From Nitrospirales bacterium (GTDB lineage: Bacteria > Nitrospirota > Nitrospiria > Nitrospirales > UBA8639): a stretch of DNA of 64,000 nucleotides. The notes below the pieces were generated by a model. That model saw nothing but the letters and a program-made list of their open reading frames with translations, was not told the DNA's origin and did not search any database. The position numbers and the translations under genes are program-made. Below, one piece after another: positions 1 through 64,000 of this stretch (positions are counted from its first letter, which is position 1; the number at the start of each line of letters is the position of its first letter). The stretch spans positions 62,001-126,000 of the forward strand of contig BQIU01000002.1 in NCBI GenBank assembly GCA_021603905.1. Reading direction: 5' to 3'.

Positions 1-633
1 CCATGACTTCCAAAGTTTCTGCTTGATACAGATAACGGGCTGCATTGATGCAATAAATGCCAATATCCCACAGAGCACCGCCCTCAGTTTGTTTCCGTAC
101 ACGAATGTTGTCTTTCACAACCTGCTGTGAAAAGATCGAATCGAAGAAACGAGGATTTCCGAGCTTTCCGGATTGCACAATTTTTATGGCTTCTAGATTT
201 GCTTATTCAAAATGCAGACGGTACGCAATCATGAGCTTGACGCGGTGGTGATCAGCGGATCGAATCATACGCTCACATTCTTATTCCGTCATCGCCATGG
301 GTTTTTCGCAAAGGATGTGTATGCCAGCTCGTGCTGCGCGTTCGGTGAATTCACAATGCAGATGATTGGGAAGGGCGATGTAGACCGCGTTGATTTCCCC
401 GCTTTCAAGGCATTCATCATATTCGTCATAGGAATACGTTTGCGACACACCATATTGTTTCCCTAATTTGGCAAGCTTCGTTGGATCATCGGAGATTAAG
501 GCGGTCAAACGCGAATTGCTCTTCGCATGCGTGAAAACTGGTAAGACGGCAACCTGCGCAATATATCCTAATCCCACGACGGCATAGCGGATGTGTCATT
601 TGAATTCCGTGGACGAGAGGATGATTGGTTCAT
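1..633 (-). pseudogene. Gfo/Idh/MocA-family oxidoreductase, disrupted
   Basis: The reverse strand reads as the N-terminal two thirds of an NAD(P)-dependent sugar dehydrogenase of the Gfo/Idh/MocA family: a Rossmann start (IRYAVVGLGYIAQ), the CEKPMAMTE catalytic-lysine motif, and IGIYCINAARYLY further on. The frame is broken three times. A good ribosome site (AAAGGAG) precedes an ATG at 633, but one base is missing near 592-598 between this start and the Rossmann motif. TAA codons then replace a residue right after the EKP motif (281-283) and one after YRLHFE (203-205). Homology continues in the same frame to the window edge, so the damage is point mutation and not truncation. The 3' end lies outside the window. 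A CTAGGG-type element lies upstream at 728. Recent pseudogene; readthrough is very unlikely given the added frameshift. Confidence 0.85.
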
Positions 634-727
634 TCAATCTCCTTTCTTGTACTCTGTGATGTGGTCAACGCCTTCGAGTCATAAAAGTATCAAAAGCATT
701 TTTACCTGAAAAAGCAGTATAGTCACA

Positions 728-743
728 CTAGGCATAATCCTTG
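728..743 (-). promoter_or_regulatory. CTAGGG-type 16-bp element upstream of the dehydrogenase pseudogene
   Basis: Read towards the gene the site is CAAGGATTATGCCTAG, one base off the otherwise constant GGG. It ends about 95 bases before the ATG at 633. It belongs to the recurring element described in the findings. Confidence 0.5.
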
Positions 744-845
744 AAGACACCGAAAAAGTCGATCCATGTTTGTGATATGCTTGGAGCTTGAAACCGCCCA
801 CTTAAACAATGTTTTAATATTCAATATAGTCGGATACACTACCCT

Positions 846-1451
846 ATGATCGACTGGGTCAAATCAATGGTGAATGGATTAGGCTATACCGGCTTAACCA
901 TGTTGATGTTTCTGGAGAATGTGTTTCCGCCCATCCCATCTGAAGTCATTATGCCGTTGGGAGGCTTTTTAACGACAACCCAAGAACTCACCTTCATCGG
1001 GGTGGTGCTGGCAGGGACACTGGGCTCAGTGTTAGGGGCGTTGCCACTTTATTATCTGGGCCATCATTTTGATGAAACGTACTTGAAACAACTGACCGAC
1101 CGGTATGGTCGATGGCTGTTGATGACATCTGCCGATATTGATTACGCCAGTGCATGGTTCCAACGTCATGGACGTAAGGCCGTCTTTTTTGGTCGTCTGG
1201 TGCCAGGAGTCCGATCTCTGATATCGGTCCCGGCGGGGTCATGTCATATGCCAATGGGAACGTTCCTTCTCTTGACAGCTGGCGGGGCGGGAATATGGAC
1301 AACATTCCTTGCCTATACAGGTCGCTGGTTGGGAAAACATTATGAGCAGGTCAGTCAATATATGCAACCGCTTTCGTATTTTGTTGCAGCGTTATTTCTA
1401 GTGGGATTCGCGTGGTGGACATATAAAAAATATTTTCCCAATATGGACTGA
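846..1451 (+). CDS. DedA family membrane protein
   Basis: A 201-residue inner-membrane protein of the DedA/SNARE-associated family, thought to act in lipid scrambling or proton-dependent membrane homeostasis. The family hallmarks are visible: FLENVFPPIPSEVIMPLGG near residues 22-40, a G-rich helix with GALPLYYLG, and FFGRLVPGVRSLISVPAG around 115-135. About four to five hydrophobic segments are spread through the protein and the length is normal. The ATG has no strong ribosome site. It stands alone, convergent with the truncated enolase-superfamily gene downstream. Substrate cannot be told from sequence. Confidence 0.9.
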   Translation: MIDWVKSMVNGLGYTGLTMLMFLENVFPPIPSEVIMPLGGFLTTTQELTFIGVVLAGTLGSVLGALPLYYLGHHFDETYLKQLTDRYGRWLLMTSADIDYASAWFQRHGRKAVFFGRLVPGVRSLISVPAGSCHMPMGTFLLLTAGGAGIWTTFLAYTGRWLGKHYEQVSQYMQPLSYFVAALFLVGFAWWTYKKYFPNMD

Positions 1452-1568
1452 AAATCGACTAAAAGTCCTAGAATGAACGTAACAGAGGCTAAAACGGTTT
1501 GAGCCTACGTTATGCAAAGCATTATCCATTGATGATTCATGAATATCTTGCCTTTCGGCCTTTCCACA

Positions 1569-2327
1569 TCATTCGCCAGCGGCAATATCCATATGAGCTG
1601 GTGCCCGTTCTCTGATGATTCGTAAGCCTTGCAGATCGTCTGACGACACTGGTTCCTCGAACCAGCAGACTTGAGATTCTTCAAAAAATTTCTCGGCAAA
1701 GGCCAGGGCCTGTTTCCGAGAATACGCGCCGTTCGCATCGACAAATAGCTCGGTCTCATGACCGATAGCCTCTCGGGCCGCCCGTACCCGGTCTCGATCA
1801 TCGTCGGGAGATCGTCCGACTTTCATTTTGACACTGGACACCTGTTGGTCGGCCCATTCTGCAAGTTGTCGTTGCACTTGCGAGACAGTATAGGAAGTAA
1901 AGCCTCCACTCCCGTATACCGGAATACCTTCCCGTGCAGCACCGAGCAATGTTACGACGGGAAGATCGAGCACTCGCGCTTTTAAATCCCATAAGGCCGA
2001 ATCCACCGCTGCCATCGCCATCGAGGCAATGCCGGGTTTTCCCATGTTCCGAACCGCGCGGCGCATGACTTCCCAACATTCTGGAATACTGAATACATCG
2101 CGCCCCTGGATTACCTCCGCCAAAGTTGTTTTGACAAGAATTGCTGTCGCGAGGTCCGCGTAGGTATATCCAACTCCCGTATGACCCGCAGCGGAAACTT
2201 CCACCAAGACTAATGTGGTTGCCTTCCAAGCCAACGTGCCATCCGATTCTGGGTACTCTGTCGGGATCGTATATGCCGAAACGTCGACCCGTCGCACTGG
2301 ACATGAAAGAGTTGGGATGCTCCGCAT
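1569..2327 (-). pseudogene. Mandelate racemase/muconate lactonizing enzyme family protein, C-terminally truncated
   Basis: An enolase-superfamily sugar-acid dehydratase or epimerase that stops at 252 residues where the family has about 370. The N-terminal capping domain, the KMK catalytic lysine motif (SSVKMKVG, about residue 165) and three metal-ligand regions (FVDANG, WFEEPV, IAAGE) are present. The stop comes directly after IAAGE, where the family continues with a glycine- and aromatic-rich stretch. The last third of the barrel, with the general acid/base residues, is missing. Only about 117 bases separate it from the convergent DedA gene, so the 3' part was deleted. It begins 18 bases after the TPP-enzyme gene and was probably co-transcribed with it. 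Probably inactive. Confidence 0.75.
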
Positions 2328-2345
2328 GATATTGATATTGTTATT

Positions 2346-4097
2346 TTAGATCATTTCGCGGACTTTATCGGATAATGATGTTAAGGCAATTTTCATGCGA
2401 TTGGGTTCTCCGCGAGCCAGCGATTCGGCAAAATGCATGGCTTGCTTGAGCTTGATTTTAGCCGGATATGGCGGTGTAAACGGATCGACTATCGCGTCAA
2501 CCAGGACCGGGCCAGGCGTGGCGAGCGCTTGATCCAATATAGGTCCGCAATCTGCGGGATCCTCAATCGTAAATCCTGTCCCGCCGCACGCTCTGGCAAC
2601 AGCGGCAAAATCTATTGGCTCCAGCTCGCAACCGTATTCGGGATTTCCCAAAAACACCATCTGTTCCCATTTAATCTGTCCTAACGTATTATTTTTAATC
2701 ACGATGACTTTGATCGGGAGTCGATATTTGACTGCTGTCGAAAATTCAGCCATCAGCATGGAAAACCCGCCATCTCCCACAAACGCGACGCACTGTCGGT
2801 CCGGATAGGCGATTTGTGCCGCCATGGCGTACGGCATACCGCAGGCCATGGTTGCCAACGTGCCGGAGACGGTGTGCATCTGGCCGCGTTTGACCTTAAT
2901 CTGACGTGCCCACCAGGTTGTAATAGTACCAGAGTCGCACGCCACGATGGCCGTGTCCGATAAGCGCTTCCCCAGTTCCCAGGCCACGACTTGTGGTTTC
3001 ATCGGTTTGTCGGTCATGGTTCCTCGCTGTTCCATTAACTCCCACCATTCTTCCATGCTCTGCTGCGCTTGCTTCAAGAAATTCCGATTTTTATTAGGTT
3101 TGAGGTGTGATGAGAGCGCCCGCAAGGTTTGCTGACTGTCGGCAACCAAGCCGACTTCCACGGGATACCGAAGACCAATTCGTGCTGGATCGAGGTCAAT
3201 TTGGACGGCTCGAGCTCGTCCGGGTTTCGGATAGTATTCCATATACGGGAAAGACGTGCCGACGAGGAGCAGCGTATCGCAATCTTCCAATGCTTCTTGA
3301 GAAGGAAGGGTTCCAAGCAGTCCGATCCCTCCTGTCGTGTAAGGACTGTCGTCCGGCACACAAGCTTTTCCCAACAAGGCTTTGATAATTGGTGCGCCTA
3401 ATATTTCGGCAACCTGTTCAAGTTCATCTGTGGCTTGGAGCGCGCCGGCACCGGCTAAAATGGCTATGCGTTTTCCTGCATTGAGCACGTCTGCTGCACG
3501 ATGAAGTTCTTGTTCATCGGGGAGTTTGGCGCCATGCGCAATTGCGTGGGAGGAATGTTGGGGAATGTTTCGCGGCGTTCGACCGGTCTCGGATTCTTGA
3601 TCTTGCAGGTCAACCGGAAAGGTCAGGTGAGCGACACCGCGATAGCTGAGTGCGGTACGACAGGCAATATCGACAATATGCTCAACATGAGCGGCACTCA
3701 TGATGCGGGCATTATAGACGGTGACATCTTCGTAGACTCTCGTCAGATCAACATCCTGCTGTGAATGTGTATTGATCAAGTCGCTGAAATGGTGACCAGT
3801 CAAAGCGAGGACCGGCGCCCCATCGAGTTTGGCATCGTAGAGTGGACAAGCAAAATGCAGCCCACCCGGACCCGAAGTCGCCAGGCAAACACCGAGCTTA
3901 CCCGTATATTTAGCATAGCCGCAGGCCATGAAGGCAGCGGCTTCCTCATGACGCACATGAATAAACCGAATCTGATCCTGATGAGTCCGTAAGGCTTCCA
4001 TGATGCCATTAATTCCGTCGCCAGGAAGCCCGAAGACGACGTTCACGCCCCAATTGATGAGTCGTTCAATTAAGACGTCAGATGCTGTTTTTTTCAT
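2346..4097 (-). CDS. Thiamine pyrophosphate-dependent enzyme, pyruvate oxidase/acetolactate synthase type
   Basis: A 583-residue member of the POX/acetohydroxyacid synthase family. The N-terminal pyrimidine-binding domain has VFGLPGDGINGIMEAL and the catalytic glutamate in RHEEAAAFMA. A central Rossmann-like domain follows, then the PP-binding domain with GDGGFSMLMAEF leading to the IKNN motif. Length and motifs are complete. Closest in type to the 'thiamine pyrophosphate-requiring enzymes' often labelled PoxB-like, which turn pyruvate into acetate or acetyl phosphate plus CO2. The substrate is not proven. A CTAGGG-type element lies about 195 bases upstream, inside the remains of a GH65 gene. 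The truncated enolase-type gene follows after 18 bases. Confidence 0.85.
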   Translation of the reverse strand: MKKTASDVLIERLINWGVNVVFGLPGDGINGIMEALRTHQDQIRFIHVRHEEAAAFMACGYAKYTGKLGVCLATSGPGGLHFACPLYDAKLDGAPVLALTGHHFSDLINTHSQQDVDLTRVYEDVTVYNARIMSAAHVEHIVDIACRTALSYRGVAHLTFPVDLQDQESETGRTPRNIPQHSSHAIAHGAKLPDEQELHRAADVLNAGKRIAILAGAGALQATDELEQVAEILGAPIIKALLGKACVPDDSPYTTGGIGLLGTLPSQEALEDCDTLLLVGTSFPYMEYYPKPGRARAVQIDLDPARIGLRYPVEVGLVADSQQTLRALSSHLKPNKNRNFLKQAQQSMEEWWELMEQRGTMTDKPMKPQVVAWELGKRLSDTAIVACDSGTITTWWARQIKVKRGQMHTVSGTLATMACGMPYAMAAQIAYPDRQCVAFVGDGGFSMLMAEFSTAVKYRLPIKVIVIKNNTLGQIKWEQMVFLGNPEYGCELEPIDFAAVARACGGTGFTIEDPADCGPILDQALATPGPVLVDAIVDPFTPPYPAKIKLKQAMHFAESLARGEPNRMKIALTSLSDKVREMI

Positions 4098-4291
4098 TGT
4101 GTGATCCTCTCGTTTATGAAGGGTGAGTCATTACTCGCTTCGTCAAGATGCTGTTCAAGAGTCAATCAATCGGCTTCCTTCACTACCGATCGTCATCCAT
4201 GTTCTTTGCTCGCATGGTTACGATCCATGTTGAAAATGTGGGTTGAGGCTGTGCGCTGGGAAAGTATGCGGTCGATGGCCATAAAACGGAA

Positions 4292-4307
4292 CTAGAACAA
4301 ACCCTTG
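4292..4307 (-). promoter_or_regulatory. CTAGGG-type 16-bp element upstream of the TPP enzyme
   Basis: Towards the gene it reads CAAGGGTTTGTTCTAG, about 195 bases before the ATG at 4097. The distance is longer than usual for this element set. Confidence 0.45.
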
Positions 4308-4439
4308 TCGTAGGGAGTGGGAATGTGCGATTTCCTTATAAAAGGCGATCGATGGACCAGAATGATGATTTCTGTATTGAGAGGGTGGTGAGGGAGGACG
4401 AACGTAAGACGTGCTCAATGTCTTTCCGAGATGGATATG

Positions 4440-5376
4440 AGGGCTGAGAACCATAGGCGGTAAGATGAAAGAGATGAAGACGAAAAATCTGTTGGGCTTT
4501 TGGAGTGGCTTGAATTTCAATATCTCCTATATCCCAATAGTGTTTCCAGCCTTGAGTATGGGAATCAAGAAGCTGCTGGAATGATCCGACATTAGACAGG
4601 CTCCATGGCTGCGTGCAGAGGGTTACTTATCGCACGGTCCTTTGTCGTGAAGATAGCGACTGTTTTTTGAACAGTGACCTCTTGCTGACAATTGATATTG
4701 ACCGTTGCCTGTGTTTCGATCCAATCGGGCTTCCGTTTGATGTGGGTGTGTGAAATTGAAGAATTTCCTATTGAGAGGTCGGGAATCTGTGCCATACGGA
4801 GATGTGACTGCTGGCTTTCCACGAGCAGGTACAGCTGGTGGGATGGTGTGACTCCGGTTTCAAACGTACGAAAATGCTTTGCTGTTGTTTCACAATTTTG
4901 AATTAAGTCTTGATTGTTCACACCTCCATCCAGTGCCGCGCGGACATCGAGTCGGCCAGACCAATTTTCTGCTGTAAATGTCCAATGCAATATTCCCAGA
5001 TGAAGGTTGATTGCATGCGCAAGACGATGTGTCGTGTTAATACTCCCGCGTGCATATCAAGGACTTGCTGATAATGCATTATGTGGACGTTTTGCAAATC
5101 AAACCATACGTCACCATCAATGCTAAATGTTAAACTTAATCAGTTCGGCCAATTCACCATATCTTCGTGTATCACCTCATGATGAGCAATCACACTGGCT
5201 AATTGATTGTAGTGGCCAGCTAGATAGGTGCCGGGGTAATGACATTCACCAGGAAAAGATTCTTCAGCAGCATCACGTGTCGCAAAATACCCGTTACCTA
5301 CCGTGCAGAGCGCTTCTCGACGAGGTTGATCATTTCGATTCCAATGGTAAAATTTAAAGCACCATGTATCCATCAT
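4440..5376 (-). pseudogene. GH65 family sugar phosphorylase (trehalose/maltose/kojibiose type), fragmented
   Basis: The N-terminal domain of a glycoside hydrolase family 65 phosphorylase is scattered over several frames. The first piece (5376-5140) has the family start with RREALCTVGNGYFATR and HYPGTYLAGHYNQL, and ends at a TGA where the family has tryptophan (PNW). Homology resumes in the same frame (LTFSIDGDVWFDLQNV, GVLTRHI). About 15-20 residues are then lost with a frame change, and homology continues as TFTAENWSGRLDVRAALDG (4990-4592) to TTKDRAISNPLHAA. A last recognisable piece, FRLHLFHL, lies in another frame near 4463-4482. The catalytic part is absent. Clearly dead; the substrate specificity of the ancestor cannot be assigned. 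Confidence 0.8.
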
Positions 5377-5465
5377 GAGCCGGAACTGCGAGTCTTGTGT
5401 TCTTGATCATTTTCTGACTTTACGCATAGGGAATATTCATTTAATGTTGCTTCGATCATGATCAT

Positions 5466-5795
5466 TCAATAGTCGTTTTCATCAGAATGCAGGCGATTCG
5501 TCCGTTCCTCATAATCTTCCGACGAAGCCGGATCCAACTCCCAACGTTGAGCATCTCGCTCACGTTTTTTCCCCACATCTAACGGCTCAGTATCTTCGTA
5601 GGTCAATCCCACAGACTCACCCATTTCATCGATGTCGTCTTGATCTGGCGTAAGCATAGAACCCCCGACTCCTTCTTCTCCCGAGTGTTCCACGTCCGCC
5701 GTTGCGTCCATATCGCCGCCAGAGAGGGTTTTTCTTTTTGGGCGTTCAGATGCTGACTGATCTTGAGGTAGAGGATGTTGAGTCTTCTTTTTCAT
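5466..5795 (-). CDS. DUF6335-like small acidic protein
   Basis: A hydrophilic, acidic protein of about 109-116 residues ending in a conserved-looking block (DIDEMGESVGLTYEDTEPL followed by RDAQRWELDPASSEDYEER). I match this from memory to DUF6335 proteins known from cyanobacteria and other stress-tolerant bacteria. No signal peptide, membrane segment or catalytic motif is visible and the function is unknown. The start at 5795 (MKKKTQ) is preferred because a GGGAG ribosome site lies about nine bases upstream; a second in-frame ATG at 5804 is too close to it. A strong CTAGGG-type element sits about 100 bases upstream. Confidence 0.7.
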   Translation of the reverse strand: MKKKTQHPLPQDQSASERPKRKTLSGGDMDATADVEHSGEEGVGGSMLTPDQDDIDEMGESVGLTYEDTEPLDVGKKRERDAQRWELDPASSEDYEERTNRLHSDENDY

Positions 5796-5897
5796 TGTAT
5801 TCATCTCCCGTTCCAATGGATGAGTAGGCTGTTCATCATGAGTTGCCTAAGACCTGACGCATCTCACTATCCTATTGCTTTTTTTTTAAATATACGA

Positions 5898-5913
5898 CTG
5901 GTCAAAACCCTAG
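5898..5913 (-). promoter_or_regulatory. CTAGGG-type 16-bp element upstream of the DUF6335 gene
   Basis: Towards the gene it reads CTAGGGTTTTGACCAG, one of the best copies, about 100 bases before the start. It lies between the 3' end of the FAD monooxygenase gene and the DUF6335 start. Confidence 0.65.
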
Positions 5914-5936
5914 AATCATATGGTTACGATGAATGA

Positions 5937-7625
5937 TTAGCGAAATAGATGAGAGAAATATTTTTCGAGGGATCTTCTCGTAGTTGGTTGACTTGTATAT
6001 CCCACGTATCCATCAGGACGAATCACGTAGACGCAACATTGGTCGGCACCGTATCGACGATGCACCACTCCGTTTGAGTCTCGAATATACGCAACAGATA
6101 TGTGAGGCTGAATAGAATTGATCGTGACGAACACTGAATGAACCAGATGGCTAAATCGTGTGTCAAACCCACTGTGAAGCGCATTGAATTCTTGTATGCT
6201 TGGAGCATTTCTGTTTAAACCCTGGAAGAATAGCAGGGTATGATGTTGATGTTGGAATACATCAAAAAGGCAATGATACTCGTGTGGAGTTTTCGATGAA
6301 AGAATGACATTTGGCGCGCGTTCTCCTGCACAAGGTCTAGATTCCCGATTGGAAAATAGATTCTTTCTCCGAGAGAAGCCCCAATTATGGTGAGAAATTT
6401 GGTCGATTATAATGTCACTGCCTGGATAGCGAGTATCCAATTCTGCAACGGCTTTCACGATACGATCCTGGATCGTAGGGAATTGATTGAGAAGGGAGGC
6501 TAGATGATTTCGTCCCCATCGCATGAGTGGATGACCTACCGTCATCATTTTTGTTCCCCAATGAGTGCCTGCTAAGATAGAGGCCGCAATCGGGCGACGT
6601 TCTACCTCGTAACTGTCAAGTAACGATTCAGGTGAAAGACCTTGATTGACAAGAGCCAACTTCCATCCCAGGTTGAACGCATCTTGAATTCCTGTATTCA
6701 TTCCCTGCCCTCCGGCTGGACTATGAATATGAGCGGCATCCCCAGCTAGGAACACGCGGCCCCTCCGATAAGTTGAGACAAGGCGACGAGAGATTCGAAA
6801 ACGGGAATGCCAGACGAGCTGACTGAGCTTGCTCGTACTGCCTGGTCCGTTACCCACTCGGTGCGTCCAAGAAGCTTGAAAATCTTGAACCACAAGCTTC
6901 GAGTCGACTTGATGCGGAACTTCTTGCGTTGCATCGATCACCACTCGATAGCGATGGGGGTTCGGTAAAGGGATCGCGAATAAGACACCAGAGGGAGATA
7001 GAAAGATGTGCCCTTCGTCCGACGGAAGGTCACCCTCTATCGTCAGATCTCCCAAGAGAAAGGATTCCACATATTGTTCTCCTTCAAATGGAAGTGTCAG
7101 ACATGTTCTCACCGAACTGTGGGCCCCATCACAGCCGACTAACCAGGAAGCCGACACGGGATCTTCTCGTTGTTCCGACCTCATATCGTGCACTATGGCC
7201 GTGATGTTCTCCGGGTGGCGTTCGATGGCCGACAACCGAATCGGTCGTTCCACCGTGCCGCCTAGTGATGTGAGTCGCTCTATGAGCAGTCCTTCCGTTT
7301 CACGTTGGGGTAACACGAGGACAAAGGGATAGGGCGTATTCAAATGTTGGAAATCCAATCGAGCGATTTGTCGACCATCAGCATACAGGTTGAGTGCATG
7401 AATTTTTCGTCCGCGCCGGCACAACTCGTCGGTAAGGCCGAGTTGTTCGAAGCACTCCAAGGTTCGCGCATGGATCGCGAGTGCTTTGGAATGCTGGGAG
7501 GGTTGTTCGTCTTGATCGATGATCCGATAGGCAATCCCTCGTCTGGCGAGATCGCATGCCAGAGTTAAACCCGTTGGTCCGGCACCAACGATCAGAACAT
7601 CAGCATGTTCCTTGCTTGTCTTCAT
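5937..7625 (-). CDS. FAD-dependent aromatic-ring monooxygenase (PheA/TfdB family)
   Basis: A 562-residue flavoprotein hydroxylase. The dinucleotide-binding motif DVLIVGAGPTGLTLACDLARRG is at the N-terminus. The DG motif region (WLVGCDGAHSSVR) is near residue 165 and the second FAD motif (GRVFLAGDAAHIHSPAGGQGMN) near 285-305. The C-terminal 130 residues look like the thioredoxin-like domain of phenol hydroxylases (VYVIRPDGYVGY). All FAD motifs are intact. Such enzymes use NAD(P)H and O2 to hydroxylate phenolic rings; the substrate is unknown. The start at 7625 follows GAGGA; the longer ORF has no better site. It follows the glutaredoxin-like gene on the same strand. Confidence 0.85.
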   Translation of the reverse strand: MKTSKEHADVLIVGAGPTGLTLACDLARRGIAYRIIDQDEQPSQHSKALAIHARTLECFEQLGLTDELCRRGRKIHALNLYADGRQIARLDFQHLNTPYPFVLVLPQRETEGLLIERLTSLGGTVERPIRLSAIERHPENITAIVHDMRSEQREDPVSASWLVGCDGAHSSVRTCLTLPFEGEQYVESFLLGDLTIEGDLPSDEGHIFLSPSGVLFAIPLPNPHRYRVVIDATQEVPHQVDSKLVVQDFQASWTHRVGNGPGSTSKLSQLVWHSRFRISRRLVSTYRRGRVFLAGDAAHIHSPAGGQGMNTGIQDAFNLGWKLALVNQGLSPESLLDSYEVERRPIAASILAGTHWGTKMMTVGHPLMRWGRNHLASLLNQFPTIQDRIVKAVAELDTRYPGSDIIIDQISHHNWGFSRRKNLFSNRESRPCAGERAPNVILSSKTPHEYHCLFDVFQHQHHTLLFFQGLNRNAPSIQEFNALHSGFDTRFSHLVHSVFVTINSIQPHISVAYIRDSNGVVHRRYGADQCCVYVIRPDGYVGYTSQPTTRRSLEKYFSHLFR

Positions 7626-7721
7626 AAGGTCCTCGTTATAACAACACGTCATTCATGACGTTCTTCACTCCATAAAATGTACCGGAATTCACGAGCTATG
7701 TAGAATAAACGTCTTCGTGAC

Positions 7722-7976
7722 TTACGATGAGGACTTCCCGCCATAATGATTCTCAAGATATTGAATGAATTCCGTTTCATCTCCTTTAATAACTCGGTCT
7801 CGATCGGAATCGATAAGGGTGGGCACCTCGTCTTGTCCGGATACTCGTTTCAGACGATCTCGTTTGGATTTGTCCTGTGACACATTTCTGAGAAGATAAT
7901 CGATCTGACATTCTGACAGTTTCTTTCTGACTTGAGTACTGTATGGGCATTCTTCGAATTGATACAATTCCAACAT
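7722..7976 (-). CDS. Glutaredoxin-like / GST N-terminal domain protein
   Basis: An 84-residue thioredoxin-fold protein with the redox motif CPYS at residues 10-13 and the conserved cis-proline region EVPTLID around residue 56, followed by a short helix (FIQYLENHYGG). This is the pattern of monothiol or atypical glutaredoxins and GST N-domains. It probably reduces disulphides or binds glutathione-like thiols in the cytoplasm. An AGGAGAG ribosome site lies just before the ATG. A diverged CTAGGG-type sequence occurs about 84 bases upstream (near 8060). Confidence 0.8.
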   Translation of the reverse strand: MLELYQFEECPYSTQVRKKLSECQIDYLLRNVSQDKSKRDRLKRVSGQDEVPTLIDSDRDRVIKGDETEFIQYLENHYGGKSSS

Positions 7977-8071
7977 CGCACTCTCCTTTTTGTGATTGAT
8001 CGCGATCGCACGAAAGCCAAGAATTCGTCAAATTGCTTTTTCGAGTGCTGCATGATTGTCTAAGGCAAATC

Positions 8072-10789
8072 CTATAAGCCTCTAGTGCTTCTCTTATCTT
8101 GACTGATCTCATGGCGGTCACCTGATAGGTTTGAGATCTCAGTATACAGCGCATCAGCAATTTGTTGTGGTGTTTGCGATTCCTTGCCAGCGTCTTCAAG
8201 GTTTTGAGGCGACAGGGTTTTACCAAATCGCACCGTTATGTGACTCACCCGTGGCCTCCATCGATGACGAGGCAACGCCTCATAGGTTCCTGTAATCCAG
8301 GCTGGGACAATCGGAATGCGTTCCGTCGCCAATAAATAGCCGATACCAGGGCGAAACGCATGAAGTTTTCCATTGAGTGATCGTTCACCCTCTGGAAACC
8401 AGACAAGATCGTTCCCTTGTTTCAAGACGGCAATGCCAAGTGCCAAGCTTGAGAGAGGGTTTCTGGACTGATCGATTGGAAGAACTCGAGCGGCACGGCT
8501 GATCCCACGCATCAATGGATTGGTAAACATCATTCCCGTCCATCCTCCCCAATGGGTGTGAGCGAGCTGCTCGTTGGACAAGGCCGCCGCAATAGCGAGA
8601 GGATCCAGCAGACTGGTATGGTTCGACGTAATCACGAATGGACCTTTCTGGGGCAAATGTTCAATGCCATGAATCGTCAAGCCATACAACTTTTCCATGA
8701 GCAAGCGATTTATTCGAAACATGAATGATCCAAGACCACGAATGAGTGGTCCTGGCGGTGTGAGCCATTGTTGCTGCTCTTCATCAAGTAGTGCATCTGG
8801 GTGACGAAGTTGATCGGTTATCTGTTCAACGTTGGATGCGGAGTCAGCATCGACCGTCATGTGAAGAAACTCGCGAACGGTTTCGATACGGTTGATTTCC
8901 TCCTGGTCGAAATTTATTCCAACCGCTTCTTGCAATTCTAAGGTTAGATTTATCCATTCCAACGAATCAACGCCGAGGTCTAATTGGATATTCGAGTCCG
9001 GGGTCAACCGTATGTCGGGAAACCGCTTACAGAGCCAATTCCATGCTTGTTGAGCGTGCGGGTAACTGAGAAGGTGTTGATCTTCCGGCGACATGCGGTC
9101 AAGAGGAAGGGGCCCATGCTGTTGCGATTGTGTACTGTCTTGGTGTTTATGTTTATTCTGTTCGTACAGTGATTGAAGGAGATGACGACGGATTTTCCCC
9201 AATCGAGTACGAGGAAGTGGGTCGAAACTCAGAACATAGTCGCTGAGACGGTGGTGAGAAGGAAGTTGCTGTGATTGACGTTCAAGACCTTCTCGAATGA
9301 GTCGTTCGAGTTCATGCTCTTGACGACCACGATGAGAACCGGCTTTGGGAACAATCACCGCTACAAGCTTGCTCTTCACCGCCAAGACGCCGGTTTCTTG
9401 AACATGGGGTGTCTGATTGAGACTATCTTCAATAAAGTCAGGTCGAATATTTTCTCCGCCGGATAAGACAATCATGGATGAAGCTCGTCCGACGAGATAC
9501 AGATAGCCATTTTGCATGGTGCCGAGATCGCCGGTACGAAAATATCCGTCGTCGGTAAAAGCGGATGTGTTTTTGTCGGGAAGATTCCAATACCCTGAAA
9601 AGACATTTGGACCTTTGACCAGCACTTCGCCAGATTCCGCATGGTCTTCCGACTTGGCAATCTTCAGTTCGACACCTGGCAACGGTCGACCGGCCGTGTC
9701 GAGACGATTGTTGCCGGGCTCGTTTACGGTGAGGATCGGAGAGGTTTCGGTCAAGCCATAACCTGTTCCCACCTTCCATCCCACGCCTTCCAGTTTCCAA
9801 GCTAATTCTGATTCCAAGGCGGCTCCGCCTGAAACCAACGTGCGCAATTGAGGGTTCAGACGCTTGTGTAATGAGCCGAAAAGTGTACGACCGAGACGGA
9901 TACCAAAACGACGTCGGAGCATGGTGGAAAAAGCAATACCCACCCGCAGAAGAGTAAAGACAAGGGTCCCTTGTTGTCTCAACCGTGTTTCCAAAACAGA
10001 GTCGAGCGCTTCATACAGGCGTGGAATGCCAATAATGGCGGTCGGCTGATTTTCATGAAGGGTACGAAATAACTGTGGGCCAGTCAAAGAATATGGAATG
10101 ACTATTGGGATTCCAACGGCAAGCGGAGCCAACATGCCAATCATGAATGGATAAACATGATGAAAAGGCAATGGGACCATGAGACGGTCGTCTTCGGTGA
10201 TGAGATTGAGCGTGAGCAAAGCTTGTAAATTCGAGAGCAGATTGCGATGTGTCAGGGGGACGCCCTTAGGGCGTCCTGAAGTTCCAGATGTATAAAATAA
10301 AACGGCTTGACTCTCGGGCGATACACCTGAGAAAGCCGTCTCCTTTTCTACGAGATAGTGCTTCCAGCTTTGCGGATGATGCGAATCGGCATCGAGCAGG
10401 ATGACGTGGGGAATGTCGTTTGGGTTAAGAAAATTAGACGATTGTGCGAGATTCGTCGTGGTGAAAACCCATTGCGCTTGACTGTCGGAAAGCACATGCT
10501 GCAAATCCTCCTCTTGCATTTGATAATCAATTGGCACTGGAATGGCACCTGCCACAAGAAGCGCACAGCAAGCCACAATCCACTCTGGTTGATTCGGGGC
10601 AAGAAGGACAACGGGAGAGTCCGCCGAAAGCCCAGCTTGTGACAGACCCGTTGCAAAGCGCAGTGTCGTTTCATGTAGTTGACTAAACGTAAGGGTCTGG
10701 CTGTGGTCCTTCGACAGAGCAATCACTGCAGGCCGATGACCTTGATGGGGCAAGGCCTCAATCACATGCTGTAATGTTTCATTGTTCAT
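8072..10789 (-). CDS. Acyl-CoA/ACP synthetase - acyl carrier - 1-acylglycerol-3-phosphate acyltransferase fusion
   Basis: A 905-residue three-part protein. Residues 1 to about 520 form an AMP-dependent acyl-activating domain (FYTSGTSGRPKGVPLTH; GYGLTETSP; GYFRTGDLG). Around 590-660 is a phosphopantetheine carrier domain with the serine in LGVDSLEW. From about 690 to 890 is a PlsC acyltransferase with NHTSLLDP and FPEGERS. It should activate a fatty acid, load it on its own carrier and pass it to a lysophospholipid or glycerol-phosphate acceptor. The architecture resembles Aas-type acyltransferase/acyl-ACP synthetases with the domains in reverse order and a carrier added. The second ATG (MNNETL, 10789) is preferred. 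A near-perfect CTAGGG-type element lies 72 bases upstream. Confidence 0.85.
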   Translation of the reverse strand: MNNETLQHVIEALPHQGHRPAVIALSKDHSQTLTFSQLHETTLRFATGLSQAGLSADSPVVLLAPNQPEWIVACCALLVAGAIPVPIDYQMQEEDLQHVLSDSQAQWVFTTTNLAQSSNFLNPNDIPHVILLDADSHHPQSWKHYLVEKETAFSGVSPESQAVLFYTSGTSGRPKGVPLTHRNLLSNLQALLTLNLITEDDRLMVPLPFHHVYPFMIGMLAPLAVGIPIVIPYSLTGPQLFRTLHENQPTAIIGIPRLYEALDSVLETRLRQQGTLVFTLLRVGIAFSTMLRRRFGIRLGRTLFGSLHKRLNPQLRTLVSGGAALESELAWKLEGVGWKVGTGYGLTETSPILTVNEPGNNRLDTAGRPLPGVELKIAKSEDHAESGEVLVKGPNVFSGYWNLPDKNTSAFTDDGYFRTGDLGTMQNGYLYLVGRASSMIVLSGGENIRPDFIEDSLNQTPHVQETGVLAVKSKLVAVIVPKAGSHRGRQEHELERLIREGLERQSQQLPSHHRLSDYVLSFDPLPRTRLGKIRRHLLQSLYEQNKHKHQDSTQSQQHGPLPLDRMSPEDQHLLSYPHAQQAWNWLCKRFPDIRLTPDSNIQLDLGVDSLEWINLTLELQEAVGINFDQEEINRIETVREFLHMTVDADSASNVEQITDQLRHPDALLDEEQQQWLTPPGPLIRGLGSFMFRINRLLMEKLYGLTIHGIEHLPQKGPFVITSNHTSLLDPLAIAAALSNEQLAHTHWGGWTGMMFTNPLMRGISRAARVLPIDQSRNPLSSLALGIAVLKQGNDLVWFPEGERSLNGKLHAFRPGIGYLLATERIPIVPAWITGTYEALPRHRWRPRVSHITVRFGKTLSPQNLEDAGKESQTPQQIADALYTEISNLSGDRHEISQDKRSTRGL

Positions 10790-10860
10790 AAGCACACGAT
10801 CAGGATGACAACGATGACGTGTATAGTTTTAGTATGGACGTACCCGTGGCCTCTTTTGAC

Positions 10861-10876
10861 CTAGTCGAAACCCTAG
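10861..10876 (-). promoter_or_regulatory. CTAGGG-type 16-bp element upstream of the acyl-CoA synthetase fusion
   Basis: Towards the gene it reads CTAGGGTTTCGACTAG, with CTAG at both ends. It lies 72 bases before the ATG at 10789. One of the best copies. Confidence 0.65.
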
Positions 10877-11203
10877 GCTTCAAATCGTCTCCCTTCACAC
10901 CTCCCCTTCAATGCTCAGAATACATTGGCTCTTTCATTGTTCAGGATGAGGTCGCACTGTCAATTCTGTAAAGGGTTTTTTGATGATTACGAATAAGGGA
11001 TTTGTTGAATAATCCGTACCATCCTCCTGCCTGTAGCATAGGGCCAGGGTTCTGGAACAGCATGAAAGGGTTTGAGCTTGGCGAAGGGGTTGCGAAAGGA
11101 GTGTAGGCATTTCACGTGGACGGCATGCCAAATACCCGCACGGTCATATCCTGATCAACAGTGTTGATGGTTTCGAGATTCTTGCAGGCAGCCTTGATCA
11201 GAC

Positions 11204-11219
11204 CTAGGGTTTTCATCAG
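11204..11219 (+). promoter_or_regulatory. CTAGGG-type 16-bp element upstream of the VOC gene
   Basis: CTAGGGTTTTCATCAG, 95 bases before the VOC-protein ATG. Confidence 0.6.
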
Positions 11220-11313
11220 CTACTCGCGCATTGAATAGCATCTACAATAGAGCTGTATGAATAACAAGAGATGGAGAAATCATAAATGGTGAGAAAGGAG
11301 ATCTAATCACGTC

Positions 11314-11691
11314 ATGCAAACGGTCAATGTACGCTACATTGTCAACAACCTCGACACAGCCTTGTCCTTCTATTGTCAAAAGCTTGGGTTTGAGGTGGAA
11401 ATGAATCCCACTTCGGGGTTTGCCTTGTTATCAAAAGGTGTTTTACATCTTTTCTTGAATACGGTTGATGCCGGTGGGGGTGGGCAGGAAATGCCGGACG
11501 GGGAAACACCGAAACCTGGAGGATGGAATCGTATTCAACTTACGGTAGATGACCTTGGCGCAGAAGTGAAAAGACTGCGTGAGGAGGGAGCGAAGTTTCG
11601 TAACAATATCGTTGAAGGCAAAGGCGGAAAGCAGATTTTGCTCGAAGACCCATCTGGAAATTTCATAGAACTTTTTGAATCTAACAGATGA
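11314..11691 (+). CDS. VOC (glyoxalase/bleomycin-resistance) superfamily protein
   Basis: A 125-residue single VOC domain made of two beta-alpha-beta-beta-beta units. The first opens with VRYIVNNLDTALSFYCQKLGF and the second with RIQLTVDDLGAEVKRLREEG. It ends in the family signature LLEDPSGNFIELFES. Such proteins are metal-dependent lyases, dioxygenases or resistance proteins; the substrate is not predictable here. An AAAGGAGA ribosome site lies 13 bases upstream of the ATG, and a CTAGGG-type element lies further upstream. Confidence 0.85.
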   Translation: MQTVNVRYIVNNLDTALSFYCQKLGFEVEMNPTSGFALLSKGVLHLFLNTVDAGGGGQEMPDGETPKPGGWNRIQLTVDDLGAEVKRLREEGAKFRNNIVEGKGGKQILLEDPSGNFIELFESNR

Positions 11692-11929
11692 CTCGTGTGT
11701 GATTGTCAGGACTAGGCATTCGAATCTCAACATTTCATCATATGTGGATTTGTTCAGTGAGGTGAAAAACTTCAGTTCATCGAGAAGGCTCACAATATGC
11801 CAATCGACGCTCAGCAGGAAACACGTATGGAAATATGTTTTTGGAAAATCGGCTGCGATTTCAATGCAGACTGTAAGGCTAGCGTCGAGTCACGACATTC
11901 AGGCTAGAAAAGCAGAGAGGAAGTGCAAG

Positions 11930-12361
11930 ATGACGATGATTAAAGATATTATGACTGTAGAAGTTGATATTATCGGTCCAGAAACCAACGTCCAGGAAGC
12001 CGCCGGAAAGATGAAACAACTCAACGTTGGAATTATGCCAATTTGCGAAAACCATAAGATTATTGGTCTGCTGACTGATCGCGATATCATTTTGCGCGTG
12101 ATTGCTGAAAAGAAAGATCCAGCACATACTCTTGCACGCGACGTCATGACTCAAGATATAATTGTGGCCGGTGAAGAACAAGATGTTACGGAAGCCCAAC
12201 AGTTGATGAGTCATCATCAGATCCGTCGCCTACCAATCGTCAATCGGAACAATCTGTTCATTGGAATGCTCTCGCTCGGTGATCTGACTGCACGCAGTTC
12301 AGCTTACCGTGGAGGGGAGGTCTTTGAAGAAGTGTCTCAACCGTCAAAACCCAATCGATAA
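11930..12361 (+). CDS. CBS-pair domain protein
   Basis: A 143-residue protein made of two CBS domains (about residues 8-60 and 72-125), recognisable from IKDIMTVEVDIIGPETNVQEAAGKM, the GLLTDRDIILRV motif, ARDVMTQDI and the QIRRLPIV region. CBS pairs bind adenine nucleotides (AMP, ATP, SAM) and act as energy sensors, alone or on partner proteins. No effector domain is attached. The ORF is open for 85 more codons upstream, but that part has no homology. The ATG at 11930 follows an AGAGAGG ribosome site and starts the conserved region. Its 3' end faces that of nuoN. Confidence 0.85.
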   Translation: MTMIKDIMTVEVDIIGPETNVQEAAGKMKQLNVGIMPICENHKIIGLLTDRDIILRVIAEKKDPAHTLARDVMTQDIIVAGEEQDVTEAQQLMSHHQIRRLPIVNRNNLFIGMLSLGDLTARSSAYRGGEVFEEVSQPSKPNR

Positions 12362-12423
12362 AACAGCGATGCAGACCGAAAAGGGTTAGTCGTGTCATGA
12401 TGATTGTTGACGTTGCGGGTTTT

Positions 12424-13917
12424 TCATTGACTCATCAACGTCATCATCGTGTCCGGGGTGACACTCGTTACCGCATTCGACATTGATGGCTGCATCGATT
12501 CGATCAAAGCAATCAATGGAACAGGATACGTTCCAAACCACAGCAGGAGAATCGTCAGGCCAGCAAGCACCACCCCGCTTAATCGTTGGTTCGTCGGCAT
12601 CCGTGCCGATAGAATGGCATGATTGACTGGATGAGAAGCCATGACCCGAATGAGACGAAGGTAATAGAACAACCCAAGCACGCTGTTCAACACAAAAAGA
12701 ATAATGAGCAGCCATAATTCTGCACTCAATCCTGCAGCAATGACGTAAAACTTCCCGATGAAACCGGCAGTTAGAGGAATACCGGCCAGTGAGAGCACCA
12801 TGGCCGTTAAAATTCCCGCAATCCAAGGGTTACGCCAAAAGAGTCCTTGATAATCTTCGAGTTGCTCCGGTTCGATACCAGATGTAGAGAGATGGGCGAT
12901 GACGCCAAAGGCTCCAAGCGTCGTGACAAAATATGCCACCAGATAAAAACTCACTGCTTCAATGGCCATAGATCCACTCGCCAATAATGCGACAAGGAGG
13001 TACCCCATATGCGCAATTGAGGAACAGGCCAATAAACGTTTGACGTTGTGTTGAAGCAGTGCCAGCAGGTTCCCAACCACCATGGAGAACGCCGCGAGAC
13101 TACTCAGCACCACTATGACAAGAGAAGAATGGGACATCTCAGTAATCAAAAACAATCGTAAAAACACGGCCACCATGGCCCCCTTCGACACCGTGGCAAT
13201 AAAGGCAACGACTGGTGCCGAGGCCCCTTGATAGACATCCGGGGTCCACATGTGAAAAGGGACCATCGCGATTTTAAACCCGATGCCGGTTAACAACATG
13301 GCGAATCCAGCTAACAGAAAGACGTTGACGATTCCTGTCTGTGAAAACACGGCGGCAAACTGTATAAATTCTAAGGATCCTGTCTCAAAATAGATGAAGG
13401 CCATGCCAAACAAGAGAAAGGCAGACGATGTCGCAGAAAGAATCAAATATTTCATGCCGGCTTCCAGGGAGGAAAGATTATTCCGTTGATAGGCAATAAG
13501 CCCATACAGTGAAATGGTCAGGAGCTCCAACCCTAGAAATAATGATGCGAAATGCGTGGCCACGGTTAAGATTTCCGCTCCGACGGCGGCGAGAATTAAC
13601 AACACGTAAAATTCTTCCAGATTGCCCTGTTGCGCTTTAAGATAATCATACGCGAGGAGGGTCACAATCAGGCTGGCCGAGACGATCAGTCCTATGAAGA
13701 ACAACGCATAAGTATCGACTTGCACGAGAGGCGTGATCGTGCGGGGAGCCACCTGAACAGCGAAGGGGACACTTGCCAGACTGAGGAGACATCCTGACAC
13801 GGAGATAATCGCCACAACGAGATGCTGACGTGAAATCGCAATCCACATCATCGAACATAACGCGGTTCCTGCAGTAAGAAGAATAGGCAGTAAAGCCGTA
13901 AAGTCTGTCACACTCAT
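12424..13917 (-). CDS. nuoN: NADH-quinone oxidoreductase subunit N
   Basis: A 497-residue antiporter-like proton-pumping subunit of complex I with about 14 hydrophobic helices. The key lysine region KGAMVAVFLRLF and KIAMVPFHMWTPDVYQGA (lysine and histidine of the channel) are visible. It is the last gene of the nuo operon, 15 bases after nuoM. It is an inner-membrane arm subunit using conformational coupling to move protons. No defects seen. Confidence 0.93.
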   Translation of the reverse strand: MSVTDFTALLPILLTAGTALCSMMWIAISRQHLVVAIISVSGCLLSLASVPFAVQVAPRTITPLVQVDTYALFFIGLIVSASLIVTLLAYDYLKAQQGNLEEFYVLLILAAVGAEILTVATHFASLFLGLELLTISLYGLIAYQRNNLSSLEAGMKYLILSATSSAFLLFGMAFIYFETGSLEFIQFAAVFSQTGIVNVFLLAGFAMLLTGIGFKIAMVPFHMWTPDVYQGASAPVVAFIATVSKGAMVAVFLRLFLITEMSHSSLVIVVLSSLAAFSMVVGNLLALLQHNVKRLLACSSIAHMGYLLVALLASGSMAIEAVSFYLVAYFVTTLGAFGVIAHLSTSGIEPEQLEDYQGLFWRNPWIAGILTAMVLSLAGIPLTAGFIGKFYVIAAGLSAELWLLIILFVLNSVLGLFYYLRLIRVMASHPVNHAILSARMPTNQRLSGVVLAGLTILLLWFGTYPVPLIALIESMQPSMSNAVTSVTPDTMMTLMSQ

Positions 13918-13932
13918 AATCTTGAGAAAGCG

Positions 13933-15501
13933 TTAACGGTCTACGGATAACCTAGGTAGCCCTGTGGTCGACGGCGAACCCATGGGAGCCGTGCGGCCGG
14001 GCAACGCGGTCTCCACCTGTTCTTTGGCCACGATCACTTGAAGCCGATCCAATGTCAGCCTGGCCGTTTGAAGTATGGGGTGCGGATACAATCCCCACCA
14101 CGTTTGTATGATGATCATGGCTCCCAACAACACCAGAGAGCGCCTGGACAAGTCGGGAATCTGCCAGCCGTTGATGTTGGGGCCATGGAATGTCCGTTGC
14201 ATCAACGTCAATGAATAAATGGCCGCTGCGACGATACCGAGGGTCGCAAGTGCGGCTAATGGAATATTCACTCTATAGGTTCCCAAGAGTATAAGGAATT
14301 CGCCAATAAAATTCCCGAGTCCTGGTATACCCAAGGACGCCATCACAAAAAACATGGTGATTCCTGCAAGCTTCGGAACGATATCCCAAAGTCCACCCAT
14401 TTCGTTCATGTCTCGCGTATGCAGTCGTTCTTGAAGAGCCCCAGCCAGCAAAAATAACGCCCCAGTACTAATGCCATGGGCTAGCATTTGCATAATGGTT
14501 CCCTGAAGAGCTTGACTGTTCCAGGCAAAGATACCAAGCAGCACAAAGCCCAGGTGCGCGATACTACTATACGCGATGAGCCGCTTAAGATCTGTTTGAG
14601 CAAAGGCCATCATCGCCCCATACAAAATCCCAACCACACCAAGCCCCATGACCATCGGGGCGACCGTCTGTGCGGCATCAGGAAACAGTGGAACGGCAAA
14701 CCGCAAAAGCCCGTATCCTCCAGTTTTTAACAGCAATCCGGCAAGAATCACACTTCCTCCTGTCGGCGCTTCCGTATGTGCATCAGGGAGCCAGGTGTGC
14801 AATGGAACCACTGGCAGCTTGACCGCAAAGGCGGCAAAAAATCCAGCAAACATCCAGAGTTGAGTGGATGGAGGCAGCGTAAGCTGTAAGAGGTGAAAAT
14901 AATCGAAGGTGATGAATTCATGTTGATGATAATGGGCAATGCCCACAGCCAAAATCGAAATGAGCATGAGCAGTCCGCCGGCTTGGGTAAAGAGAAAAAA
15001 CTTCAAGGCCGCATAGGCCCGATGTTCATGCCCCCAAATACTGATGAGTAAATACATCGGGACCAGCATCATCTCCCAGAATACAAAAAACAGAAAAAGA
15101 TCTAGTGAAACAAAAACACCCACAACACCAGTCAACACCCAGAGGAGATTGAAGTGAAAAAATCCGACTCGCTGGGTGATTTCCGTCCAAGAGGCTATGA
15201 CCGCCGTGATGCCTAAGAAACTGGTCAAGAGAATCAGCAGAAGACTGAGTCCGTCGGCACCGACATGAAATTGAATGCCAAACCGTGAAATCCACGGGAC
15301 ACTGAGCTTTGCGAACCACACGCCATATTCAGAAAGAAACCGATGCTCTGGTCCGATCAACCAGAGTCCGAGGCCGATACCGAGAGAGATGAGGAGGGTA
15401 ATAAGGGCAATCCAGCGTGGCCAATAGGCTCCCCACCGTTCTGACAGCCAGGCCAACAGACCACCCAGGAGAAGAATCCCTAATAAAATCGTCAGTATCA
15501 T
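13933..15501 (-). CDS. nuoM: NADH-quinone oxidoreductase subunit M
   Basis: A 522-residue antiporter-like complex I subunit. The conserved glutamate helix (FFVFWEMMLVPMYLLI) and the proton-channel segment AVKLPVVPLHTWLPDAHTEAPTGGSVILAG are intact. The start at 15501 (MILTILLG) overlaps the nuoL stop as ATGA, so translation is coupled; the longer ORF in the track is an artefact. There is one nuoM copy here, not the two tandem copies found in some complex I clusters of nitrite oxidisers. Confidence 0.93.
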   Translation of the reverse strand: MILTILLGILLLGGLLAWLSERWGAYWPRWIALITLLISLGIGLGLWLIGPEHRFLSEYGVWFAKLSVPWISRFGIQFHVGADGLSLLLILLTSFLGITAVIASWTEITQRVGFFHFNLLWVLTGVVGVFVSLDLFLFFVFWEMMLVPMYLLISIWGHEHRAYAALKFFLFTQAGGLLMLISILAVGIAHYHQHEFITFDYFHLLQLTLPPSTQLWMFAGFFAAFAVKLPVVPLHTWLPDAHTEAPTGGSVILAGLLLKTGGYGLLRFAVPLFPDAAQTVAPMVMGLGVVGILYGAMMAFAQTDLKRLIAYSSIAHLGFVLLGIFAWNSQALQGTIMQMLAHGISTGALFLLAGALQERLHTRDMNEMGGLWDIVPKLAGITMFFVMASLGIPGLGNFIGEFLILLGTYRVNIPLAALATLGIVAAAIYSLTLMQRTFHGPNINGWQIPDLSRRSLVLLGAMIIIQTWWGLYPHPILQTARLTLDRLQVIVAKEQVETALPGRTAPMGSPSTTGLPRLSVDR

Positions 15502-17453
15502 GCATACACCATCAGAGCAATCAACGTAATTGACCCAGCCGCAATAATGGAGGCATACCATCGCACATGTCCGGTTTGTGTCTGACGGAGCATGGTATGG
15601 CTACGATGAATGAACCAACGAAGACTTTCATACATTTGTTCAAACAGATCATCTTTATTCCATCGAGCGATGTGTAAAAATGGTGAGACGAAGAGTCTGT
15701 CGTAAGCTTTGTTAAAGATATCGGATTTCCCCGCTTGGGCCGTTCGCAGAAATGGGGCAACAAACAGGTGTTGATACAAGCGATTCAACATCCACCCCGT
15801 CAGGAAAAACTGCCGGACGTGAGGCATAGGCGGAGACTCACTGATGGCCGTCGTCATATGGGGATGACGAAAAAACAAGAAATACGCTACGACGATCCCA
15901 CCTATTGCGACCATCGTCGTCACACTTTTTATGACCAATTCGTGATCTGAGGCAACTGACGTTCCAGATTGAAGTGGAAGTGCCGCATCCATAATCTCCG
16001 CAAAGGAATATTTTCCGAATATGGACGATTCTATCCACCCACCGCTTATGGATAAGATGGCAAGGATCATCAGTGGAATTGTCATGGACCACCGCCCTCT
16101 CACCGTTGGATGCGTGTGTTGCTCTCCCCAAAACACCAAGAAGACAAGTCGAAAACCATAGAGAGCCGTGAGAAACACACCTAGAACTCCGACCGCCCAA
16201 AACCACATTCCTGATTCTGAAGAAGACCACACTTCCCACAAAATCCACTCCTTACTAAAAAATCCAGCAGTGACAAAAGGCAGGCCGGCAAGGGAAGCCA
16301 TGCCGATGACGGTGGTCCAATAAGCCAATGGCAACTGGCGACGTAATCCACCCATTTTAAAAATGTTTTGCTCATGATGAAGATTGGTGACCACGGCGCC
16401 GGCGGCTAAAAACAGGAGGGCCTTAAAGAAGGCATGGGTCATAAAGTGAAAAATGGCTGCTGATGCGGCCCCGACGCCCAAGGCCAAGAACATATATCCA
16501 ATTTGGCTCATCGTCGAAAACGCGAGAACACGTTTGATATTGTTTTGGACTAATGCACTGGCAGCTGAAAGCAAGAGCGTGAGAGACCCAATCACTGCCA
16601 CAATGAATTGAATCGTCGGAGCTTGATGAAAGACAACTTGCGTACGAGCCAGCAGGTAAACGCCAGCGGTGACCATAGTCGCCGCATGCAGCAGTGCACT
16701 CACGGGCGTGGGCCCTGCCATGGCATCAGGAAGCCACGTTTGCAAGGGCAGTTGTGCAGACTTTCCGATCGCTCCACCAAGAAGAAGGGCCGCGATCAGA
16801 ATAGCCAATGGAGAATTCATAGCCCAATGCTGTGGTACCTCATGCATCAAGGTCTGAATGTCGAGTGTCCCGAACTGAATGACGAACACGCACAATCCAG
16901 TGAGCAGGGCAGCATCTCCGATGCGGTTCATAATGAACGCTTTACTGGCTGCCTGCCCATTGGCTGGGTCCTGATACCAAAAGCCGATGAGCAAATAGCT
17001 GCAGAGTCCAACGCCTTCCCAACCGAGAAAAAGCAAGAGCAAGTTGTCGGCTAACACCAAAATCAACATCGCGGCCAGGAAAAGATTCATATAGGCAAAA
17101 AATCGTTGATAGTGGCCATCATCGTCCATATAACCCATGGAATACACATGAATAAGAAATCCTACGCCGGTGATGACTCCGATCATGACAAACGACAGAC
17201 CATCCAGGTAGAACCCAATCTGTGATGAAAAACCAGAAACCTCGATCCATGGCCATAATGTTTGTCGAAACATGAGTTCGTCGTTTCCATTCTGAAATAA
17301 TCCCACGCCCACCCCGCCAACGGTGAGCAGAGATAAGCCGACTGATCCGACACCGATCAGATTCACTTTTACACGAGCGAGCTCATCAACATTTGCGAGA
17401 ATCAGAAATCCGAGTAACGGAAACATGGGAATCAACCACAGCCATTCCAACAT
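15498..17453 (-). CDS. nuoL: NADH-quinone oxidoreductase subunit L
   Basis: A 651-residue complex I subunit with antiporter core motifs (FLGWEGVGLCSYLLIGFW; KSAQLPLQTWLPDAMAGPTPVSALLHAATM) and the long C-terminal region that includes the lateral helix. The start at 17453 (MLEWLWLIP) is chosen because the preceding 91 codons of the track ORF are the shadow of nuoK. It begins 2 bases after the nuoK stop and overlaps nuoM. The length is usual for the family, so the distal pump module appears complete. Confidence 0.93.
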   Translation of the reverse strand: MLEWLWLIPMFPLLGFLILANVDELARVKVNLIGVGSVGLSLLTVGGVGVGLFQNGNDELMFRQTLWPWIEVSGFSSQIGFYLDGLSFVMIGVITGVGFLIHVYSMGYMDDDGHYQRFFAYMNLFLAAMLILVLADNLLLLFLGWEGVGLCSYLLIGFWYQDPANGQAASKAFIMNRIGDAALLTGLCVFVIQFGTLDIQTLMHEVPQHWAMNSPLAILIAALLLGGAIGKSAQLPLQTWLPDAMAGPTPVSALLHAATMVTAGVYLLARTQVVFHQAPTIQFIVAVIGSLTLLLSAASALVQNNIKRVLAFSTMSQIGYMFLALGVGAASAAIFHFMTHAFFKALLFLAAGAVVTNLHHEQNIFKMGGLRRQLPLAYWTTVIGMASLAGLPFVTAGFFSKEWILWEVWSSSESGMWFWAVGVLGVFLTALYGFRLVFLVFWGEQHTHPTVRGRWSMTIPLMILAILSISGGWIESSIFGKYSFAEIMDAALPLQSGTSVASDHELVIKSVTTMVAIGGIVVAYFLFFRHPHMTTAISESPPMPHVRQFFLTGWMLNRLYQHLFVAPFLRTAQAGKSDIFNKAYDRLFVSPFLHIARWNKDDLFEQMYESLRWFIHRSHTMLRQTQTGHVRWYASIIAAGSITLIALMVYA

Positions 17454-17455
17454 GA

Positions 17456-17764
17456 TTACCCCGATAGCGTATCTGCAGCGTCGGCATCTAAGGTTTGCAA
17501 GTGTGAGTAGAGTTGAAGAATTAATCCCAACGCGACTGAGACTTCTGCGGCGGTCAAAGTGAGGATGAAGATAAACATGATTTGCCCATCGGCTTGTGCC
17601 CATCGGGCTCCCCCGACGATAAATGCAAGAGCCGCAGCATTCAACATGATTTCCACCGACATCAACATAAACAGAAGATTTCGTCGGACAAGAAGTCCAA
17701 TCAATCCAAGAGCGAATAATATGCACGCGAGTACCAGTCCATGTTCGAAAGGCATTTCTGTCAT
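17456..17764 (-). CDS. nuoK: NADH-quinone oxidoreductase subunit K
   Basis: A 102-residue, three-helix complex I subunit. Two helices carry the conserved membrane glutamates ([12 protein letters not shown] and [14 protein letters not shown]). Its ATG overlaps the nuoJ stop (ATGA). Length and motifs are standard. Confidence 0.93.
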
Positions 17765-18270
17765 GAGACCTCCCCTGATCGAGCTTTCCTCCCTAGATGA
17801 TAGGCACTGATGAGTCCGGGAAGAAGCAAAAATGAAGCAAGTTCAACGCCGATCACATAGAGATGGAACAGTTTTTCACTCACCTGTTGAGGGCCAATCA
17901 GCATCACATTGCTCGTACGCGTGGTTGACCCATCCAACACAATATCGAGTAACGCCACAACAAGAATGAGCGCCAGAACCATGGGGCCCATCCACATCTT
18001 AGGATTGAACCATGCCTGTTCCAATTGTAGACCTTCACGGCCCATATCCAACATCATGATGACAAAGACAAATAACACCATCACCGCTCCCGCGTAGATA
18101 ATGACCTCCAAAGCCGCGGCAAATGGCGCTCCGAATAAGAAAAAAATCATGCTGACCGCTAAAAGAGAGACGATGAGGTAGAGAAGAGCATGGATAGCGT
18201 TGAATCGGGTGATCACCATGATAGTAGCGACAATGGCCACAGCCGCGATGATATAAAATGATATAATCAT
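17761..18270 (-). CDS. nuoJ: NADH-quinone oxidoreductase subunit J
   Basis: A 169-residue, five-helix membrane subunit of complex I. The third helix region [23 protein letters not shown] is the typical pi-bulge helix that takes part in coupling. The start overlaps the nuoI stop. The size is normal. Confidence 0.92.
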
Positions 18271-18782
18271 GGCATAAGATTTCGCACATCAATGGGTGGA
18301 TCTTCGTTCACAGCCTGTCCCTTGTCTTTTTCTGTGATGGACACGCCAGCCACACGGTAGAAATTATACTCCGGATATTTTCCGACGCCGTTAATGAGCA
18401 AATCTTCTTTTTCATACACAAGATGTGGGCGATGATATTCACTCATTTCAAAATCGGGAGTGAGTTGGATCGCATACGTCGGACAGGCTTCTTCGCAATA
18501 CCCACAGAAAATACAGCGAGAAAAATTAATTCGAAACCACTCCGGATACCGTCGACCAGCGGCATCTTCTGTTGCCTGAAGTGCGATACAATCGACTGGA
18601 CAGACGACAGAACAGAGATGGCAGGCCACGCACCGCTCTTCACCATCTGGATCCCGAGAAAGGATAATTCTTCCTCTCCAACGAGGAGCCAGATAGGGGT
18701 GTTCGTCTGGATATTGCACCGTAATGGGCTTTTTGAATAATCGAAGAAATACGCGCCAGATAGCCTTGATCATGTGTGTCAT
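18267..18782 (-). CDS. nuoI: NADH-quinone oxidoreductase subunit I
   Basis: A 171-residue ferredoxin-like subunit carrying two 4Fe-4S clusters (N6a and N6b): [15 protein letters not shown] near residue 51 and [15 protein letters not shown] near residue 90. It passes electrons towards NuoB. It begins 76 bases after nuoH and overlaps nuoJ. All eight cysteines are present. Confidence 0.93.
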
Positions 18783-18858
18783 ACGAGAGCCTTTCCCAAC
18801 GCTCTGATGGATGGAAGGCCTGTGAGGCTAGCCACCGGGTCACGTGTCAGCATACGCT

Positions 18859-19821
18859 TTAGGTCTCCCCTTGATTCACGAGCATCAGCGCCCCGGTGAC
18901 GAGAAGATTCACAAGTCCCAACGGAAGCAACACTTTCCATCCAAAAGACATGAGTTGATCAAAACGAAGTCTCGGCATGGTTGCGCGTAATAAGATGAAC
19001 ACGGACAGACACGCCATGGTTTTCAGTGAAAACCAAAGCCAAGGCGGAAGCCATGGACCATGCCAACCAGCAAAAAACAAGACCACCATCATGGCAGAAA
19101 TCAGTGTGATACCCACATATTCCCCCACAAAGAACATACCGAACTTCATCCCTGAGTATTCCGTATGATAGCCTGCCACAAGCTCGCTTTCGGCCTCAGG
19201 AATATCAAATGGCAATCGATGCGTTTCGGCCAAACCAGCCATAAAAAATATGAAGAGTCCCAGGATTTGAGGAATACAAAACCAGAGGTCTTGTTGCGCC
19301 TGGACAATAAGACCCAGATTGAACGTGCCCGCCAACATGACAACCCCCATAAGTGAAATGCCCATGAACACTTCATAACTAATCATTTGCGAGGCGGCAC
19401 GAAGTCCTCCCAGCAACGAATATTTGCTATTGGAAGCCCAACCACCCAGTACCAAACTATAGGCACCGAGAGAAGACATAGCCAAGAAAAACAAAATACC
19501 AATGTTGAGATCGGCGATGACAATCGAAGGGGTAAACGGAATCACCACAAACGCAAGTAGCGTCGTGACCATAATTAAAGCCGGAGCCAAAATAAACACA
19601 GGTTTGTCCGCAAAAGGTGGGATCCAATCTTCCTTTGTAAAAATTTTGATCATATCGGCCACAACTTGAAACATTCCGAATGGTCCGACTCGATTAGGCC
19701 CATACCGCTCCTGCCAAAGTCCGAGAAGACGTCGTTCAATCCAAATCAGCAACCCACTGATAGTAAGCACGGAGCTCAGAATCAGAACAATGAAGACATA
19801 CATATGCAAGGTGTGAGTCAT
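18859..19821 (-). CDS. nuoH: NADH-quinone oxidoreductase subunit H
   Basis: A 320-residue, eight-helix subunit that forms much of the quinone chamber. The family motif [20 protein letters not shown] is near the N-terminus, and the acidic loop [19 protein letters not shown] is intact. The start at 19821 (MTHTLH) overlaps the nuoG stop as ATGA; the ten extra residues in the track are the nuoG end. Confidence 0.93.
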
Positions 19822-22538
19822 CCGTGCTTCACGACTTTCAGGAGGCCCCACCCTGGAAGGACCCCATTCGTTAGAGGAGGAACACAGGCAAGGCCTGCGA
19901 TGCCATTCGGAAGACCCGTCTCTAGTTTAATCGGGACGGTATACGTGACATCTTGGAGCACGAGTTGAACAAGATCACCAGTTTTCAATGCCCGTCTTTC
20001 TGCCTCATCAGCATTGAATGTCAGATAGGATGAGGACTGACGTTCAGCCATAGCGGGAGATTTGATGCTGAGTTCTTCAGAACCAAAAATTTGGGAAATA
20101 GAGAAAATCCACCATTGATTTTCTCGTGGTTCAAATTCAGACGGAATATGCTCAAAGAAGGTCATCTCAGAATTCGCCGTCGTTGTGAGAAGTCGCACAC
20201 CCGCTGGACCCTCACGCAGCGAACCTCCTACTTCACTTTGAAATTTATTGACGGCCTGAATGGAATTCCATCCTGGTGACCAGAAAAAAGGATTCACTGA
20301 CGGAGGCGGTTGAAGGGACGTGCCTTCCATCGAAAAGGCGAGCGGTGAGTTGGCATCCTGTGGCGGCATGGGTTCATGAATAGTGAGATCGGAGTCTACA
20401 GCTGTTCGACCACTATATCGGTGTGGAGCCCGTGGTATTTTTTGCTCATGGATACGAAAATGAGAGGAAGGGAATTCGTGAACGAGCGATTGAAAGACGT
20501 CATGGGTTTCGGCGAGTGTGCGGAGAACATCATCAAGCGTCAACCATTCACCGACAGGTGAAGGATGATCACCATGGATCTTTGCCAGATCTCGAACCCA
20601 CTCCCAACTGGCTTGAATGTCCTCTTGTGGGACATACGTTTGGTAGTATCGCTGGGCACGTCCTTCATTGTTCACCAGTGTGCCTGTGCTTTCAGCAAAG
20701 GTGCTGACAGGGAAAATTCCGTGTGCTTTGGCGGTCGTCGGTGTAGGCAGATGATCAAACACGAACACATTGGGTACTGTCATGAGAAATTGATCAACGT
20801 TCGCTGGATCGGCTCGTCGATATAAATCATTTTCTAAAATAAGAACAGTGTCAATCGTGTTGTGTTTGACAAGGTGAAATGCTTTTTCCAGATCATGTCC
20901 GCCCAACAAGGCCACCCCGACACTATTACATTCAGGAACGGTAAAACACAGATTCACATCGCAATCTTGTTGATGCAGCGCCCATGCAATGTTGGCGGCA
21001 GACTCGATGACGGCCATACTCATTGAGCTGGTACCGGAAATGATCAAAGGGTGTTTGGCCGTGCATAATGCCGTGGCGATTTCCTGAGCTCGCGCGAACA
21101 ACGATGAAGAACAATCCGTGACTGGAGGAACGTTGGAATCGAGCGCATGGGCCACCGCAAATCCTAATCGTGCCATGTCATCCGGATGCGCATGATAGGA
21201 CCAGGTTGCCAGAGCATCAAGATCACTCCGTTGGAGGTTGGCGACATATAAGGGTCCGGTATTGTCTTGAATGGCTTCCCGAACTGCCGCATCATGCCAG
21301 CGCGGGATATGGAGGGCATCAGCAAGTTCCATCGGTTGTTGCCGGACTGACTGTCGAAGTGCAAGGAACAGACGTGGCGCGGTGTGAAGTAGATCTTCGC
21401 CTAAGACCAAGACGGCATCGGCCTGTTCCACTTGTTGGATAGTGGCGGATGCGACCGGACCTTCACGCAGAATGTGGATGATCTTTGAGACTAACGATGA
21501 TTCCTTCATCGAAACTCCCGTGAAAAAATTATCCTGTCCCACCAGCGTTTGAAGGGCGAAATTGCTTTCAAGAGAAGCCCGAGGTGAGCCGATGCCGATC
21601 ATTCGTTCAGACCGTGAAATGAGAGGCGTCAGAAATTGCAGCATGTCCTCTCGGGTTGGCTGTTCAACCGGCGACTCTCTCGTCTGTAAAAATGGCCTCA
21701 TCATGCGTTGTGGATGGTTGACAAATTCGTAACCAAACCGGCCACGATCACACAGGAAATATCCATTGACGTGCACATTGAAACGGTTGACGATCCTTCG
21801 TAATATTCCCTGGCGTTCCCCGGTCGTCGTATTACACCCCAAGCTGCAATGTGGACAGATTGATGGAGCCATTTGTAGATCCCATTTACGTGTGTAATGC
21901 TGACGGAGGGTGTTATCGGTAAAGACACCCGTTGGACAGACCTCCACGAGATTGCCGCTGAACTCGTTTTCAAGCGTGCCGTCTTCATAGCGTCCAAAAT
22001 ACAGACGGTCACGCGAACCGAATACATTCAAATCTCGTCCGCCAGCAACATCGCGATAGAAGCGCACGCAGCGATAACATTGAATACACCGATTCATCTC
22101 ATGGAAAATGAAAGGTCCAAGATCTTGGTTACGATAGGTTCGTTTGGTGCCGCGATAACGACGGGTCGTGTGGCCTGTCATGACGGTCATATCCTGAAGG
22201 TGACATTCCCCTCCCTCGTCACAGACGGGACAATCATGAGGGTGATTCAGCATGAGCCATTCGATCACGCTTGAACGAAATGTTTGAGCCTCTTCGTCTT
22301 CAATGGAAATTCGGATGCCTTCTGAAGCCGGTGTTAGGCAGGCCATCACCAGACGACCCTCCTGATCCTTCTCGTCTTTGAATTGTTTAACGGCACACTG
22401 GCGACAGGCACCAACCGATCCCATCGCTGGATGCCAACAAAAATACGGAAGGTTGAATCCAAGCGTCAGGCACGCGGCCAGGAGATTGTTATCAGGGTCC
22501 ACGTCGTAGGAGTGTTGATCAATAAAAATAGTCGCCAT
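19818..22538 (-). CDS. nuoG: NADH-quinone oxidoreductase subunit G
   Basis: A 906-residue electron-transfer subunit. The N-terminal 2Fe-2S domain has the cysteine set around [15 protein letters not shown]. It is followed by the His/Cys-ligated cluster region ([16 protein letters not shown]) and the 4Fe-4S region ([24 protein letters not shown]). CPHCSLGC near residue 230 could bind the extra N7-type cluster. The remaining 650 residues form a molybdopterin-oxidoreductase-like domain without cofactor, and the C-terminal beta-barrel is long. It begins 12 bases after nuoF. Confidence 0.92.
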
Positions 22539-22550
22539 AGGAGCGTTCCA

Positions 22551-23831
22551 TCACGTGACATAGGGACAATGTTGTTCGCGGATGTGTTGGTCAAAGTCCT
22601 CTTTGAAATATTTGAGTCCACTTTTTAATGGTTCCATGGCTCCAGGAGCATGAGCACAAAACGTATGGCCTGGGCCTAAGAAGCGTGTATGTTGATGAAG
22701 GGTTTCAAGATCAGCAACGGTTCCTCTTCCCAGCTCAAGATCCGAGAGCAACCGTTCAGTCCACGGAAGTCCTTCTCGACAAGGAGTGCACCACCCGCAT
22801 GATTCTTGTGCAAAGAAATGTTCGAGATTGTGGATAAATGCGACTGGACAGGTTCGGTCGTCTAGGATAATCATCGTTCCCGTACCCAACCGGCTACCGG
22901 CTTGGGGTACCGACTCAAAATCCATCTCAAGGTCCAAGTGTTGTTCAACTAAAAAGGCCGTCGACGCCCCGCCTGGCAACACTCCACGAAAGCGAAAACC
23001 GTCCTGCATCCCGCCTGCATGTTCTTCGAGTATTTCTCGAAGCGGCGTGCCAATTGGAAGTTCCCACACTCCCGGCCGACGAACCTTTCCACTTACTCCA
23101 TAGAGTTTGGTGCCTCCATCGTTGGCGAATCCTAGTCTTTGATACTCCTCTGCGCCACGAGTGATAATATGAGGCACGTTCGACAGCGTTTCGACATTCT
23201 GAACAATAGTCGGTTTTCCCCACAGCCCACAGGCTTGAGGATAAGGCGGTTTATCTCGAGGAATGACCGGTTTTCCTTCCAACGCGTTGAGTAGGGCGGT
23301 TTCTTCTCCACAAATATAACGCCCAGCGCTTGTGTGAACATGCACCTCGAAGCTGAAATCGGAATTCAGAATGTTCTGGCCGAGGTATCCCTGTTCTTTC
23401 GCTTCGTCTATGGCCTGTTGTAACCGGGTAGCGGCAAGATGATAAGCCCATCGAAGAAAAATGTATCCCACCTGAGCTTGGATCGCATACGCACTCACTA
23501 TCATCCCTTCGATGACGAGATGTGGATGACCTTCCAGCAGGAGTCGATCTTTAAAGCTTCCGGGTTCCATTTCATCGGCATTGGCAACAAGATATTTGGG
23601 AGAAGGTGCGTCATCCCCCATGGGCACGAATCCCCATTTTTTCCCAGTGGGAAACCCCGCCCCTCCCCGCCCACGAAGATTGGAGTCCGTCACGAGTTGC
23701 TGCACATCGTGCGGTGTCATCTCCTGGATCGTCTTGTGTACCGACTCGTATCCACCTTTCCTCGTATATTCAGTCAATGACAACGGGTTACGGTTGAGGT
23801 CGATATGCTGTGTCAGTGGACGTGCTTGCAT
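22551..23831 (-). CDS. nuoF: NADH-quinone oxidoreductase subunit F
   Basis: A 426-residue NADH-binding flavoprotein. The FMN/NADH-binding glycine motif RGRGGAGFPTGKKWGF is near residue 55, the SLBB domain is in the middle, and the 4Fe-4S (N3) cysteines are in ESCGWCTPCREG plus HTFCAHAPG. This is the electron entry point of complex I. Its presence with nuoE and nuoG means this is a full NADH-oxidising enzyme, not the short Nuo without dehydrogenase module. Confidence 0.93.
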   Translation of the reverse strand: MQARPLTQHIDLNRNPLSLTEYTRKGGYESVHKTIQEMTPHDVQQLVTDSNLRGRGGAGFPTGKKWGFVPMGDDAPSPKYLVANADEMEPGSFKDRLLLEGHPHLVIEGMIVSAYAIQAQVGYIFLRWAYHLAATRLQQAIDEAKEQGYLGQNILNSDFSFEVHVHTSAGRYICGEETALLNALEGKPVIPRDKPPYPQACGLWGKPTIVQNVETLSNVPHIITRGAEEYQRLGFANDGGTKLYGVSGKVRRPGVWELPIGTPLREILEEHAGGMQDGFRFRGVLPGGASTAFLVEQHLDLEMDFESVPQAGSRLGTGTMIILDDRTCPVAFIHNLEHFFAQESCGWCTPCREGLPWTERLLSDLELGRGTVADLETLHQHTRFLGPGHTFCAHAPGAMEPLKSGLKYFKEDFDQHIREQHCPYVT

Positions 23832-23900
23832 GATTGTTCTCAGTCTTGAACTTCATGGTGTACAGATGGTTATGAGGATTTGCCTAGATACTTCGAAACT

Positions 23901-24365
23901 TCATTCGAATTGCTCCAAAATCTCATCGATGTTTTCTGGCGTGAGGTTCCCATAGATCTCATGATCAACCATCATGGCTGGAGCTCGGTCACAGGCACCC
24001 AAACACACGATGGGTAAAAGGGTGAAGCGTCCATTCGCACTGGTTTTCCCTAATTCAAGTTGTTGGTGACTTTTGAAATGTGTCTGAAGTTGGGTGCATC
24101 CCATGACCCAACAGCTAATGCTATCGCAGAGAAGAATGACATGACGTCCAACGGGTTTCCGAAAAATAAGATTGTAGAAGGTCGCAACAGCATCCAATTC
24201 CGCCGGAGTCATGTCTAAACAACCCGCGACCGCTTCTAAGTCCTCATCAGAGACCCATCCTTCTCGTTCTTGAACGATTTTCAAAGCCTGAAGACATGCA
24301 GCACGTTTGTGTGGATACTGTCGACTTTCTCGTGCAATCTGGTGTCGCTCTGCCTCAGTTAACAT
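23901..24365 (-). CDS. nuoE: NADH-quinone oxidoreductase subunit E
   Basis: A 154-residue subunit with an N-terminal helical part and a thioredoxin-like domain carrying a 2Fe-2S cluster (N1a). The ligands are in CDSISCWVMGC and CLGACDRAP. It partners NuoF. Gaps of 76 bases to nuoCD and 69 bases to nuoF are the widest inside the first half of the operon. Confidence 0.93.
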   Translation of the reverse strand: MLTEAERHQIARESRQYPHKRAACLQALKIVQEREGWVSDEDLEAVAGCLDMTPAELDAVATFYNLIFRKPVGRHVILLCDSISCWVMGCTQLQTHFKSHQQLELGKTSANGRFTLLPIVCLGACDRAPAMMVDHEIYGNLTPENIDEILEQFE

Positions 24366-24441
24366 TCTGTTTCTCTCTTTACTCTTCTAACATTCGTATG
24401 ACGTCGATGAACGAAGAACCCATTTCAAACTGAAGATGTTG

Positions 24442-26199
24442 TCATCGGTCCACATCCGCAAGCACATAGTCCACACTTCCGAGAATAGCCACCAGATCGG
24501 ACAATAAGAACCCACGAGACATACATGGGACCATCTGAAGGTGTGGAAATGAGGGAGTCCGAATTCGTGCACGATAGGCCCAGGCTTCACCATCGCTAAT
24601 GAGATAATAGCTATTGAGACCTTTGGTGGCTTCAATACCGACACTCACCTCGCCAGGCGGGATGACTGGCCCCCAACTCACACTCAGAAAATGTGCAATC
24701 AATGTTTCGATGTCGACCATCGTCCGTTCTTTCAAGGGAGGCGTAGTGAGCGGATGATCGGCTTTGTACGGGCCCGCGGGCATTCCCTCAAGGCATTGTT
24801 GAATAATACGAAGACTTTGACGCATCTCTTCGACACGAACAATTCCACGGTCATAGCAGTCGCCGCGTGCGGCCACCGGTATCTCAAAATCGAAATGTTC
24901 ATATCCTGAGTAGGGTCTGGCCTTCCGGAAATCCCATTCACAACCTGTCGCACGGAGCCCTGGTCCGGTGATTCCCCATGCAATGGCCTGTTCTTGAGTA
25001 TAATGGCCGATACCTTGAGTTCGAGCCTTAAACAGAGGATTGTGCATCACGAGATCATCGTATTCATCTAACCGTGGTGGGAGATACTTCAGAAAGTTCC
25101 GGATTAAGGTTTCCCACCCTTCGGGTAAATCCTGCGCGACACCACCAATGCGAAACCATCCTGGATGCATGCGGCCGCCGGTGATCGCTTCGACAATCTG
25201 AAAAATGTGTTCTCGATCCGTAAACATGTAAAAAACTGGTGATATCTGTCCGACATCCTGAGCAAATGTGCCATACCACACCAAATGACTTGCAATTCGA
25301 AACAATTCAGCCATCATGACCCGAATCACTTTCACGCGATCCGGAACCTCGATGCCTGCAAGTTTTTCCACGGCTAACACATAGGGCAATTCATTCATGA
25401 CCCCGCCAAGATAATCAATGCGATCGGTGTATGGAATGTAGGTATGCCATGTTTGTCGTTCAGCCATCTTTTCAGCACCACGATGATGAAATCCAATGTC
25501 GGGTACGATATCCACAATTTCTTCGCCATCAAGTTGAAGAACCAGACGAAGAATGCCGTGGGTACCTGTGTGGGCAGGACCGAGATTCAAAAACATGAAA
25601 TCTGAGTTTTTTCGAACCTGCGTCATGCCCCAATCTTCGGGATTAAATTGCAGGGCACGCTCTTCATCTTGTTGTTTTTCCACCGGAAGGCGAAATTCGC
25701 CCATCTCCGTGGCTCGTGCAGGATGGTCTTTTCGTAACGGGTGTCCAGTCCACGTCGAAGGAAGTAAGATTCGTCGCATGTGCGGATGGTTGACAAAATA
25801 GATACCAAATAAATCCCAGATTTCACGTTCGTACCAATTGGCAGATGGCCAGATATCAATGATGGAGGGAAGTGAGGGAGCGTCTCCGAGCAAGGCCACC
25901 TTTAGGCGAAGGTCTTGATTGCGGTCAAAGGAAAGGACATGATACACCACGGTAAAATCGCTCGGTTGTTGATCGACACGATGGGTTCGGACTCGTTCAT
26001 CGATGGCCGTCAGGTCATACAGCATGGCATAAGGCTTACTCACCTCATATTGTAAAAATTGAAGTATTGAACGAATCTGATGTGGAGGCACCCACACCGT
26101 CGGGACTTCATCGATTGTCGGTTGCCACCACAATTCCGTAGGCTCAAACTGACGTTGCAGTTCTTCGATGATGTCTGGTGTCTGTATAGACCTCATCAT
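24442..26199 (-). CDS. nuoCD: NADH-quinone oxidoreductase subunits C and D, fused
   Basis: A 585-residue fusion. NuoC occupies about residues 1-175 (ending in the [12 protein letters not shown] region) and NuoD about residues 190-585 ([37 protein letters not shown]-terminal [17 protein letters not shown]). NuoD holds the quinone-site histidine in the HTGTHG loop. The C-D fusion is found in several bacterial groups. Only four bases separate the nuoB stop and this start. Either of two adjacent ATGs could be used. Confidence 0.93.
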
Positions 26200-26202
26200 G
26201 GC

Positions 26203-26874
26203 TTAACGGGGTTCAGAACACCGATCCCCTTCAACGGTAGAATTCATTGAACGTAGACGATCGATTTGTTGACGTTCACTTCGCTTGAGGTCCCGGCGAA
26301 TCGGCATGATGGGCTTGTGAACGTCTTGTGACCCAATGGTCCAACTCAATGGCCGTCTTTCTGAGCCGACAGCCTTTTGAAGGACCAGCAATCCTTCCAT
26401 AAATGTGTGTGGTGGCGGCGGACATCCTGGCAGATACACATCCACAGGCAAAAATTTATCCACTCCCTGGACGACGGAATACACATCGTACATACCTCCT
26501 GAATTTGCACAGGAGCCCATCGATATGACCCATCGGGGTTCCATCATTTGCTCGTACAAGCGTTGAATGATCGGAGCCATTTTCATAAATACCGTACCCG
26601 CAATGACCAGGACATCAGCTTCTCGTGGGCTCCCACGGACGACCTCAGACCCAAAGCGTGCGATATCGTATCGACTGGTGAGACTCGTCGCCATCTCGAT
26701 GTAACAACAAGATAGTCCGAAATTCATGGGCCAGAGCGAATTTTTTCTCCCCCATGCAAGAAGATCTTGAAGACGTGCCAGGAACACGGAGCGTTTCACG
26801 GCTTCATCGAATGATCCATCTCCTTGTTCAGCCACCTGGGGTACAGATCGAGCATCACGTAACTGCCAATACAT
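26203..26874 (-). CDS. nuoB: NADH-quinone oxidoreductase subunit B
   Basis: A 223-residue subunit carrying the N2 4Fe-4S cluster next to the quinone site. The ligands are the tandem cysteines in [11 protein letters not shown] plus MGSCANSGG and LPGCPPPP. The start at 26874 (MYWQLRD) is one base after the nuoA stop; the longer ORF runs into nuoA. The C-terminal tail of about 50 residues ([16 protein letters not shown]) is longer than minimal NuoB. Confidence 0.92.
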
Positions 26875-26875
26875 G

Positions 26876-27274
26876 TTAGTCTCCCGTTGACTGTCTTGAA
26901 AGATATTGTTGTGAACGTCCCCAATCGAGCGCACCTATTCGCCAAAGATAGAACAGCGCGATGAAAAGAATCGTGATAAACACCGTCATTTCCCAAAACC
27001 CAATCCACCCAACTTCTCGGACGGCGACAGCCCACGCGTAGATAAAGACGGCTTCGAGATCAAAAATGACGAACAGCATCGCCAGCAAATAAAATTGGAC
27101 GGGAACCCGCAAATGACCGGTCCCCGTTGGAGGAATACCTGATTCGTAGGGTTCCTGTGTTGCGCGTTCGCGATGATGTTCTCCCAGAATGTACGAAAGC
27201 CCAAGCATACCCCCCACAATAATCACTACCGTTCCGGCATAGAGACCAAGCGGCCAAAGATCATTTAGGGGCAT
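26876..27274 (-). CDS. nuoA: NADH-quinone oxidoreductase subunit A
   Basis: A 132-residue, three-helix subunit and the first gene of the operon. The loop [38 protein letters not shown] is typical, with conserved acidic residues in the helix after it. The ATG at 27274 follows a GGAG; a GTG at 27301 is possible. A CTAGGG-type element ends about 70 bases upstream, making the whole complex I operon a likely member of that regulon. Confidence 0.92.
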
Positions 27275-27345
27275 GTCATCATGACTCCATTCCTTTCTCA
27301 CCGAGGTAGAATTCCACCATTAGCATGAGAAACAACCCATGCCTA

Positions 27346-27361
27346 CTGGAAACAACCCTAG
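27346..27361 (-). promoter_or_regulatory. CTAGGG-type 16-bp element upstream of the nuo operon
   Basis: Towards nuoA it reads CTAGGGTTGTTTCCAG, about 72 bases before the ATG at 27274. Confidence 0.6.
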
Positions 27362-27437
27362 TTCTACATCAGACGTATAAAAGTGAAGAGCTTGTCAGGC
27401 AGACAAAACCATACAGGAAGACCTGTCTCGTTCATAA

Positions 27438-27470
27438 TGAACCGGCTTGGCAATCTGTGAAGCCGGTTCA
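27438..27470. terminator. Hairpin between the transketolase 3' end and the nuo promoter
   Basis: A perfect 11-bp stem (TGAACCGGCTT / AAGCCGGTTCA) with an 11-base loop lies 60 bases after the transketolase stop on the minus strand. There is no clear T-run after it, so it may be a weak or factor-assisted terminator. Confidence 0.5.
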
Positions 27471-27530
27471 GATACCAAGCATGCTTCTCGATGCTGTCGA
27501 TGTAATTGGTTCGACAACAGACATCAGACG

Positions 27531-29432
27531 CTATGGTGTCTCAGATGTTGCTCCAATCATGTCGTGAACTTTTTCGATAATGGCTTGCGCATTAATTCCA
27601 AAACGATCCAAGAGTACCTCAGATTTGCCACTTCGAGGAATGGCACGCACCGCAAGTCCATGGACTCGGATGCACTCTTTCGATACGGCCTTCAACACGG
27701 CATCTCCCAGGCCACCATGCTCATAATGATCTTCAATGGTCAGCATTCTTCCCTCGGTGATTCGACCGTGTTCGAGTAAGGCTTCCTGATCAATGGGCTT
27801 AATGCTATACAAATCAATGACACGCACGAAAATGCCTTGCTGACGAAGTTCGTCATACGCGGCAAGCGCTTCGAAGAGCGTAATGCCGGCAGTGACGAGG
27901 GTCACCACGTCTGCTTCGTTTTCACGAAGGACTTTTGAGCCTCCAATACGAAACGATTCCTGATTGTGATAGAGAATTGGCGTTTTAGGTCGTGTGGTAC
28001 GAATATACACAGGACCGTCATGTCCTGCAGCGGCTCCGACAGCCCAATGAGTACACACCGCATCGGATGGGTATAGCACCGTCATGTTGGGCTGAGCCGC
28101 CATCATCGCAATATCTTCTAGGCCCATTTGGGAAGGACCGTCTTCTCCAATGCTGATCCCAGCATGGGAGCCCATGAGTTTAATGTTTGAATGACCAATG
28201 GCGGCCATGCGGATAAAATCATAGGCTCGCGTTAAGAAGCAGGCAAAGGTTGATGCAAATGGGACCTTCCCACTCGAAGCCAGACCCATAGCAACCCCGA
28301 CCATGTTTTGCTCGGCAATAAACTGTTCAAAAAATCGTTTAGGATGTGATTCGGCAAACTTCTTCACATGAGTGGAATTCTTCACGTCCCCGTCGAGAGC
28401 CACCACAGAAGAATTATGTTTCCCTAGTTCTTGTAATGCCGCTCCAAAGGCCTCGCGTGTGGCCACGGCGTCAGTTTGCTCGTATTCCGGAAATGGTAAT
28501 GCATGATTCGTAGGGCGTGGTGGTGCTGACGAGGGGCTGTGCATTTCAACGCGCATCTCAGGAACGTTAGTCTCCAATTGGCTTCGAAGCTCTTGAAGAG
28601 CTTTCTCGGTTTCATCGTCATTTAATACTTTGCCATGTCGTCCCGGTTGGTCCTCCAAAAAAGAAATACCGGCCCCCTTACGAGTTTTCGCTAAAATCAC
28701 GCTAGGTTGATTTTCGATAGTCGCGGCTTCTTGGAAAGCATTGACAAGCTCGTGCAGATCGTGGCCGTCAATGACCATGGGGTGCCACCCACATGCTGCC
28801 CATCTGTCGTGATATGCCTCCATATGATGTTCATGAATTGTTGGACCAGATTGTCCAAGTCGATTGATATCAACAATGGCACACAAATTATCCAGCTGGT
28901 AATGGCTGGCGATTTCAGCGGCCTCCCAGACGGATCCTTCGGTACATTCGCCGTCACCAAGGAGCACGTAGGTTCGAGCTGAGAGGTGATCAAGATATTT
29001 TGCATTTAACGCCATGCCGACCCCAGCAGAGAGCCCTTGGCCAAGCGAGCCAGTCGGAACTTGAACAAATGGTAATCGTGGCGTCGGATGACCTTCGAGA
29101 TCAGAATCAATTTGTCGGAGTTGGCGCAAGTCTTCTGGATCCAGAAATCCAGCTTCAGCCCAAGCAGCATAGAGAAGCGGCGCGGCATGTCCTTTAGAAA
29201 GAATAAATCGATCATTGGCGACGTTCTTTGGATCCTTCACATCATGGTGCAGGACATGAAAAAATAATGTCGCCACGATATCCGCCGCCGAACAGCAACT
29301 TGTGGGATGTCCGCTTCCAGCGTTGGATGTCGCTTGAACACTATGAATTCGAAGTTGTGTAGCTTTGTGGCGTAGTCCTCGAATAAGAGTCTCCGAAACC
29401 GCTTCAACGTTATCACCGATGAAGATGCTCAT
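27531..29432 (-). CDS. tkt: Transketolase
   Basis: A 633-residue full-length transketolase, with TPP-binding and pyrimidine domains on one chain. The TPP motif GDGECTEGSVWEAAE continuing to the VDINRLGQ asparagine is near residue 155. SNAGSGHPTSCCSAADI and SKGHAAPLLYA are near the start. The second domain carries the catalytic glutamate in EQFIAEQNMVGVAMGLA. It interconverts sugar phosphates in the pentose phosphate pathway or a carbon-fixation cycle. The start at 29432 is chosen for its AAAGGAGC ribosome site; 26 upstream codons in the track are unlikely to be used. A near-perfect CTAGGG-type element lies 78 bases upstream. No other pentose pathway genes are adjacent. Confidence 0.92.
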   Translation of the reverse strand: MSIFIGDNVEAVSETLIRGLRHKATQLRIHSVQATSNAGSGHPTSCCSAADIVATLFFHVLHHDVKDPKNVANDRFILSKGHAAPLLYAAWAEAGFLDPEDLRQLRQIDSDLEGHPTPRLPFVQVPTGSLGQGLSAGVGMALNAKYLDHLSARTYVLLGDGECTEGSVWEAAEIASHYQLDNLCAIVDINRLGQSGPTIHEHHMEAYHDRWAACGWHPMVIDGHDLHELVNAFQEAATIENQPSVILAKTRKGAGISFLEDQPGRHGKVLNDDETEKALQELRSQLETNVPEMRVEMHSPSSAPPRPTNHALPFPEYEQTDAVATREAFGAALQELGKHNSSVVALDGDVKNSTHVKKFAESHPKRFFEQFIAEQNMVGVAMGLASSGKVPFASTFACFLTRAYDFIRMAAIGHSNIKLMGSHAGISIGEDGPSQMGLEDIAMMAAQPNMTVLYPSDAVCTHWAVGAAAGHDGPVYIRTTRPKTPILYHNQESFRIGGSKVLRENEADVVTLVTAGITLFEALAAYDELRQQGIFVRVIDLYSIKPIDQEALLEHGRITEGRMLTIEDHYEHGGLGDAVLKAVSKECIRVHGLAVRAIPRSGKSEVLLDRFGINAQAIIEKVHDMIGATSETP

Positions 29433-29509
29433 AATTATTGCTCCTTTGGTAGATCCGACATAAGCCGTGGACTGTTTCCCATGATAAGTGTAGAAAAAAG
29501 TTTGATACA

Positions 29510-29525
29510 CTAGGCAAAACCCTAG
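29510..29525 (-). promoter_or_regulatory. CTAGGG-type 16-bp element upstream of transketolase
   Basis: Towards the gene it reads CTAGGGTTTTGCCTAG, with CTAG at both ends, 78 bases before the start. Used as the reference copy. Confidence 0.65.
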
Positions 29526-29734
29526 GTCGTGCAGTGCATGATCTTAATGATCACTTCATGTCTCATGAGTCATACACTCGTTCATTACATGACTCATTCC
29601 CCAAAACCAGTAACAAAGGACTGGGAGTCGATGATCGATCATAAGACAATTAATGGTTTGTCTTAATTGAATCGATCTTTGAGATAACATGGACATATTG
29701 AAGATCCTTACCCTCGTTTCCCAGTTCCTCAGTT

Positions 29735-29750
29735 CAAGGGTTTTCCGCAG
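29735..29750 (+). promoter_or_regulatory. CTAGGG-type 16-bp element upstream of the DUF5335 gene
   Basis: CAAGGGTTTTCCGCAG, 135 bases before the ATG at 29885. Confidence 0.55.
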
Positions 29751-29884
29751 TTACTTTCTGGGATAATAGAAGGTAGAGTATGACTTTCAGGAAGCTTGAC
29801 CAATCAAGTCCATCGATATGATCGATAAATAGAGATAAAACAATTCAGGATTTTTTAGGGTGAGTCCATGGATGAGAAATAACG

Positions 29885-30280
29885 ATGTTTTCAACTGACA
29901 TCAAGAAGGACGACTGGAGTGAGTTTTTTGATGATTTCACTCATGCTCACCAGAGTTGGCTCGTGAGAATGACAAACATGGGTGCGGATTCTGGGGTGCT
30001 GGGTTGGGAAAACGAGTTGCCATTTGAAGGCTTGACTCTTCAATTAGACAATGGGATCACGTGTATATCTATCATCGTACGACAAGATTCTGTCCCTCCC
30101 GGACATCTTCTCCATAGCGTCAATGGCGCGACTCAGATCACGCTTGAACAATCCGAAGATAATGAACACCTCAGGCTGCATATCAAGGCCATGAATAATG
30201 TCATCACGACTTTTGCATTCCGTCGAGCTGCTGTTCCTGATCAGCAAACGAAACCCGCAAATCCAAAGCCTAGTTTGTAG
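29885..30280 (+). CDS. DUF5335 family protein
   Basis: A 131-residue soluble protein. The N-terminal pattern (KKDDWSEFFDDFTHAHQSWLVRM) and the following beta-rich body (LPFEGLTLQLDNG, ITLEQSEDNEHLRLHI) match what I know of DUF5335, a family of unknown function often found beside stress genes. No catalytic motif, signal peptide or membrane segment. It stands alone, convergent with the cupin gene, and has its own CTAGGG-type element. Confidence 0.7.
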   Translation: MFSTDIKKDDWSEFFDDFTHAHQSWLVRMTNMGADSGVLGWENELPFEGLTLQLDNGITCISIIVRQDSVPPGHLLHSVNGATQITLEQSEDNEHLRLHIKAMNNVITTFAFRRAAVPDQQTKPANPKPSL

Positions 30281-30464
30281 TTGGATTGTCAGCGCAAGAA
30301 TGACGACTTCGCGAGAATAACATGCCCCATCGACAAACTATGTCACCCTCAGAAGTATCGAGCGAGCCTGCTCCGTAATCGGTTGATCTGGAAAATTTAC
30401 AGAGAAGTCAGTCCTCTACTCGTTCATGAGCTTCCAAAAAGAAGACCTATCCTGCAAGAATGTT

Positions 30465-30806
30465 TTATTGTTCATCCCGACTATGAATATGAGCAGGAGG
30501 ATAAGTGGCCTCAATGGCGGTGAAATCTTCAAGAATAGTGAAACTGTGACTTGCACCTTTAGGAATAAGCCATGAATCACCAGGATCCAATATCATCATT
30601 TGCCCTTCAATCTGAAGTTCTGCACGACCTTTAATGACATATCCGACAGTCTCATATTGACGGGCCGTGGGTGGTTTTGACTCACCTGAGGCCTCATGTT
30701 CCCATAAACGCATGGAAAGGTTTTTGCCTGTTACAAGGTATTTTTGCCCCATCTTTCCTTTAGGAGCATGATCGGCACACACTTTTTTGATTGTCGAATC
30801 TACCAT
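30465..30806 (-). CDS. Small cupin-domain protein
   Basis: A 113-residue single-domain cupin. The second half has the cupin pattern (ETVGYVIKGRAELQIEGQMMILDPGDSWLIPKGASHSFTI), with the G-x5-P-x-G-x-H-like motif ending in the histidine of GASHSF. It may bind a metal or sense a small ligand; the reaction is unknown. The start at 30806 (MVDSTIKK) follows GGAGGAAC, so the 27 extra codons in the track are dropped. A CTAGGG-type element lies about 150 bases upstream. Confidence 0.8.
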   Translation of the reverse strand: MVDSTIKKVCADHAPKGKMGQKYLVTGKNLSMRLWEHEASGESKPPTARQYETVGYVIKGRAELQIEGQMMILDPGDSWLIPKGASHSFTILEDFTAIEATYPPAHIHSRDEQ

Positions 30807-30957
30807 CGTTATGTTCCTCCAACGTTCTCGTGACTCATTGAATATATAGGCGTAATGTTTTGTAGAAAGCGTGAATGCATGAAACATTTTTTCATAAATT
30901 TTTTCTTAGGCACATCATCATACCATCAAGAGTATCTGAGGATGAGATAACACATAA

Positions 30958-30973
30958 CTAGTCAAAACCCTGG
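30958..30973 (-). promoter_or_regulatory. CTAGGG-type 16-bp element upstream of the cupin gene
   Basis: Towards the gene it reads CCAGGGTTTTGACTAG, 152 bases before the ATG at 30806. Confidence 0.6.
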
Positions 30974-31030
30974 GAAGAAGCACCCAGATGGTTAGTCGAT
31001 GAAACCAGAGTCCGTTGTTACGGCAGAACA

Positions 31031-31411
31031 TTAAAATAGCGGAGAATTGTCTTTTTCATCTAAGGCTCGACAGGGACCCAGGATAGTCATAAGTACAATT
31101 CCTTGACCTAACGTGGATGACGCCCGTATATGCCGACGCCACTTTTTGGGGACCACCAGAGATTGAGAGGATGATTCGGCGGCAAGAAAATTTTGAGATG
31201 ACCCTTCACTGGGAACGATGACCGATTCATTTTTATCCAATTGGTTTACATTGTTTAGGTCACCCTGCTCCCAATCAATTCGACGCTCTCCATCAAATTC
31301 TCTGTTCTTTTTCTCTATCTCGGCTTTTAACCATCGAGCAAACATCATAGCCATGCCAACAAGAAGAAACAGAACAAAATACACAAAAGGCTCAATTGCC
31401 ATCTTTTTCAC
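31031..31411 (-). CDS. Small membrane-anchored protein of the nfeD-floA operon
   Basis: About 123-126 residues: one N-terminal hydrophobic helix (PFVYFVLFLLVGMAMMFARWL), a charged and low-complexity middle, and a C-terminal motif (RRHIRASSTLGQGIVLMTILGPCRAL). The 'ILGP..AL' ending resembles small proteins encoded next to SPFH/NfeD genes, but I cannot name the family. It lies 9 bases after floA on the same strand, so it probably works with the flotillin-like complex. The start is GTG at 31411 or ATG at 31402. Confidence 0.65.
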   Translation of the reverse strand: MKKMAIEPFVYFVLFLLVGMAMMFARWLKAEIEKKNREFDGERRIDWEQGDLNNVNQLDKNESVIVPSEGSSQNFLAAESSSQSLVVPKKWRRHIRASSTLGQGIVLMTILGPCRALDEKDNSPLF

Positions 31412-31420
31412 ATCCTATAG

Positions 31421-32389
31421 CTAAGGTTTGTTTGGTGTATCTTCAGAATCGGCTATGGACTCTCTCATGGTCGTGTCTGCTTGAACATTCTTCATGCGAT
31501 AATAATCCATAATGCCTAAATTTCCATGACGAAATGCTTCGGCCATCGCTTTGGGAACTTCTGCCTCCGCTTCAATCACTCGTGCACGCATTTCCTGTTC
31601 AAGAGCAACAGCCATCGCACGACGTTCTTCGGCTTTGGCTTGTGCAATTTGCTTGTCGGCGTTAGCTTGATCGATTTGAAGTTTGGCACCAATATTCTCC
31701 CCCACATCGACATCAGCAATATCAATAGACAAAATTTCAAAGGCCGTACCGGCATCCAACCCTTTTTCTAAAATATGTTTTGAAATTTCATCTGGATTTT
31801 CCAGCACATCTTTGTGGGTTGCTGACGAGCCAATGGTACTCACCATGCCTTCGCCTACTCGGGCTATTACGGTCTCCTCTCCGGCCCCACCAACCAGGCG
31901 ATCAATGTTGGCTCTCACTGTGACACGTGAATTCACGATCAGCTGAATGCCATCTTTGGCAACGGCGGTTATCCGCGGGGTTTCAATCACTTTCGGGAGT
32001 ACCGACATTTGTACAGCTTCAAGCACGTCTCGACCAGCTAAATCAATGGCGGCAGCTCGTTTAAATGGCATCGGAATATTGGCTTTATCTGCAGAGATCA
32101 TGGCATTGACCACCCTCACAACATCACCTCCCGCCAAAAAGTGAGCTTCGAGATCGTTGATGGGAATTGTTAAGCCGGCCTTCACCGCACTAATTCGAGC
32201 AGTCACAACGGTGGCAGGTGGAACGCGACGAAATCGCATACCAATGAGTGTTAGCAAACCAACGTATGCGTTTGAAGCCCAAGCAGCAATCCACAAGGGA
32301 ATGGGAATTAAATAGAGAATGCCAGCTAAAATCGTAAAAACAATAAGAAGAAGACCGACGGTGCCGACTATTTGCGTTTCCAATTCCAT
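31421..32389 (-). CDS. floA: Flotillin-like protein FloA
   Basis: A 322-residue SPFH protein. An N-terminal membrane hairpin ([27 protein letters not shown]) is followed by the FloA-type band-7 domain ([46 protein letters not shown]). A helical, alanine- and glutamate-rich segment follows ([37 protein letters not shown]). FloA scaffolds membrane microdomains. Its start overlaps the nfeD stop (TAATG), the common nfeD-floA pairing. Confidence 0.9.
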
Positions 32390-33789
32390 TACGACTTCCC
32401 CCTCTCCTTCTCGCCCAGTGCGATTTGTCTTACCACAATCCGGTTCCCATCTACTTGCACGATCGTGACCGATTGCCCTGCTTCGATAAATTCTCCTTCA
32501 GAAACCACATCGAGCCGTTCGCCATCAAAATGAGCGATACCAGAAGGACGAAGTGCCGATGCGACAATCCCTTTCGTCCCAACCCTGGGTTGATAGTCCC
32601 CTTCGTTCGAATCATATTCCTCTTTCGGCAACAAGGCCGTTTTAAGCACAAGATTATTTCCTAATGGAAGATGAGGAAGAAAACGTAAGAGGAGAAGACC
32701 AAGCACGATCGCCAGAATAATTGAAAGTGCGACTTGTCCGATCGAGGTGACGATGGCTTCCCAGGATGCCCCCGCTCCGATGAGACTCAAGGCAAATCCA
32801 GCAAGGAGCGAGACAATTCCCAAAATCCCTGCGACTCCGAAACCTGGGACCACAAAAATTTCTAGGCCGATACCAATAAGACCGAGTCCAACGAATAACA
32901 GTTCTTCCCAACCAGCAAGATGAACCAGCCCATGCCCTCCAAAAAATAATATCAGACTCATGAGCCCCAGGACGCCTGGAATGCCGAACCCTGGGGCCCT
33001 CATTTCGATAAAGAGGCCAAGCATTCCCATCGTCATGAGCAACGAGCTCACAAGTGGATGCGTCAGAAATCTGACAAGACTTTCAGCCCAAGTCTGTGTC
33101 GCATGTCGAATTTCTGCATCAGATAAATTAAGAGACTGTAGCACTGACTCAAGACTATTGGCTTGCAAATCAGCGATAGTCAGATTCAAGGCTTCTTTTG
33201 TGGTCAGAGTCAGCAATTTTCCTCTGGCAATAACATCAGGAATGACGACATCTGCATCGACCATTGCTTCCGCCAGGAGAGGGGGACGTTTTCTGCTTTC
33301 TGCCGTTCCTCGAAACTCCTTTCTAATGTAGGAAATTGTTTTTTCGGACGCCGTATTGGCGGACGTTCCAGGAAGTCCCATTTGCACAGGAGTGGCTGCT
33401 CCAATCGTAGCTCCTTCAGCCATAATGATACGTTCCGTGGCCAAACTGATCAGGGCACCGGCAGAAATCGCTCGCTTATTAATAAACGCCACAGTTGGAA
33501 TTTTTGACGTTAACAATGCATCTCGAATGATCACTGCGGCATCAACACGTCCACCAAATGTATTAATGTCCAGAATGAGAGCCTGACTTTTTGCGTCGGT
33601 CGCTTCTTGAAGCACTCGTTCCACGAACGGAGCCAAGCCCATATCAATAACTCCCTTGACGGGAACCACATAGACAATCGACGGGGACTGAGCCATTGAC
33701 AGAGGTGGATCATTGATGAAAAGGCCCCAACACATTCCAGATAGAAAGATAAGCAGAAAAGAAATTTTATAGAGGGCAGGGACGTACAC
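32389..33789 (-). CDS. nfeD: NfeD family membrane-bound serine protease (long form)
   Basis: A 466-residue protein. A signal/anchor helix is followed by a ClpP-class serine protease domain (residues about 35-230) with the nucleophile in [14 protein letters not shown], then four to five membrane helices (about 235-390). A C-terminal OB-fold NfeD domain follows ([50 protein letters not shown]). The protease probably trims membrane proteins such as stomatin/flotillin partners. The start is GTG. A perfect tandem 15-bp repeat lies 63-92 bases upstream. Confidence 0.9.
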
Positions 33790-34544
33790 GTGAGGCGGGT
33801 TCCTTCACATGGGTTGATCAAGTCCGGCCATGACTGCTGATCTGGATCCTATTAAGACCTTACAATTTAAGACCTTACAATCTGGTCACTCTATCCAACT
33901 TTTTATTAATAAGAAAAGCTCATAAGCCGACCGTGGATGAGCCCACGGTCAATACTAGCACAATGCTAATGAGCCAGGCTTTGATTCGAAACCAGACACC
34001 ATCAACTCGGAGAGGTTGGACATTCTCGACGTATTCAAGAACGTGCAGGAGGGATCACAATTAGAACGTTAGAGGTTAGGAGAACGCAAGAAGAATTCTC
34101 TTAAAACAGAACAACTCATCACACATGTCCATCATGATGAATAATCAAACCCAGAGTTTGGTCATATTCTTCACACCTATCATAATTCAGTTGCCCCCCA
34201 CACAAAAGGTGGAGGGCTAGCGTCTGAGCTTTCTTGTCAACGATGAATCAAAGCGTCGCATTCTCGCACAGAAACAAAGAGTTGAAGATACTCATTTTGA
34301 CATTTCCCAAGATCATTTAGCGTAGTTAGGAAGTGAGACACACAATCTGTTTCATTGATCGATCTCTTTTGTGACATCTTAGCTCGAAGGACTACACGGC
34401 ACATGAAGCGCCACGTATGTACGGCTTATTTCCCACGATAGCCCCATAGAGATCTTAATACAACGCTTAACGATCCAGCCGCAAGGAAAACACACATGAG
34501 CCTTCGACGACCTGAATGTGTGATGAGGCAACACTCCCTCTAGG
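33790..34544. other. Long intergenic region without genes
   Basis: About 750 bases with no ORF over 60 residues. It contains the tandem 15-bp repeat (33852-33881) and a C-rich/G-rich imperfect hairpin near 34192-34217 (GCCCCCCAC / GTGGAGGGC). Nothing else recognised. Confidence 0.6.
33852..33881. repeat. Perfect tandem 15-bp direct repeat upstream of nfeD
   Basis: TTAAGACCTTACAAT occurs twice back to back (33852-33866 and 33867-33881). It lies 63-92 bases before the nfeD GTG, a position suited to an operator with two same-facing binding sites. Confidence 0.7.
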
Positions 34545-34931
34545 TCAGACCAGAGGAGGATCTTCGGAATCTTCTCCTGTTAGCACTTCGGCCTCTTTCT
34601 TCTCCATAGTATCCATTTCACTGATTAACCCTAATAAGAGCTGGCGGCGTTGTTGGATAGATTTCTGGACGAGGTCGCGAGAAGTTGGTTCTTGAGCCGA
34701 TTCTGGCATATTGAGAAGGGCTTCGCCCTCGGCCATTGTCGCGAATTTATATCCACTCAATTTCTTCGTCCTTCCATCTACTCGCTTAATGACCTCTTCC
34801 GTCTCGTCATCAAATTTTTCAAGTTGCTGAGGATCGACCGGAGTGTGACTTAACTTTTCCAGTTTATCTAATTGCTGTTTGAGTTGATCCACTCGAGATA
34901 GTGATGAAAAAGATGCGTTCGTATTTGCCAT
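34545..34931 (-). CDS. Hypothetical coiled-coil protein
   Basis: A 128-residue hydrophilic protein, highly charged and largely helical. A likely coiled coil runs from VDQLKQQLDKLEKLSH through FDDETEEVIKRVDG, and a second helix is QQRRQLLLGLISEMDTMEKKEAEVL. No signal peptide, membrane segment or known domain. The start MANTNAS at 34931 is favoured because AGGAA lies just upstream. A CTAGGG-type element is located 115 bases upstream. Function unknown. Confidence 0.65.
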   Translation of the reverse strand: MANTNASFSSLSRVDQLKQQLDKLEKLSHTPVDPQQLEKFDDETEEVIKRVDGRTKKLSGYKFATMAEGEALLNMPESAQEPTSRDLVQKSIQQRRQLLLGLISEMDTMEKKEAEVLTGEDSEDPPLV

Positions 34932-35267
34932 AAGTTCCTCCATTCCTTGTTCTTATTACAAAGCACACCATCTTCGACTTTTTAGCTAAACAAGTCTAAA
35001 ACAATCGACCTTTATAGTTATACAAAGTTTTTAGCACCAAGGCTACTGGGAAAAACCCTTGAGTGAGGCAGCAAAAAGACGGGACAACTTCGTGAAACTC
35101 CATGCTGACGCGATGAATCGTGAGTCAAGCACGAGTGCAGAAAATTTTATCTCGACGTGTACAAATATACGAGAGGCCATCATGGTTTTGTCTATCTCGT
35201 GAACTAGTGATATCTCGATAAAATCAATGAAAGAAAACCAAATTACCAATACTCCATAGAGGTCACG
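34932..35267. other. Divergent intergenic region
   Basis: About 335 bases. It contains the CTAGGG-type element for the coiled-coil gene. No element was found facing the PRC-barrel gene at 35268, and no RNA gene was seen. Confidence 0.5.
35046..35061 (-). promoter_or_regulatory. CTAGGG-type 16-bp element upstream of the coiled-coil gene
   Basis: Towards the gene it reads CAAGGGTTTTTCCCAG, 115 bases before the start. Confidence 0.55.
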
Positions 35268-36416
35268 ATGAGAAAGCGATTACTACCTGTATACCTAATT
35301 GTTATGTGCGCGCTTCTTAACCCTGTATCACAGTCCTTTGCAAATGAATCCGATGATTCTCTGAGGGGGGCCTATAAGGCCAGTGAGTTGATAGGGAAAA
35401 ATGTGAAAACAATCGAAGAGAAGGATCTTGGGGAAATCCAAGACATTGTCATTGGTAACGAAGGAGAAGTTGGCTATGCGGTGCTTTCATTCGGAGGAGT
35501 CCTCGGTATCGGCGATAAGCTCTTTGCGGTCCCGTGGACCTCATTGGCTCATAGTCCTGATGGGGAGTATCTCACGTTAAATGTCGAAGAGAAAAAATTA
35601 GAGAATGCTCCTGGCTTTAATAAAGACGATTGGCCCGATATGCAAGATGAACAATGGAAATTAGTGATATTAGAATTTTACCAAGCCCCGCAGACGAATC
35701 AAAAAGAGTCGGTCAAAAATTCTAGGTCACTTCCCGACCATACGAATCATGCACATTTTTCCGCATCGCAAGGGTACCTTGTTGGAGGTGAAGGGAAAAC
35801 CGGTAACAGCGTTCGATATGACGGCTCAATGATTTGGGAAGGTCCTAGTTATGCCACAGTAGATGTTGACCCCAAAGCCAATGAAGGAGTGGTAATGGGG
35901 ATTGTTCGTACCCATGATCATACCTACACCATCCTGTTTACAGAATTTAACGGGACAGAATCCTTCATGGATGGTGGGATCGCCACAGATTTAACGTTAC
36001 ATGGGACATCAGGGCAAGGCGCTCCAATATTCCCCAAATTATCAACTCCTGTTGCTGGATGGGGAAAAGCCACGGTGTTTAAAAATGATGATGTCCTGTA
36101 TAAGCAATATCCAGCTCACTTCATGTTAACTGAAGCGGGACGGGATGAGAAAACCCACCAGGTCCAATTTCTTGAGCCTGATCGGCTGAAGAACTTTATC
36201 ACCGCCTCAAGCTCAGAGACGTCGAGTGAAAACATGCAAGAGATCAAAGCGGATATTCACAAGACAGAAGATTCCGTGAATCCTCGCACCTTGCAATTGC
36301 ATATCGTGGCCCATTCCAACGATCAAGATGAGGAAAACATCCCCCCCTATGACAATTTCATTCATTTCATGTGGGATAAGATCACATGGGAGAATGACAA
36401 AGAAAAGAGTGAATAA
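35268..36416 (+). CDS. Secreted PRC-barrel protein with an unrecognised C-terminal region
   Basis: A 382-residue protein with a signal peptide (residues 1-25, cut probably after SFA). A PRC-barrel domain spans about 36-118 (LIGKNVKTIEEKDLGEIQDIVIG; YAVLSFGGVLGIGDKLFAVPW; NAPGFNKDDWPDM). The remaining 240 residues, with GGIATDLTLHGTSGQGAPIFPKL and FIHFMWDKI near the end, are not recognised. The PRC part is a close paralogue of the 120-residue protein at 56753. PRC barrels bind protein or RNA partners or respond to envelope conditions. A GAGGTCACG ribosome site precedes the ATG. Confidence 0.75.
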   Translation: MRKRLLPVYLIVMCALLNPVSQSFANESDDSLRGAYKASELIGKNVKTIEEKDLGEIQDIVIGNEGEVGYAVLSFGGVLGIGDKLFAVPWTSLAHSPDGEYLTLNVEEKKLENAPGFNKDDWPDMQDEQWKLVILEFYQAPQTNQKESVKNSRSLPDHTNHAHFSASQGYLVGGEGKTGNSVRYDGSMIWEGPSYATVDVDPKANEGVVMGIVRTHDHTYTILFTEFNGTESFMDGGIATDLTLHGTSGQGAPIFPKLSTPVAGWGKATVFKNDDVLYKQYPAHFMLTEAGRDEKTHQVQFLEPDRLKNFITASSSETSSENMQEIKADIHKTEDSVNPRTLQLHIVAHSNDQDEENIPPYDNFIHFMWDKITWENDKEKSE

Positions 36417-36471
36417 CATGTAGTCGGCAACGTTTGATGGAATAAAACCGACTGGTAGAAATGGACAAGAT

Positions 36472-36939
36472 ATGACACATGCAGCCGTCAAGGATATTGC
36501 GAAAGATTTATCCCAAGAGTTCCCGCGTAGTCCGCGGGAACTCTTGGGAGGATATGTGATCGCCGCTCGAACATTGGATAAATGTCGGGCCGTGCTCAAT
36601 CACTCTCAAGGAGAATACAAATTTAATTGTCCATTAGATCAAAGATTTTTTGAATTCACCGGCATTAACGCCGAAGAATTTAAAATCTTCGTGGAGTCTG
36701 GTGCCTCTGACGATGAGGTGATCTCTTGGATTTCCCAGCATGCGACATCACGACCACGGATTGAGATCATCAAATGGAATAATCAGCTCCGAGGAATGCG
36801 TATTGGTGAATTACCGGATGATGCTCAAGAATTTTTAGAAGATTATATTCCCCAACATGTTCCCTCGAATAGACCTGTCTACTGTTGGTTTGATGTCTAT
36901 GACTTGGAAGAACAACGGTTAACCGCCACTCCTGCGTAG
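36472..36939 (+). CDS. DUF5069 family protein
   Basis: A 155-residue soluble protein with the DUF5069 start pattern (FPRSPRELLGGYVIAARTLDKCRA) and a later ESGASDDEVISWI segment. The function of the family is unknown. Codons 14-26 of this gene form a perfect 17-bp DNA/RNA hairpin (see the repeat at 36511). The gene lies 55 bases after the PRC-barrel gene and may be co-transcribed with it. Confidence 0.75.
   Translation: MTHAAVKDIAKDLSQEFPRSPRELLGGYVIAARTLDKCRAVLNHSQGEYKFNCPLDQRFFEFTGINAEEFKIFVESGASDDEVISWISQHATSRPRIEIIKWNNQLRGMRIGELPDDAQEFLEDYIPQHVPSNRPVYCWFDVYDLEEQRLTATPA
36511..36549. repeat. Perfect 17-bp inverted repeat inside the DUF5069 coding region
   Basis: TCCCAAGAGTTCCCGCG and its exact complement CGCGGGAACTCTTGGGA are separated by five bases (TAGTC). 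The stem starts 39 bases after the ATG. In mRNA it would be a very stable hairpin in the path of early elongating ribosomes. Confidence 0.9.
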
Positions 36940-37047
36940 CATGTTGAATAAGACTCTTGCTCTGGTGAGAAATAATCACTCTTCAACAAAGAGAAGAAGT
37001 TAAGATCATCAGGAAAACATTCTGAAGCACATTGACGATCGGTAGAG

Positions 37048-37578
37048 GTGACTGAAGGAGGACAATTGATTCAATGGACAGGCATAGTGGTGGTTGGAGT
37101 CGGGATTGGATTAGCGTTGATAGTGGGGACCCTGTATTCCACGGGAAGTGCCGATCTTGCTGTCCACGATCAGCAACCGATTACGTTCAGCCACCAACGT
37201 CATGCCGGACAGTTAGGTGTGGCCTGTCAGTTTTGCCATCGTTTTGCCTCAGTCAGTCCTATTGCGGGGGTACCTCCCGTCTCAATTTGTATGACATGCC
37301 ATCAGTCCATGCCCACTCAACAGCCAGACCTCAAACGGCTCACCCTTTACTGGAATGAACAACGTCCGATACCGTGGATTCGTCTTCAGCGTCTTCCAGA
37401 TCATGTCTATTTTACGCACGAAATGCATCTTTTCGCAGGAGTGACGTGCCAGGATTGTCATGGGATAGTTGAAAAGATGATGGGCACGCCTCGCGCCTCT
37501 ACATTTGAGATGGGGTGGTGTCTCACCTGTCATCAGCAACAGCACGCCTCGACCGATTGTTGGACATGCCACAAATAG
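37048..37578 (+). CDS. Pentaheme c-type cytochrome, ActA-like subunit
   Basis: A 176-residue protein with one N-terminal membrane anchor (IVVVGVGIGLALIVGTLYS) and five CXXCH heme sites: CQFCH, CMTCH, CQDCH, CLTCH and CWTCH. Several are preceded by distal histidines (FSHQRHAG, FTHEMHLFAG), as in class III/cytochrome c7-type and ActA subunits. It would sit on the periplasmic side and relay electrons within an alternative-complex-III-like (ACIII) enzyme. First gene of an eight- or nine-gene cluster; the next gene starts 7 bases later. The start is GTG, and a downstream start is possible. Confidence 0.85.
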   Translation: MTEGGQLIQWTGIVVVGVGIGLALIVGTLYSTGSADLAVHDQQPITFSHQRHAGQLGVACQFCHRFASVSPIAGVPPVSICMTCHQSMPTQQPDLKRLTLYWNEQRPIPWIRLQRLPDHVYFTHEMHLFAGVTCQDCHGIVEKMMGTPRASTFEMGWCLTCHQQQHASTDCWTCHK

Positions 37579-37585
37579 GTGAACG

Positions 37586-39781
37586 ATGGATATGAATCGC
37601 CGAACACTCCTCAAAGTCCTCAGCCTGACCGCAGCAGGATCTGCTCTTCCCGGTTGTGAACGAGAGGTCCATAATTTGGTGCCATATCTGCTTCCTGATG
37701 AACAGATCGTGCCTGGTGTCGCAACCTGGTACGCCACGACATGTCAGGAATGTGAAGCTGGTTGCGGCATCCTTGCGCGCGTCATGGAGGGAAGGGTCAA
37801 GAAACTCGAAGGAAATCCAGCGCATCCCATTAGCCAGGGCAAACTGTGCGCTCGAGGTCAGGCTGGTCTTCAGGGTGTCTATAATCCTGATCGAGTGAAG
37901 GGTCCGCTCAGAAGGGAAGGAGAAAGAGGGAAAGGTCGCTGGCAGGAGATTTCTTGGGAAGAGGGCTTGAGTACTTGGCTCGAACAGTTACACGCACACC
38001 ATGGCTCCAATTGTCTGATTTCACCACCCGTCAATGGGTCGCTGGCCACATTGTTCCAAAAAGTAACGGATCACCTGGGGGGCAGAATGATGATTCAGGA
38101 GAACCGCGAAATACACACCTTGCGCACAGCCAATGTACTGAGTGTTGGGAAAGACACTCTCCCCTATTATGACATTGGAGAGGCCGATTTCATTTTATCC
38201 TTCGGGACGCCTTTTCTGGAACATTGGATTTCTCCCGTCGCCTACGGAAGAGCCTATGGGCAATTTCGTCAAGGCCGTCCTATGGTTCGGGGACGATTTA
38301 TTCAAGTCGAACCACGACTTTCACTGACGGCCGCCAATGCGGATCGGTGGTTACCGATTACTCCTGGAACAGAAGGTCTGCTTGCCATCGGAATTGGGGC
38401 TGTCCTCATTGAACAAAAGTTGACTCGAATGTCGGGTCCGTTACCCCAGTCGCATAAAGATCTTTTTTCTATGTTTTCACTCGAGACAATTGCCATTGAG
38501 ACCGATCTCTCAGCACAGACCATTCGAGAGCTCGCCGAAGAAGTCGCTTCAGCAGACGCGCCACTTATTCTCGGAGGCGGTCCAGCTGCCAGTCACACTA
38601 ACAGCACGATCAATGCCATTCTGTTCTTCGCTCTTAATTTTTTATTAGGACGGGTGGATCAACCTGGTGGGGTACAATGGACGTCATCAACACAATTTCC
38701 GATTAAGACAAAAAAGCACGATCGAGCCAGCGATCGCGTCCTTTCCGAGTTGACGGAGGATTTCTCCCAGAATCGTTATCAACTTTTGCAATTGTATCGT
38801 GTGAATCCTCTCTTTACCCTTCCTCCCTCGACACAGATTCAGCAACTGTTTTCTCAAGCTAAATTTATCGTGAGTTTCAATTCATTTATTGATGATTCCA
38901 CCTCCATGGCAGATCTGATTCTTCCGGTTCATGACCCCTTGGAATCCTGGAGCGACGTCATTTCCAGTGAGCATAGCGCTCAACCAACTCTCAGTTTCTC
39001 TCAACCCGTGATTCGTCCCCTGTATGACACACGCGACATCGGAGACGTATGGCTGTATGCAGCTCGACAACTCGGAGAACCGCAAACGTTGGAATTTCCT
39101 TGGACGTCATTTACAGAGATGATCAAACAAACGTGGTCACCGTATCTTCAGGCACAAGAACCGAACACCTCACCCCAAGACATCTGGCCCCATACGCTAC
39201 AACGAGGCGGATATTGGCCTGATCGCTATGTGGTTTCAGGAACCACCCTACCGCCTGAGGTCATCCCATATGAGTCTCCACAATTTTTAGGAAATTCTGA
39301 TGAGTATCCTTTTTATTTCTATCCGTTCCCTTCATTGGCCCTGCATGATGGTCGAGGCGCCAATCGTCCATGGCTTCAAGAACTTCCCGATCCGCTGACC
39401 ACACGAATGTGGGGCAGTTGGGTGGAAATCAATCCTCTTACTGCCAAACAACTCCATATACAGCATGGTGATATCGCACGAGTCAGCTCTTCGTATGGGT
39501 CTGTCGATGCCCCCGTGGTGTACGTCCCTGGACTTCGTCCAGATCTTTTGGCAATGCCGATTGGACAAGGTCATCGTACCTATGGACGATATGCCAAGGA
39601 TCGAGGATGTAATCCGTTGACACTGATTGGTCCGGCGTTTGATTCGCTCTCTGGCAGCGTAGCGACGGGAGGCACTCGTGTGAACATCACACGGCTATCT
39701 TCTGGATCAGAGCTGGCTCTGTTAGAACAGTCTGGGCAGACGCCCTTTCTTTCCCATCTTCACCAGACAGGAGGACTCTAA
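37586..39781 (+). CDS. Molybdopterin-oxidoreductase-like subunit (ActB1-like)
   Basis: A 731-residue protein of the complex-iron-sulphur-molybdoenzyme catalytic-subunit family. It has a twin-arginine and lipobox-type export signal (NRRTLLKVLSLTAAGSALPGC). The 4Fe-4S motif follows, with CQECEAGCG and the fourth cysteine in GKLCARGQAG. Middle domains (SFGTPFLEHWISPVAYG; LGGGPAASH) and a C-terminal barrel (WVEINPLTAKQLHIQHGDIARVSS) complete it. In ACIII the homologous B1 domain is not thought to be a molybdenum enzyme. Here the N-terminal cluster cysteines are kept and B1 is separate from B2. Its stop overlaps the next ATG. Confidence 0.83.
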   Translation: MDMNRRTLLKVLSLTAAGSALPGCEREVHNLVPYLLPDEQIVPGVATWYATTCQECEAGCGILARVMEGRVKKLEGNPAHPISQGKLCARGQAGLQGVYNPDRVKGPLRREGERGKGRWQEISWEEGLSTWLEQLHAHHGSNCLISPPVNGSLATLFQKVTDHLGGRMMIQENREIHTLRTANVLSVGKDTLPYYDIGEADFILSFGTPFLEHWISPVAYGRAYGQFRQGRPMVRGRFIQVEPRLSLTAANADRWLPITPGTEGLLAIGIGAVLIEQKLTRMSGPLPQSHKDLFSMFSLETIAIETDLSAQTIRELAEEVASADAPLILGGGPAASHTNSTINAILFFALNFLLGRVDQPGGVQWTSSTQFPIKTKKHDRASDRVLSELTEDFSQNRYQLLQLYRVNPLFTLPPSTQIQQLFSQAKFIVSFNSFIDDSTSMADLILPVHDPLESWSDVISSEHSAQPTLSFSQPVIRPLYDTRDIGDVWLYAARQLGEPQTLEFPWTSFTEMIKQTWSPYLQAQEPNTSPQDIWPHTLQRGGYWPDRYVVSGTTLPPEVIPYESPQFLGNSDEYPFYFYPFPSLALHDGRGANRPWLQELPDPLTTRMWGSWVEINPLTAKQLHIQHGDIARVSSSYGSVDAPVVYVPGLRPDLLAMPIGQGHRTYGRYAKDRGCNPLTLIGPAFDSLSGSVATGGTRVNITRLSSGSELALLEQSGQTPFLSHLHQTGGL

Positions 39782-40509
39782 TGAAAGATGTCTCGACACA
39801 ATCCGAACCTTCTTCATCCGCTTCAGGACCCTATCAATGGCACATGGTTGTCGATCTTGATCGATGCACAGGATGCGAGGCGTGTGTGGTTGCCTGTCAT
39901 GCAGAAAATAATATTCGCATATCCGGAGAAGCAGAGGCAGCACAAGGTCGTGCCATTAATTGGATACGAATCGAACGATATTGGGAAGGTGAATATCCTG
40001 ATGTGAAAGTGAAATTTCTTCCAGTCTTATGCCAGCAATGTGACGAGGCCCCGTGCGAGCCAGTCTGTCCGGTCTATGCTTCGTACCACACGCCCGACGG
40101 TCTCAATGCTCAGGTTTATAACCGATGTGTTGGAGTTCGATACTGTGGAAATAATTGTCCTTATGGTGCTCGTCAGTTTAATTGGATCGAACCACATTGG
40201 GATGAACCCTTACACGAACAATTAAACCCTGAGGTTTCTGTACGCCCTGGTGGTGTCATGGAAAAATGTACGTTTTGCGTCCAAAGAATTCGAGCGGCTA
40301 AAGAAATAGCCACAAAGGAAGAACGGCGAGTACGTGATGGAGACGTGACCCCTGCCTGCGTGCAATCCTGTCCCTCTTCCGCCTTGGTCTTTGGAGACAA
40401 ACAGGACCCCAACAGCCACGTGTCGCGTTTATCCAAGAATGATCGTGGCTTTCATCTTCTTGAGTCGTTAGGCACGAAACCCTCAGTGACGTATCTCCGT
40501 CGCCTGTGA
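39781..40509 (+). CDS. 4Fe-4S ferredoxin subunit (ActB2-like)
   Basis: A 242-residue NrfC/HybA-type iron-sulphur protein. Four cysteine groups are present: CTGCEACVVAC; CQQCDEAPCEPVC; CVGVRYCGNNC; and CTFCVQRIR with CVQSC. Together they suit four clusters. CVGVRYCGNNCPYGAR is typical of the ACIII/Psr-type B subunits. It has no signal of its own and is probably exported with ActB1. It overlaps its neighbours on both sides, implying translational coupling. Confidence 0.85.
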   Translation: MKDVSTQSEPSSSASGPYQWHMVVDLDRCTGCEACVVACHAENNIRISGEAEAAQGRAINWIRIERYWEGEYPDVKVKFLPVLCQQCDEAPCEPVCPVYASYHTPDGLNAQVYNRCVGVRYCGNNCPYGARQFNWIEPHWDEPLHEQLNPEVSVRPGGVMEKCTFCVQRIRAAKEIATKEERRVRDGDVTPACVQSCPSSALVFGDKQDPNSHVSRLSKNDRGFHLLESLGTKPSVTYLRRL

Positions 40510-41849
40510 TCATGAAACCGGAAAAGTCAAATTTGGAGGCAAGCACAGATATCAATCGAGATCTTCTCACTCCCCTTGAGCAGACGGATTGGACCTATTA
40601 TCTTTTTATTGCCGTGCTCGCGAGTGCCGTGCTCGTTGGAGCTGGGGCATGGACGTATCAAATTCAAAACGGAATAGGACAAACCAATCTTCATCGACCG
40701 ATATTTTGGGGTTCTTATATCGGGTCTTTTGTATATTGGATCGGCGTCAGCCATTCCGGAACCTTTATTTCCGGTGTATTACGTCTGACCAACGCTGAAT
40801 GGCGTCGGCCAGTCACACGAATGGCTGAACTCATGACCATCATTTCTGTCATAATTGCAGCCCTGTTCGTGTTTGTGCACCTGGGAAGAGTATGGCTATT
40901 TTACTATCTGATTCCTTATCCGAACCAACGAGAAATATGGCCAAATTTTCGATCACCACTCATGTGGGATGCCACGGCGATTTTCACCTATGCGACGGCG
41001 AGTAGTATCTATCTTTATTTACCCTTAATTCCAGATTTTGCCTTGCTTCGCGAACGAATTCATGGTTGGAGAAAAAATGTGTATCGGGTCTTAGCGATGG
41101 GATGGCATGGGTCCCAACGTCAATGGCAGAACTTAGAAACGGCGATTAAAATTATCACACCCCTCATTGTCATGGTGATGATTTCGGTCCATTCAATTGT
41201 TGGATGGGATTTTGGAGTCTCACTCGTTCCCGGTTGGCATTCCACGATTTTTGCTCCGTACTTTGTCGTTGGCGCCGTGCATTCCGGCTTAGCGATGGTC
41301 ATCATCGGACTGTACGTTCTTCGAAAGATCTATCGGTTACACGAGTACGTACGAGTTGAGCATTTTGAAAAACTGGCGAAACTCTTAGTGGTGACGACAC
41401 TGTTATTGGCCTATCTCTATTTTGCCGAACAGCTCACCATCTGGTATGGCAATATCCCTGACCATCGATCGGTCCAACAATCGCTTTTGACCGGGACGTT
41501 TGCCTTCCCTTTTTGGACGATGATGCTTTGTGTGTATCTCGTGCCATTATGTACGCTCACCATACCTCAATTTCGACGCTGGCCTCTTGGGTTAATGATC
41601 GTGGGGGTCTTGATCAATATTGGCATGTACATCGAACGGCTCCTCATCATGGTGCCTCCACTCGTTCATCCTCGTTTATCGTTTCAGTGGAGCCATTATT
41701 TTCCCTCTGTTGTGGAATTGACCATTCTGGTTGGCGCATTGTCTCTCGCCGTGCTGTTGTATTGCCTGGCGATTAAATTCGTTCCAGTGATTTCCATTTG
41801 GGAAGAAAAAATTGGGAGGATACATGCCGCACCCCATTCCTCATCGTGA
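40506..41849 (+). CDS. NrfD/ActC-like quinone-interacting membrane subunit
   Basis: A 447-residue polytopic protein of the NrfD/PsrC family with about ten helices. The first helix region follows LEQTDWTYYLFIAVLASAVLVGAGAWTYQIQNG. FWGSYIGSFVYWIGVSHSGTFISGVLRL lies next, the region of the quinone site in ActC. It would oxidise or reduce quinone and pass electrons to the FeS subunit. It overlaps actB2 (ATGA) and the DUF3341 gene. Confidence 0.85.
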   Translation: MIMKPEKSNLEASTDINRDLLTPLEQTDWTYYLFIAVLASAVLVGAGAWTYQIQNGIGQTNLHRPIFWGSYIGSFVYWIGVSHSGTFISGVLRLTNAEWRRPVTRMAELMTIISVIIAALFVFVHLGRVWLFYYLIPYPNQREIWPNFRSPLMWDATAIFTYATASSIYLYLPLIPDFALLRERIHGWRKNVYRVLAMGWHGSQRQWQNLETAIKIITPLIVMVMISVHSIVGWDFGVSLVPGWHSTIFAPYFVVGAVHSGLAMVIIGLYVLRKIYRLHEYVRVEHFEKLAKLLVVTTLLLAYLYFAEQLTIWYGNIPDHRSVQQSLLTGTFAFPFWTMMLCVYLVPLCTLTIPQFRRWPLGLMIVGVLINIGMYIERLLIMVPPLVHPRLSFQWSHYFPSVVELTILVGALSLAVLLYCLAIKFVPVISIWEEKIGRIHAAPHSSS

Positions 41850-42399
41850 CCCAACGATGCTCTTTGCGTTATTCAAGTCTGAAACGACGCTTCCACCTCT
41901 CATCGAGCAATTGCGCCGACTCGGACTCTCTGATGATCGAATGGACATCCTGTCCTCTAGACCAATTCAGCCAGCTCTCCTTCGATCATCAAACCGGTTG
42001 CCCTTGCATCGCATGACGATTTTTGCCGGCGTTCTAGGGCTGGCCTCGGGTCTTGTTCTGGCTGGAGGGACAGCCATGCTCTATCCGATCCAGACAGGAG
42101 CACAACCCATCGTCGCATTTCCAGTCCTCGGCATTATTGCATTTGAAATCATGATGCTCGGGGCCATTGTCTGCACATTTCTGATCATGGTCAAACGCAT
42201 TGTGGGTATTCATCAATCCTCAAAGTTCACACATGATGCTCGAATCGATGACGGAATGATTGGGGTGTCTATTCAGATATTACCATCACAAACCAGCGTG
42301 TCTCAGGTTCATCATCTGCTCTCGCAGGCCGGTGCCCATGAAATTCAAATATTGATGCCTTCCAACAATTTCAGCGTGGTTCGAGAGGTGGGTGCATGA
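41824..42399 (+). CDS. DUF3341 membrane protein (ActD-like)
   Basis: A protein of about 191 residues with two central membrane helices (MTIFAGVLGLASGLVLAGGTAMLYPI and PVLGIIAFEIMMLGAIVCTFLIMV). A soluble N-terminal part (LFALFKSETTLPPLIEQLRRLGL) comes before them and a short beta-rich tail (ISIQILPSQTSVSQVHHLLSQAGAHEI-like) after. This is the ActD/DUF3341 layout. The ATG at 41824 is preferred since GGGAGGA lies just before it; the TTG at 41812 is also open. Confidence 0.8.
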   Translation: MPHPIPHRDPTMLFALFKSETTLPPLIEQLRRLGLSDDRMDILSSRPIQPALLRSSNRLPLHRMTIFAGVLGLASGLVLAGGTAMLYPIQTGAQPIVAFPVLGIIAFEIMMLGAIVCTFLIMVKRIVGIHQSSKFTHDARIDDGMIGVSIQILPSQTSVSQVHHLLSQAGAHEIQILMPSNNFSVVREVGA

Positions 42400-42887
42400 A
42401 TCGGCTTCCGGTATTCATATTGATGACGTGCTGCTGGCTTGGAAGGGTGGGAGGACTCGTGGGAACCGTCGTGTTGATGGCGTGCTCTCAGGAAATGGAA
42501 TCACAACCTTCTTTTTCTTACCAGGAAGCCCCGCGAAGACAGTCTCCTCCAGATAGCATCGCACGATCGTCGGCAACGTCTGGCGCTCAATTGCAGCCGC
42601 CGCAGGATGAACAGGGAAGTCGTCTTTTTGCGGTGAATTGCCGCCACTGTCATGGATCTCATGGCGATGGTGATGGACCTGTCGCAGGTTATCTTCAGCA
42701 ACTCCCCGTCAATCTTCATGCCCCCTCTGTTCAAAGCAAATCGCCGGAAGAACTCTTTTTGGTAATCACTCAAGGACTGGATGTCATGCCTGCGTTTAAA
42801 CCGTATTTATCGTCACAGGAACGATGGGCATTGGTCAATTTTGTCCATTCTTTGAATCATCAAACGACGGGGCAGCCGACGCCATAA
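42396..42887 (+). CDS. Monoheme cytochrome c lipoprotein (ActE-like)
   Basis: A 163-residue protein with a lipoprotein signal (VVLMAC, cysteine near residue 30). After a flexible proline-rich linker comes a class I cytochrome c domain with heme site CRHCH, the GDGDGPVAGYLQ loop and a methionine ligand in MPAF. It is equivalent to ActE and would be anchored at the periplasmic face of the complex as electron exit or entry. The start overlaps the DUF3341 stop (ATGA). Confidence 0.83.
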   Translation: MNRLPVFILMTCCWLGRVGGLVGTVVLMACSQEMESQPSFSYQEAPRRQSPPDSIARSSATSGAQLQPPQDEQGSRLFAVNCRHCHGSHGDGDGPVAGYLQQLPVNLHAPSVQSKSPEELFLVITQGLDVMPAFKPYLSSQERWALVNFVHSLNHQTTGQPTP

Positions 42888-42937
42888 TGCGATCTTTGAA
42901 GCACCTTCATGATTCTTCTAAGGAATTGTTCTAAACG

Positions 42938-44119
42938 ATGTCAGATTTTCACCTGGCCATTGGAATTTTCAGCCTAGCCCACATTGCCATTGCCGGATTA
43001 GGGGTAGGGTTTATGGTTTTAACGCCTTGTGCGGAATTTCTTGGACGTACATATTCAAGCTTTACTCAACTTGCTCATTCGTTAACCAAATTTACCGTGG
43101 TGACGTATACCGTCAGCATTGTCCTGGCTGTCTTCATGCTTGAATTATTTATAGGATTGTATCCATTGACAAATTCATGGATTTTCAATCAATTCCGCAT
43201 CCCTATTGCTATCGCGCTTTTCGCGTTTTTCCTCCAACTCCTATGTCTGTATGCCTACTATCATTTCTGGGATGTCATTCGTGCCAAAAGCGTATCTCTT
43301 CACATTTTCCTTATTGGGTTCGCCGTTGGGTTCATTCTTATTTGGGTTGGAATCCTGGATGGAATTGGATCATTTATGCTCACACCCGTGACAGAAGAAG
43401 GCGGATGGGCCAAGCTCATGAATCCAACGTGGCTGCCGCTCGTTATCCATCGATTTTTCGGCAACCTTGTCATGGCAGGCTATGTCTTAGCTGGCTATGC
43501 GGCCTGGCAGTTGGGAAGACATGCAGATTCAAATCATACACCATATCTGGAGACGATGTATAAGACCGGATTCACTGTTGGTCTGTGCACGTTAGTTGTT
43601 CAACCGGCAACCGGCATAATATATGCCTTGAAAATTCGGGAGAATCAGCCGGAGTTATCTCAACAGCTCTTGCAGGGAATACCACTGGGCTTGGTCGTAG
43701 TACAGGTGGGTCTCCTGGCCTTCTTGTATTGGGGGAGTTATGTCATCCTCCAACACAGCCACCGTTCTTCAACATCTCCACGCAGGTCTCTCCTCCTATT
43801 CAGTTTCTCCCTCATAGGGTTGATCGCCTGTTCGGCATACCCATTTCTCAGACAATTGCTCACGATGCTGTTGACGATGATCTTGTTGTGGAAAATGTCT
43901 GTCACGGTTCCAACTCTGTGGGCCAAGCCGATACCATTTCTTACTTTTGGACGGTCGGTTCGGTATATCACGATCGGCCTTGGGATCGCTTCGATTATCC
44001 TCTATCTCTCCATGGGAACCATGCGAGAACTCAGTCGCGGCTCTGACACGGTCTATGGCGTGCTGAAGGAACATCAAGAAATTGAAGCACTACCACAGCA
44101 GCTTCATGAGGGATTATGA
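42938..44119 (+). CDS. Cytochrome bd-like membrane protein, first copy
   Basis: A 393-residue protein with about nine helices, distantly like cytochrome bd subunit I. Histidines fitting heme ligands are seen in LAHIAIAGLGVGF (residue 15) and VIHRFFGNLVMAGYVLAG. The Q-loop and GRQPW motif are absent. In the helix where CydA has two conserved glutamates this copy has IPIAIALFAFFLQLLC, so both appear lost. It probably binds b hemes but may not reduce oxygen. It lies 50 bases after the cytochrome c gene and overlaps the second bd-like gene. Confidence 0.75.
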   Translation: MSDFHLAIGIFSLAHIAIAGLGVGFMVLTPCAEFLGRTYSSFTQLAHSLTKFTVVTYTVSIVLAVFMLELFIGLYPLTNSWIFNQFRIPIAIALFAFFLQLLCLYAYYHFWDVIRAKSVSLHIFLIGFAVGFILIWVGILDGIGSFMLTPVTEEGGWAKLMNPTWLPLVIHRFFGNLVMAGYVLAGYAAWQLGRHADSNHTPYLETMYKTGFTVGLCTLVVQPATGIIYALKIRENQPELSQQLLQGIPLGLVVVQVGLLAFLYWGSYVILQHSHRSSTSPRRSLLLFSFSLIGLIACSAYPFLRQLLTMLLTMILLWKMSVTVPTLWAKPIPFLTFGRSVRYITIGLGIASIILYLSMGTMRELSRGSDTVYGVLKEHQEIEALPQQLHEGL

Positions 44120-45447
44120 CGCCAGAATCGTTGGAATTATCCATATTCACGGGACGACTGGTCATCGCCGTTACGGCCTTAACCCATAGTCTGTTGGCGA
44201 CGTTTATTGTTGGAGCGTCTCTTATCGGTGCCGTCACGGCAACGTTGCATATCCTGACAGGTCGCACTTGGTATCGGCGCTTGGCCCATATGATCGCCTT
44301 TGCGCTCGTGTTGACGACCGCCACGATATCATTCTTTGGTGTCCTCTTCGTCATCGCGCTGAATGTATTCTGGCCTCGTTTTTGGCATCAGTTGTTCCAG
44401 GTGATGTTTTGGCTGTTTCTTCTCGAAGCGGCTTTGTTTTTATGTGAAGCGTTTTTTGCCTATGCCTGGTTTTATCTTTGGCAATGGGGAGAATCAGGAT
44501 GGCGACGACTGGTCCACCTCTCCTTTATCTGGATAGCCGCTGGCTCATCGTTAGCTGCCATGTTTCTCATTGATGTGACCGCATCCTACATGGTTACGCC
44601 TGTCCCTCTAGACTCTGGATGGGAAAATATTTTCAATCCGACAATGATTCACCTTGATCTGCACCGGTGGTTTGGCAACCTCACCTGGGCTGGATTTGCT
44701 ATGAGTGGAATCTGTGCCATTGGGCTCTATCGTGCTCAGAACTCTCAGGATTATGCCTTCTATTTGAAAGCCGGAACCTATTGTTTTGCCATTGGATTTG
44801 GAGCACTCTTGCTCATGCCGATTATCGGTTATCAGTACATGCTTCATCTTCGCTATGGGCAGCCTCAGGCCTTTTATGCGATTATGTTGGGTGAGCGTTC
44901 TTGGTTATTTGGTCTGATCGGATTGACCTATGGTCTGTTGATCCTTTTGGGATCCTTCTATCTCACACTCTTGATTCGTAAGACTGTTCCGTCATCGTCT
45001 TCGTTCTTTACGTATATCGTCATGTCCCTTTTCACCATCATTCTGGCCACTGCGGTATTAGCGTTGCCCTACAACCTTTCTCATCATCCACTTCTCCAAG
45101 AATTGGTGACTCAGCGCACATTTTCACTCGGGAAGATGCAGCCCTACAAATATTATGCTCTTGCAGCATTGGTCATATTTGGTCTACTGAACGCGATCTA
45201 TGCAATTCGTTTCTGCACGACTTCCTTTTCAGAAATCGTGGAACACGCACTACGCCAACGCTCACGGTTGCTGCCTTCCCTGTTATTGACACTCGCAAGC
45301 TTGACCATTGTGGTTTTTTTGGCCATGGGGTGGGTTCGGGAGTCGGCACGAGCCGTCAATGGATATTTAATTTATGGGGCGATAACCATCAATGATGAAC
45401 AGCCCACCTATGGACTTGACGATAACAGCAGTAAGATTAATGAATGA
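44116..45447 (+). CDS. Cytochrome bd-like membrane protein, second copy
   Basis: A 443-residue protein with about ten helices, a paralogue of the previous one. A histidine is present in VTALTHSLLATFIVG near the N-terminus and another in LHRWFGNLTWAG. Unlike the first copy, this one keeps two glutamates in the matching helix (FLLEAALFLCEAFFAYAW), close to the CydA pattern. The Q-loop is absent here too. It overlaps the first copy (ATGA), so the two are probably made in equal amounts as a heterodimer. Roles may differ: this copy is the better candidate for the active site. Confidence 0.75.
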   Translation: MTPESLELSIFTGRLVIAVTALTHSLLATFIVGASLIGAVTATLHILTGRTWYRRLAHMIAFALVLTTATISFFGVLFVIALNVFWPRFWHQLFQVMFWLFLLEAALFLCEAFFAYAWFYLWQWGESGWRRLVHLSFIWIAAGSSLAAMFLIDVTASYMVTPVPLDSGWENIFNPTMIHLDLHRWFGNLTWAGFAMSGICAIGLYRAQNSQDYAFYLKAGTYCFAIGFGALLLMPIIGYQYMLHLRYGQPQAFYAIMLGERSWLFGLIGLTYGLLILLGSFYLTLLIRKTVPSSSSFFTYIVMSLFTIILATAVLALPYNLSHHPLLQELVTQRTFSLGKMQPYKYYALAALVIFGLLNAIYAIRFCTTSFSEIVEHALRQRSRLLPSLLLTLASLTIVVFLAMGWVRESARAVNGYLIYGAITINDEQPTYGLDDNSSKINE

Positions 45448-45494
45448 AAATAGTCTCGGAGAGCAGTAAAGAAATTTATTAAAAGGAGTGAACG

Positions 45495-45848
45495 ATGAAC
45501 GTGAACTGTTGGATAAAGAACCTTTGGCTCGCAAGTGTGACCGTCGTTCTTGTGTTGGGTATGTGGGAGATTGGCCTCCACGGGTCCACAGCAAAAGCTC
45601 AGGATTCCTCGTCAACCAAGCAACAAGAAAAAGTCGTTTCAGGAGTACTGAAGAAATGGGATCTCAAAGAACAACAAGGAATGATTGTGACAGATTTAGG
45701 GGAGCCGGTCTTTTTTGATATCCCACAGGTCAATAGGATGACAAAGCTCAGTCAAGGACAACAGGTCACGGCAAAATTCGATTTACAAGGTAATCTGATC
45801 ACCATTATCGAAACGCCGGTCCCTGAGTTAAAACATCCACTTCATTAG
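45495..45848 (+). CDS. Small secreted protein at the end of the act/bd-like cluster
   Basis: A 117-residue protein with a signal peptide ending near AKAQ (residue 35). A short beta-rich domain follows (VVSGVLKKWDLKEQQGMIVTDLGEPVFFDIPQ; GQQVTAKFDLQGNLITII), which resembles small OB-fold or cold-shock-like barrels, though I cannot name it. A strong AAAAGGAG ribosome site is present. It is 47 bases after the second bd-like gene and probably in the same transcript. Function unknown. Confidence 0.65.
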   Translation: MNVNCWIKNLWLASVTVVLVLGMWEIGLHGSTAKAQDSSSTKQQEKVVSGVLKKWDLKEQQGMIVTDLGEPVFFDIPQVNRMTKLSQGQQVTAKFDLQGNLITIIETPVPELKHPLH

Positions 45849-46164
45849 CACGTAAATATACTTAGCACATGGTCAGTAGGCCTGTATTATGAAGTCAATG
45901 AGGAGTCATCATCTGCTCCACCTTGAGACTGACCGATAGATGGCTTTAACGGTCGTTGATTCATTTTGACAACCTGTATTCGTCTTACAATACAACAAAA
46001 TATTAGAGCGATCGAAACAAAAACTTCAATGATTAGATGAATATTTACATCCACACGCACCAATATTGTCTAGGGGGAGACCCATAGACTTTTTGCTTGC
46101 GTCACTGCATAATGGCTTAGGTATCATTCCATAATATTTGATTTACTATGAATTCAAGGTTCAG
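45849..46164. other. Intergenic region upstream of a LuxR-type regulator
   Basis: About 315 bases without a gene. It holds a symmetric variant of the CTAGGG-type element at 46070. Confidence 0.5.
46070..46087 (+). promoter_or_regulatory. CTAGGG-type element (18-bp symmetric variant) upstream of a response regulator
   Basis: CTAGGGGGAGACCCATAG, 78 bases before the regulator ATG. It is two bases longer than the others and close to a palindrome, as might fit autoregulation. Confidence 0.45.
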
Positions 46165-46827
46165 ATGAATAAAGCTCGAGTTCTTTTAGCCGAAGACCAC
46201 GTACTGGTCAGTGAAGGTTTGACGAAATTGCTGGAAAAAGACTTTACCTTGGTGGGGACAGTTGTTGACGGCCGTGCGTTAATTCAAGCAGTCAAAACAC
46301 TCACTCCAGATATTGCCGTTATTGATATTTCATTACCATTATTAAACGGGCTGGAAGCCGCACGACAGATAAAAAAGTACGAGCCTCAAACCAAGATAGT
46401 CTTCTTAACCATGCATGCTGAAGATGAATTTATCAAAGAGGCCTTTAATACTGGCGGATCTGGATATATTCTAAAGAGTTCGGCAACCGCAGAACTGGTG
46501 TTTGCCCTCAAGGAAGTTCATCGAGGCAATACTTATATTTCACCCTCAATCGCGAAAACCGTGTTGTCACAAAATATCAATACCAATGCGGTGCCTTCGA
46601 AAAATCATGAGACAAACAGGAATAACCTCACCCCCAGACAGATGGAAGTACTCCAATTAATCGCTGAAGGAAAATCTAATAAAGATATTGCCGTGATATT
46701 GAACTTAGCCGTGAAGACCGTGGAATTTCATAAATCGCGAATCATGTTGGAGCTTGGTCTCAAAACCACATCAGAACTGACTAAGTACGCTATTTCAAAT
46801 GGCATAATTTCCGTTGATATAAGCTGA
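46165..46827 (+). CDS. NarL/FixJ-type (LuxR-HTH) response regulator
   Basis: A 220-residue regulator. The receiver domain (residues 1-120) has the acidic pair in LLAEDH, phospho-acceptor aspartate in IAVIDISLPLLNG, and the lysine in YILKSS. The LuxR-type HTH (about 155-215) is LTPRQMEVLQLIAEGKSNKDIAVILNLAVKTVEFHKSRIM. The start is ATG 46165; nine upstream codons from a TTG are not needed. It faces a close paralogue at 46907. No kinase is adjacent on the same strand, but a kinase operon starts 2 kb downstream. Confidence 0.9.
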   Translation: MNKARVLLAEDHVLVSEGLTKLLEKDFTLVGTVVDGRALIQAVKTLTPDIAVIDISLPLLNGLEAARQIKKYEPQTKIVFLTMHAEDEFIKEAFNTGGSGYILKSSATAELVFALKEVHRGNTYISPSIAKTVLSQNINTNAVPSKNHETNRNNLTPRQMEVLQLIAEGKSNKDIAVILNLAVKTVEFHKSRIMLELGLKTTSELTKYAISNGIISVDIS

Positions 46828-46906
46828 ACGTCTCACCTGCTGTTTCATCTCACGCCTTTGTGACGTTTGCTTTCCAATGAAGGCTATATTCACTTCCATT
46901 AGATCT

Positions 46907-47566
46907 TTACGATGTAGAGGCAATGCCTTTCATGATGGCGTATTTGGTCAGATCCGCTTTAGTTTTTAGGCCTAAAGCTTGGATAATTTGTGTTTTATGA
47001 TACGCGACGGTACTGAGAGATATCTTGAGTAGATCGGCAATATCTTTCGATGATAAACCTTGTGCCACCAACCTCAAAACTTCTTCCTGTCTTTCGGTCA
47101 AACGGCCAGAGAGTTCTGTGCCAGGCATACCATCATTGCGAGCGAGTACCTGGTCTCGAACTTCTTCTGAAATCAAGGGAGAGATGTATGTTTTATGTGA
47201 GAGAACATCTTGAATCGCTGCTAACAATTCATTACCTGCAGTTTGTTTGGGAATATACCCATCCCCCCCACTTCGAAACGCTTCCATAACATATGTGGGT
47301 TCTAAATGCATCGAAACAAAAATAATTTTCAAAGTTGGGAACGCCTTCTTCAAACTTCGTGCGATATCATATCCATTGCCATCGGGCATTGAAATATCTA
47401 ATAACATCACATCAGGCTTCTTCTGCTGAACTTCACTCACTAAATGCGTTGTCTCCTGGGCTAGCCCAACCACGTCATGATAGGGCTCAAGCAGTGACTT
47501 ACAACTCTCTAAAACGAGAATATGATCGTCAACAAGAAATATTCGTCCTCGTTTATCAATAGCCAT
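46907..47566 (-). CDS. NarL/FixJ-type (LuxR-HTH) response regulator, paralogue
   Basis: A 219-residue regulator with receiver motifs FLVDDH, VMLLDISMPDGNG and YIPKQT, and a LuxR HTH (LTERQEEVLRLVAQGLSSKDIADLLKISLSTVAYHKTQII). It shares most HTH positions, and the ending LGLKTKADLTKYAI, with the regulator at 46165, so the two arose by duplication. They converge with 79 bases between the stops. The start at 47566 (MAIDKRGR) is the first residue of the conserved part. Confidence 0.9.
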   Translation of the reverse strand: MAIDKRGRIFLVDDHILVLESCKSLLEPYHDVVGLAQETTHLVSEVQQKKPDVMLLDISMPDGNGYDIARSLKKAFPTLKIIFVSMHLEPTYVMEAFRSGGDGYIPKQTAGNELLAAIQDVLSHKTYISPLISEEVRDQVLARNDGMPGTELSGRLTERQEEVLRLVAQGLSSKDIADLLKISLSTVAYHKTQIIQALGLKTKADLTKYAIMKGIASTS

Positions 47567-47895
47567 GAAACAGCAATAAGACCGTGTGAACGTAGCTTCC
47601 AATCAGGCATTCAACAACTCCTTCGTCGCTAAAACCTGGCTGAAGGTACAACATTTTTTCCCTGTAATAGCTGGTTAGTCGTTACATTTCAAACATTCAT
47701 GCACTGACCCAATACTTAAAAGAAGTGACATTGATGTTGCCTACAACTTTTTACATGGCAGGGAACAACAACCTCCTAGCTTCATTTTTTATTACACATT
47801 ACATCGACCTCGACCCCTATTACCATTTTTGCTTATCGGCACATACTTCTCATGCGGTGAGGGTTAAGAATGTCAGTTCTACTTTTGCAGAATTT
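47567..47895. other. Intergenic region, no gene recognised
   Basis: About 330 bases. The 69-residue ORF at 47725 (+) is rejected because it overlaps the DUF3309 gene and has no ribosome site. Confidence 0.5.
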
Positions 47896-48048
47896 TTAAA
47901 TTTTTCCAGTCAGCGCCAATACGAGAACGATTAATAAGACAAGACCTAACCCGCCGCTGGGACCATAGCCCCACGATGCACTATGTGGCCATGTCGGCAG
48001 TACCCCAATTAATAAAAGAATTAAAACTATGAGTAAGACTGTCGACAT
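47896..48048 (-). CDS. DUF3309 family small membrane protein
   Basis: A 50-residue gene missed by the ORF track because of its length. The protein is one hydrophobic helix (STVLLIVLILLLIGVLPTWP), a central SWGYGPSGGLG turn and a second helix ending GKI. This is the DUF3309 pattern, a family of tiny membrane proteins of unknown function common in bacteria from soil and water. AGGAAG lies just upstream of the ATG. A CTAGGG-type element (48315) lies about 267 bases upstream, farther than usual. Confidence 0.88.
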   Translation of the reverse strand: MSTVLLIVLILLLIGVLPTWPHSASWGYGPSGGLGLVLLIVLVLALTGKI

Positions 48049-48855
48049 ACATCACTTCCTTTTTTAGTAAAATAAAGGGTTGTAAAATTTCGGACCGCAG
48101 AAGTGTCATGAAACTTTTCTTAATAAATGTTTTCATAACTTGCCCGTGTTTCTCATCCACACAGGTCATCAGGACCCTTCTCATAGAGTGAGGATGTGAG
48201 TTATGTCTTCTTGATCAACGCACTACTCCGAATCATGGATTCTTTCAACTAGGCGCGATGGTCATTCACAGCCTCCCATCACCTCTTTATATATAAATCA
48301 TCTTAGATTCGTGCCTAAGAGAAACCCTTGGTTATATGTCACATGACCCTTGCTATTCTCCTCAGACGCCTTCCACCTACCGCCAGCATTCTTATATCGA
48401 GAGTGGCTGAAAGAGAAGAGAAGTATAAAAATTGGCCTCTATCCTAGTTAAAAGAGACAGACAACGAAAACATGAAGGCTAGATAGGATGTTTCTCTTTC
48501 GTAATCAACATTCCCGTCGGTATACTTATACGGTTCAAGATCTTCACTCTTAGCAGACTTTCAACATGTTTCATGTTATTCAACATTCGAAAACAGCCAT
48601 TGATCGAGTTGATTATAGCGAAACCAAATAACTTTCAGCCGATTCAAATAAACCAACTCAGCGCGAAACACCGCTTCATACGTACGAAAACTAATTGGAA
48701 CGGCTATAACTCGAACAATTTGAATTTCTAATCATCGCGTTGAGATTTGACTTATACCCTCCATGGATCATGTATGATGTCATGGGTACCATTCACGTTC
48801 ATCACTTGTAAGGCCAAGCGTCTTTTTTAACTCCACAAGTGAATCGCTGTGACAT
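48049..48855. other. Long divergent intergenic region
   Basis: About 800 bases between the DUF3309 gene and the kinase operon. It holds the CTAGGG-type element at 48315. No ORF over 60 residues with coding character, and no RNA gene recognised. It is long enough to hide a small RNA. Confidence 0.5.
48315..48330 (-). promoter_or_regulatory. CTAGGG-type 16-bp element upstream of the DUF3309 gene
   Basis: Towards the gene it reads CAAGGGTTTCTCTTAG, 267 bases before the ATG. Confidence 0.45.
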
Positions 48856-50412
48856 ATGGGGAAATCTTTGAAGCTAGAATTGAGTAACCATCGAGAATCT
48901 GAGACTTCTGAAGATGACAGAAAAAATTCTAGGAAGGAATCATCTCGACAGTTGACTATCCACTCTCATACGAAAAAGTCAGACATCAAGATTTCAATAG
49001 GGATTGGCATTCTGATCCTGGCCATTTTGATACTCGACCTGAATATCAAAACAGGAGTCGCGATGGGCATGCTCTATGTCGTCCCGATCATGCTCACACC
49101 ATGGGTATCCTATTTACGAGCTCCATTTTTTGTGGCAGGGTGCTGTACCATGTTTGCTCTTATAGGCGTGATACTCTCACCCGGCATCGACGTCATTCAG
49201 TCAGAGGGCACAACGGCATGGAATACCATCATCAATCGTACGATATCCATTTTCATGATATGGGCAACCGCCTTCGTCACCTACCAATACCGTTGCAGCA
49301 CAGAAAGCCAGTTGCGATTAGCATCCATGGTGGAATCCTCTCACGATGCGATCATTGGCCAAACCTTACACGGAAAGGTCACGAGTTGGAACAAGGGAGC
49401 AGAGGACATATTTGGATATTCGGAACAAGAAAGCCTTGGACAGCTCATGACCTTTCTCTTTCCTCCGGACTTACTGTCCGAAGAAGATGATATTCTGGAC
49501 AAACTCCAACACGGACAAAGAATCTCCAACTTTGAAACCATTCGTCGTCGTAAGGATGGGAAAGATATCTATGTGTCGTTAACCATCTCTCCCGTTATTG
49601 ATCGATGGGGTAATTTGATCGGTGGGTCAAAAATTGTTCGGGATATTTCTCAACAGAAAAAAATGGAAAATATGTTAGCGATTCAAAATTTGACCATGGT
49701 TCAATATACTGATGCGCTCAAGCAATCAAATGATGATCTCTCCCAATTTGCGTATATTGCCTCTCATGATTTACAAGAACCACTTCGAACCATTCACGGA
49801 TTTACCCAGTTATTAGCAGAACGATACCAAAACCAATTAGACGAGCGAGCGAAGGAATATATTGGCTTCGTGACCGACGGAGCCGCACGTCTACAAATCC
49901 TCACACAAGATCTTTTGAAATATTCGAGGATCCAGTCGCAAGAGGTGAAAAATCTTCCAGTCAATACGAACAATGTCCTCACAATCATTCTGCAGCAACT
50001 ACAGACAATCATTGAAGAAAAACAAGTACGCATTACCCATACGCCGCTCCCCACCATTGCTACGGATGAAGAACTGTTCCAACGTCTTCTTCAGAATCTT
50101 GTCACCAACGCCATCAAATTTCAGGGTTCAAATTCACCACAAATACATATTTCAAGTCGAGAAGATGCGAATGAGTGGGTGTTTATGGTACAGGATAATG
50201 GGATTGGAATCGAAGCAGATTTTTTTGAACGAATTTTTCTCCCATTCAAACGACTCCATACCAGAGACGAATATCAAGGGACGGGAATTGGCCTGGCTAT
50301 CTGCAAGAAGATCGTCGAACGTCTGGGCGGACGTATCTGGGTCGAGTCAGAGGTAGGCAAGGGAAGCACTTTTATATTTTCGATTCCCAAACACTATCAG
50401 GAGAAACAATGA
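48856..50412 (+). CDS. Membrane PAS-domain sensor histidine kinase
   Basis: A 518-residue kinase. About four membrane helices lie at residues 43-160 (a compact input domain with no large periplasmic loop). A PAS domain spans about 165-285 (SSHDAIIGQTLHGKVTSWNKGAEDIFGY). HisKA has the phospho-accepting histidine in ASHDLQEPLRTIHGF, followed by a HATPase domain with N, G1 and G2 boxes (NLVTNAIKF; VQDNGIGIEADFFERIFLPF; GTGIGLAICKKIVE). The HDLQEPLR type often pairs with Rcp1-like single receivers, as here: the next gene is one, overlapping by ATGA. Confidence 0.9.
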   Translation: MGKSLKLELSNHRESETSEDDRKNSRKESSRQLTIHSHTKKSDIKISIGIGILILAILILDLNIKTGVAMGMLYVVPIMLTPWVSYLRAPFFVAGCCTMFALIGVILSPGIDVIQSEGTTAWNTIINRTISIFMIWATAFVTYQYRCSTESQLRLASMVESSHDAIIGQTLHGKVTSWNKGAEDIFGYSEQESLGQLMTFLFPPDLLSEEDDILDKLQHGQRISNFETIRRRKDGKDIYVSLTISPVIDRWGNLIGGSKIVRDISQQKKMENMLAIQNLTMVQYTDALKQSNDDLSQFAYIASHDLQEPLRTIHGFTQLLAERYQNQLDERAKEYIGFVTDGAARLQILTQDLLKYSRIQSQEVKNLPVNTNNVLTIILQQLQTIIEEKQVRITHTPLPTIATDEELFQRLLQNLVTNAIKFQGSNSPQIHISSREDANEWVFMVQDNGIGIEADFFERIFLPFKRLHTRDEYQGTGIGLAICKKIVERLGGRIWVESEVGKGSTFIFSIPKHYQEKQ

Positions 50413-50849
50413 CGATTCCTATAGAAATTTTATTGGTAGAAGATAGTCCATCTGATGTCCGTCTTACCCAAGAAGCTTTTGAGGCCGCGCGCATCTACAA
50501 CACGATTCATATCGTACAGGACGGCGTGAGTGCCCTCAAGTTTTTGCAGCAGAAGGTTCCATACGAACATGTCCCTCGGCCGGACCTCATCTTATTGGAC
50601 TTGAATCTCCCTAAAAAAGATGGGCGTGAAGTGTTGAAAGAAATCAAAAGTGATTCGAGTTTACGACAGATACCACTTGTAATTTTGACCACGTCTTCTG
50701 ACGAACATGATGTCTTGCAGAGCTATGATCTTCATGCCAATGCCTACCTGGTCAAACCCATTGACGTCAAAAATTTCATTAACATGATTCAATCTCTTGA
50801 ACAATTCTGGCTTTCCTTCGTTAAACTTCCACCCAAAAATTTTTCATGA
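50409..50849 (+). CDS. Rcp1-like single-domain response regulator
   Basis: A 146-residue stand-alone receiver with the VEDSPSDVRLTQEAF start, acceptor aspartate in LILLDLNLPKKDGREVL and lysine in LVKPID. It has no output domain, so it most likely shuttles phosphate between the upstream PAS kinase and the downstream hybrid kinase. Both its ends overlap neighbours. Confidence 0.9.
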   Translation: MTIPIEILLVEDSPSDVRLTQEAFEAARIYNTIHIVQDGVSALKFLQQKVPYEHVPRPDLILLDLNLPKKDGREVLKEIKSDSSLRQIPLVILTTSSDEHDVLQSYDLHANAYLVKPIDVKNFINMIQSLEQFWLSFVKLPPKNFS

Positions 50850-52816
50850 TGGACGCCAATACGTCGACCACGCTTTCCATTCTTTTAGTCGAAGATAATA
50901 CTCCTGACGTCCGAATGGTGCAGGAACAACTGACACACACCTCAACACTTCACTCATTCTCAATCACCCATGCTCGAACACTTCGTGAAGCGTTAACATT
51001 TCTTCATACGACGACCTTTCACGCTATCCTCCTGGATTTAAATCTTCCAGAATCCAACGGCATGGAAACACTGAAACAAATCCGGAAGACGAATACGTCA
51101 ACGCCGATCGTAATCCTCACGGTGAACGAGGATGAACCCTTGGCGCTTGAAGCCATTAAGCTCGGGGCTCAGGACTATGTTCCCAAATCGCAAATGAATT
51201 CCGGACTTCTGCCGCGCACGTTACATTACGCCATTGAACGTGTCCGAAACGACCGCATGCGCGGAGAGACTGAAAGAATGTACCGGCTCTTTGTTGAAGG
51301 AGCCACCGGATTGGCGTTTATCCTTCTCGACGTGAATGGACATATCATTCATTGGAACGAAGGCGCACAACGACTATTTGGCTATTCGGATGAAGAAGCA
51401 TTGAAGAAATATTTCTCATTTTTATTTCTTCCGGAAGATCAGAACCAGAACCGTCCAGAAGCAGAATTACGCAGAGCTCAGATCGATGAAAAAGGCGATG
51501 ACGACAATTGGCTCGTCTGTGCAGATGGGACACGATTCTGGGCAAGTGGAGCCGTGACGGCCGTTCGTGACAGCCAAGAACAACTCATCGGGTTCGCGAA
51601 AGTCGTTCGAGACAAAACGTTGACAAAAGAAGCCAATGACAAATTGGCTGAACTCAATCGAACTCTGGAAGAACGAGTCAACGCACGAACTCAAGAATTA
51701 GTCCGATATCAAGATCGATTACGGGCTATGGCATCAGAACTCACTATCACGGAACAACGGGAACGTCGCCGCCTCGCCTCGGACCTGCACGATTACTTGG
51801 CACAACTTTTGGTTGTCTGTCGTTTGAAATTAGGCCAGTGTCAATCGCACCAAGAGAAAGAGAGTATACTAAAAACCCTTGGTGAGGCCGACGACCTATT
51901 GGATCAATCGTTAACCTACACACGAACCCTGGTCAGCCAAATCAGTCCCACTTGCCTCTATGAATTCGGTCTACAGGCTTCTCTCTCATGGTTAGCGTCT
52001 GAAATGAAAAATCAGGGGTTAACGGTTCATGTCAAAGATGAGTCTAGGACACTCAACTTTCGCGAAGATCATGCGGTCTTAATTTATCAATCTGTTCGTG
52101 AACTGTTATTTAACGTCTTAAAACATTCCGGAGTCAACGAAGCGATATTGACGGTATCTATTCCCAATAACACTCACCTACAGATTGAGGTAAGGGATTC
52201 CGGCCGAGGATTTATTCACCACTCAACAGATACTGCGAATCATCCAACAGAAAAATTTGGAATTTTCAGTATTCGGGAACGAATAGAAGCGTTAGGCGGG
52301 GATTTCCTCATTGCATCGACTCCCGAACATGGAACAAACGTGCGTTTTCAGATTCCACTCGAAACGGAGAAGCAAGAGGAACCACAAGACGATAAACATA
52401 CGACACCTGACCCGGCTATTTCGCCTCCTCCACATCGCTCCTCTCTATCAGATACCATTCGCATCCTCATCGTCGACGATCACAAAATGGTTCGTGAAGG
52501 GTTTCGTTTCATCTTGAATGCACAAGAAAATTTTGAAGTGGTGGGAGAAGCAGAAAACGGAGAAGACGCCATCCTTCAGAGCCGGTCTCTTCACCCAGAC
52601 ATCATCATTATGGATTTTCAAATGCCCAACATGGATGGATTGGAAGCGACACGCAGAATCATCCGTGAAAAACCGGAAACCATTGTGATTGGCCTATCTG
52701 TTTACGATTCAACCGAAGCTGTTCAATCGTTCTTAGACGCAGGAGCGAAGGCGCTGGTCGCAAAAGGTGGACCAGCCGATCACTTAGTGAACACCATTCG
52801 TCAATTTGTGCTTTGA
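50846..52816 (+). CDS. Hybrid sensor kinase: REC-PAS-HisKA_3-HATPase-REC
   Basis: A 656-residue protein. An N-terminal receiver (about 10-130, ILLDLNLPESNGMETL, YVPKSQ) is followed by a PAS domain (145-270, HIIHWNEGAQRLFGY) and a NarX-type dimerisation domain. The latter has the histidine in RRRLASDLHDYLAQLLV, preceded by a coiled coil. A HATPase follows (LLFNVLKHSGVNEA; GRGFIHH; GIFSIRERIEALGG). The C-terminal receiver (about 540-656) has IVDDHKMVREGFRFIL and IIMDFQMPNMDGLEATRRI. This receiver resembles NarL-type receivers but has no HTH. The kinase type is the natural partner of the LuxR-type regulators at 46-47 kb. Confidence 0.9.
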   Translation: MMDANTSTTLSILLVEDNTPDVRMVQEQLTHTSTLHSFSITHARTLREALTFLHTTTFHAILLDLNLPESNGMETLKQIRKTNTSTPIVILTVNEDEPLALEAIKLGAQDYVPKSQMNSGLLPRTLHYAIERVRNDRMRGETERMYRLFVEGATGLAFILLDVNGHIIHWNEGAQRLFGYSDEEALKKYFSFLFLPEDQNQNRPEAELRRAQIDEKGDDDNWLVCADGTRFWASGAVTAVRDSQEQLIGFAKVVRDKTLTKEANDKLAELNRTLEERVNARTQELVRYQDRLRAMASELTITEQRERRRLASDLHDYLAQLLVVCRLKLGQCQSHQEKESILKTLGEADDLLDQSLTYTRTLVSQISPTCLYEFGLQASLSWLASEMKNQGLTVHVKDESRTLNFREDHAVLIYQSVRELLFNVLKHSGVNEAILTVSIPNNTHLQIEVRDSGRGFIHHSTDTANHPTEKFGIFSIRERIEALGGDFLIASTPEHGTNVRFQIPLETEKQEEPQDDKHTTPDPAISPPPHRSSLSDTIRILIVDDHKMVREGFRFILNAQENFEVVGEAENGEDAILQSRSLHPDIIIMDFQMPNMDGLEATRRIIREKPETIVIGLSVYDSTEAVQSFLDAGAKALVAKGGPADHLVNTIRQFVL

Positions 52817-53132
52817 AGTCATTCTTGTCAGTAGGCTTTCATCAAAATTTTCCAGAAATCATCATCCTCAACGAACCGATTTCCCGCTCAAACTTCACGC
52901 CTCGGCCAGTAGACGAACGTCTGTCTTCCCTTAGCCTTCTTCTTGTCAATACAAAAATTTAAACATAATCAATCACAGTCAGTGGATGATGCGGTATAAC
53001 CCTTGAATTAGGTATTTACACTCAAGGGGTAATGATAGTGGTGTGATTGAGAAAAGCCTTTACAATACCAACGATTCGTCGATTATTGATATTCCGGAAT
53101 ACCGATTCCATAATCCACGGAGGAAAGAGACG
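52817..53132. other. Intergenic region before the STAS gene
   Basis: About 315 bases. It includes an imperfect inverted repeat, TAACCCTTGA (52997) and TCAAGGGGTA (53022), whose right arm overlaps a CTAGGG-type element at 53023. No gene recognised. Confidence 0.5.
53023..53038 (+). promoter_or_regulatory. CTAGGG-type 16-bp element (weaker) upstream of the STAS gene
   Basis: CAAGGGGTAATGATAG, 95 bases before the STAS-gene ATG. It keeps the terminal C, the GGG and the final AG. Confidence 0.4.
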
Positions 53133-53558
53133 ATGCATTATAAAATTAGTTGCATTCATCAACAAATCGTTCTCACCATTACTCCAGACGCTATCATTCA
53201 GACAAATCATCTTCACCAAACAAAATTATTAATGGCGCATGCGATTTCATCTTCCGTTTCTTTCATAGTTCTAGACTTGCAAGCGTTAGCATCAATTGAT
53301 TGGATAGGGAGTCGGATTATTTACCAATTAATTCATGAAAGTCAGAAAAACGGTAAAGTTGTTTTCCTTTTGCATACTCAACCTTCCCTTGAAGCAGACC
53401 TTCAGGAGAAAGGAATCTTGAACATATCCTACGCAATGAAAACAGAAGAAGAGTTAACTCAGGCCATACGGGAAACATTACACAAACGCAAGGATGTGAC
53501 GATGTACCCACAGCAAAATGTCACGACCAGCGGGACTCGGACCGTCTCGCTGTTATAA
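53133..53558 (+). CDS. STAS-domain protein (anti-sigma factor antagonist type)
   Basis: A 141-residue protein with a STAS fold (HQQIVLTITPDAIIQTNHLHQTKLLM; IVLDLQALASIDWIGSRIIYQLIHES; GKVVFLLHTQPSLEADLQEKG). In classical antagonists a phosphorylatable serine follows the LD-x6-D motif. Here ASIDWIGSR keeps a serine close by, so control by a kinase is possible. The start at 53133 follows GGAGG; the 30 upstream codons in the track are excluded. No anti-sigma gene is adjacent. Confidence 0.75.
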   Translation: MHYKISCIHQQIVLTITPDAIIQTNHLHQTKLLMAHAISSSVSFIVLDLQALASIDWIGSRIIYQLIHESQKNGKVVFLLHTQPSLEADLQEKGILNISYAMKTEEELTQAIRETLHKRKDVTMYPQQNVTTSGTRTVSLL

Positions 53559-53958
53559 GGGTCTTCCCATACATGACAGATCCTTTCATAAATAATTGGA
53601 ATCATCTTCACAGATATAAATCGCCTGCCTCAATCTCCGATGTAACTCTCTTATTCACTCCTAGCAAGAGAGACCACCCTCACATATTTCACATACGACT
53701 GGCATGATCAATCTCTCGTGTCCTCTGTCTCCATGTATGTCTCGGTCACATACATAACCTCCTGAATAAAATCTCTGAGATTTCGCATTCTTTCCATGAC
53801 AACGTCACCCAGGGCACTCCGCATTTAAAGCAAGGGTAAGTGACAGTACTGCCTGAATGGACTATTGGCTAATCTACCTTCTCACAAGGTGAATAAATGT
53901 TGCCTGTCACATTGATAACGTCATTACAGTATACTTTCTGTCGGTAAGGAGGTCCCCC
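53559..53958. other. Intergenic region, no gene recognised
   Basis: About 400 bases between the STAS gene and the HTH-like protein. It contains a weak CTAGGG-type element at 53831 and nothing else I can support. Confidence 0.45.
53831..53846 (+). promoter_or_regulatory. CTAGGG-type 16-bp element (weaker) upstream of the HTH-like gene
   Basis: CAAGGGTAAGTGACAG, 113 bases before the predicted TTG start at 53959. Confidence 0.4.
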
Positions 53959-54891
53959 TTGAAAACTATCAATCCATCTACTCACATGATGATTCACACT
54001 TCTGAAGAATTCACACAATGTGTGCCGGCGAATTTCCCTCACTTTTTGGAACGATCTTCCAAACTCATTCGTCGTATTCTCCAAGACATGGGACAATGGT
54101 CAGACAATATGGCACATGAAAAACTGCTTTTACGACTCTCGTTTAATCTCGTTGAAAAATTCATTGAATATTGTCCATCTCAACTACCGTGTCGACCACT
54201 CTTGCTTCTCGACGGATATATTTCGAAGTACTTTGGAAGGCCTCAGGAACACAAAGCTCCCTCCACGTCCAATCAGCTGATGTATCGATTTCTTGACGGC
54301 CTATTGAATCGAGCTGTCATCAGCCGTGACGCACTCATTGGACTCTTCTACCACCTTTACGGACTACGACCGCGTGAGGTCCGTATCCTCTTAGGGATAG
54401 AAGAGGAGCAAATGCAACGAATCTATAAAAACTTCAGACGATGGAAACAGAAAGGGTGGTACCTCGCCATGGAAGAGGCAGACTTGACCGAAAATGAAAT
54501 AAAACACCTCCACAATAGTCAAATCAAACACCCGGAAATCTTCAATACCCAAGCCAGAGAAAATCTGGAAATTTTACTGCCGTTTTATCGAAAAAGTGAT
54601 CCTCCCCACTATCCATGCCTCACCAAAACGAAGTGGAGGGAAGTTTTTACCGAAGGGTATGGCTATGATTATAAAATGTGGCATTTACCATTGTGCCTCA
54701 CATGCCTACACGAGGTTGCTGGGTTTGGAGATGATTTTTGCCTCCCCACCGATTTGCGCCTCAATCTTCATATTTCGCCCTACTCGGTCAATGAAGAAGA
54801 AGTGTCTTTTCAGCAATTTAAACGTTCAAAAATTCGCGGCACCTGCACCACGCAACGACATCATGTTCATTCAAGGCTGCAAGTTGCATGA
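53959..54891 (+). CDS. Unrecognised protein with a central sigma-region-4-like helix-turn-helix
   Basis: A 310-residue soluble protein I cannot assign. The start is TTG, preceded by a strong AAGGAGGT. Residues about 125-170 (RDALIGLFYHLYGLRPREVRILLGIEEEQMQRIYKNFRRWK) read like the DNA-binding helices of sigma-70 region 4 or a LuxR-type HTH. The N-terminal part is helical (FLERSSKLIRRILQDMG). The C-terminal 100 residues hold a conserved-looking aromatic stretch (WREVFTEGYGYDYKMWHLPLCLTCLHEVAGFGDDF) with three cysteines. It might be a transcription factor; this rests only on the helix pattern. Confidence 0.6.
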   Translation: MKTINPSTHMMIHTSEEFTQCVPANFPHFLERSSKLIRRILQDMGQWSDNMAHEKLLLRLSFNLVEKFIEYCPSQLPCRPLLLLDGYISKYFGRPQEHKAPSTSNQLMYRFLDGLLNRAVISRDALIGLFYHLYGLRPREVRILLGIEEEQMQRIYKNFRRWKQKGWYLAMEEADLTENEIKHLHNSQIKHPEIFNTQARENLEILLPFYRKSDPPHYPCLTKTKWREVFTEGYGYDYKMWHLPLCLTCLHEVAGFGDDFCLPTDLRLNLHISPYSVNEEEVSFQQFKRSKIRGTCTTQRHHVHSRLQVA

Positions 54892-54938
54892 GAGTATGGA
54901 GATGGCTATCGACGAGGAAAGAAGGTGTGATTGACAAG

Positions 54939-55316
54939 TCAATTATCTGTCGGATAGCACATAAGCTCTAGGAAAGCGTCCTGAAACAATCTTTTGTTCA
55001 CAGGTTTTTCAAAGGTATAAGAAGCGCCAATCATCTGGGGAAATTTAACCATATTGATATGCGGAGTGTCTCGGGCGGAGAAGGTCGCTATAATGGGAGG
55101 ATGAGGATCACACGTGGTCACTTCAGATATCATCGATAAGCCATTTTTTTGGATAGAGTAATCAACAACAACAAGATCGATGATTTGATCGTTTAATATT
55201 CGCATACCTTCAGGGAGACTCCAGGCCCGCCGTACATCCAACCCGAAACTATCAGGCAACCAGTCAAGCAGTTCATAGAGATTAAGATCAGAACCAAATA
55301 GAAGAATAGTGCACAT
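54939..55316 (-). CDS. Stand-alone receiver-like protein, partly degenerate
   Basis: A protein of about 125 residues with the receiver fold. The phospho-acceptor aspartate is probably in IDLVVVDYSIQKNG, the switch serine/threonine in IIATFSARD, and the lysine in YTFEKPVNK. The N-terminal acidic pair is reduced to one residue (LLFGSDLNLY), so metal binding may be weakened. The start MCTILLFG at 55316 fits the domain boundary. No output domain and no kinase partner beside it. Confidence 0.65.
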   Translation of the reverse strand: MCTILLFGSDLNLYELLDWLPDSFGLDVRRAWSLPEGMRILNDQIIDLVVVDYSIQKNGLSMISEVTTCDPHPPIIATFSARDTPHINMVKFPQMIGASYTFEKPVNKRLFQDAFLELMCYPTDN

Positions 55317-55499
55317 GAATGCCTTTGACAATACGACGATGACTGGATGGCACAAACCTGGAATTTGCTAAGGTTTAATCATTTTACATATCATGCCACG
55401 GACCGGAATAGTATTTCCTCAACGGTAAGCGCATGCGGCTGCTCATGACGTTCTCAATACTCATAAAATTGCTTCTACAATCTTTCGTGTGTACAGAAA

Positions 55500-55543
55500 G
55501 ATAACCTGAGCACATTGGTGTAGAGCAACATGTTCAGGTTATC
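55500..55543. terminator. Hairpin after the double PRC-barrel gene
   Basis: Arms GATAACCTGAGCA and TGTTCAGGTTATC (one G-T pair) with a long loop, about 50 bases past the stop of the PRC gene. On the minus strand it is followed by TTTCT. A probable terminator. Confidence 0.5.
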
Positions 55544-55592
55544 GCTTCCGATTCGAGAATATTTCGATTAACGTCTAATCGAAAATACAGCT

Positions 55593-56252
55593 TTACCAAT
55601 ATTGGGGCTTGCCGTAATGCTCGTAGAGACTCACTTCATAGACTTGGTCAATTGGAACCAGTGAATCGTACTCCGGCGACTCTTGAATGGACTCTTTGCT
55701 GACATCAACCTCTATCAGTTGCTCTGTCCAATTTATGGATTTTCCCCACATCGGACTGATCAGCACTTTTCTGCCGGCTAACCATTTCGCGGTGTCAACG
55801 ACAAAATATCGTAACAGCAAATCTGTATCATCAACGATAAAATTGACAACTTTTCCAATTTCACCGTCATTGGCTAATAACGAAAAATCTTTCAGACCGT
55901 TTGTGCTCGTCAGAATTCCGGGAAAGACCGACATCTCATTTTCGTTTATTGGGTAATAGGCAGACCAGCGATAGAATGAACAGATCTCTCGTTCTTTTCC
56001 CCAAGATAGAGGTTGATTAATTTCAAATTCTGGACTCGCTTTTGCCTGCGCATGACTGACTGACGCAGGATAGGCACTTGTTTCACGCTTTAGTGCCGAT
56101 AAACATTCCTTCGCAATGAGCAAATGCCGACCTTCTAACCAGTTTCCTGTATTGACTGCCACGTACTGAACATTCCAAGTTTGGTCATTGAAGTACACAT
56201 CTGCCACGGTTCCAATCGTTCCGTCCGTACCCTCCACAACATACGTTTTCAT
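55593..56252 (-). CDS. Double PRC-barrel domain protein
   Basis: A cytoplasmic protein of about 219-226 residues made of two PRC-barrel domains (about 5-65 and 125-190). Each has the 'GTVADVYFNDQTWNVQYVAVNTGNWLEGRHLLI' type signature; the second is GKVVNFIVDDTDLLLRYFVVDTAKWLAGRKVLISP. This double form is common near stress genes and is annotated as a photosystem reaction-centre H-like domain, but no photosynthesis is implied. The start is the second methionine (MKTYVVEG, 56252) or the ATG at 56273. Confidence 0.8.
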   Translation of the reverse strand: MKTYVVEGTDGTIGTVADVYFNDQTWNVQYVAVNTGNWLEGRHLLIAKECLSALKRETSAYPASVSHAQAKASPEFEINQPLSWGKEREICSFYRWSAYYPINENEMSVFPGILTSTNGLKDFSLLANDGEIGKVVNFIVDDTDLLLRYFVVDTAKWLAGRKVLISPMWGKSINWTEQLIEVDVSKESIQESPEYDSLVPIDQVYEVSLYEHYGKPQYW

Positions 56253-56499
56253 TTTGTTGAAGTCTTGCAACATGCCATGTTCCTTTCCTTGATACCTAAA
56301 TTGACTATCACTCCTTCATCGCGTACTAGCAGCACCTATAAAGTGTGTTACGTTTGTCAATACGCTTAATAATGAATATCACGGCTAACAGATTTGGGTG
56401 CCTCAGACACGAAAAACATATCAAACCTAAGCGTCGGTTCATGTTGTACTATTCTGAGGAATCACGCCAATAGACAAATCAGTTTGCTTAGGAATGGAA

Positions 56500-56685
56500 A
56501 TGTCTATGAAGTGCAACGTTAAGGAAAATAAGAAAGCATACGAGGTACCATGGATGGTACAAGCCTGTGATGGTAGATTAAAAAGTCGGCAATGCCGTTA
56601 CTGTGAAATTCTCTGGCTGAAAATATTTTTTGAGGCTGAGCTGGATACGATCGAGGAATACAGTCGGGGAAAACCGTGCGGATAA
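56500..56685 (+). CDS. Possible small cysteine-containing protein
   Basis: A 61-residue ORF with a TAGGA seven bases before its ATG. It contains CRYCEILWLKIFFEAEL near the middle and two further cysteines. I do not recognise it. It lies between two genes of opposite strand, and the hairpin at 56692 directly follows its stop, which slightly favours a real transcript end here. Could be chance. Confidence 0.3.
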   Translation: MSMKCNVKENKKAYEVPWMVQACDGRLKSRQCRYCEILWLKIFFEAELDTIEEYSRGKPCG

Positions 56686-56691
56686 AATTTC

Positions 56692-56729
56692 GGCCAGAGA
56701 GAACTTCATTGAAATGATTCTCTCCGGCC
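56692..56729. terminator. Bidirectional terminator-like hairpin
   Basis: GGCCAGAGAGAA pairs with TTCTCTCCGGCC (one mismatch) across a 14-base loop. On the minus strand a T-rich stretch follows, 24 bases after the PRC-barrel stop at 56753. On the plus strand it would end the small ORF. Confidence 0.7.
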
Positions 56730-56752
56730 AAAAATAAAAATTCTACATACAA

Positions 56753-57115
56753 TTAATTCCAGTAAGGATCATATCCATAGTATTTATGAATGCTCTGTCC
56801 CCACGTGACATCGGCCATGTCTGGCCAGTTATCTTTATCAAAACCCGGAGCTTTCTCTAATATTTCCTTTGATACATCTAGTACAAACACTTTTTCTTCT
56901 TGGACAACCTGGAACGCCTGCCAAGGTATGGCAAACAGTTTATCCCCCATACCTAAAAACCCACCAAATGACAGAACGGCATATGCGATTTTACCTTCCG
57001 AAAGATCAATCATTAAGCTTTTAATTTCCCCAAGGTCTTCTTTGGACATGTTTTGTACCGTCGTACCCGCGATTGAATCTGCCGATAATACCGCACGAAT
57101 TTGAGTAGTCATCAC
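56753..57115 (-). CDS. PRC-barrel protein
   Basis: A 120-residue cytoplasmic single PRC-barrel protein (KEDLGEIKSLMIDLSEGKIAYAVLSFGGFLGMGDKLFAIPW; LEKAPGFDKDNWPDMAD). It is nearly the same as the barrel in the secreted protein at 35268 but has no signal peptide, so one domain type is placed in two compartments. The ending YYGYDPYWN is distinctive. It probably binds a partner; no enzymatic motif. Confidence 0.8.
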   Translation of the reverse strand: MMTTQIRAVLSADSIAGTTVQNMSKEDLGEIKSLMIDLSEGKIAYAVLSFGGFLGMGDKLFAIPWQAFQVVQEEKVFVLDVSKEILEKAPGFDKDNWPDMADVTWGQSIHKYYGYDPYWN

Positions 57116-57185
57116 TTGCTCCTTAGTTAGATATTAAAAATACAATTTCATATCAACAGATATCACGACTCCAGGGAACTGATAA

Positions 57186-57201
57186 CTATCAGATACCCTG
57201 G
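57186..57201 (-). promoter_or_regulatory. CTAGGG-type 16-bp element (weaker) upstream of the PRC-barrel gene
   Basis: Towards the gene it reads CCAGGGTATCTGATAG, 71 bases before the ATG at 57115. Confidence 0.45.
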
Positions 57202-57351
57202 CTTCTGCATAAGAAACGCCTCTCCTCGTTCAATCCTGAAGAATAGAAGGATATTTGTTGTATCACCTCTCCATGAGGTCCACGGCCATTTCCAGCACTC
57301 AAGTAAATTTCCTGTACATAATACATAGTGTAAAAGCTGTATCGAGTTACA

Positions 57352-58019
57352 CAGGCATGCGGGAACCGGCAGACTAAAGAGATTGGACCGGAAGACCTGT
57401 GTCCTGCCGCACTTGAAACCTTTGAACCGAATGCGACGCAGATGGATCGATTAATTCTGCTGGCTGTAGAAATCTGAGAGTGAATGCGCGACATCGTGCC
57501 GCATCCCGTCGGAAATAAGGTTAAAGCGTGGAACATTGCCGCGCAGGCCAATCAGTGTATGCATCTTGACGGCCGCCTTGGTGCTGCGAAACGGTGCCCA
57601 CGGAAACAGCGCCAGGCACAGGTCGATTGTTATGGTGTCCAGCACATAAACCGTGTGCGACAAATCCAGACCGAAATCTTCCCTCTCATACAGGGTGCGT
57701 GCCTGGGGGATCAAGCGCTGGGCAAAGGCGGCATAGATCCGCCAGTCTCTGCGCTCGTTGGCATCGGCCAGCGTGGCACGTTTCACTGGCGAGCGAATAT
57801 CCATGTAGTACAGCTTAGCCGTTTCGCCGAGAGTCTGGCTTCGATGTCGAGCAAGCTTTCGCGATACGTCAACGGTGCAAATGACAAGGTACTGAAGTGT
57901 TCAATGCAAGGCAGCATACGACCTCGGTGATTGTCACGATAGCGTGCGATGATTCTCGTCAAGGCGGTCCAGGGCAGACAATCCATCAACAGCGCAAACA
58001 AGGTCTTGCCGACATACAT
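57352..58019 (-). pseudogene. IS4-family transposase remnant (DUF4372 type)
   Basis: Three pieces of one transposase on the minus strand. The first (58019-57830) has MYVGKTLFALLMDCLPWTAL and YRESLLDIEARLSA, the DUF4372 start. A one-base shift near 57823 moves to the second frame (KRATLADANERRDWRIYAAFAQRL). That runs through the DDE-region start (VYVLDTITIDLCLALFPWAPFRSTKAAVKMHTLIGLRG) to SDGMRHDV. About 80-90 residues are then missing, and a last piece in another frame (LRRIRFKGFKCGRTQVF, near 57437-57352) matches the later barrel. The DDE core is incomplete. This patch is more GC-rich than its surroundings. No terminal repeats were found. Dead element. Confidence 0.85.
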
Positions 58020-58319
58020 GACAAATTTCCCGCTAAATACCTAGGTAAGAATGGTCAGAAAAGGGAGCTTCAGTTCAAGTCGACACCACCTAAATTGTTC
58101 AAAATCTTTAAATTGTTCATTCGTGTATACCGCAACGCGTCTCAGTGGATCGGACAGCAGGGATATTTCCTAAATTTCAGAGTCCAGGGTTCCAGACAGA
58201 CCTCACAGGGGTTTCAGCCAGTGGTTTCTCACAGGGGGTTAGGTAAATTAGCACTAATGGTTGTGCAACAATCACTCTATTTCATTCACTCAAACCTTTA
58301 AGTAAAGGAGGTAAACATA
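58020..58319. other. Region between the IS remnant and the RD-rich secreted protein
   Basis: About 300 bases. It may include the old IS end, but I found no inverted repeat. It holds the CTAGGG-type element at 58206. Confidence 0.45.
58206..58221 (+). promoter_or_regulatory. CTAGGG-type 16-bp element upstream of the RD-rich protein gene
   Basis: CAGGGGTTTCAGCCAG, 99 bases before the ATG at 58320. A second similar G-run (CAGGGGGTTAGG) follows about 20 bases later. Confidence 0.5.
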
Positions 58320-59738
58320 ATGTTTACTCAAGACCTATGGGCTAGATCACTTATGCTAGCAGGCATACCGCTATTAGCCTTACCACTCATCGCGCAAGCA
58401 GGTTCGTCCAGAGATCACTCAGATCGCAGTGGATCTCAGGGCTCGTATTCCCAGGAGAAAGAAAAAGTTGTACGGGGAGAATTTATGCGTAAGGATGGAG
58501 ATCAAATCACCATACGGTCGCGGGACGGCCGTAAGACCTCCTTTAAAATCAATAATCAGACAAACCAACTGTGTCCAAACAGTTCAAGTTCCCAATCGGG
58601 ACAGTCATCTCAAGGATCTTCGATGAGCCAAGGATCTTCGATGTCTTCTTCGGGGACCAGCGGGCAAAGCTCGTCAGAGGATTCTGAAACGCAGGGATTT
58701 ACATTTGGTGATTGCAATTTCCAGAATGGAGATTCTATCAAAGCTAAAATTAATCAAGAGGGTAATGCCACCTATGTACGATCGATGGGATATCGCGGCG
58801 AAGATGATCGTTTCGAGGCAGGCCGATCGGGAGAAGATTATTTTGTATTGCCCGCGGGTCAATTAGGCGGACTGGATATTTCCGATAAAGATGCAAAATA
58901 TACCGTCAAAACAAAAAATGGACAGGAAGTTGGTCATATTTACCGACTTGTGAATAACAACCAAGGTGAGCCTTCTTATGCCATCGTTCGAAAGACTGAC
59001 GGGCAACTCATCTCAGTGCCTTGGCAAGCTATGGAAGGTCAGGGAAATAAAACATTTAAGCTCAATGTGTCAAAAACACAATTGGGCGATCTTCCAATCC
59101 TAGAAGAAGGGGAAGACACCGCTCAACACGTAGAGCAACATTGGAACTTAAATGAAGATTTTTACGAGGATCGTGAGCAGGCTTATAGAGCCACTCTTTC
59201 CCCCGGGGATCGCGGAGATTCTCGAGATCGAAGAGGACGAGAATCTGCCTATGATTATGACGATCAACGCGCCTATCGAGGGTGGTTTGCTGGCCAAGAC
59301 AGAATTCAGGATCAACACATGAATCAGCCGGAACGCTATCGCGGCAATGCTCGTGAATTTCGTCAACGTTCATGGTCCGATCGTTACTCCCCTCAAGGAC
59401 GTACAAATCAATCGCGGGATCGAAGAGATCGGCAGCAGGGATCTGAATCCGCGTATAATTATGAAGATCAAGAGGCATTTAAAGGACGGCATGCCGGCCA
59501 AGACAGGATTCGAGATCGTCACATGAATCAGCCAGAACGCTATCGTTCGTCAGATCGTGATTCCCGGGATCGTTATTCCGACGATTCGCGAAATCGAAGA
59601 AGTCAACGGTCCGTGTTCTCTCAAAGTCGAGATTGGCTGGACGATGATTCTGGTAACACATATGAACGTTACCGTGAACGCCGTTCTTCAGATGACAACA
59701 GAGATTACGATCCGAGACCAAGTCGTTATCACCCATAA
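58320..59738 (+). CDS. Secreted PRC-barrel protein with a serine-rich linker and an RD-rich repeat tail
   Basis: A 472-residue protein with a signal peptide (LMLAGIPLLALPLIAQAG). A small beta domain follows (VVRGEFMRKDGDQITIRSRDGRKTSF), then a Ser/Gln-rich linker with repeats (SQGSSMSQGSSM, around 100). A PRC-barrel lies at about 180-265 (LDISDKDAKYTVKTKNGQEVGHIY; LISVPWQAM). The last 170 residues are rich in Arg, Asp, Ser and Tyr and hold two copies of about 33 residues (SAYDYDDQRAYRGWFAGQDRI and SAYNYEDQEAFKGRHAGQDRI, each ending HMNQPERYR). This suggests an extracytoplasmic, partly disordered protein that binds surfaces or ions. AAAGGAGG precedes the ATG. Confidence 0.75.
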   Translation: MFTQDLWARSLMLAGIPLLALPLIAQAGSSRDHSDRSGSQGSYSQEKEKVVRGEFMRKDGDQITIRSRDGRKTSFKINNQTNQLCPNSSSSQSGQSSQGSSMSQGSSMSSSGTSGQSSSEDSETQGFTFGDCNFQNGDSIKAKINQEGNATYVRSMGYRGEDDRFEAGRSGEDYFVLPAGQLGGLDISDKDAKYTVKTKNGQEVGHIYRLVNNNQGEPSYAIVRKTDGQLISVPWQAMEGQGNKTFKLNVSKTQLGDLPILEEGEDTAQHVEQHWNLNEDFYEDREQAYRATLSPGDRGDSRDRRGRESAYDYDDQRAYRGWFAGQDRIQDQHMNQPERYRGNAREFRQRSWSDRYSPQGRTNQSRDRRDRQQGSESAYNYEDQEAFKGRHAGQDRIRDRHMNQPERYRSSDRDSRDRYSDDSRNRRSQRSVFSQSRDWLDDDSGNTYERYRERRSSDDNRDYDPRPSRYHP

Positions 59739-59748
59739 TTAAACCAAA

Positions 59749-59782
59749 TAGACCTCTAAGCCTTTAGAGGCTTAGAGGTCTA
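59749..59782 (+). terminator. Terminator-like hairpin after the RD-rich protein gene
   Basis: A perfect 14-bp stem (TAGACCTCTAAGCC / GGCTTAGAGGTCTA) with a six-base loop starts 11 bases after the stop codon. Only a short T-rich stretch follows. Confidence 0.75.
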
Positions 59783-59806
59783 TCTTTAGCGGAAGAGGAA
59801 AGCTTC

Positions 59807-60121
59807 ATGACAAGATTTCTATTTGTGACAGCAACGTGCTTGTTCTTTTCTGCCGGAGGGACTCCAAGTTTTGGAATAGATTCTGACAGACATCATCAAA
59901 TTCAGGAGTCTCAAGAATCCTCAAATTTCCATACACAACAAGGTACAGACTCATCGATAGATACAGAATCCTCGTCAACCAACTCTAAACAAATTGAGCG
60001 ACAAAGAAAATTAAGACCTGGTGATGCAGGCAAAAAAGGCGTGACGTCAGTCTTCGGTGGTCACCGAACAGGGTCGCCAGCGACAAGAAATAGCGGTGCG
60101 AACAAACAACCAAATCAATAG
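59807..60121 (+). CDS. Small secreted hydrophilic protein
   Basis: A 104-residue protein with a signal peptide (MTRFLFVTATCLFFSAGGTPSFG) followed by a low-complexity, Ser/Gln/Thr-rich body and a basic tail (KQIERQRKLRPGDAGKKG). No domain recognised. GGAAG lies upstream of the ATG. It sits 25 bases after the terminator hairpin of the RD-rich gene, so it may get transcripts only by readthrough or from its own promoter. Function unknown. Confidence 0.55.
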   Translation: MTRFLFVTATCLFFSAGGTPSFGIDSDRHHQIQESQESSNFHTQQGTDSSIDTESSSTNSKQIERQRKLRPGDAGKKGVTSVFGGHRTGSPATRNSGANKQPNQ

Positions 60122-60474
60122 GAGTTAAAACTTCGATAGTTACTGACAGTGTCAATATCGAACACCCAGGAATCATCTTGAAACCTGGCATTCGATATCA
60201 ATATATCTTTAATTCGACCCCCATCCATTCTCTCAAAAGACCAATCCCAACCTCTCTTTTTCTTCTCATTCTCTGCGAATCATGATTATGCGTTCCAACA
60301 TTTCATCCTATAAGTAAAATATTTCAGAAACGACTTCCAATATTCACTTTCCATCATTCTCACTAGCCTACTTGTGCAGTTAATCATATTGTGAAAACTC
60401 ATTCGAAAGAAACTTTGCGAAGAATGATCTTTGTGGAAACAAAGGGTTGCCGCTAGGAAGGAACAATCCAGAAT
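60122..60474. other. Intergenic region, nothing recognised
   Basis: About 350 bases. No ORF with a ribosome site, hairpin or CTAGGG-type element seen. Confidence 0.4.
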
Positions 60475-60777
60475 GTGAAACATGAAACGCTCAATGGAAT
60501 GCAGGTTATGACCGTCGACGTAAAAACTGCCTCGGCACAGGATCACGTTCGTCTTGCTCCAAATGACTATTTAAAAAAGCAAGGAATGGAAGTGGAACAA
60601 GGCGACGCAGTCAAGATCAATGGATCACGGGTCACTCGTGATGGCAATTACCTCCTGTTAGCCTCTCAGATCACGACCAACAAGAATGGAAAAGCCTTGG
60701 AATTACGACAAGACGACGACACACCCAAATGGAACCAAGAAGAGAGTATTAACGCTCAAAGTCAATCTCGTCATTGA
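60475..60777 (+). CDS. Small beta-rich domain protein, possibly N-terminally truncated
   Basis: A 100-residue ORF from a GTG. It matches the body of small OB-fold-like exported proteins I know only loosely (VKTASAQDHVRLAPNDYLKKQGMEVEQGDAVKINGSRV). Homologues of this kind usually have about 50 more residues with a signal peptide. Here the residues EGTIQNVKH directly before the GTG look homologous too, but an in-frame TAG (60454-60456) blocks further extension. Either translation starts at the GTG without a good ribosome site, or this is a decayed gene. A hairpin follows the stop. Confidence 0.45.
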   Translation: MKHETLNGMQVMTVDVKTASAQDHVRLAPNDYLKKQGMEVEQGDAVKINGSRVTRDGNYLLLASQITTNKNGKALELRQDDDTPKWNQEESINAQSQSRH

Positions 60778-60796
60778 TGCGATAATCACCTGAGGA

Positions 60797-60839
60797 CCTG
60801 CATGAAGAGGACTAAGGCTCTGTTTCCTCTTCATGTAGG
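60797..60839 (+). terminator. Hairpin after the small beta-rich gene
   Basis: CCTGCATGAAGAGGA pairs with TCCTCTTCATGTAGG (one G-T pair) around a 13-base loop, 19 bases after the stop. There is no T-run, so it may not be a simple intrinsic terminator. Confidence 0.55.
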
Positions 60840-60917
60840 CCTTAACCTACCTACCGATTCGGGTTGTACCCTACTATTATTCCGAAAAATTTCATCGTTT
60901 CTAAAAAAGTATCACGA

Positions 60918-60933
60918 CTAGGGTTATTACCAG
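60918..60933 (+). promoter_or_regulatory. CTAGGG-type 16-bp element upstream of a small basic protein gene
   Basis: CTAGGGTTATTACCAG, about 197 bases before the ATG at 61130. Confidence 0.5.
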
Positions 60934-61129
60934 TTTTCTACTGTCATTAATCATGATATCACACTGAAGAAAATTACAAGATAGAGGAGTCAATGCTCCG
61001 TTCAAAACTTCCATGAAAAAGTTGCATTACTTAACATTGAAATAGCCGTCATGTAAGTGCTCCCGAAATACAGCAAGACTGAGAATAAAATTTTTCTTAT
61101 GTATATTATTATCTGATGTTAAGGAGGGC

Positions 61130-61339
61130 TTGATGATGAGTAATGATTTTCATACAAAAAGAATTAATACAAACCGCTCGCGAATACGATATACCAGCGA
61201 ACCATCTTATACGTTAGAAGCATCGCTTGACGAAGAATGGGAAAGACAAAAAAATCAACATCCAAAACATGTTCGCATATCAAATCCGGCACATGCCATT
61301 TCCCAAAATTATAAAAGTAAAACAAACGCTCAGACGTAA
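61130..61339 (+). CDS. Small hydrophilic protein
   Basis: A 69-residue protein rich in Arg, Asn and Lys, with one acidic helix (LEASLDEEWERQKNQHP). No domain recognised. The AAGGAGG ribosome site about five bases before the first of two ATGs supports real translation. It has its own CTAGGG-type element. Confidence 0.6.
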   Translation: MMMSNDFHTKRINTNRSRIRYTSEPSYTLEASLDEEWERQKNQHPKHVRISNPAHAISQNYKSKTNAQT

Positions 61340-61891
61340 AACGTTGGGTGCAAAACGTCATGCTGAGATGACAAGAAACTGTACTCAAGATGGACCCCAG
61401 TTCCCAAAAATTCAGCACCAAATATGTTGGTGATAGTGAAGCGACAGAGGGAGAAGATCTGGGTCTGAGTGGCGCGTAAGCCTCTCAAATTGATAATGCA
61501 TACTTCGGCCTTACATCATAGATGGCTAGTATTATCTGCATTGCGAGCAGACGATAATCCATTCCACTCTCTGTTAATAAAAAATTCTTCTCTCTTGAAC
61601 TCACGGTTATATACTTTTCCCATAGCTCGCCTATTGACTAACGCATAATCATTCTCACGTCATTAATCTTCCACATTCTATTCTTGACAAACGTTTTCTC
61701 TTAGGAATGATCATGGCTCCTGTCGAAATTCCATCAAGCACAAACTCGCGAAGTCATGCGGCCCAGCTTGATATTTGTGAATGTCTACGCAGATATCTTT
61801 TGCTCCAAGGGTTTTATACAGTTTCGTATCCCGTTAAATCTGGTCATACTTATTAAAATTTCCCAAAAACAACCAGACAGGAGGTTCAACG
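61340..61891. other. Intergenic region with a possible 47-residue ORF
   Basis: About 550 bases. An ATG at 61713, preceded by TAGGAATG, opens a 47-codon ORF to 61856 (starts MAPVEIPSS, contains CECLRRYLLLQGFYTVSYPV). The CTAGGG-type element at 61806 lies inside it, which argues against a real gene. Nothing else recognised. Confidence 0.35.
61806..61821 (+). promoter_or_regulatory. CTAGGG-type 16-bp element upstream of dodecin
   Basis: CAAGGGTTTTATACAG, 71 bases before the dodecin start. Confidence 0.55.
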
Positions 61892-62098
61892 TTGTCACAC
61901 ATTTACAAAATCATTGAATTGACGGGAAGCTCTCGGAATTCCATGGAGGACGCTATTAATCAAGCCATTGGAAAGGCTTCAGAAACTGTCCGGCATATGC
62001 GATGGTTTCACGTCACGGAGACACGTGGAGATATTGAGGACAACAAAGTCGCCCATTGGCAGGTGACAATAAAGGTGGGCTTTACGCTCGATGAGTAA
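61892..62098 (+). CDS. Dodecin (flavin-binding small protein)
   Basis: A 68-residue dodecin: a beta-alpha-beta-beta protein that forms a hollow dodecamer binding flavins in pairs. It shows the family start ([39 protein letters not shown]), with the flavin-stacking tryptophan in RWFHV, and the closing strand [14 protein letters not shown]. It likely stores or quenches flavin in the cytoplasm. The start is TTG after GGAGG. Followed after 51 bases by the DJ-1/PfpI gene. Confidence 0.9.
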
Positions 62099-62149
62099 AA
62101 ATTATAGACCCACAATGATTGAGATATCACACTATTGTATGGAACTCAT

Positions 62150-62692
62150 ATGGAACAACGTTTATTACACCGAAACGTCCTTGTGTTAGTCGAACAACTT
62201 TATGAAGACTTAGAACTGTGGTATCCCGTGCTGAGGTTGCGAGAAGAAGGCGCCACCGTACTCATCGCTGGTGCGGGGACGTCAACGTATCACGGAAAAC
62301 ATGGCTATCCAGTCACGGCAGATATGAGAATTGAAGATGTTCAAGTAAAAGATTTTGATGCCGTGATTATTCCTGGTGGATATGCTCCAGATCATCTGCG
62401 TCGAAATCCTTTAACTCTTTCATTGGTACGAGAAATGATGGAACAGGAGAAAGTTATCGGGACGATTTGCCACGCGGCATGGGTCGCGATCTCCGCAGGG
62501 ATTGTGAAGGATAAACAGATGACTTGCTTTCATTCCATTAAAGACGACCTTATCAATGCTGGCGCCCAATATAGCGATACCGAAGTGATTCGAGATGGCT
62601 TTCTTATTTCATCTCGTCAACCCTCAGATCTTGGTATGTTTTGTCGAGAAATTATTGAAGTTCTCTCTGAAAAAACGACGACCAAACCATGA
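62150..62692 (+). CDS. DJ-1/PfpI family protein
   Basis: A 180-residue protein of the DJ-1/PfpI superfamily. The active cysteine sits in the nucleophile elbow GTICHAAWVAISAG. The N-terminal strand VLVLVEQLYEDLELWYP holds the partner glutamate (EQLYEDLE region), and DAVIIPGGYAPDHLRRNP is typical. Family members act as glyoxalases, deglycases or chaperone/peptidases under stress. The start at 62150 (MEQRLLH) is used. It probably shares a transcript with dodecin. Confidence 0.85.
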   Translation: MEQRLLHRNVLVLVEQLYEDLELWYPVLRLREEGATVLIAGAGTSTYHGKHGYPVTADMRIEDVQVKDFDAVIIPGGYAPDHLRRNPLTLSLVREMMEQEKVIGTICHAAWVAISAGIVKDKQMTCFHSIKDDLINAGAQYSDTEVIRDGFLISSRQPSDLGMFCREIIEVLSEKTTTKP

Positions 62693-62810
62693 CGAGCCTA
62701 TCATAACGACCGAAGGTCGATAGCAGAGAGAGAAGAAATCGTAGGAAAAATTATTATACGTTTGGACTTGCGGCAAACTCGTTGCCGTATATCGCAGATG
62801 AGGCTTCTGC

Positions 62811-63344
62811 ATGACTAAAGATCCCGCCTACAAGAAGCAAGAGAACAATCGAGGAAAAGCATTTCAAGATTACTGGCCTCTCGCATCTTTGATTTTGATT
62901 GCAGCCGCAGCAGGATTTGCCTTAACTCTGCACACGCAGGGCGGTCTCATGAGTTGGATGCATTATTTCATGGGCATTTTTCTCTGCTGTTTTGCGATGT
63001 TGAAAATATTTAATCTTTCAGCGTTTGCTGATGGATTTCAAATGTATGATCTTATTGCGACGCGAAGCCGTACCTATGCTTACATCTATCCATTTATCGA
63101 ACTGGGATTAGGATTGAGTTTTCTCGCTTTTTTTGCGCCAGCACTGACTTATATCGCGACGATCATTATCATGATCATTGGGACTATTGGTGTGATCTCT
63201 GCACTACGACAAGATCTGGATATTAATTGTCCATGTATGGGTTCTGTTCTTGAAGTCCCTTTATCCACGGTGACTCTGACCGAAGATGTCGGGATGGGAG
63301 TCATGGCGGCCATCATGTTGGTGACAACAACGAACATCCTATAA
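62811..63344 (+). CDS. MauE/DoxX-like membrane protein
   Basis: A 177-residue protein with about four to five helices (residues 25-45, 50-70, 95-125, 155-177). A conserved cysteine motif before the last helix (DINCPCMGSVLEVPLSTVTLTEDVGMG) is typical of MauE-type proteins and related thiol-electron carriers in the membrane. It may transfer electrons to periplasmic thioredoxin-like proteins, but no partner is next to it. The first residues are hydrophilic (TKDPAYKKQENNRGK). Confidence 0.75.
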   Translation: MTKDPAYKKQENNRGKAFQDYWPLASLILIAAAAGFALTLHTQGGLMSWMHYFMGIFLCCFAMLKIFNLSAFADGFQMYDLIATRSRTYAYIYPFIELGLGLSFLAFFAPALTYIATIIIMIIGTIGVISALRQDLDINCPCMGSVLEVPLSTVTLTEDVGMGVMAAIMLVTTTNIL

Positions 63345-63411
63345 TCATTATTTCAATAGGAGAATAATATTGCCAAGAACATCTATGCGTTAACTGAACA
63401 GCATACAATCG

Positions 63412-64000
63412 TTACTTTAAAACAAGATAGAGGGCCCCTCCGATATACAGCAATAGGATAGTGAAACTTTCAAATCCAATATTCGCAATCCCATGCTGCT
63501 CTCTCCGAATCAATCCCATAAGAAGAATACTCGTCATGATGATCGTTAGTCCCATAAGGAAAATTTGATCAGGAGTGATCGCATGATAAATAGACCCAGA
63601 ATGATAGGCGACATCAGAAACGGCAACAAGAAGTGAATCAAATGCATTGCCGCCGAGGATCCCTCCAATTGCCAACGTGAGCGCCCCCTGCCGGACCGCG
63701 ACAAGGGTCGTAACTAATTCTGGAAAAGATGTGGCAACCGAAGTGAATAGTGCACCAACTACGGTTTCAGACAAACCTGTATTCTGAGACAAGGCAATCC
63801 CTGATTTGGTAATAAACCACCCTCCAAATCCAACGATAATTGCAGTCGGAATGAATTGTGTCCACAATCGCCAGAGAGGAATATGCTGGTCTCTCAAATT
63901 ATCAATCTGGTCTTCACGGGTTTCCGATGTTTGGTGAGGTCGCCACATCGGATTGGCTTGAACTTGAAAGACAAGGTAAAGTCCGTATGTATATACTCCA
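63412..64000 (-). CDS. Sodium/calcium exchanger (CaCA) family protein, N-terminus outside the window
   Basis: The C-terminal half of a K+-independent CaCA exchanger. The second alpha-repeat is visible (GALFTSVATSFPELVTTLVAVRQG and GGILGGNAFDSLLVAVSD), with the glutamate and asparagine needed for ion binding. Four to five helices are in the window. The reading frame stays open upstream of the track's ATG at 63948 to the window end (VYTYGLYLVFQVQANP, another helix), so this is a partial gene, not a 178-residue protein. It exports Ca2+ in exchange for Na+ or H+. Confidence 0.85.
   Translation of the reverse strand, partial: GVYTYGLYLVFQVQANPMWRPHQTSETREDQIDNLRDQHIPLWRLWTQFIPTAIIVGFGGWFITKSGIALSQNTGLSETVVGALFTSVATSFPELVTTLVAVRQGALTLAIGGILGGNAFDSLLVAVSDVAYHSGSIYHAITPDQIFLMGLTIIMTSILLMGLIRREQHGIANIGFESFTILLLYIGGALYLVLK

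Follow-up and report, generated by a model that had tools for sequence, protein, structure and literature searches.

Palindromic DNA within bacterial protein-coding genes is exemplified by the Rickettsia palindromic elements, which are inserted and repeated. In E. coli, quasipalindromes are turned by template switching into inverted repeats that are perfect or closer to perfect (PMC7202029), and template switching can yield perfect hairpins in one event (PMC8794818). In genes of S. cerevisiae, template switching gave rise to perfect inverted repeats with arms of 7-16 bp, together with neighbouring amino-acid replacements such as T38V/S39H (PMC8604942). Palindromes have also been described in the mitochondrial coding sequences of Nematomorpha (PMC6649704).

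Here, we describe a perfect hairpin located within a DUF5069 gene of a Nitrospirales bacterium. The gene lies in a window of 64,000 nucleotides (contig BQIU01000002.1, positions 62,001 to 126,000), which is the whole stretch of DNA analysed and the one to which our coordinates refer. It is carried by the + strand (36472..36939) and its ORF encodes a protein of 155 aa, residues 15-149 of which cover the PF16798 profile entirely (1-133 of 133) with a score of 132.9 bits against a cut-off of 27 (E=1e-38). The protein is thus a member of the DUF5069 family with a whole domain, and its start is at the same position in the nearest relative (L003). The 5' arm of the hairpin, TCCCAAGAGTTCCCGCG (36511..36527, + strand), spans codons S14, Q15, E16, F17, P18 and R19 and is the exact reverse complement of the 3' arm, CGCGGGAACTCTTGGGA (36533..36549, + strand), which runs from the end of P21 through R22, E23, L24, L25 and G26. 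The 17 bp are 100% complementary and are separated by a 5-nt loop, TAGTC (36528..36532, + strand), while the reading frame across the hairpin encodes SQEFPRSPRELLGG. Counting from the A of the ATG (36472), the stem starts 39 nt downstream. Taken alone, it has a predicted folding energy of -33.7 kcal/mol (z -10.3 compared to shuffles), and it is the dominant structure in the predicted fold of the surrounding 181 nt. These results confirm the coordinates and complementarity of the hairpin as reported in an earlier note on this DNA, as well as its claim that the gene is intact.

Like the Rickettsia palindromic elements, this palindrome resides in a bacterial protein-coding gene, but it is single-copy and shows no insertion relative to the DUF5069 family. 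No second copy of the palindrome (up to 3 mismatches) or of a single arm (up to 2 mismatches) was found elsewhere in the 4.7-Mb assembly. The locus resembles the products of quasipalindrome correction in E. coli, studied with 18-bp reporters, as a short in-gene inverted repeat of similar arm length that would have been perfected, although the event is read here from distant relatives only (PMC7202029). It also resembles the strain-specific repeats of S. cerevisiae as a perfect coding inverted repeat with amino-acid replacements in one arm; the yeast repeats have arms of up to 16 bp and were placed on terminal branches of the strain tree, whereas the hairpin described here has 17 bp and cannot be placed in this way (PMC8604942). 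As in the Nematomorpha mitochondrial palindromes, both arms encode conserved protein sequence, but those palindromes are numerous per genome and reach 284 bp, compared to one of 17 bp in 1.26 Mb here (PMC6649704).

DUF5069 orthologs and paralogs were gathered from 60 near relatives, 236 genomes of the order, a 396-genome sample of the phylum and GTDB contigs. The comparison set consisted of 95 relatives that share the protein motif, at 35-69% protein identity, in which the homologous 42 nt were compared. None of the 95 carried the stem. Complementary positions averaged 6.61 of 17, against 6.67 expected from synonymous resampling at the GC3 of each gene, and ranged from 3 to 10 owing to the FPRSPRE motif. 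The nearest relative, which belongs to the same family and shares 68-69% protein identity, exhibited 9 scattered matches, with the innermost pair alone matching before the first break. The 11-bp core of the palindrome, allowing at most one mismatch, was found in no other of the 396 phylum genomes. Furthermore, the DUF5069 gene was the sole match between the gene neighbourhood described here and that of the nearest relative, and a search for plasmid and viral relatives returned none. The arm region aligned to relatives at equal length which, together with its single copy, argues against a dispersed palindromic element of the RPE or REP type. Compensatory synonymous changes keeping the stem, as would be seen in a conserved structured RNA or cis-regulatory element, had been suggested as a check by the earlier note; among the 95 relatives we observed the same protein without the stem, and complementarity at the synonymous-codon expectation. 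This is the outcome that the note had named as a refutation, and as far as conservation is concerned it refutes a functional stem. The most likely origin of the hairpin is an accident of mutation specific to this lineage, and not conservation of a control element.

The two arms pair codon to codon. S14 (TCC) faces G26 (GGA), Q15 (CAA) faces L25 (TTG) and E16 (GAG) faces L24 (CTC); further inside, F17 (TTC) faces E23 (GAA), P18 (CCG) faces R22 (CGG), and R19 (CG within the arm) faces the end of P21 (CG). Residue frequencies computed over 72 closer relatives revealed a conservation of 99-100% for P18, R19, S20, P21 and R22, and of 89% for E23. Because these conserved residues allow complementary codons, the motif amounts to a standing quasipalindrome, and partial complementarity at the site is indeed present in the relatives. 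The consensus of the family is matched by L25 (99%) and G26 (81%) in the 3' arm but not by S14 (3%) or Q15 (1%) in the 5' arm. L24, also in the 3' arm, was found in 1% of these relatives. Within the conserved block of residues 10-32, only residues 14, 15 and 24 occur at 4% or less, and all three lie within the arms. The S14-Q15 codons TCC CAA are the reverse complement of TTG GGA, the codons of L25-G26. Atypical residues in one arm, consensus residues in the other and the complementarity of their codons together point to the 3' arm having been copied onto the 5' arm, a direction for which the residue pattern is suggestive only. The earlier view that the symmetry comes from codon choice is supported, with a few residues also carrying it.

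The perfection and uniqueness of the stem, the lack of it in relatives, its codon register and the odd residues inside its arms lead us to infer that replication template switching in this lineage probably homogenised a quasipalindrome into a hairpin without function. In the DUF5069 motif F/Y-P-R-S-P-R-E..L-G, the two halves of the DNA can pair codon by codon, which makes the site a latent quasipalindrome. During replication, the polymerase most likely switched to the opposite arm as its template, with the sequence of the 3' arm probably being transferred to the 5' arm; this would have homogenised the arms into a perfect 17-bp inverted repeat. The same copying would have turned residues 14-15 into S-Q (TTG GGA to TCC CAA, from the L25-G26 codons), a change that the protein presumably tolerates, given the variability of positions 14-16 among family members.

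Several observations count against such a template switch. The unusual L24 is not explained by copying from the 3' to the 5' arm and calls for at least one further substitution. Odd residues at positions 14 and 24 also carry little weight as evidence, since both positions vary across the family. Moreover, the nearest ortholog is only 68-69% identical in protein, so that synonymous sites are saturated and too distant to reconstruct the ancestral DNA or the mutational step. At the genome scale, we counted 180 coding inverted repeats with arms of at least 8 bp in this genome versus 129 after synonymous shuffling (sd 14), while mirror repeats showed no excess in its coding sequence (132 vs 126 shuffled). 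A genome of the same genus (G003) deviated in the same direction (57 vs 42 shuffled, sd 5). This modest excess in the two genomes is consistent with a template-switch process, but it is missing from the coding sequence of another genome, G015 (41 vs 45 shuffled), and it could reflect selection on mRNA structure instead.

Could the stem have arisen purely by chance codon choice on a palindrome-prone peptide, with no homogenising event? The peptide by itself permits the stem and lowers the bar for it because the conserved F-P-R-S-P-R-E is semi-palindromic in DNA, giving relatives 6-10 matches of 17 by default, and rare events are expected somewhere when many windows are screened. However, when the codons of this fixed peptide were resampled from the genome's own usage, 2 of 2,000,000 draws yielded the 17-bp stem in this register, which corresponds to a chance of ~1e-6 given the peptide. 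In a ~0.92-Mb sample of the genome's coding sequence, made up of 799 ORFs with 150 codons or more, the second-longest perfect coding hairpin with a loop of 3-12 nt had arms of 13 bp, and no other 17-bp coding hairpin was found in the 1.26 Mb sampled. Ten replicates of synonymous shuffling of the 0.63-Mb set that holds the DUF5069 gene produced no arm of 13 bp or more; extrapolating from the shuffle count at arms of at least 8 bp, with a fourfold drop for each added base, ~3e-4 such stems would be expected in that set. The stem exceeds plain coincidence, even though it was picked from a screen over many windows, in agreement with the earlier assessment that it is very unlikely by chance, and we regard the coincidence as an unlikely explanation. 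It is very unlikely that the fold-back sequence gave rise to an artefact during assembly or amplification. The assembly is fragmented (203 contigs) with a contamination estimate of 7.5%, and polymerases also switch template in vitro, but neither the reading frame nor the family motif is interrupted by a gap in either arm, and the stem lies well within a 134-kb contig.

The stem could alternatively be a recent, lineage-specific RNA control element at codons 14-26 that slows elongation, is cleaved by an RNase III-type activity, or influences the shape of the mRNA between the PRC-barrel gene upstream and the cytochrome/molybdopterin operon downstream. A very stable predicted stem placed early in the gene, and improbable by point mutation, would fit such a role, which nevertheless appears doubtful to us given that no relative keeps the stem. 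It lacks a T-rich tail, a terminator call and an Rfam match, and the nearest relative does not share the flanking genes, so that no conserved operon depends on it. Furthermore, the usual translation-initiation footprint ends before +40, where the stem begins, and such stems are unwound by ribosomes during translation. Expression may be mildly affected, in which case the effect would be lineage-specific. We consider it quite improbable that one template switch in the conserved motif created a regulatory hairpin that was then recruited in this lineage to control DUF5069 expression; if so, a single mutation would have provided a protein change and an RNA switch together. The attenuator suggested earlier found no support, as no intrinsic terminator was called at the stem on either strand; the sequence continues with GGATATGTG on the + strand and TAAATCTTTCG on the - strand, with no T-rich tract. 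The sole Rfam signal was a sub-threshold STnc560 hit (17 bits vs a cut-off of 55) located elsewhere on the other strand. A palindromic DNA-binding site embedded in the gene is highly improbable: its dyad symmetry is perfect, but palindrome and arm are both single-copy in the 4.7-Mb assembly at the mismatch levels given above, which leaves the proposed protein-binding site without a second copy, and the arms span 39 bp in codon register instead of forming two short half-sites. Overall, the functional roles put forward for the hairpin (translation brake, RNase site, attenuator, operator) are unsupported, with the stem missing in 95 of 95 relatives.

A masked internal start was also considered at the in-frame GTG at 36556 (V29), which has a GGAGG 4 nt upstream (36547-36551), partly within the 3' arm. 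This candidate was rejected because its product would lose the conserved motif. The GGAGG resembles an internal ribosome-binding site but is dictated by the conserved Gly-Gly-Tyr-Val codons.

Two further perfect hairpins were observed in this genome. One, with arms of 16 bp and a 4-nt loop (ATAGACCTCTAAGCCT/AGGCTTAGAGGTCTAT, 59748-59783), is located in the same window just past the stop of the ORF at 58320-59738 and before the ATG of the ORF at 59807-60121; its intergenic position suggests that it is likely a transcript-end or processing structure. The other, with arms of 17 bp and a 7-nt loop (TTAGTATGAAGCTCCTA), lies at 14825-14865 of another locus (L102) and is not spanned by any ORF. The genome also contains a second, partial DUF5069 gene (L097, G000:C163:1-1200) of a type present in other genomes of the order. 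This stretch is 93-95% identical to the start of a contig of a same-genus genome (L098), except for ~125 bases inside the DUF5069 gene that are present in L098 and missing in L097, a gap that reflects a deletion, a mis-assembly or contamination.

If the stem arose by template switching as we propose, the DUF5069 gene illustrates cleanly, in a natural setting, how the DNA behind a conserved peptide motif can be predisposed to become a perfect palindrome, and a long in-gene hairpin need not imply regulation. It also raises a question that can be measured, namely whether homogenisation of inverted repeats leaves amino-acid footprints across bacterial genes.

Follow-up and report, generated by a model that had tools for sequence, protein, structure and literature searches.

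Within the 64,000-nucleotide stretch of Nitrospirales DNA analysed here (the window), genes resembling those of alternative complex III (ACIII) run into genes for two proteins resembling cytochrome bd, and the question raised by the locus is what this pair does there. The sequence-only reading of the window had the bd-like proteins take the place of ActF, a second NrfD-type subunit, in one quinol-oxidising complex, where they would serve as a built-in heme b module and not as a separate oxidase. Our analysis points to a different division of labour: the locus likely encodes a quinol:O2 electron path of two linked modules, an ActF-less ACIII and a CydAA'-like pair, and the bd-like pair, to judge from its residues, probably passes ACIII electrons to oxygen.

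The arrangement itself is an already known system. Kop et al. 2025 (PMC12342949) describe in nitrite-oxidising Nitrospirales an actAB1B2CDE cluster with a split B and without ActF or ActG, followed directly downstream by CydAA' (OR-N5), and report ACIII in 47 genomes, nearly all with the CydAA' pair; compared with that cluster, our locus has the same gene set and no difference was found. An ACIII module was also reported in N. marina by Bayer et al. (PMC8115632). What we add is a heme-copper oxidase counterpart in a related locus (L049), an uneven retention of CydA residues in bd1 and bd2, and complete act-bd linkage in an independent genome set.

Organisation of the locus

The eight-gene system, actA to bd2, spans window positions 37048-45447 on the forward (+) strand. 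It opens with actA (37048..37578), encoding a membrane-anchored pentaheme cytochrome c, and continues with actB1 (37586..39781; molybdopterin-oxidoreductase-like subunit), actB2 (39781..40509; separate FeS-cluster protein), actC (40506..41849; NrfD-family, predicted quinol-oxidising membrane subunit), actD (41812..42399; DUF3341/ActD) and actE (42396..42887; monoheme cytochrome c lipoprotein), before the two CydA-superfamily genes bd1 (42938..44119; CydA'-like) and bd2 (44116..45447). Together with a small secreted protein (45495-45848, +), these make up the nine reading frames described earlier, each present in its expected place and order. The earlier remark that most of the first six genes overlap by ATGA-type junctions is roughly right: B1 and B2 share 1 base, B2 and C 4 bases (GTGA), D and E 4 bases (ATGA), and bd1 and bd2 likewise 4 bases (ATGA). 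It does not extend to actA and actB1, which lie 7 nt apart, and the C/D junction varies with the start chosen for actD, for which ATG 41824 or 41857 are candidates besides 41812. Longer gaps separate actE from bd1 (50 nt) and bd2 from the small secreted protein (47 nt). Promoter and terminator scans of the cluster returned sites no more numerous than in shuffled sequence.

The small secreted protein was considered as a ninth member and rejected, having neither a homologue in the related loci examined nor a Pfam match; as far as these comparisons reach, it is unconserved and outside the system. A relative's MAG (L009) has a different gene at that position after bd2. On the other side of the cluster, part of a secreted protein at 35268-36416 (+) is 60% identical to a relative encoded just upstream of actA in loci L035 and L036, and it may be a conserved neighbour of the act genes. 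Some 10 kb upstream of these, on the opposite strand, lies a complex I operon (12424-26934, -) with NuoL/M/N-type, NuoH, NuoG, NuoF and fused NuoC/D proteins by Pfam. Downstream are two convergent response-regulator-like reading frames, 46138-46827 (+) and 46907-47602 (-), both with a receiver-like N-terminus and a helix-turn-helix-like C-terminus by eye.

An alternative complex III module without ActF

ActA carries five CXXCH motifs and matches subunit A of ACIII (8k9e_A, 6f0k_A, 6btm_A). B1, which Pfam places among molybdopterin-oxidoreductase-like proteins, and B2 both match ActB chains, so ActB is split into two genes here, B2 being the counterpart of the C-terminal part of the fused ActB (258 bits to 6f0k_B residues 796-1025). 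At residue 53, in its N-terminal part, B1 has a 4-Cys FeS motif that is conserved in relatives; in B2, one cluster motif is, by eye, short of a Cys (RCVGVRYCGNNCPYG), in keeping with a [3Fe-4S] cluster. The membrane subunit C scores 311 bits against the solved ActC of R. marinus (6f0k_C) and 60 bits against the best ActF. D scores 67.7 bits against Pfam ActD (PF11821; cut-off 25.7) and weakly matches 8k9e_D, while ActE, with a single heme motif (CRHCH) and an N-terminus that is lipobox-like by eye, matches PF13442, 6btm_E and 6f0k_E. In several genomes of family f2 (L037-L044), ActD and ActE are apparently fused into one reading frame of ~340 residues.

Sousa et al. (PMC5928083) named the charged quinol-site residues of R. 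marinus ActC. All three, H139, D169 and D253, are conserved here as H125, D155 and D235. The half-channel residues are mostly kept as well: a change of type is seen at E338 alone (here H320), and D197 has become E183. The subunit set of a multiheme c ActA, ActB as B1+B2, ActC, ActD and ActE is thus present, each with a match to a solved ACIII subunit or to Pfam ActD. By these homologies the six proteins are a true ACIII-type module, in agreement with the earlier reading.

Menaquinone reductase Qrc was a further candidate, since it also has one NrfD-type subunit and since the best NCBIfam matches of A, B1 and B2 are QrcA, QrcB and QrcC. We rejected membership: all scores fall below the equivalog cut-offs (bits/cut-off: QrcA 92/180, QrcB 294/440, QrcC 253/400, QrcD 36/570), C matches ActC by a wide margin and, unlike in Qrc, ActD and ActE are present.

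The absence of ActF, also noted earlier, holds well beyond the window. Searching the whole source genome with a relative's ActF returned ActC itself as the sole match, and equivalent whole-genome searches found no ActF in 14 other carriers of the act genes, several of them single-contig assemblies. We therefore file the locus as the published ActF-less variant and not as classical ACIII.

The position after actE

What finds no support is the claim that the bd pair occupies the place of ActF. In L049, a related locus from another lineage, an ActF-less actAB1B2CDE cluster is followed by SCO1, COX1, COX3 and COX2, and in L048 ActF is likewise absent and neither oxidase adjoins actE. Because these two ActF-less loci have no bd pair, loss of ActF is not tied to its presence, and because a heme-copper oxidase stands at the same position in L049, the bd pair is more aptly seen as the occupant of the downstream-oxidase position. 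Oxidase genes often lie downstream of act genes, as noted in PMC12342949 and PMC5928083. An ActF-like gene is present in L050, L051 and L056, and on another contig in G175, the genome of L052.

The fold of the pair leads to the same conclusion. Both proteins pass the PF01654 cut-off of 26.2 bits (bd1 46.8, bd2 54.0), and the best PDB matches of their structural models in Foldseek are CydA chains (E 5e-8 for bd2, 1e-8 for bd1), ActC matching at E about 0.1 only, which places the two proteins in the cytochrome bd (CydA) superfamily; on these folds we rejected an NrfD-like replacement. No NCBIfam model matches either protein. The bd2 model is only moderately confident (pLDDT 76, pTM 0.80). Superposed globally, the models fit poorly (large rmsd) and thus speak for the fold and not for the geometry.

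CydA residues in bd1 and bd2

Alignment to E. coli CydA reveals that bd2 H24, E104, E111 and H183 correspond to H19, E99, E107 and H186, and that all four are kept in 16/16 bd2 sequences. In bd1, the H19 and H186 equivalents are kept, and the Glu99 and Glu107 positions hold Ala/Gly and mostly Gln. In the other bd-like paralogs of the source genome, Tyr stands where CydA has Glu99. In their C-terminal half, the bd-like proteins are too diverged from E. coli CydA for placing the Met393 and Glu445 ligands. Since bd2 keeps the four CydA residues, the pair itself is the likely oxidase, with bd2 as the probable O2-reducing subunit, which the notion of a heme b module in place of a separate oxidase leaves out of account.

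Neither protein has the Q-loop, the stretch with K252 and E257 in E. coli being deleted, and the pair therefore lacks the signature of a canonical quinol-oxidising cytochrome bd (qOR). Archaeal CydAA' also pairs two CydA paralogs, as seen here, and oxidises quinol; bd1-bd2 differs from it in having no Q-loop. We read bd1 and bd2 as a CydAA'-like pair, and the label OR-N5, a clade of Murali et al. 2021, would follow the wording of Kop et al. for the same gene position.

Linkage of the act and bd genes

In a survey of the phylum, 396 genomes were searched for act and bd proteins. A close ActC (at least 64% identity) was found in 15 genomes including the source, and in 15/15 of these the act genes are followed by bd1 and bd2 in the same order; in L009, the order is unchanged with bd2 62% identical. 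Full-length bd2 was found in 16 genomes (at least 726 bits; next match 152). The 16th, G339, carries the pair without a detected ActC, but is no counterexample: its 3.7-kb contig starts inside actE and continues into bd1-bd2, so the cut explains the missing ActC. Consequently, all 16 pairs adjoin act genes, and none at an unrelated locus was found in the 396 genomes. Pairs at unrelated loci had been named as refuting the earlier reading, and on this point the survey favours it. In relatives without act genes (n=8, three of them congeneric), the only bd paralogs are distant ones (~23-28%). The act-bd gene order is no chance arrangement. The bd-linked ActC and ActB1 cluster together in both gene trees, and pairwise distances of B1 and C correlate with those of bd1 and bd2 (r 0.76-0.88, a value without species-tree control).

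Genomic context of the source organism

The source assembly comprises 4.7 Mb in 203 contigs and is about 91% complete. No COX1 family protein or heme-copper oxidase was found in it, and at this completeness the missing match is no proof of absence. The genome also encodes canonical CydAB and another five bd-like proteins, so bd1-bd2 is not its sole candidate oxidase. Short N-terminal matches to the NxrA-containing enzyme family lie at the ends of contigs C80, C130, C154 and C178, which suggests several near-identical nxrA copies broken by assembly; multiple copies would fit a nitrite oxidiser. Contig C130 carries a bd-like gene in addition. At locus L057 (31-3842), the gene before canonical cydAB encodes a multicopper-oxidase-like protein that carries CXXCH at its C-terminus and looks NirK-like by eye.

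A proposed path from quinol to oxygen

In the path we favour, ActC would oxidise quinol in its periplasmic pocket, and electrons would move, by homology to solved ACIII, from ActC to the [3Fe-4S] cluster of ActB2, the ActA hemes and the ActE heme. The bd1-bd2 pair, having no quinol site of its own, would then take electrons from ActE or ActA, and bd2 would reduce O2 at putative CydA-type hemes. The direction of flow is presumed, as is ActE as the donor, and ActC alone would translocate protons. The solved complexes of R. marinus and F. johnsoniae (6F0K, 6BTM), which work with caa3/aa3, resemble our locus in subunits A to E, in the ActC quinol site and in having an oxidase associated with the complex, here by gene position. 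In contrast to them, our locus has a split ActB, no ActF and an oxidase of the bd superfamily instead of a heme-copper one. In R. marinus, ACIII and caa3 form a supercomplex in which ActE faces the oxidase (PMC5928083). In F. johnsoniae, ACIII is the sole electron source for aa3 and ActE is dispensable for electron transfer to it (PMC8552683), so the donor to the bd pair could be ActA. A bd-like partner has a parallel in freshwater Manganitrophaceae, where Ca. Manganitrophus TO_3/TO_4 combine bd-like proteins with complex III or ACIII-like components, and where an interaction of these complexes with the quinone pool has been proposed (PMC9040806).

How tightly the two modules are joined is a separate matter. 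Docking into one complex is something we would put between rather doubtful and evenly balanced. Its strictest form, one obligate quinol:O2 oxidoreductase in which the bd heterodimer sits on the vacant ActF face of ActC and is fed by ActE/ActA with no soluble carrier, strikes us as on the unlikely side. The 50-nt gap between actE and bd1 counts against our favoured explanation. A looser alternative keeps the same electron path minus the dedicated hand-over: separate, co-transcribed enzymes, with ACIII reducing soluble cytochrome c and the bd pair oxidising that pool, including nitrite-derived electrons. The acceptors of R. marinus ACIII include soluble cytochrome c and HiPIP (PMC5928083), OR-N bd proteins have been proposed as cytochrome c oxidases (PMC10839748), and the source genome holds several bd paralogs. 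However, the full-length pair never occurs apart from act genes in the surveyed genomes and its distances track theirs, subject to the missing species-tree control, and we regard this alternative as a real but minority possibility.

The replacement of ActF by an acceptor module without oxidase activity draws on the missing ActF, on the constant adjacency of the pair and on the idea that the pair could dock on the vacant face of ActC, but it has to contend with the ActF-less L049 and L048, the CydA-like folds and the retention in bd2 of the tested CydA residues, including both Glu. We consider it improbable. Still less probable is that the module runs in reverse, with high-potential electrons and membrane potential reducing quinone for CO2 fixation while the bd pair forms a side branch. 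Nitrite oxidisers do depend on reverse electron transport, and for Nitrospirales two copies of canonical complex III have been postulated to serve the forward and the reverse direction (PMC10579370), but a dedicated O2-reductase-like pair suits forward flow.

If the two linked modules do work as one enzyme, nitrite oxidisers without heme-copper oxidases would gain a dedicated quinol oxidase, in which energy would be conserved via ActC and oxygen reduced at a bd-type site. With ActF missing and the proton-path residues of ActC kept, such an enzyme would also offer a natural test of the role of ActF.
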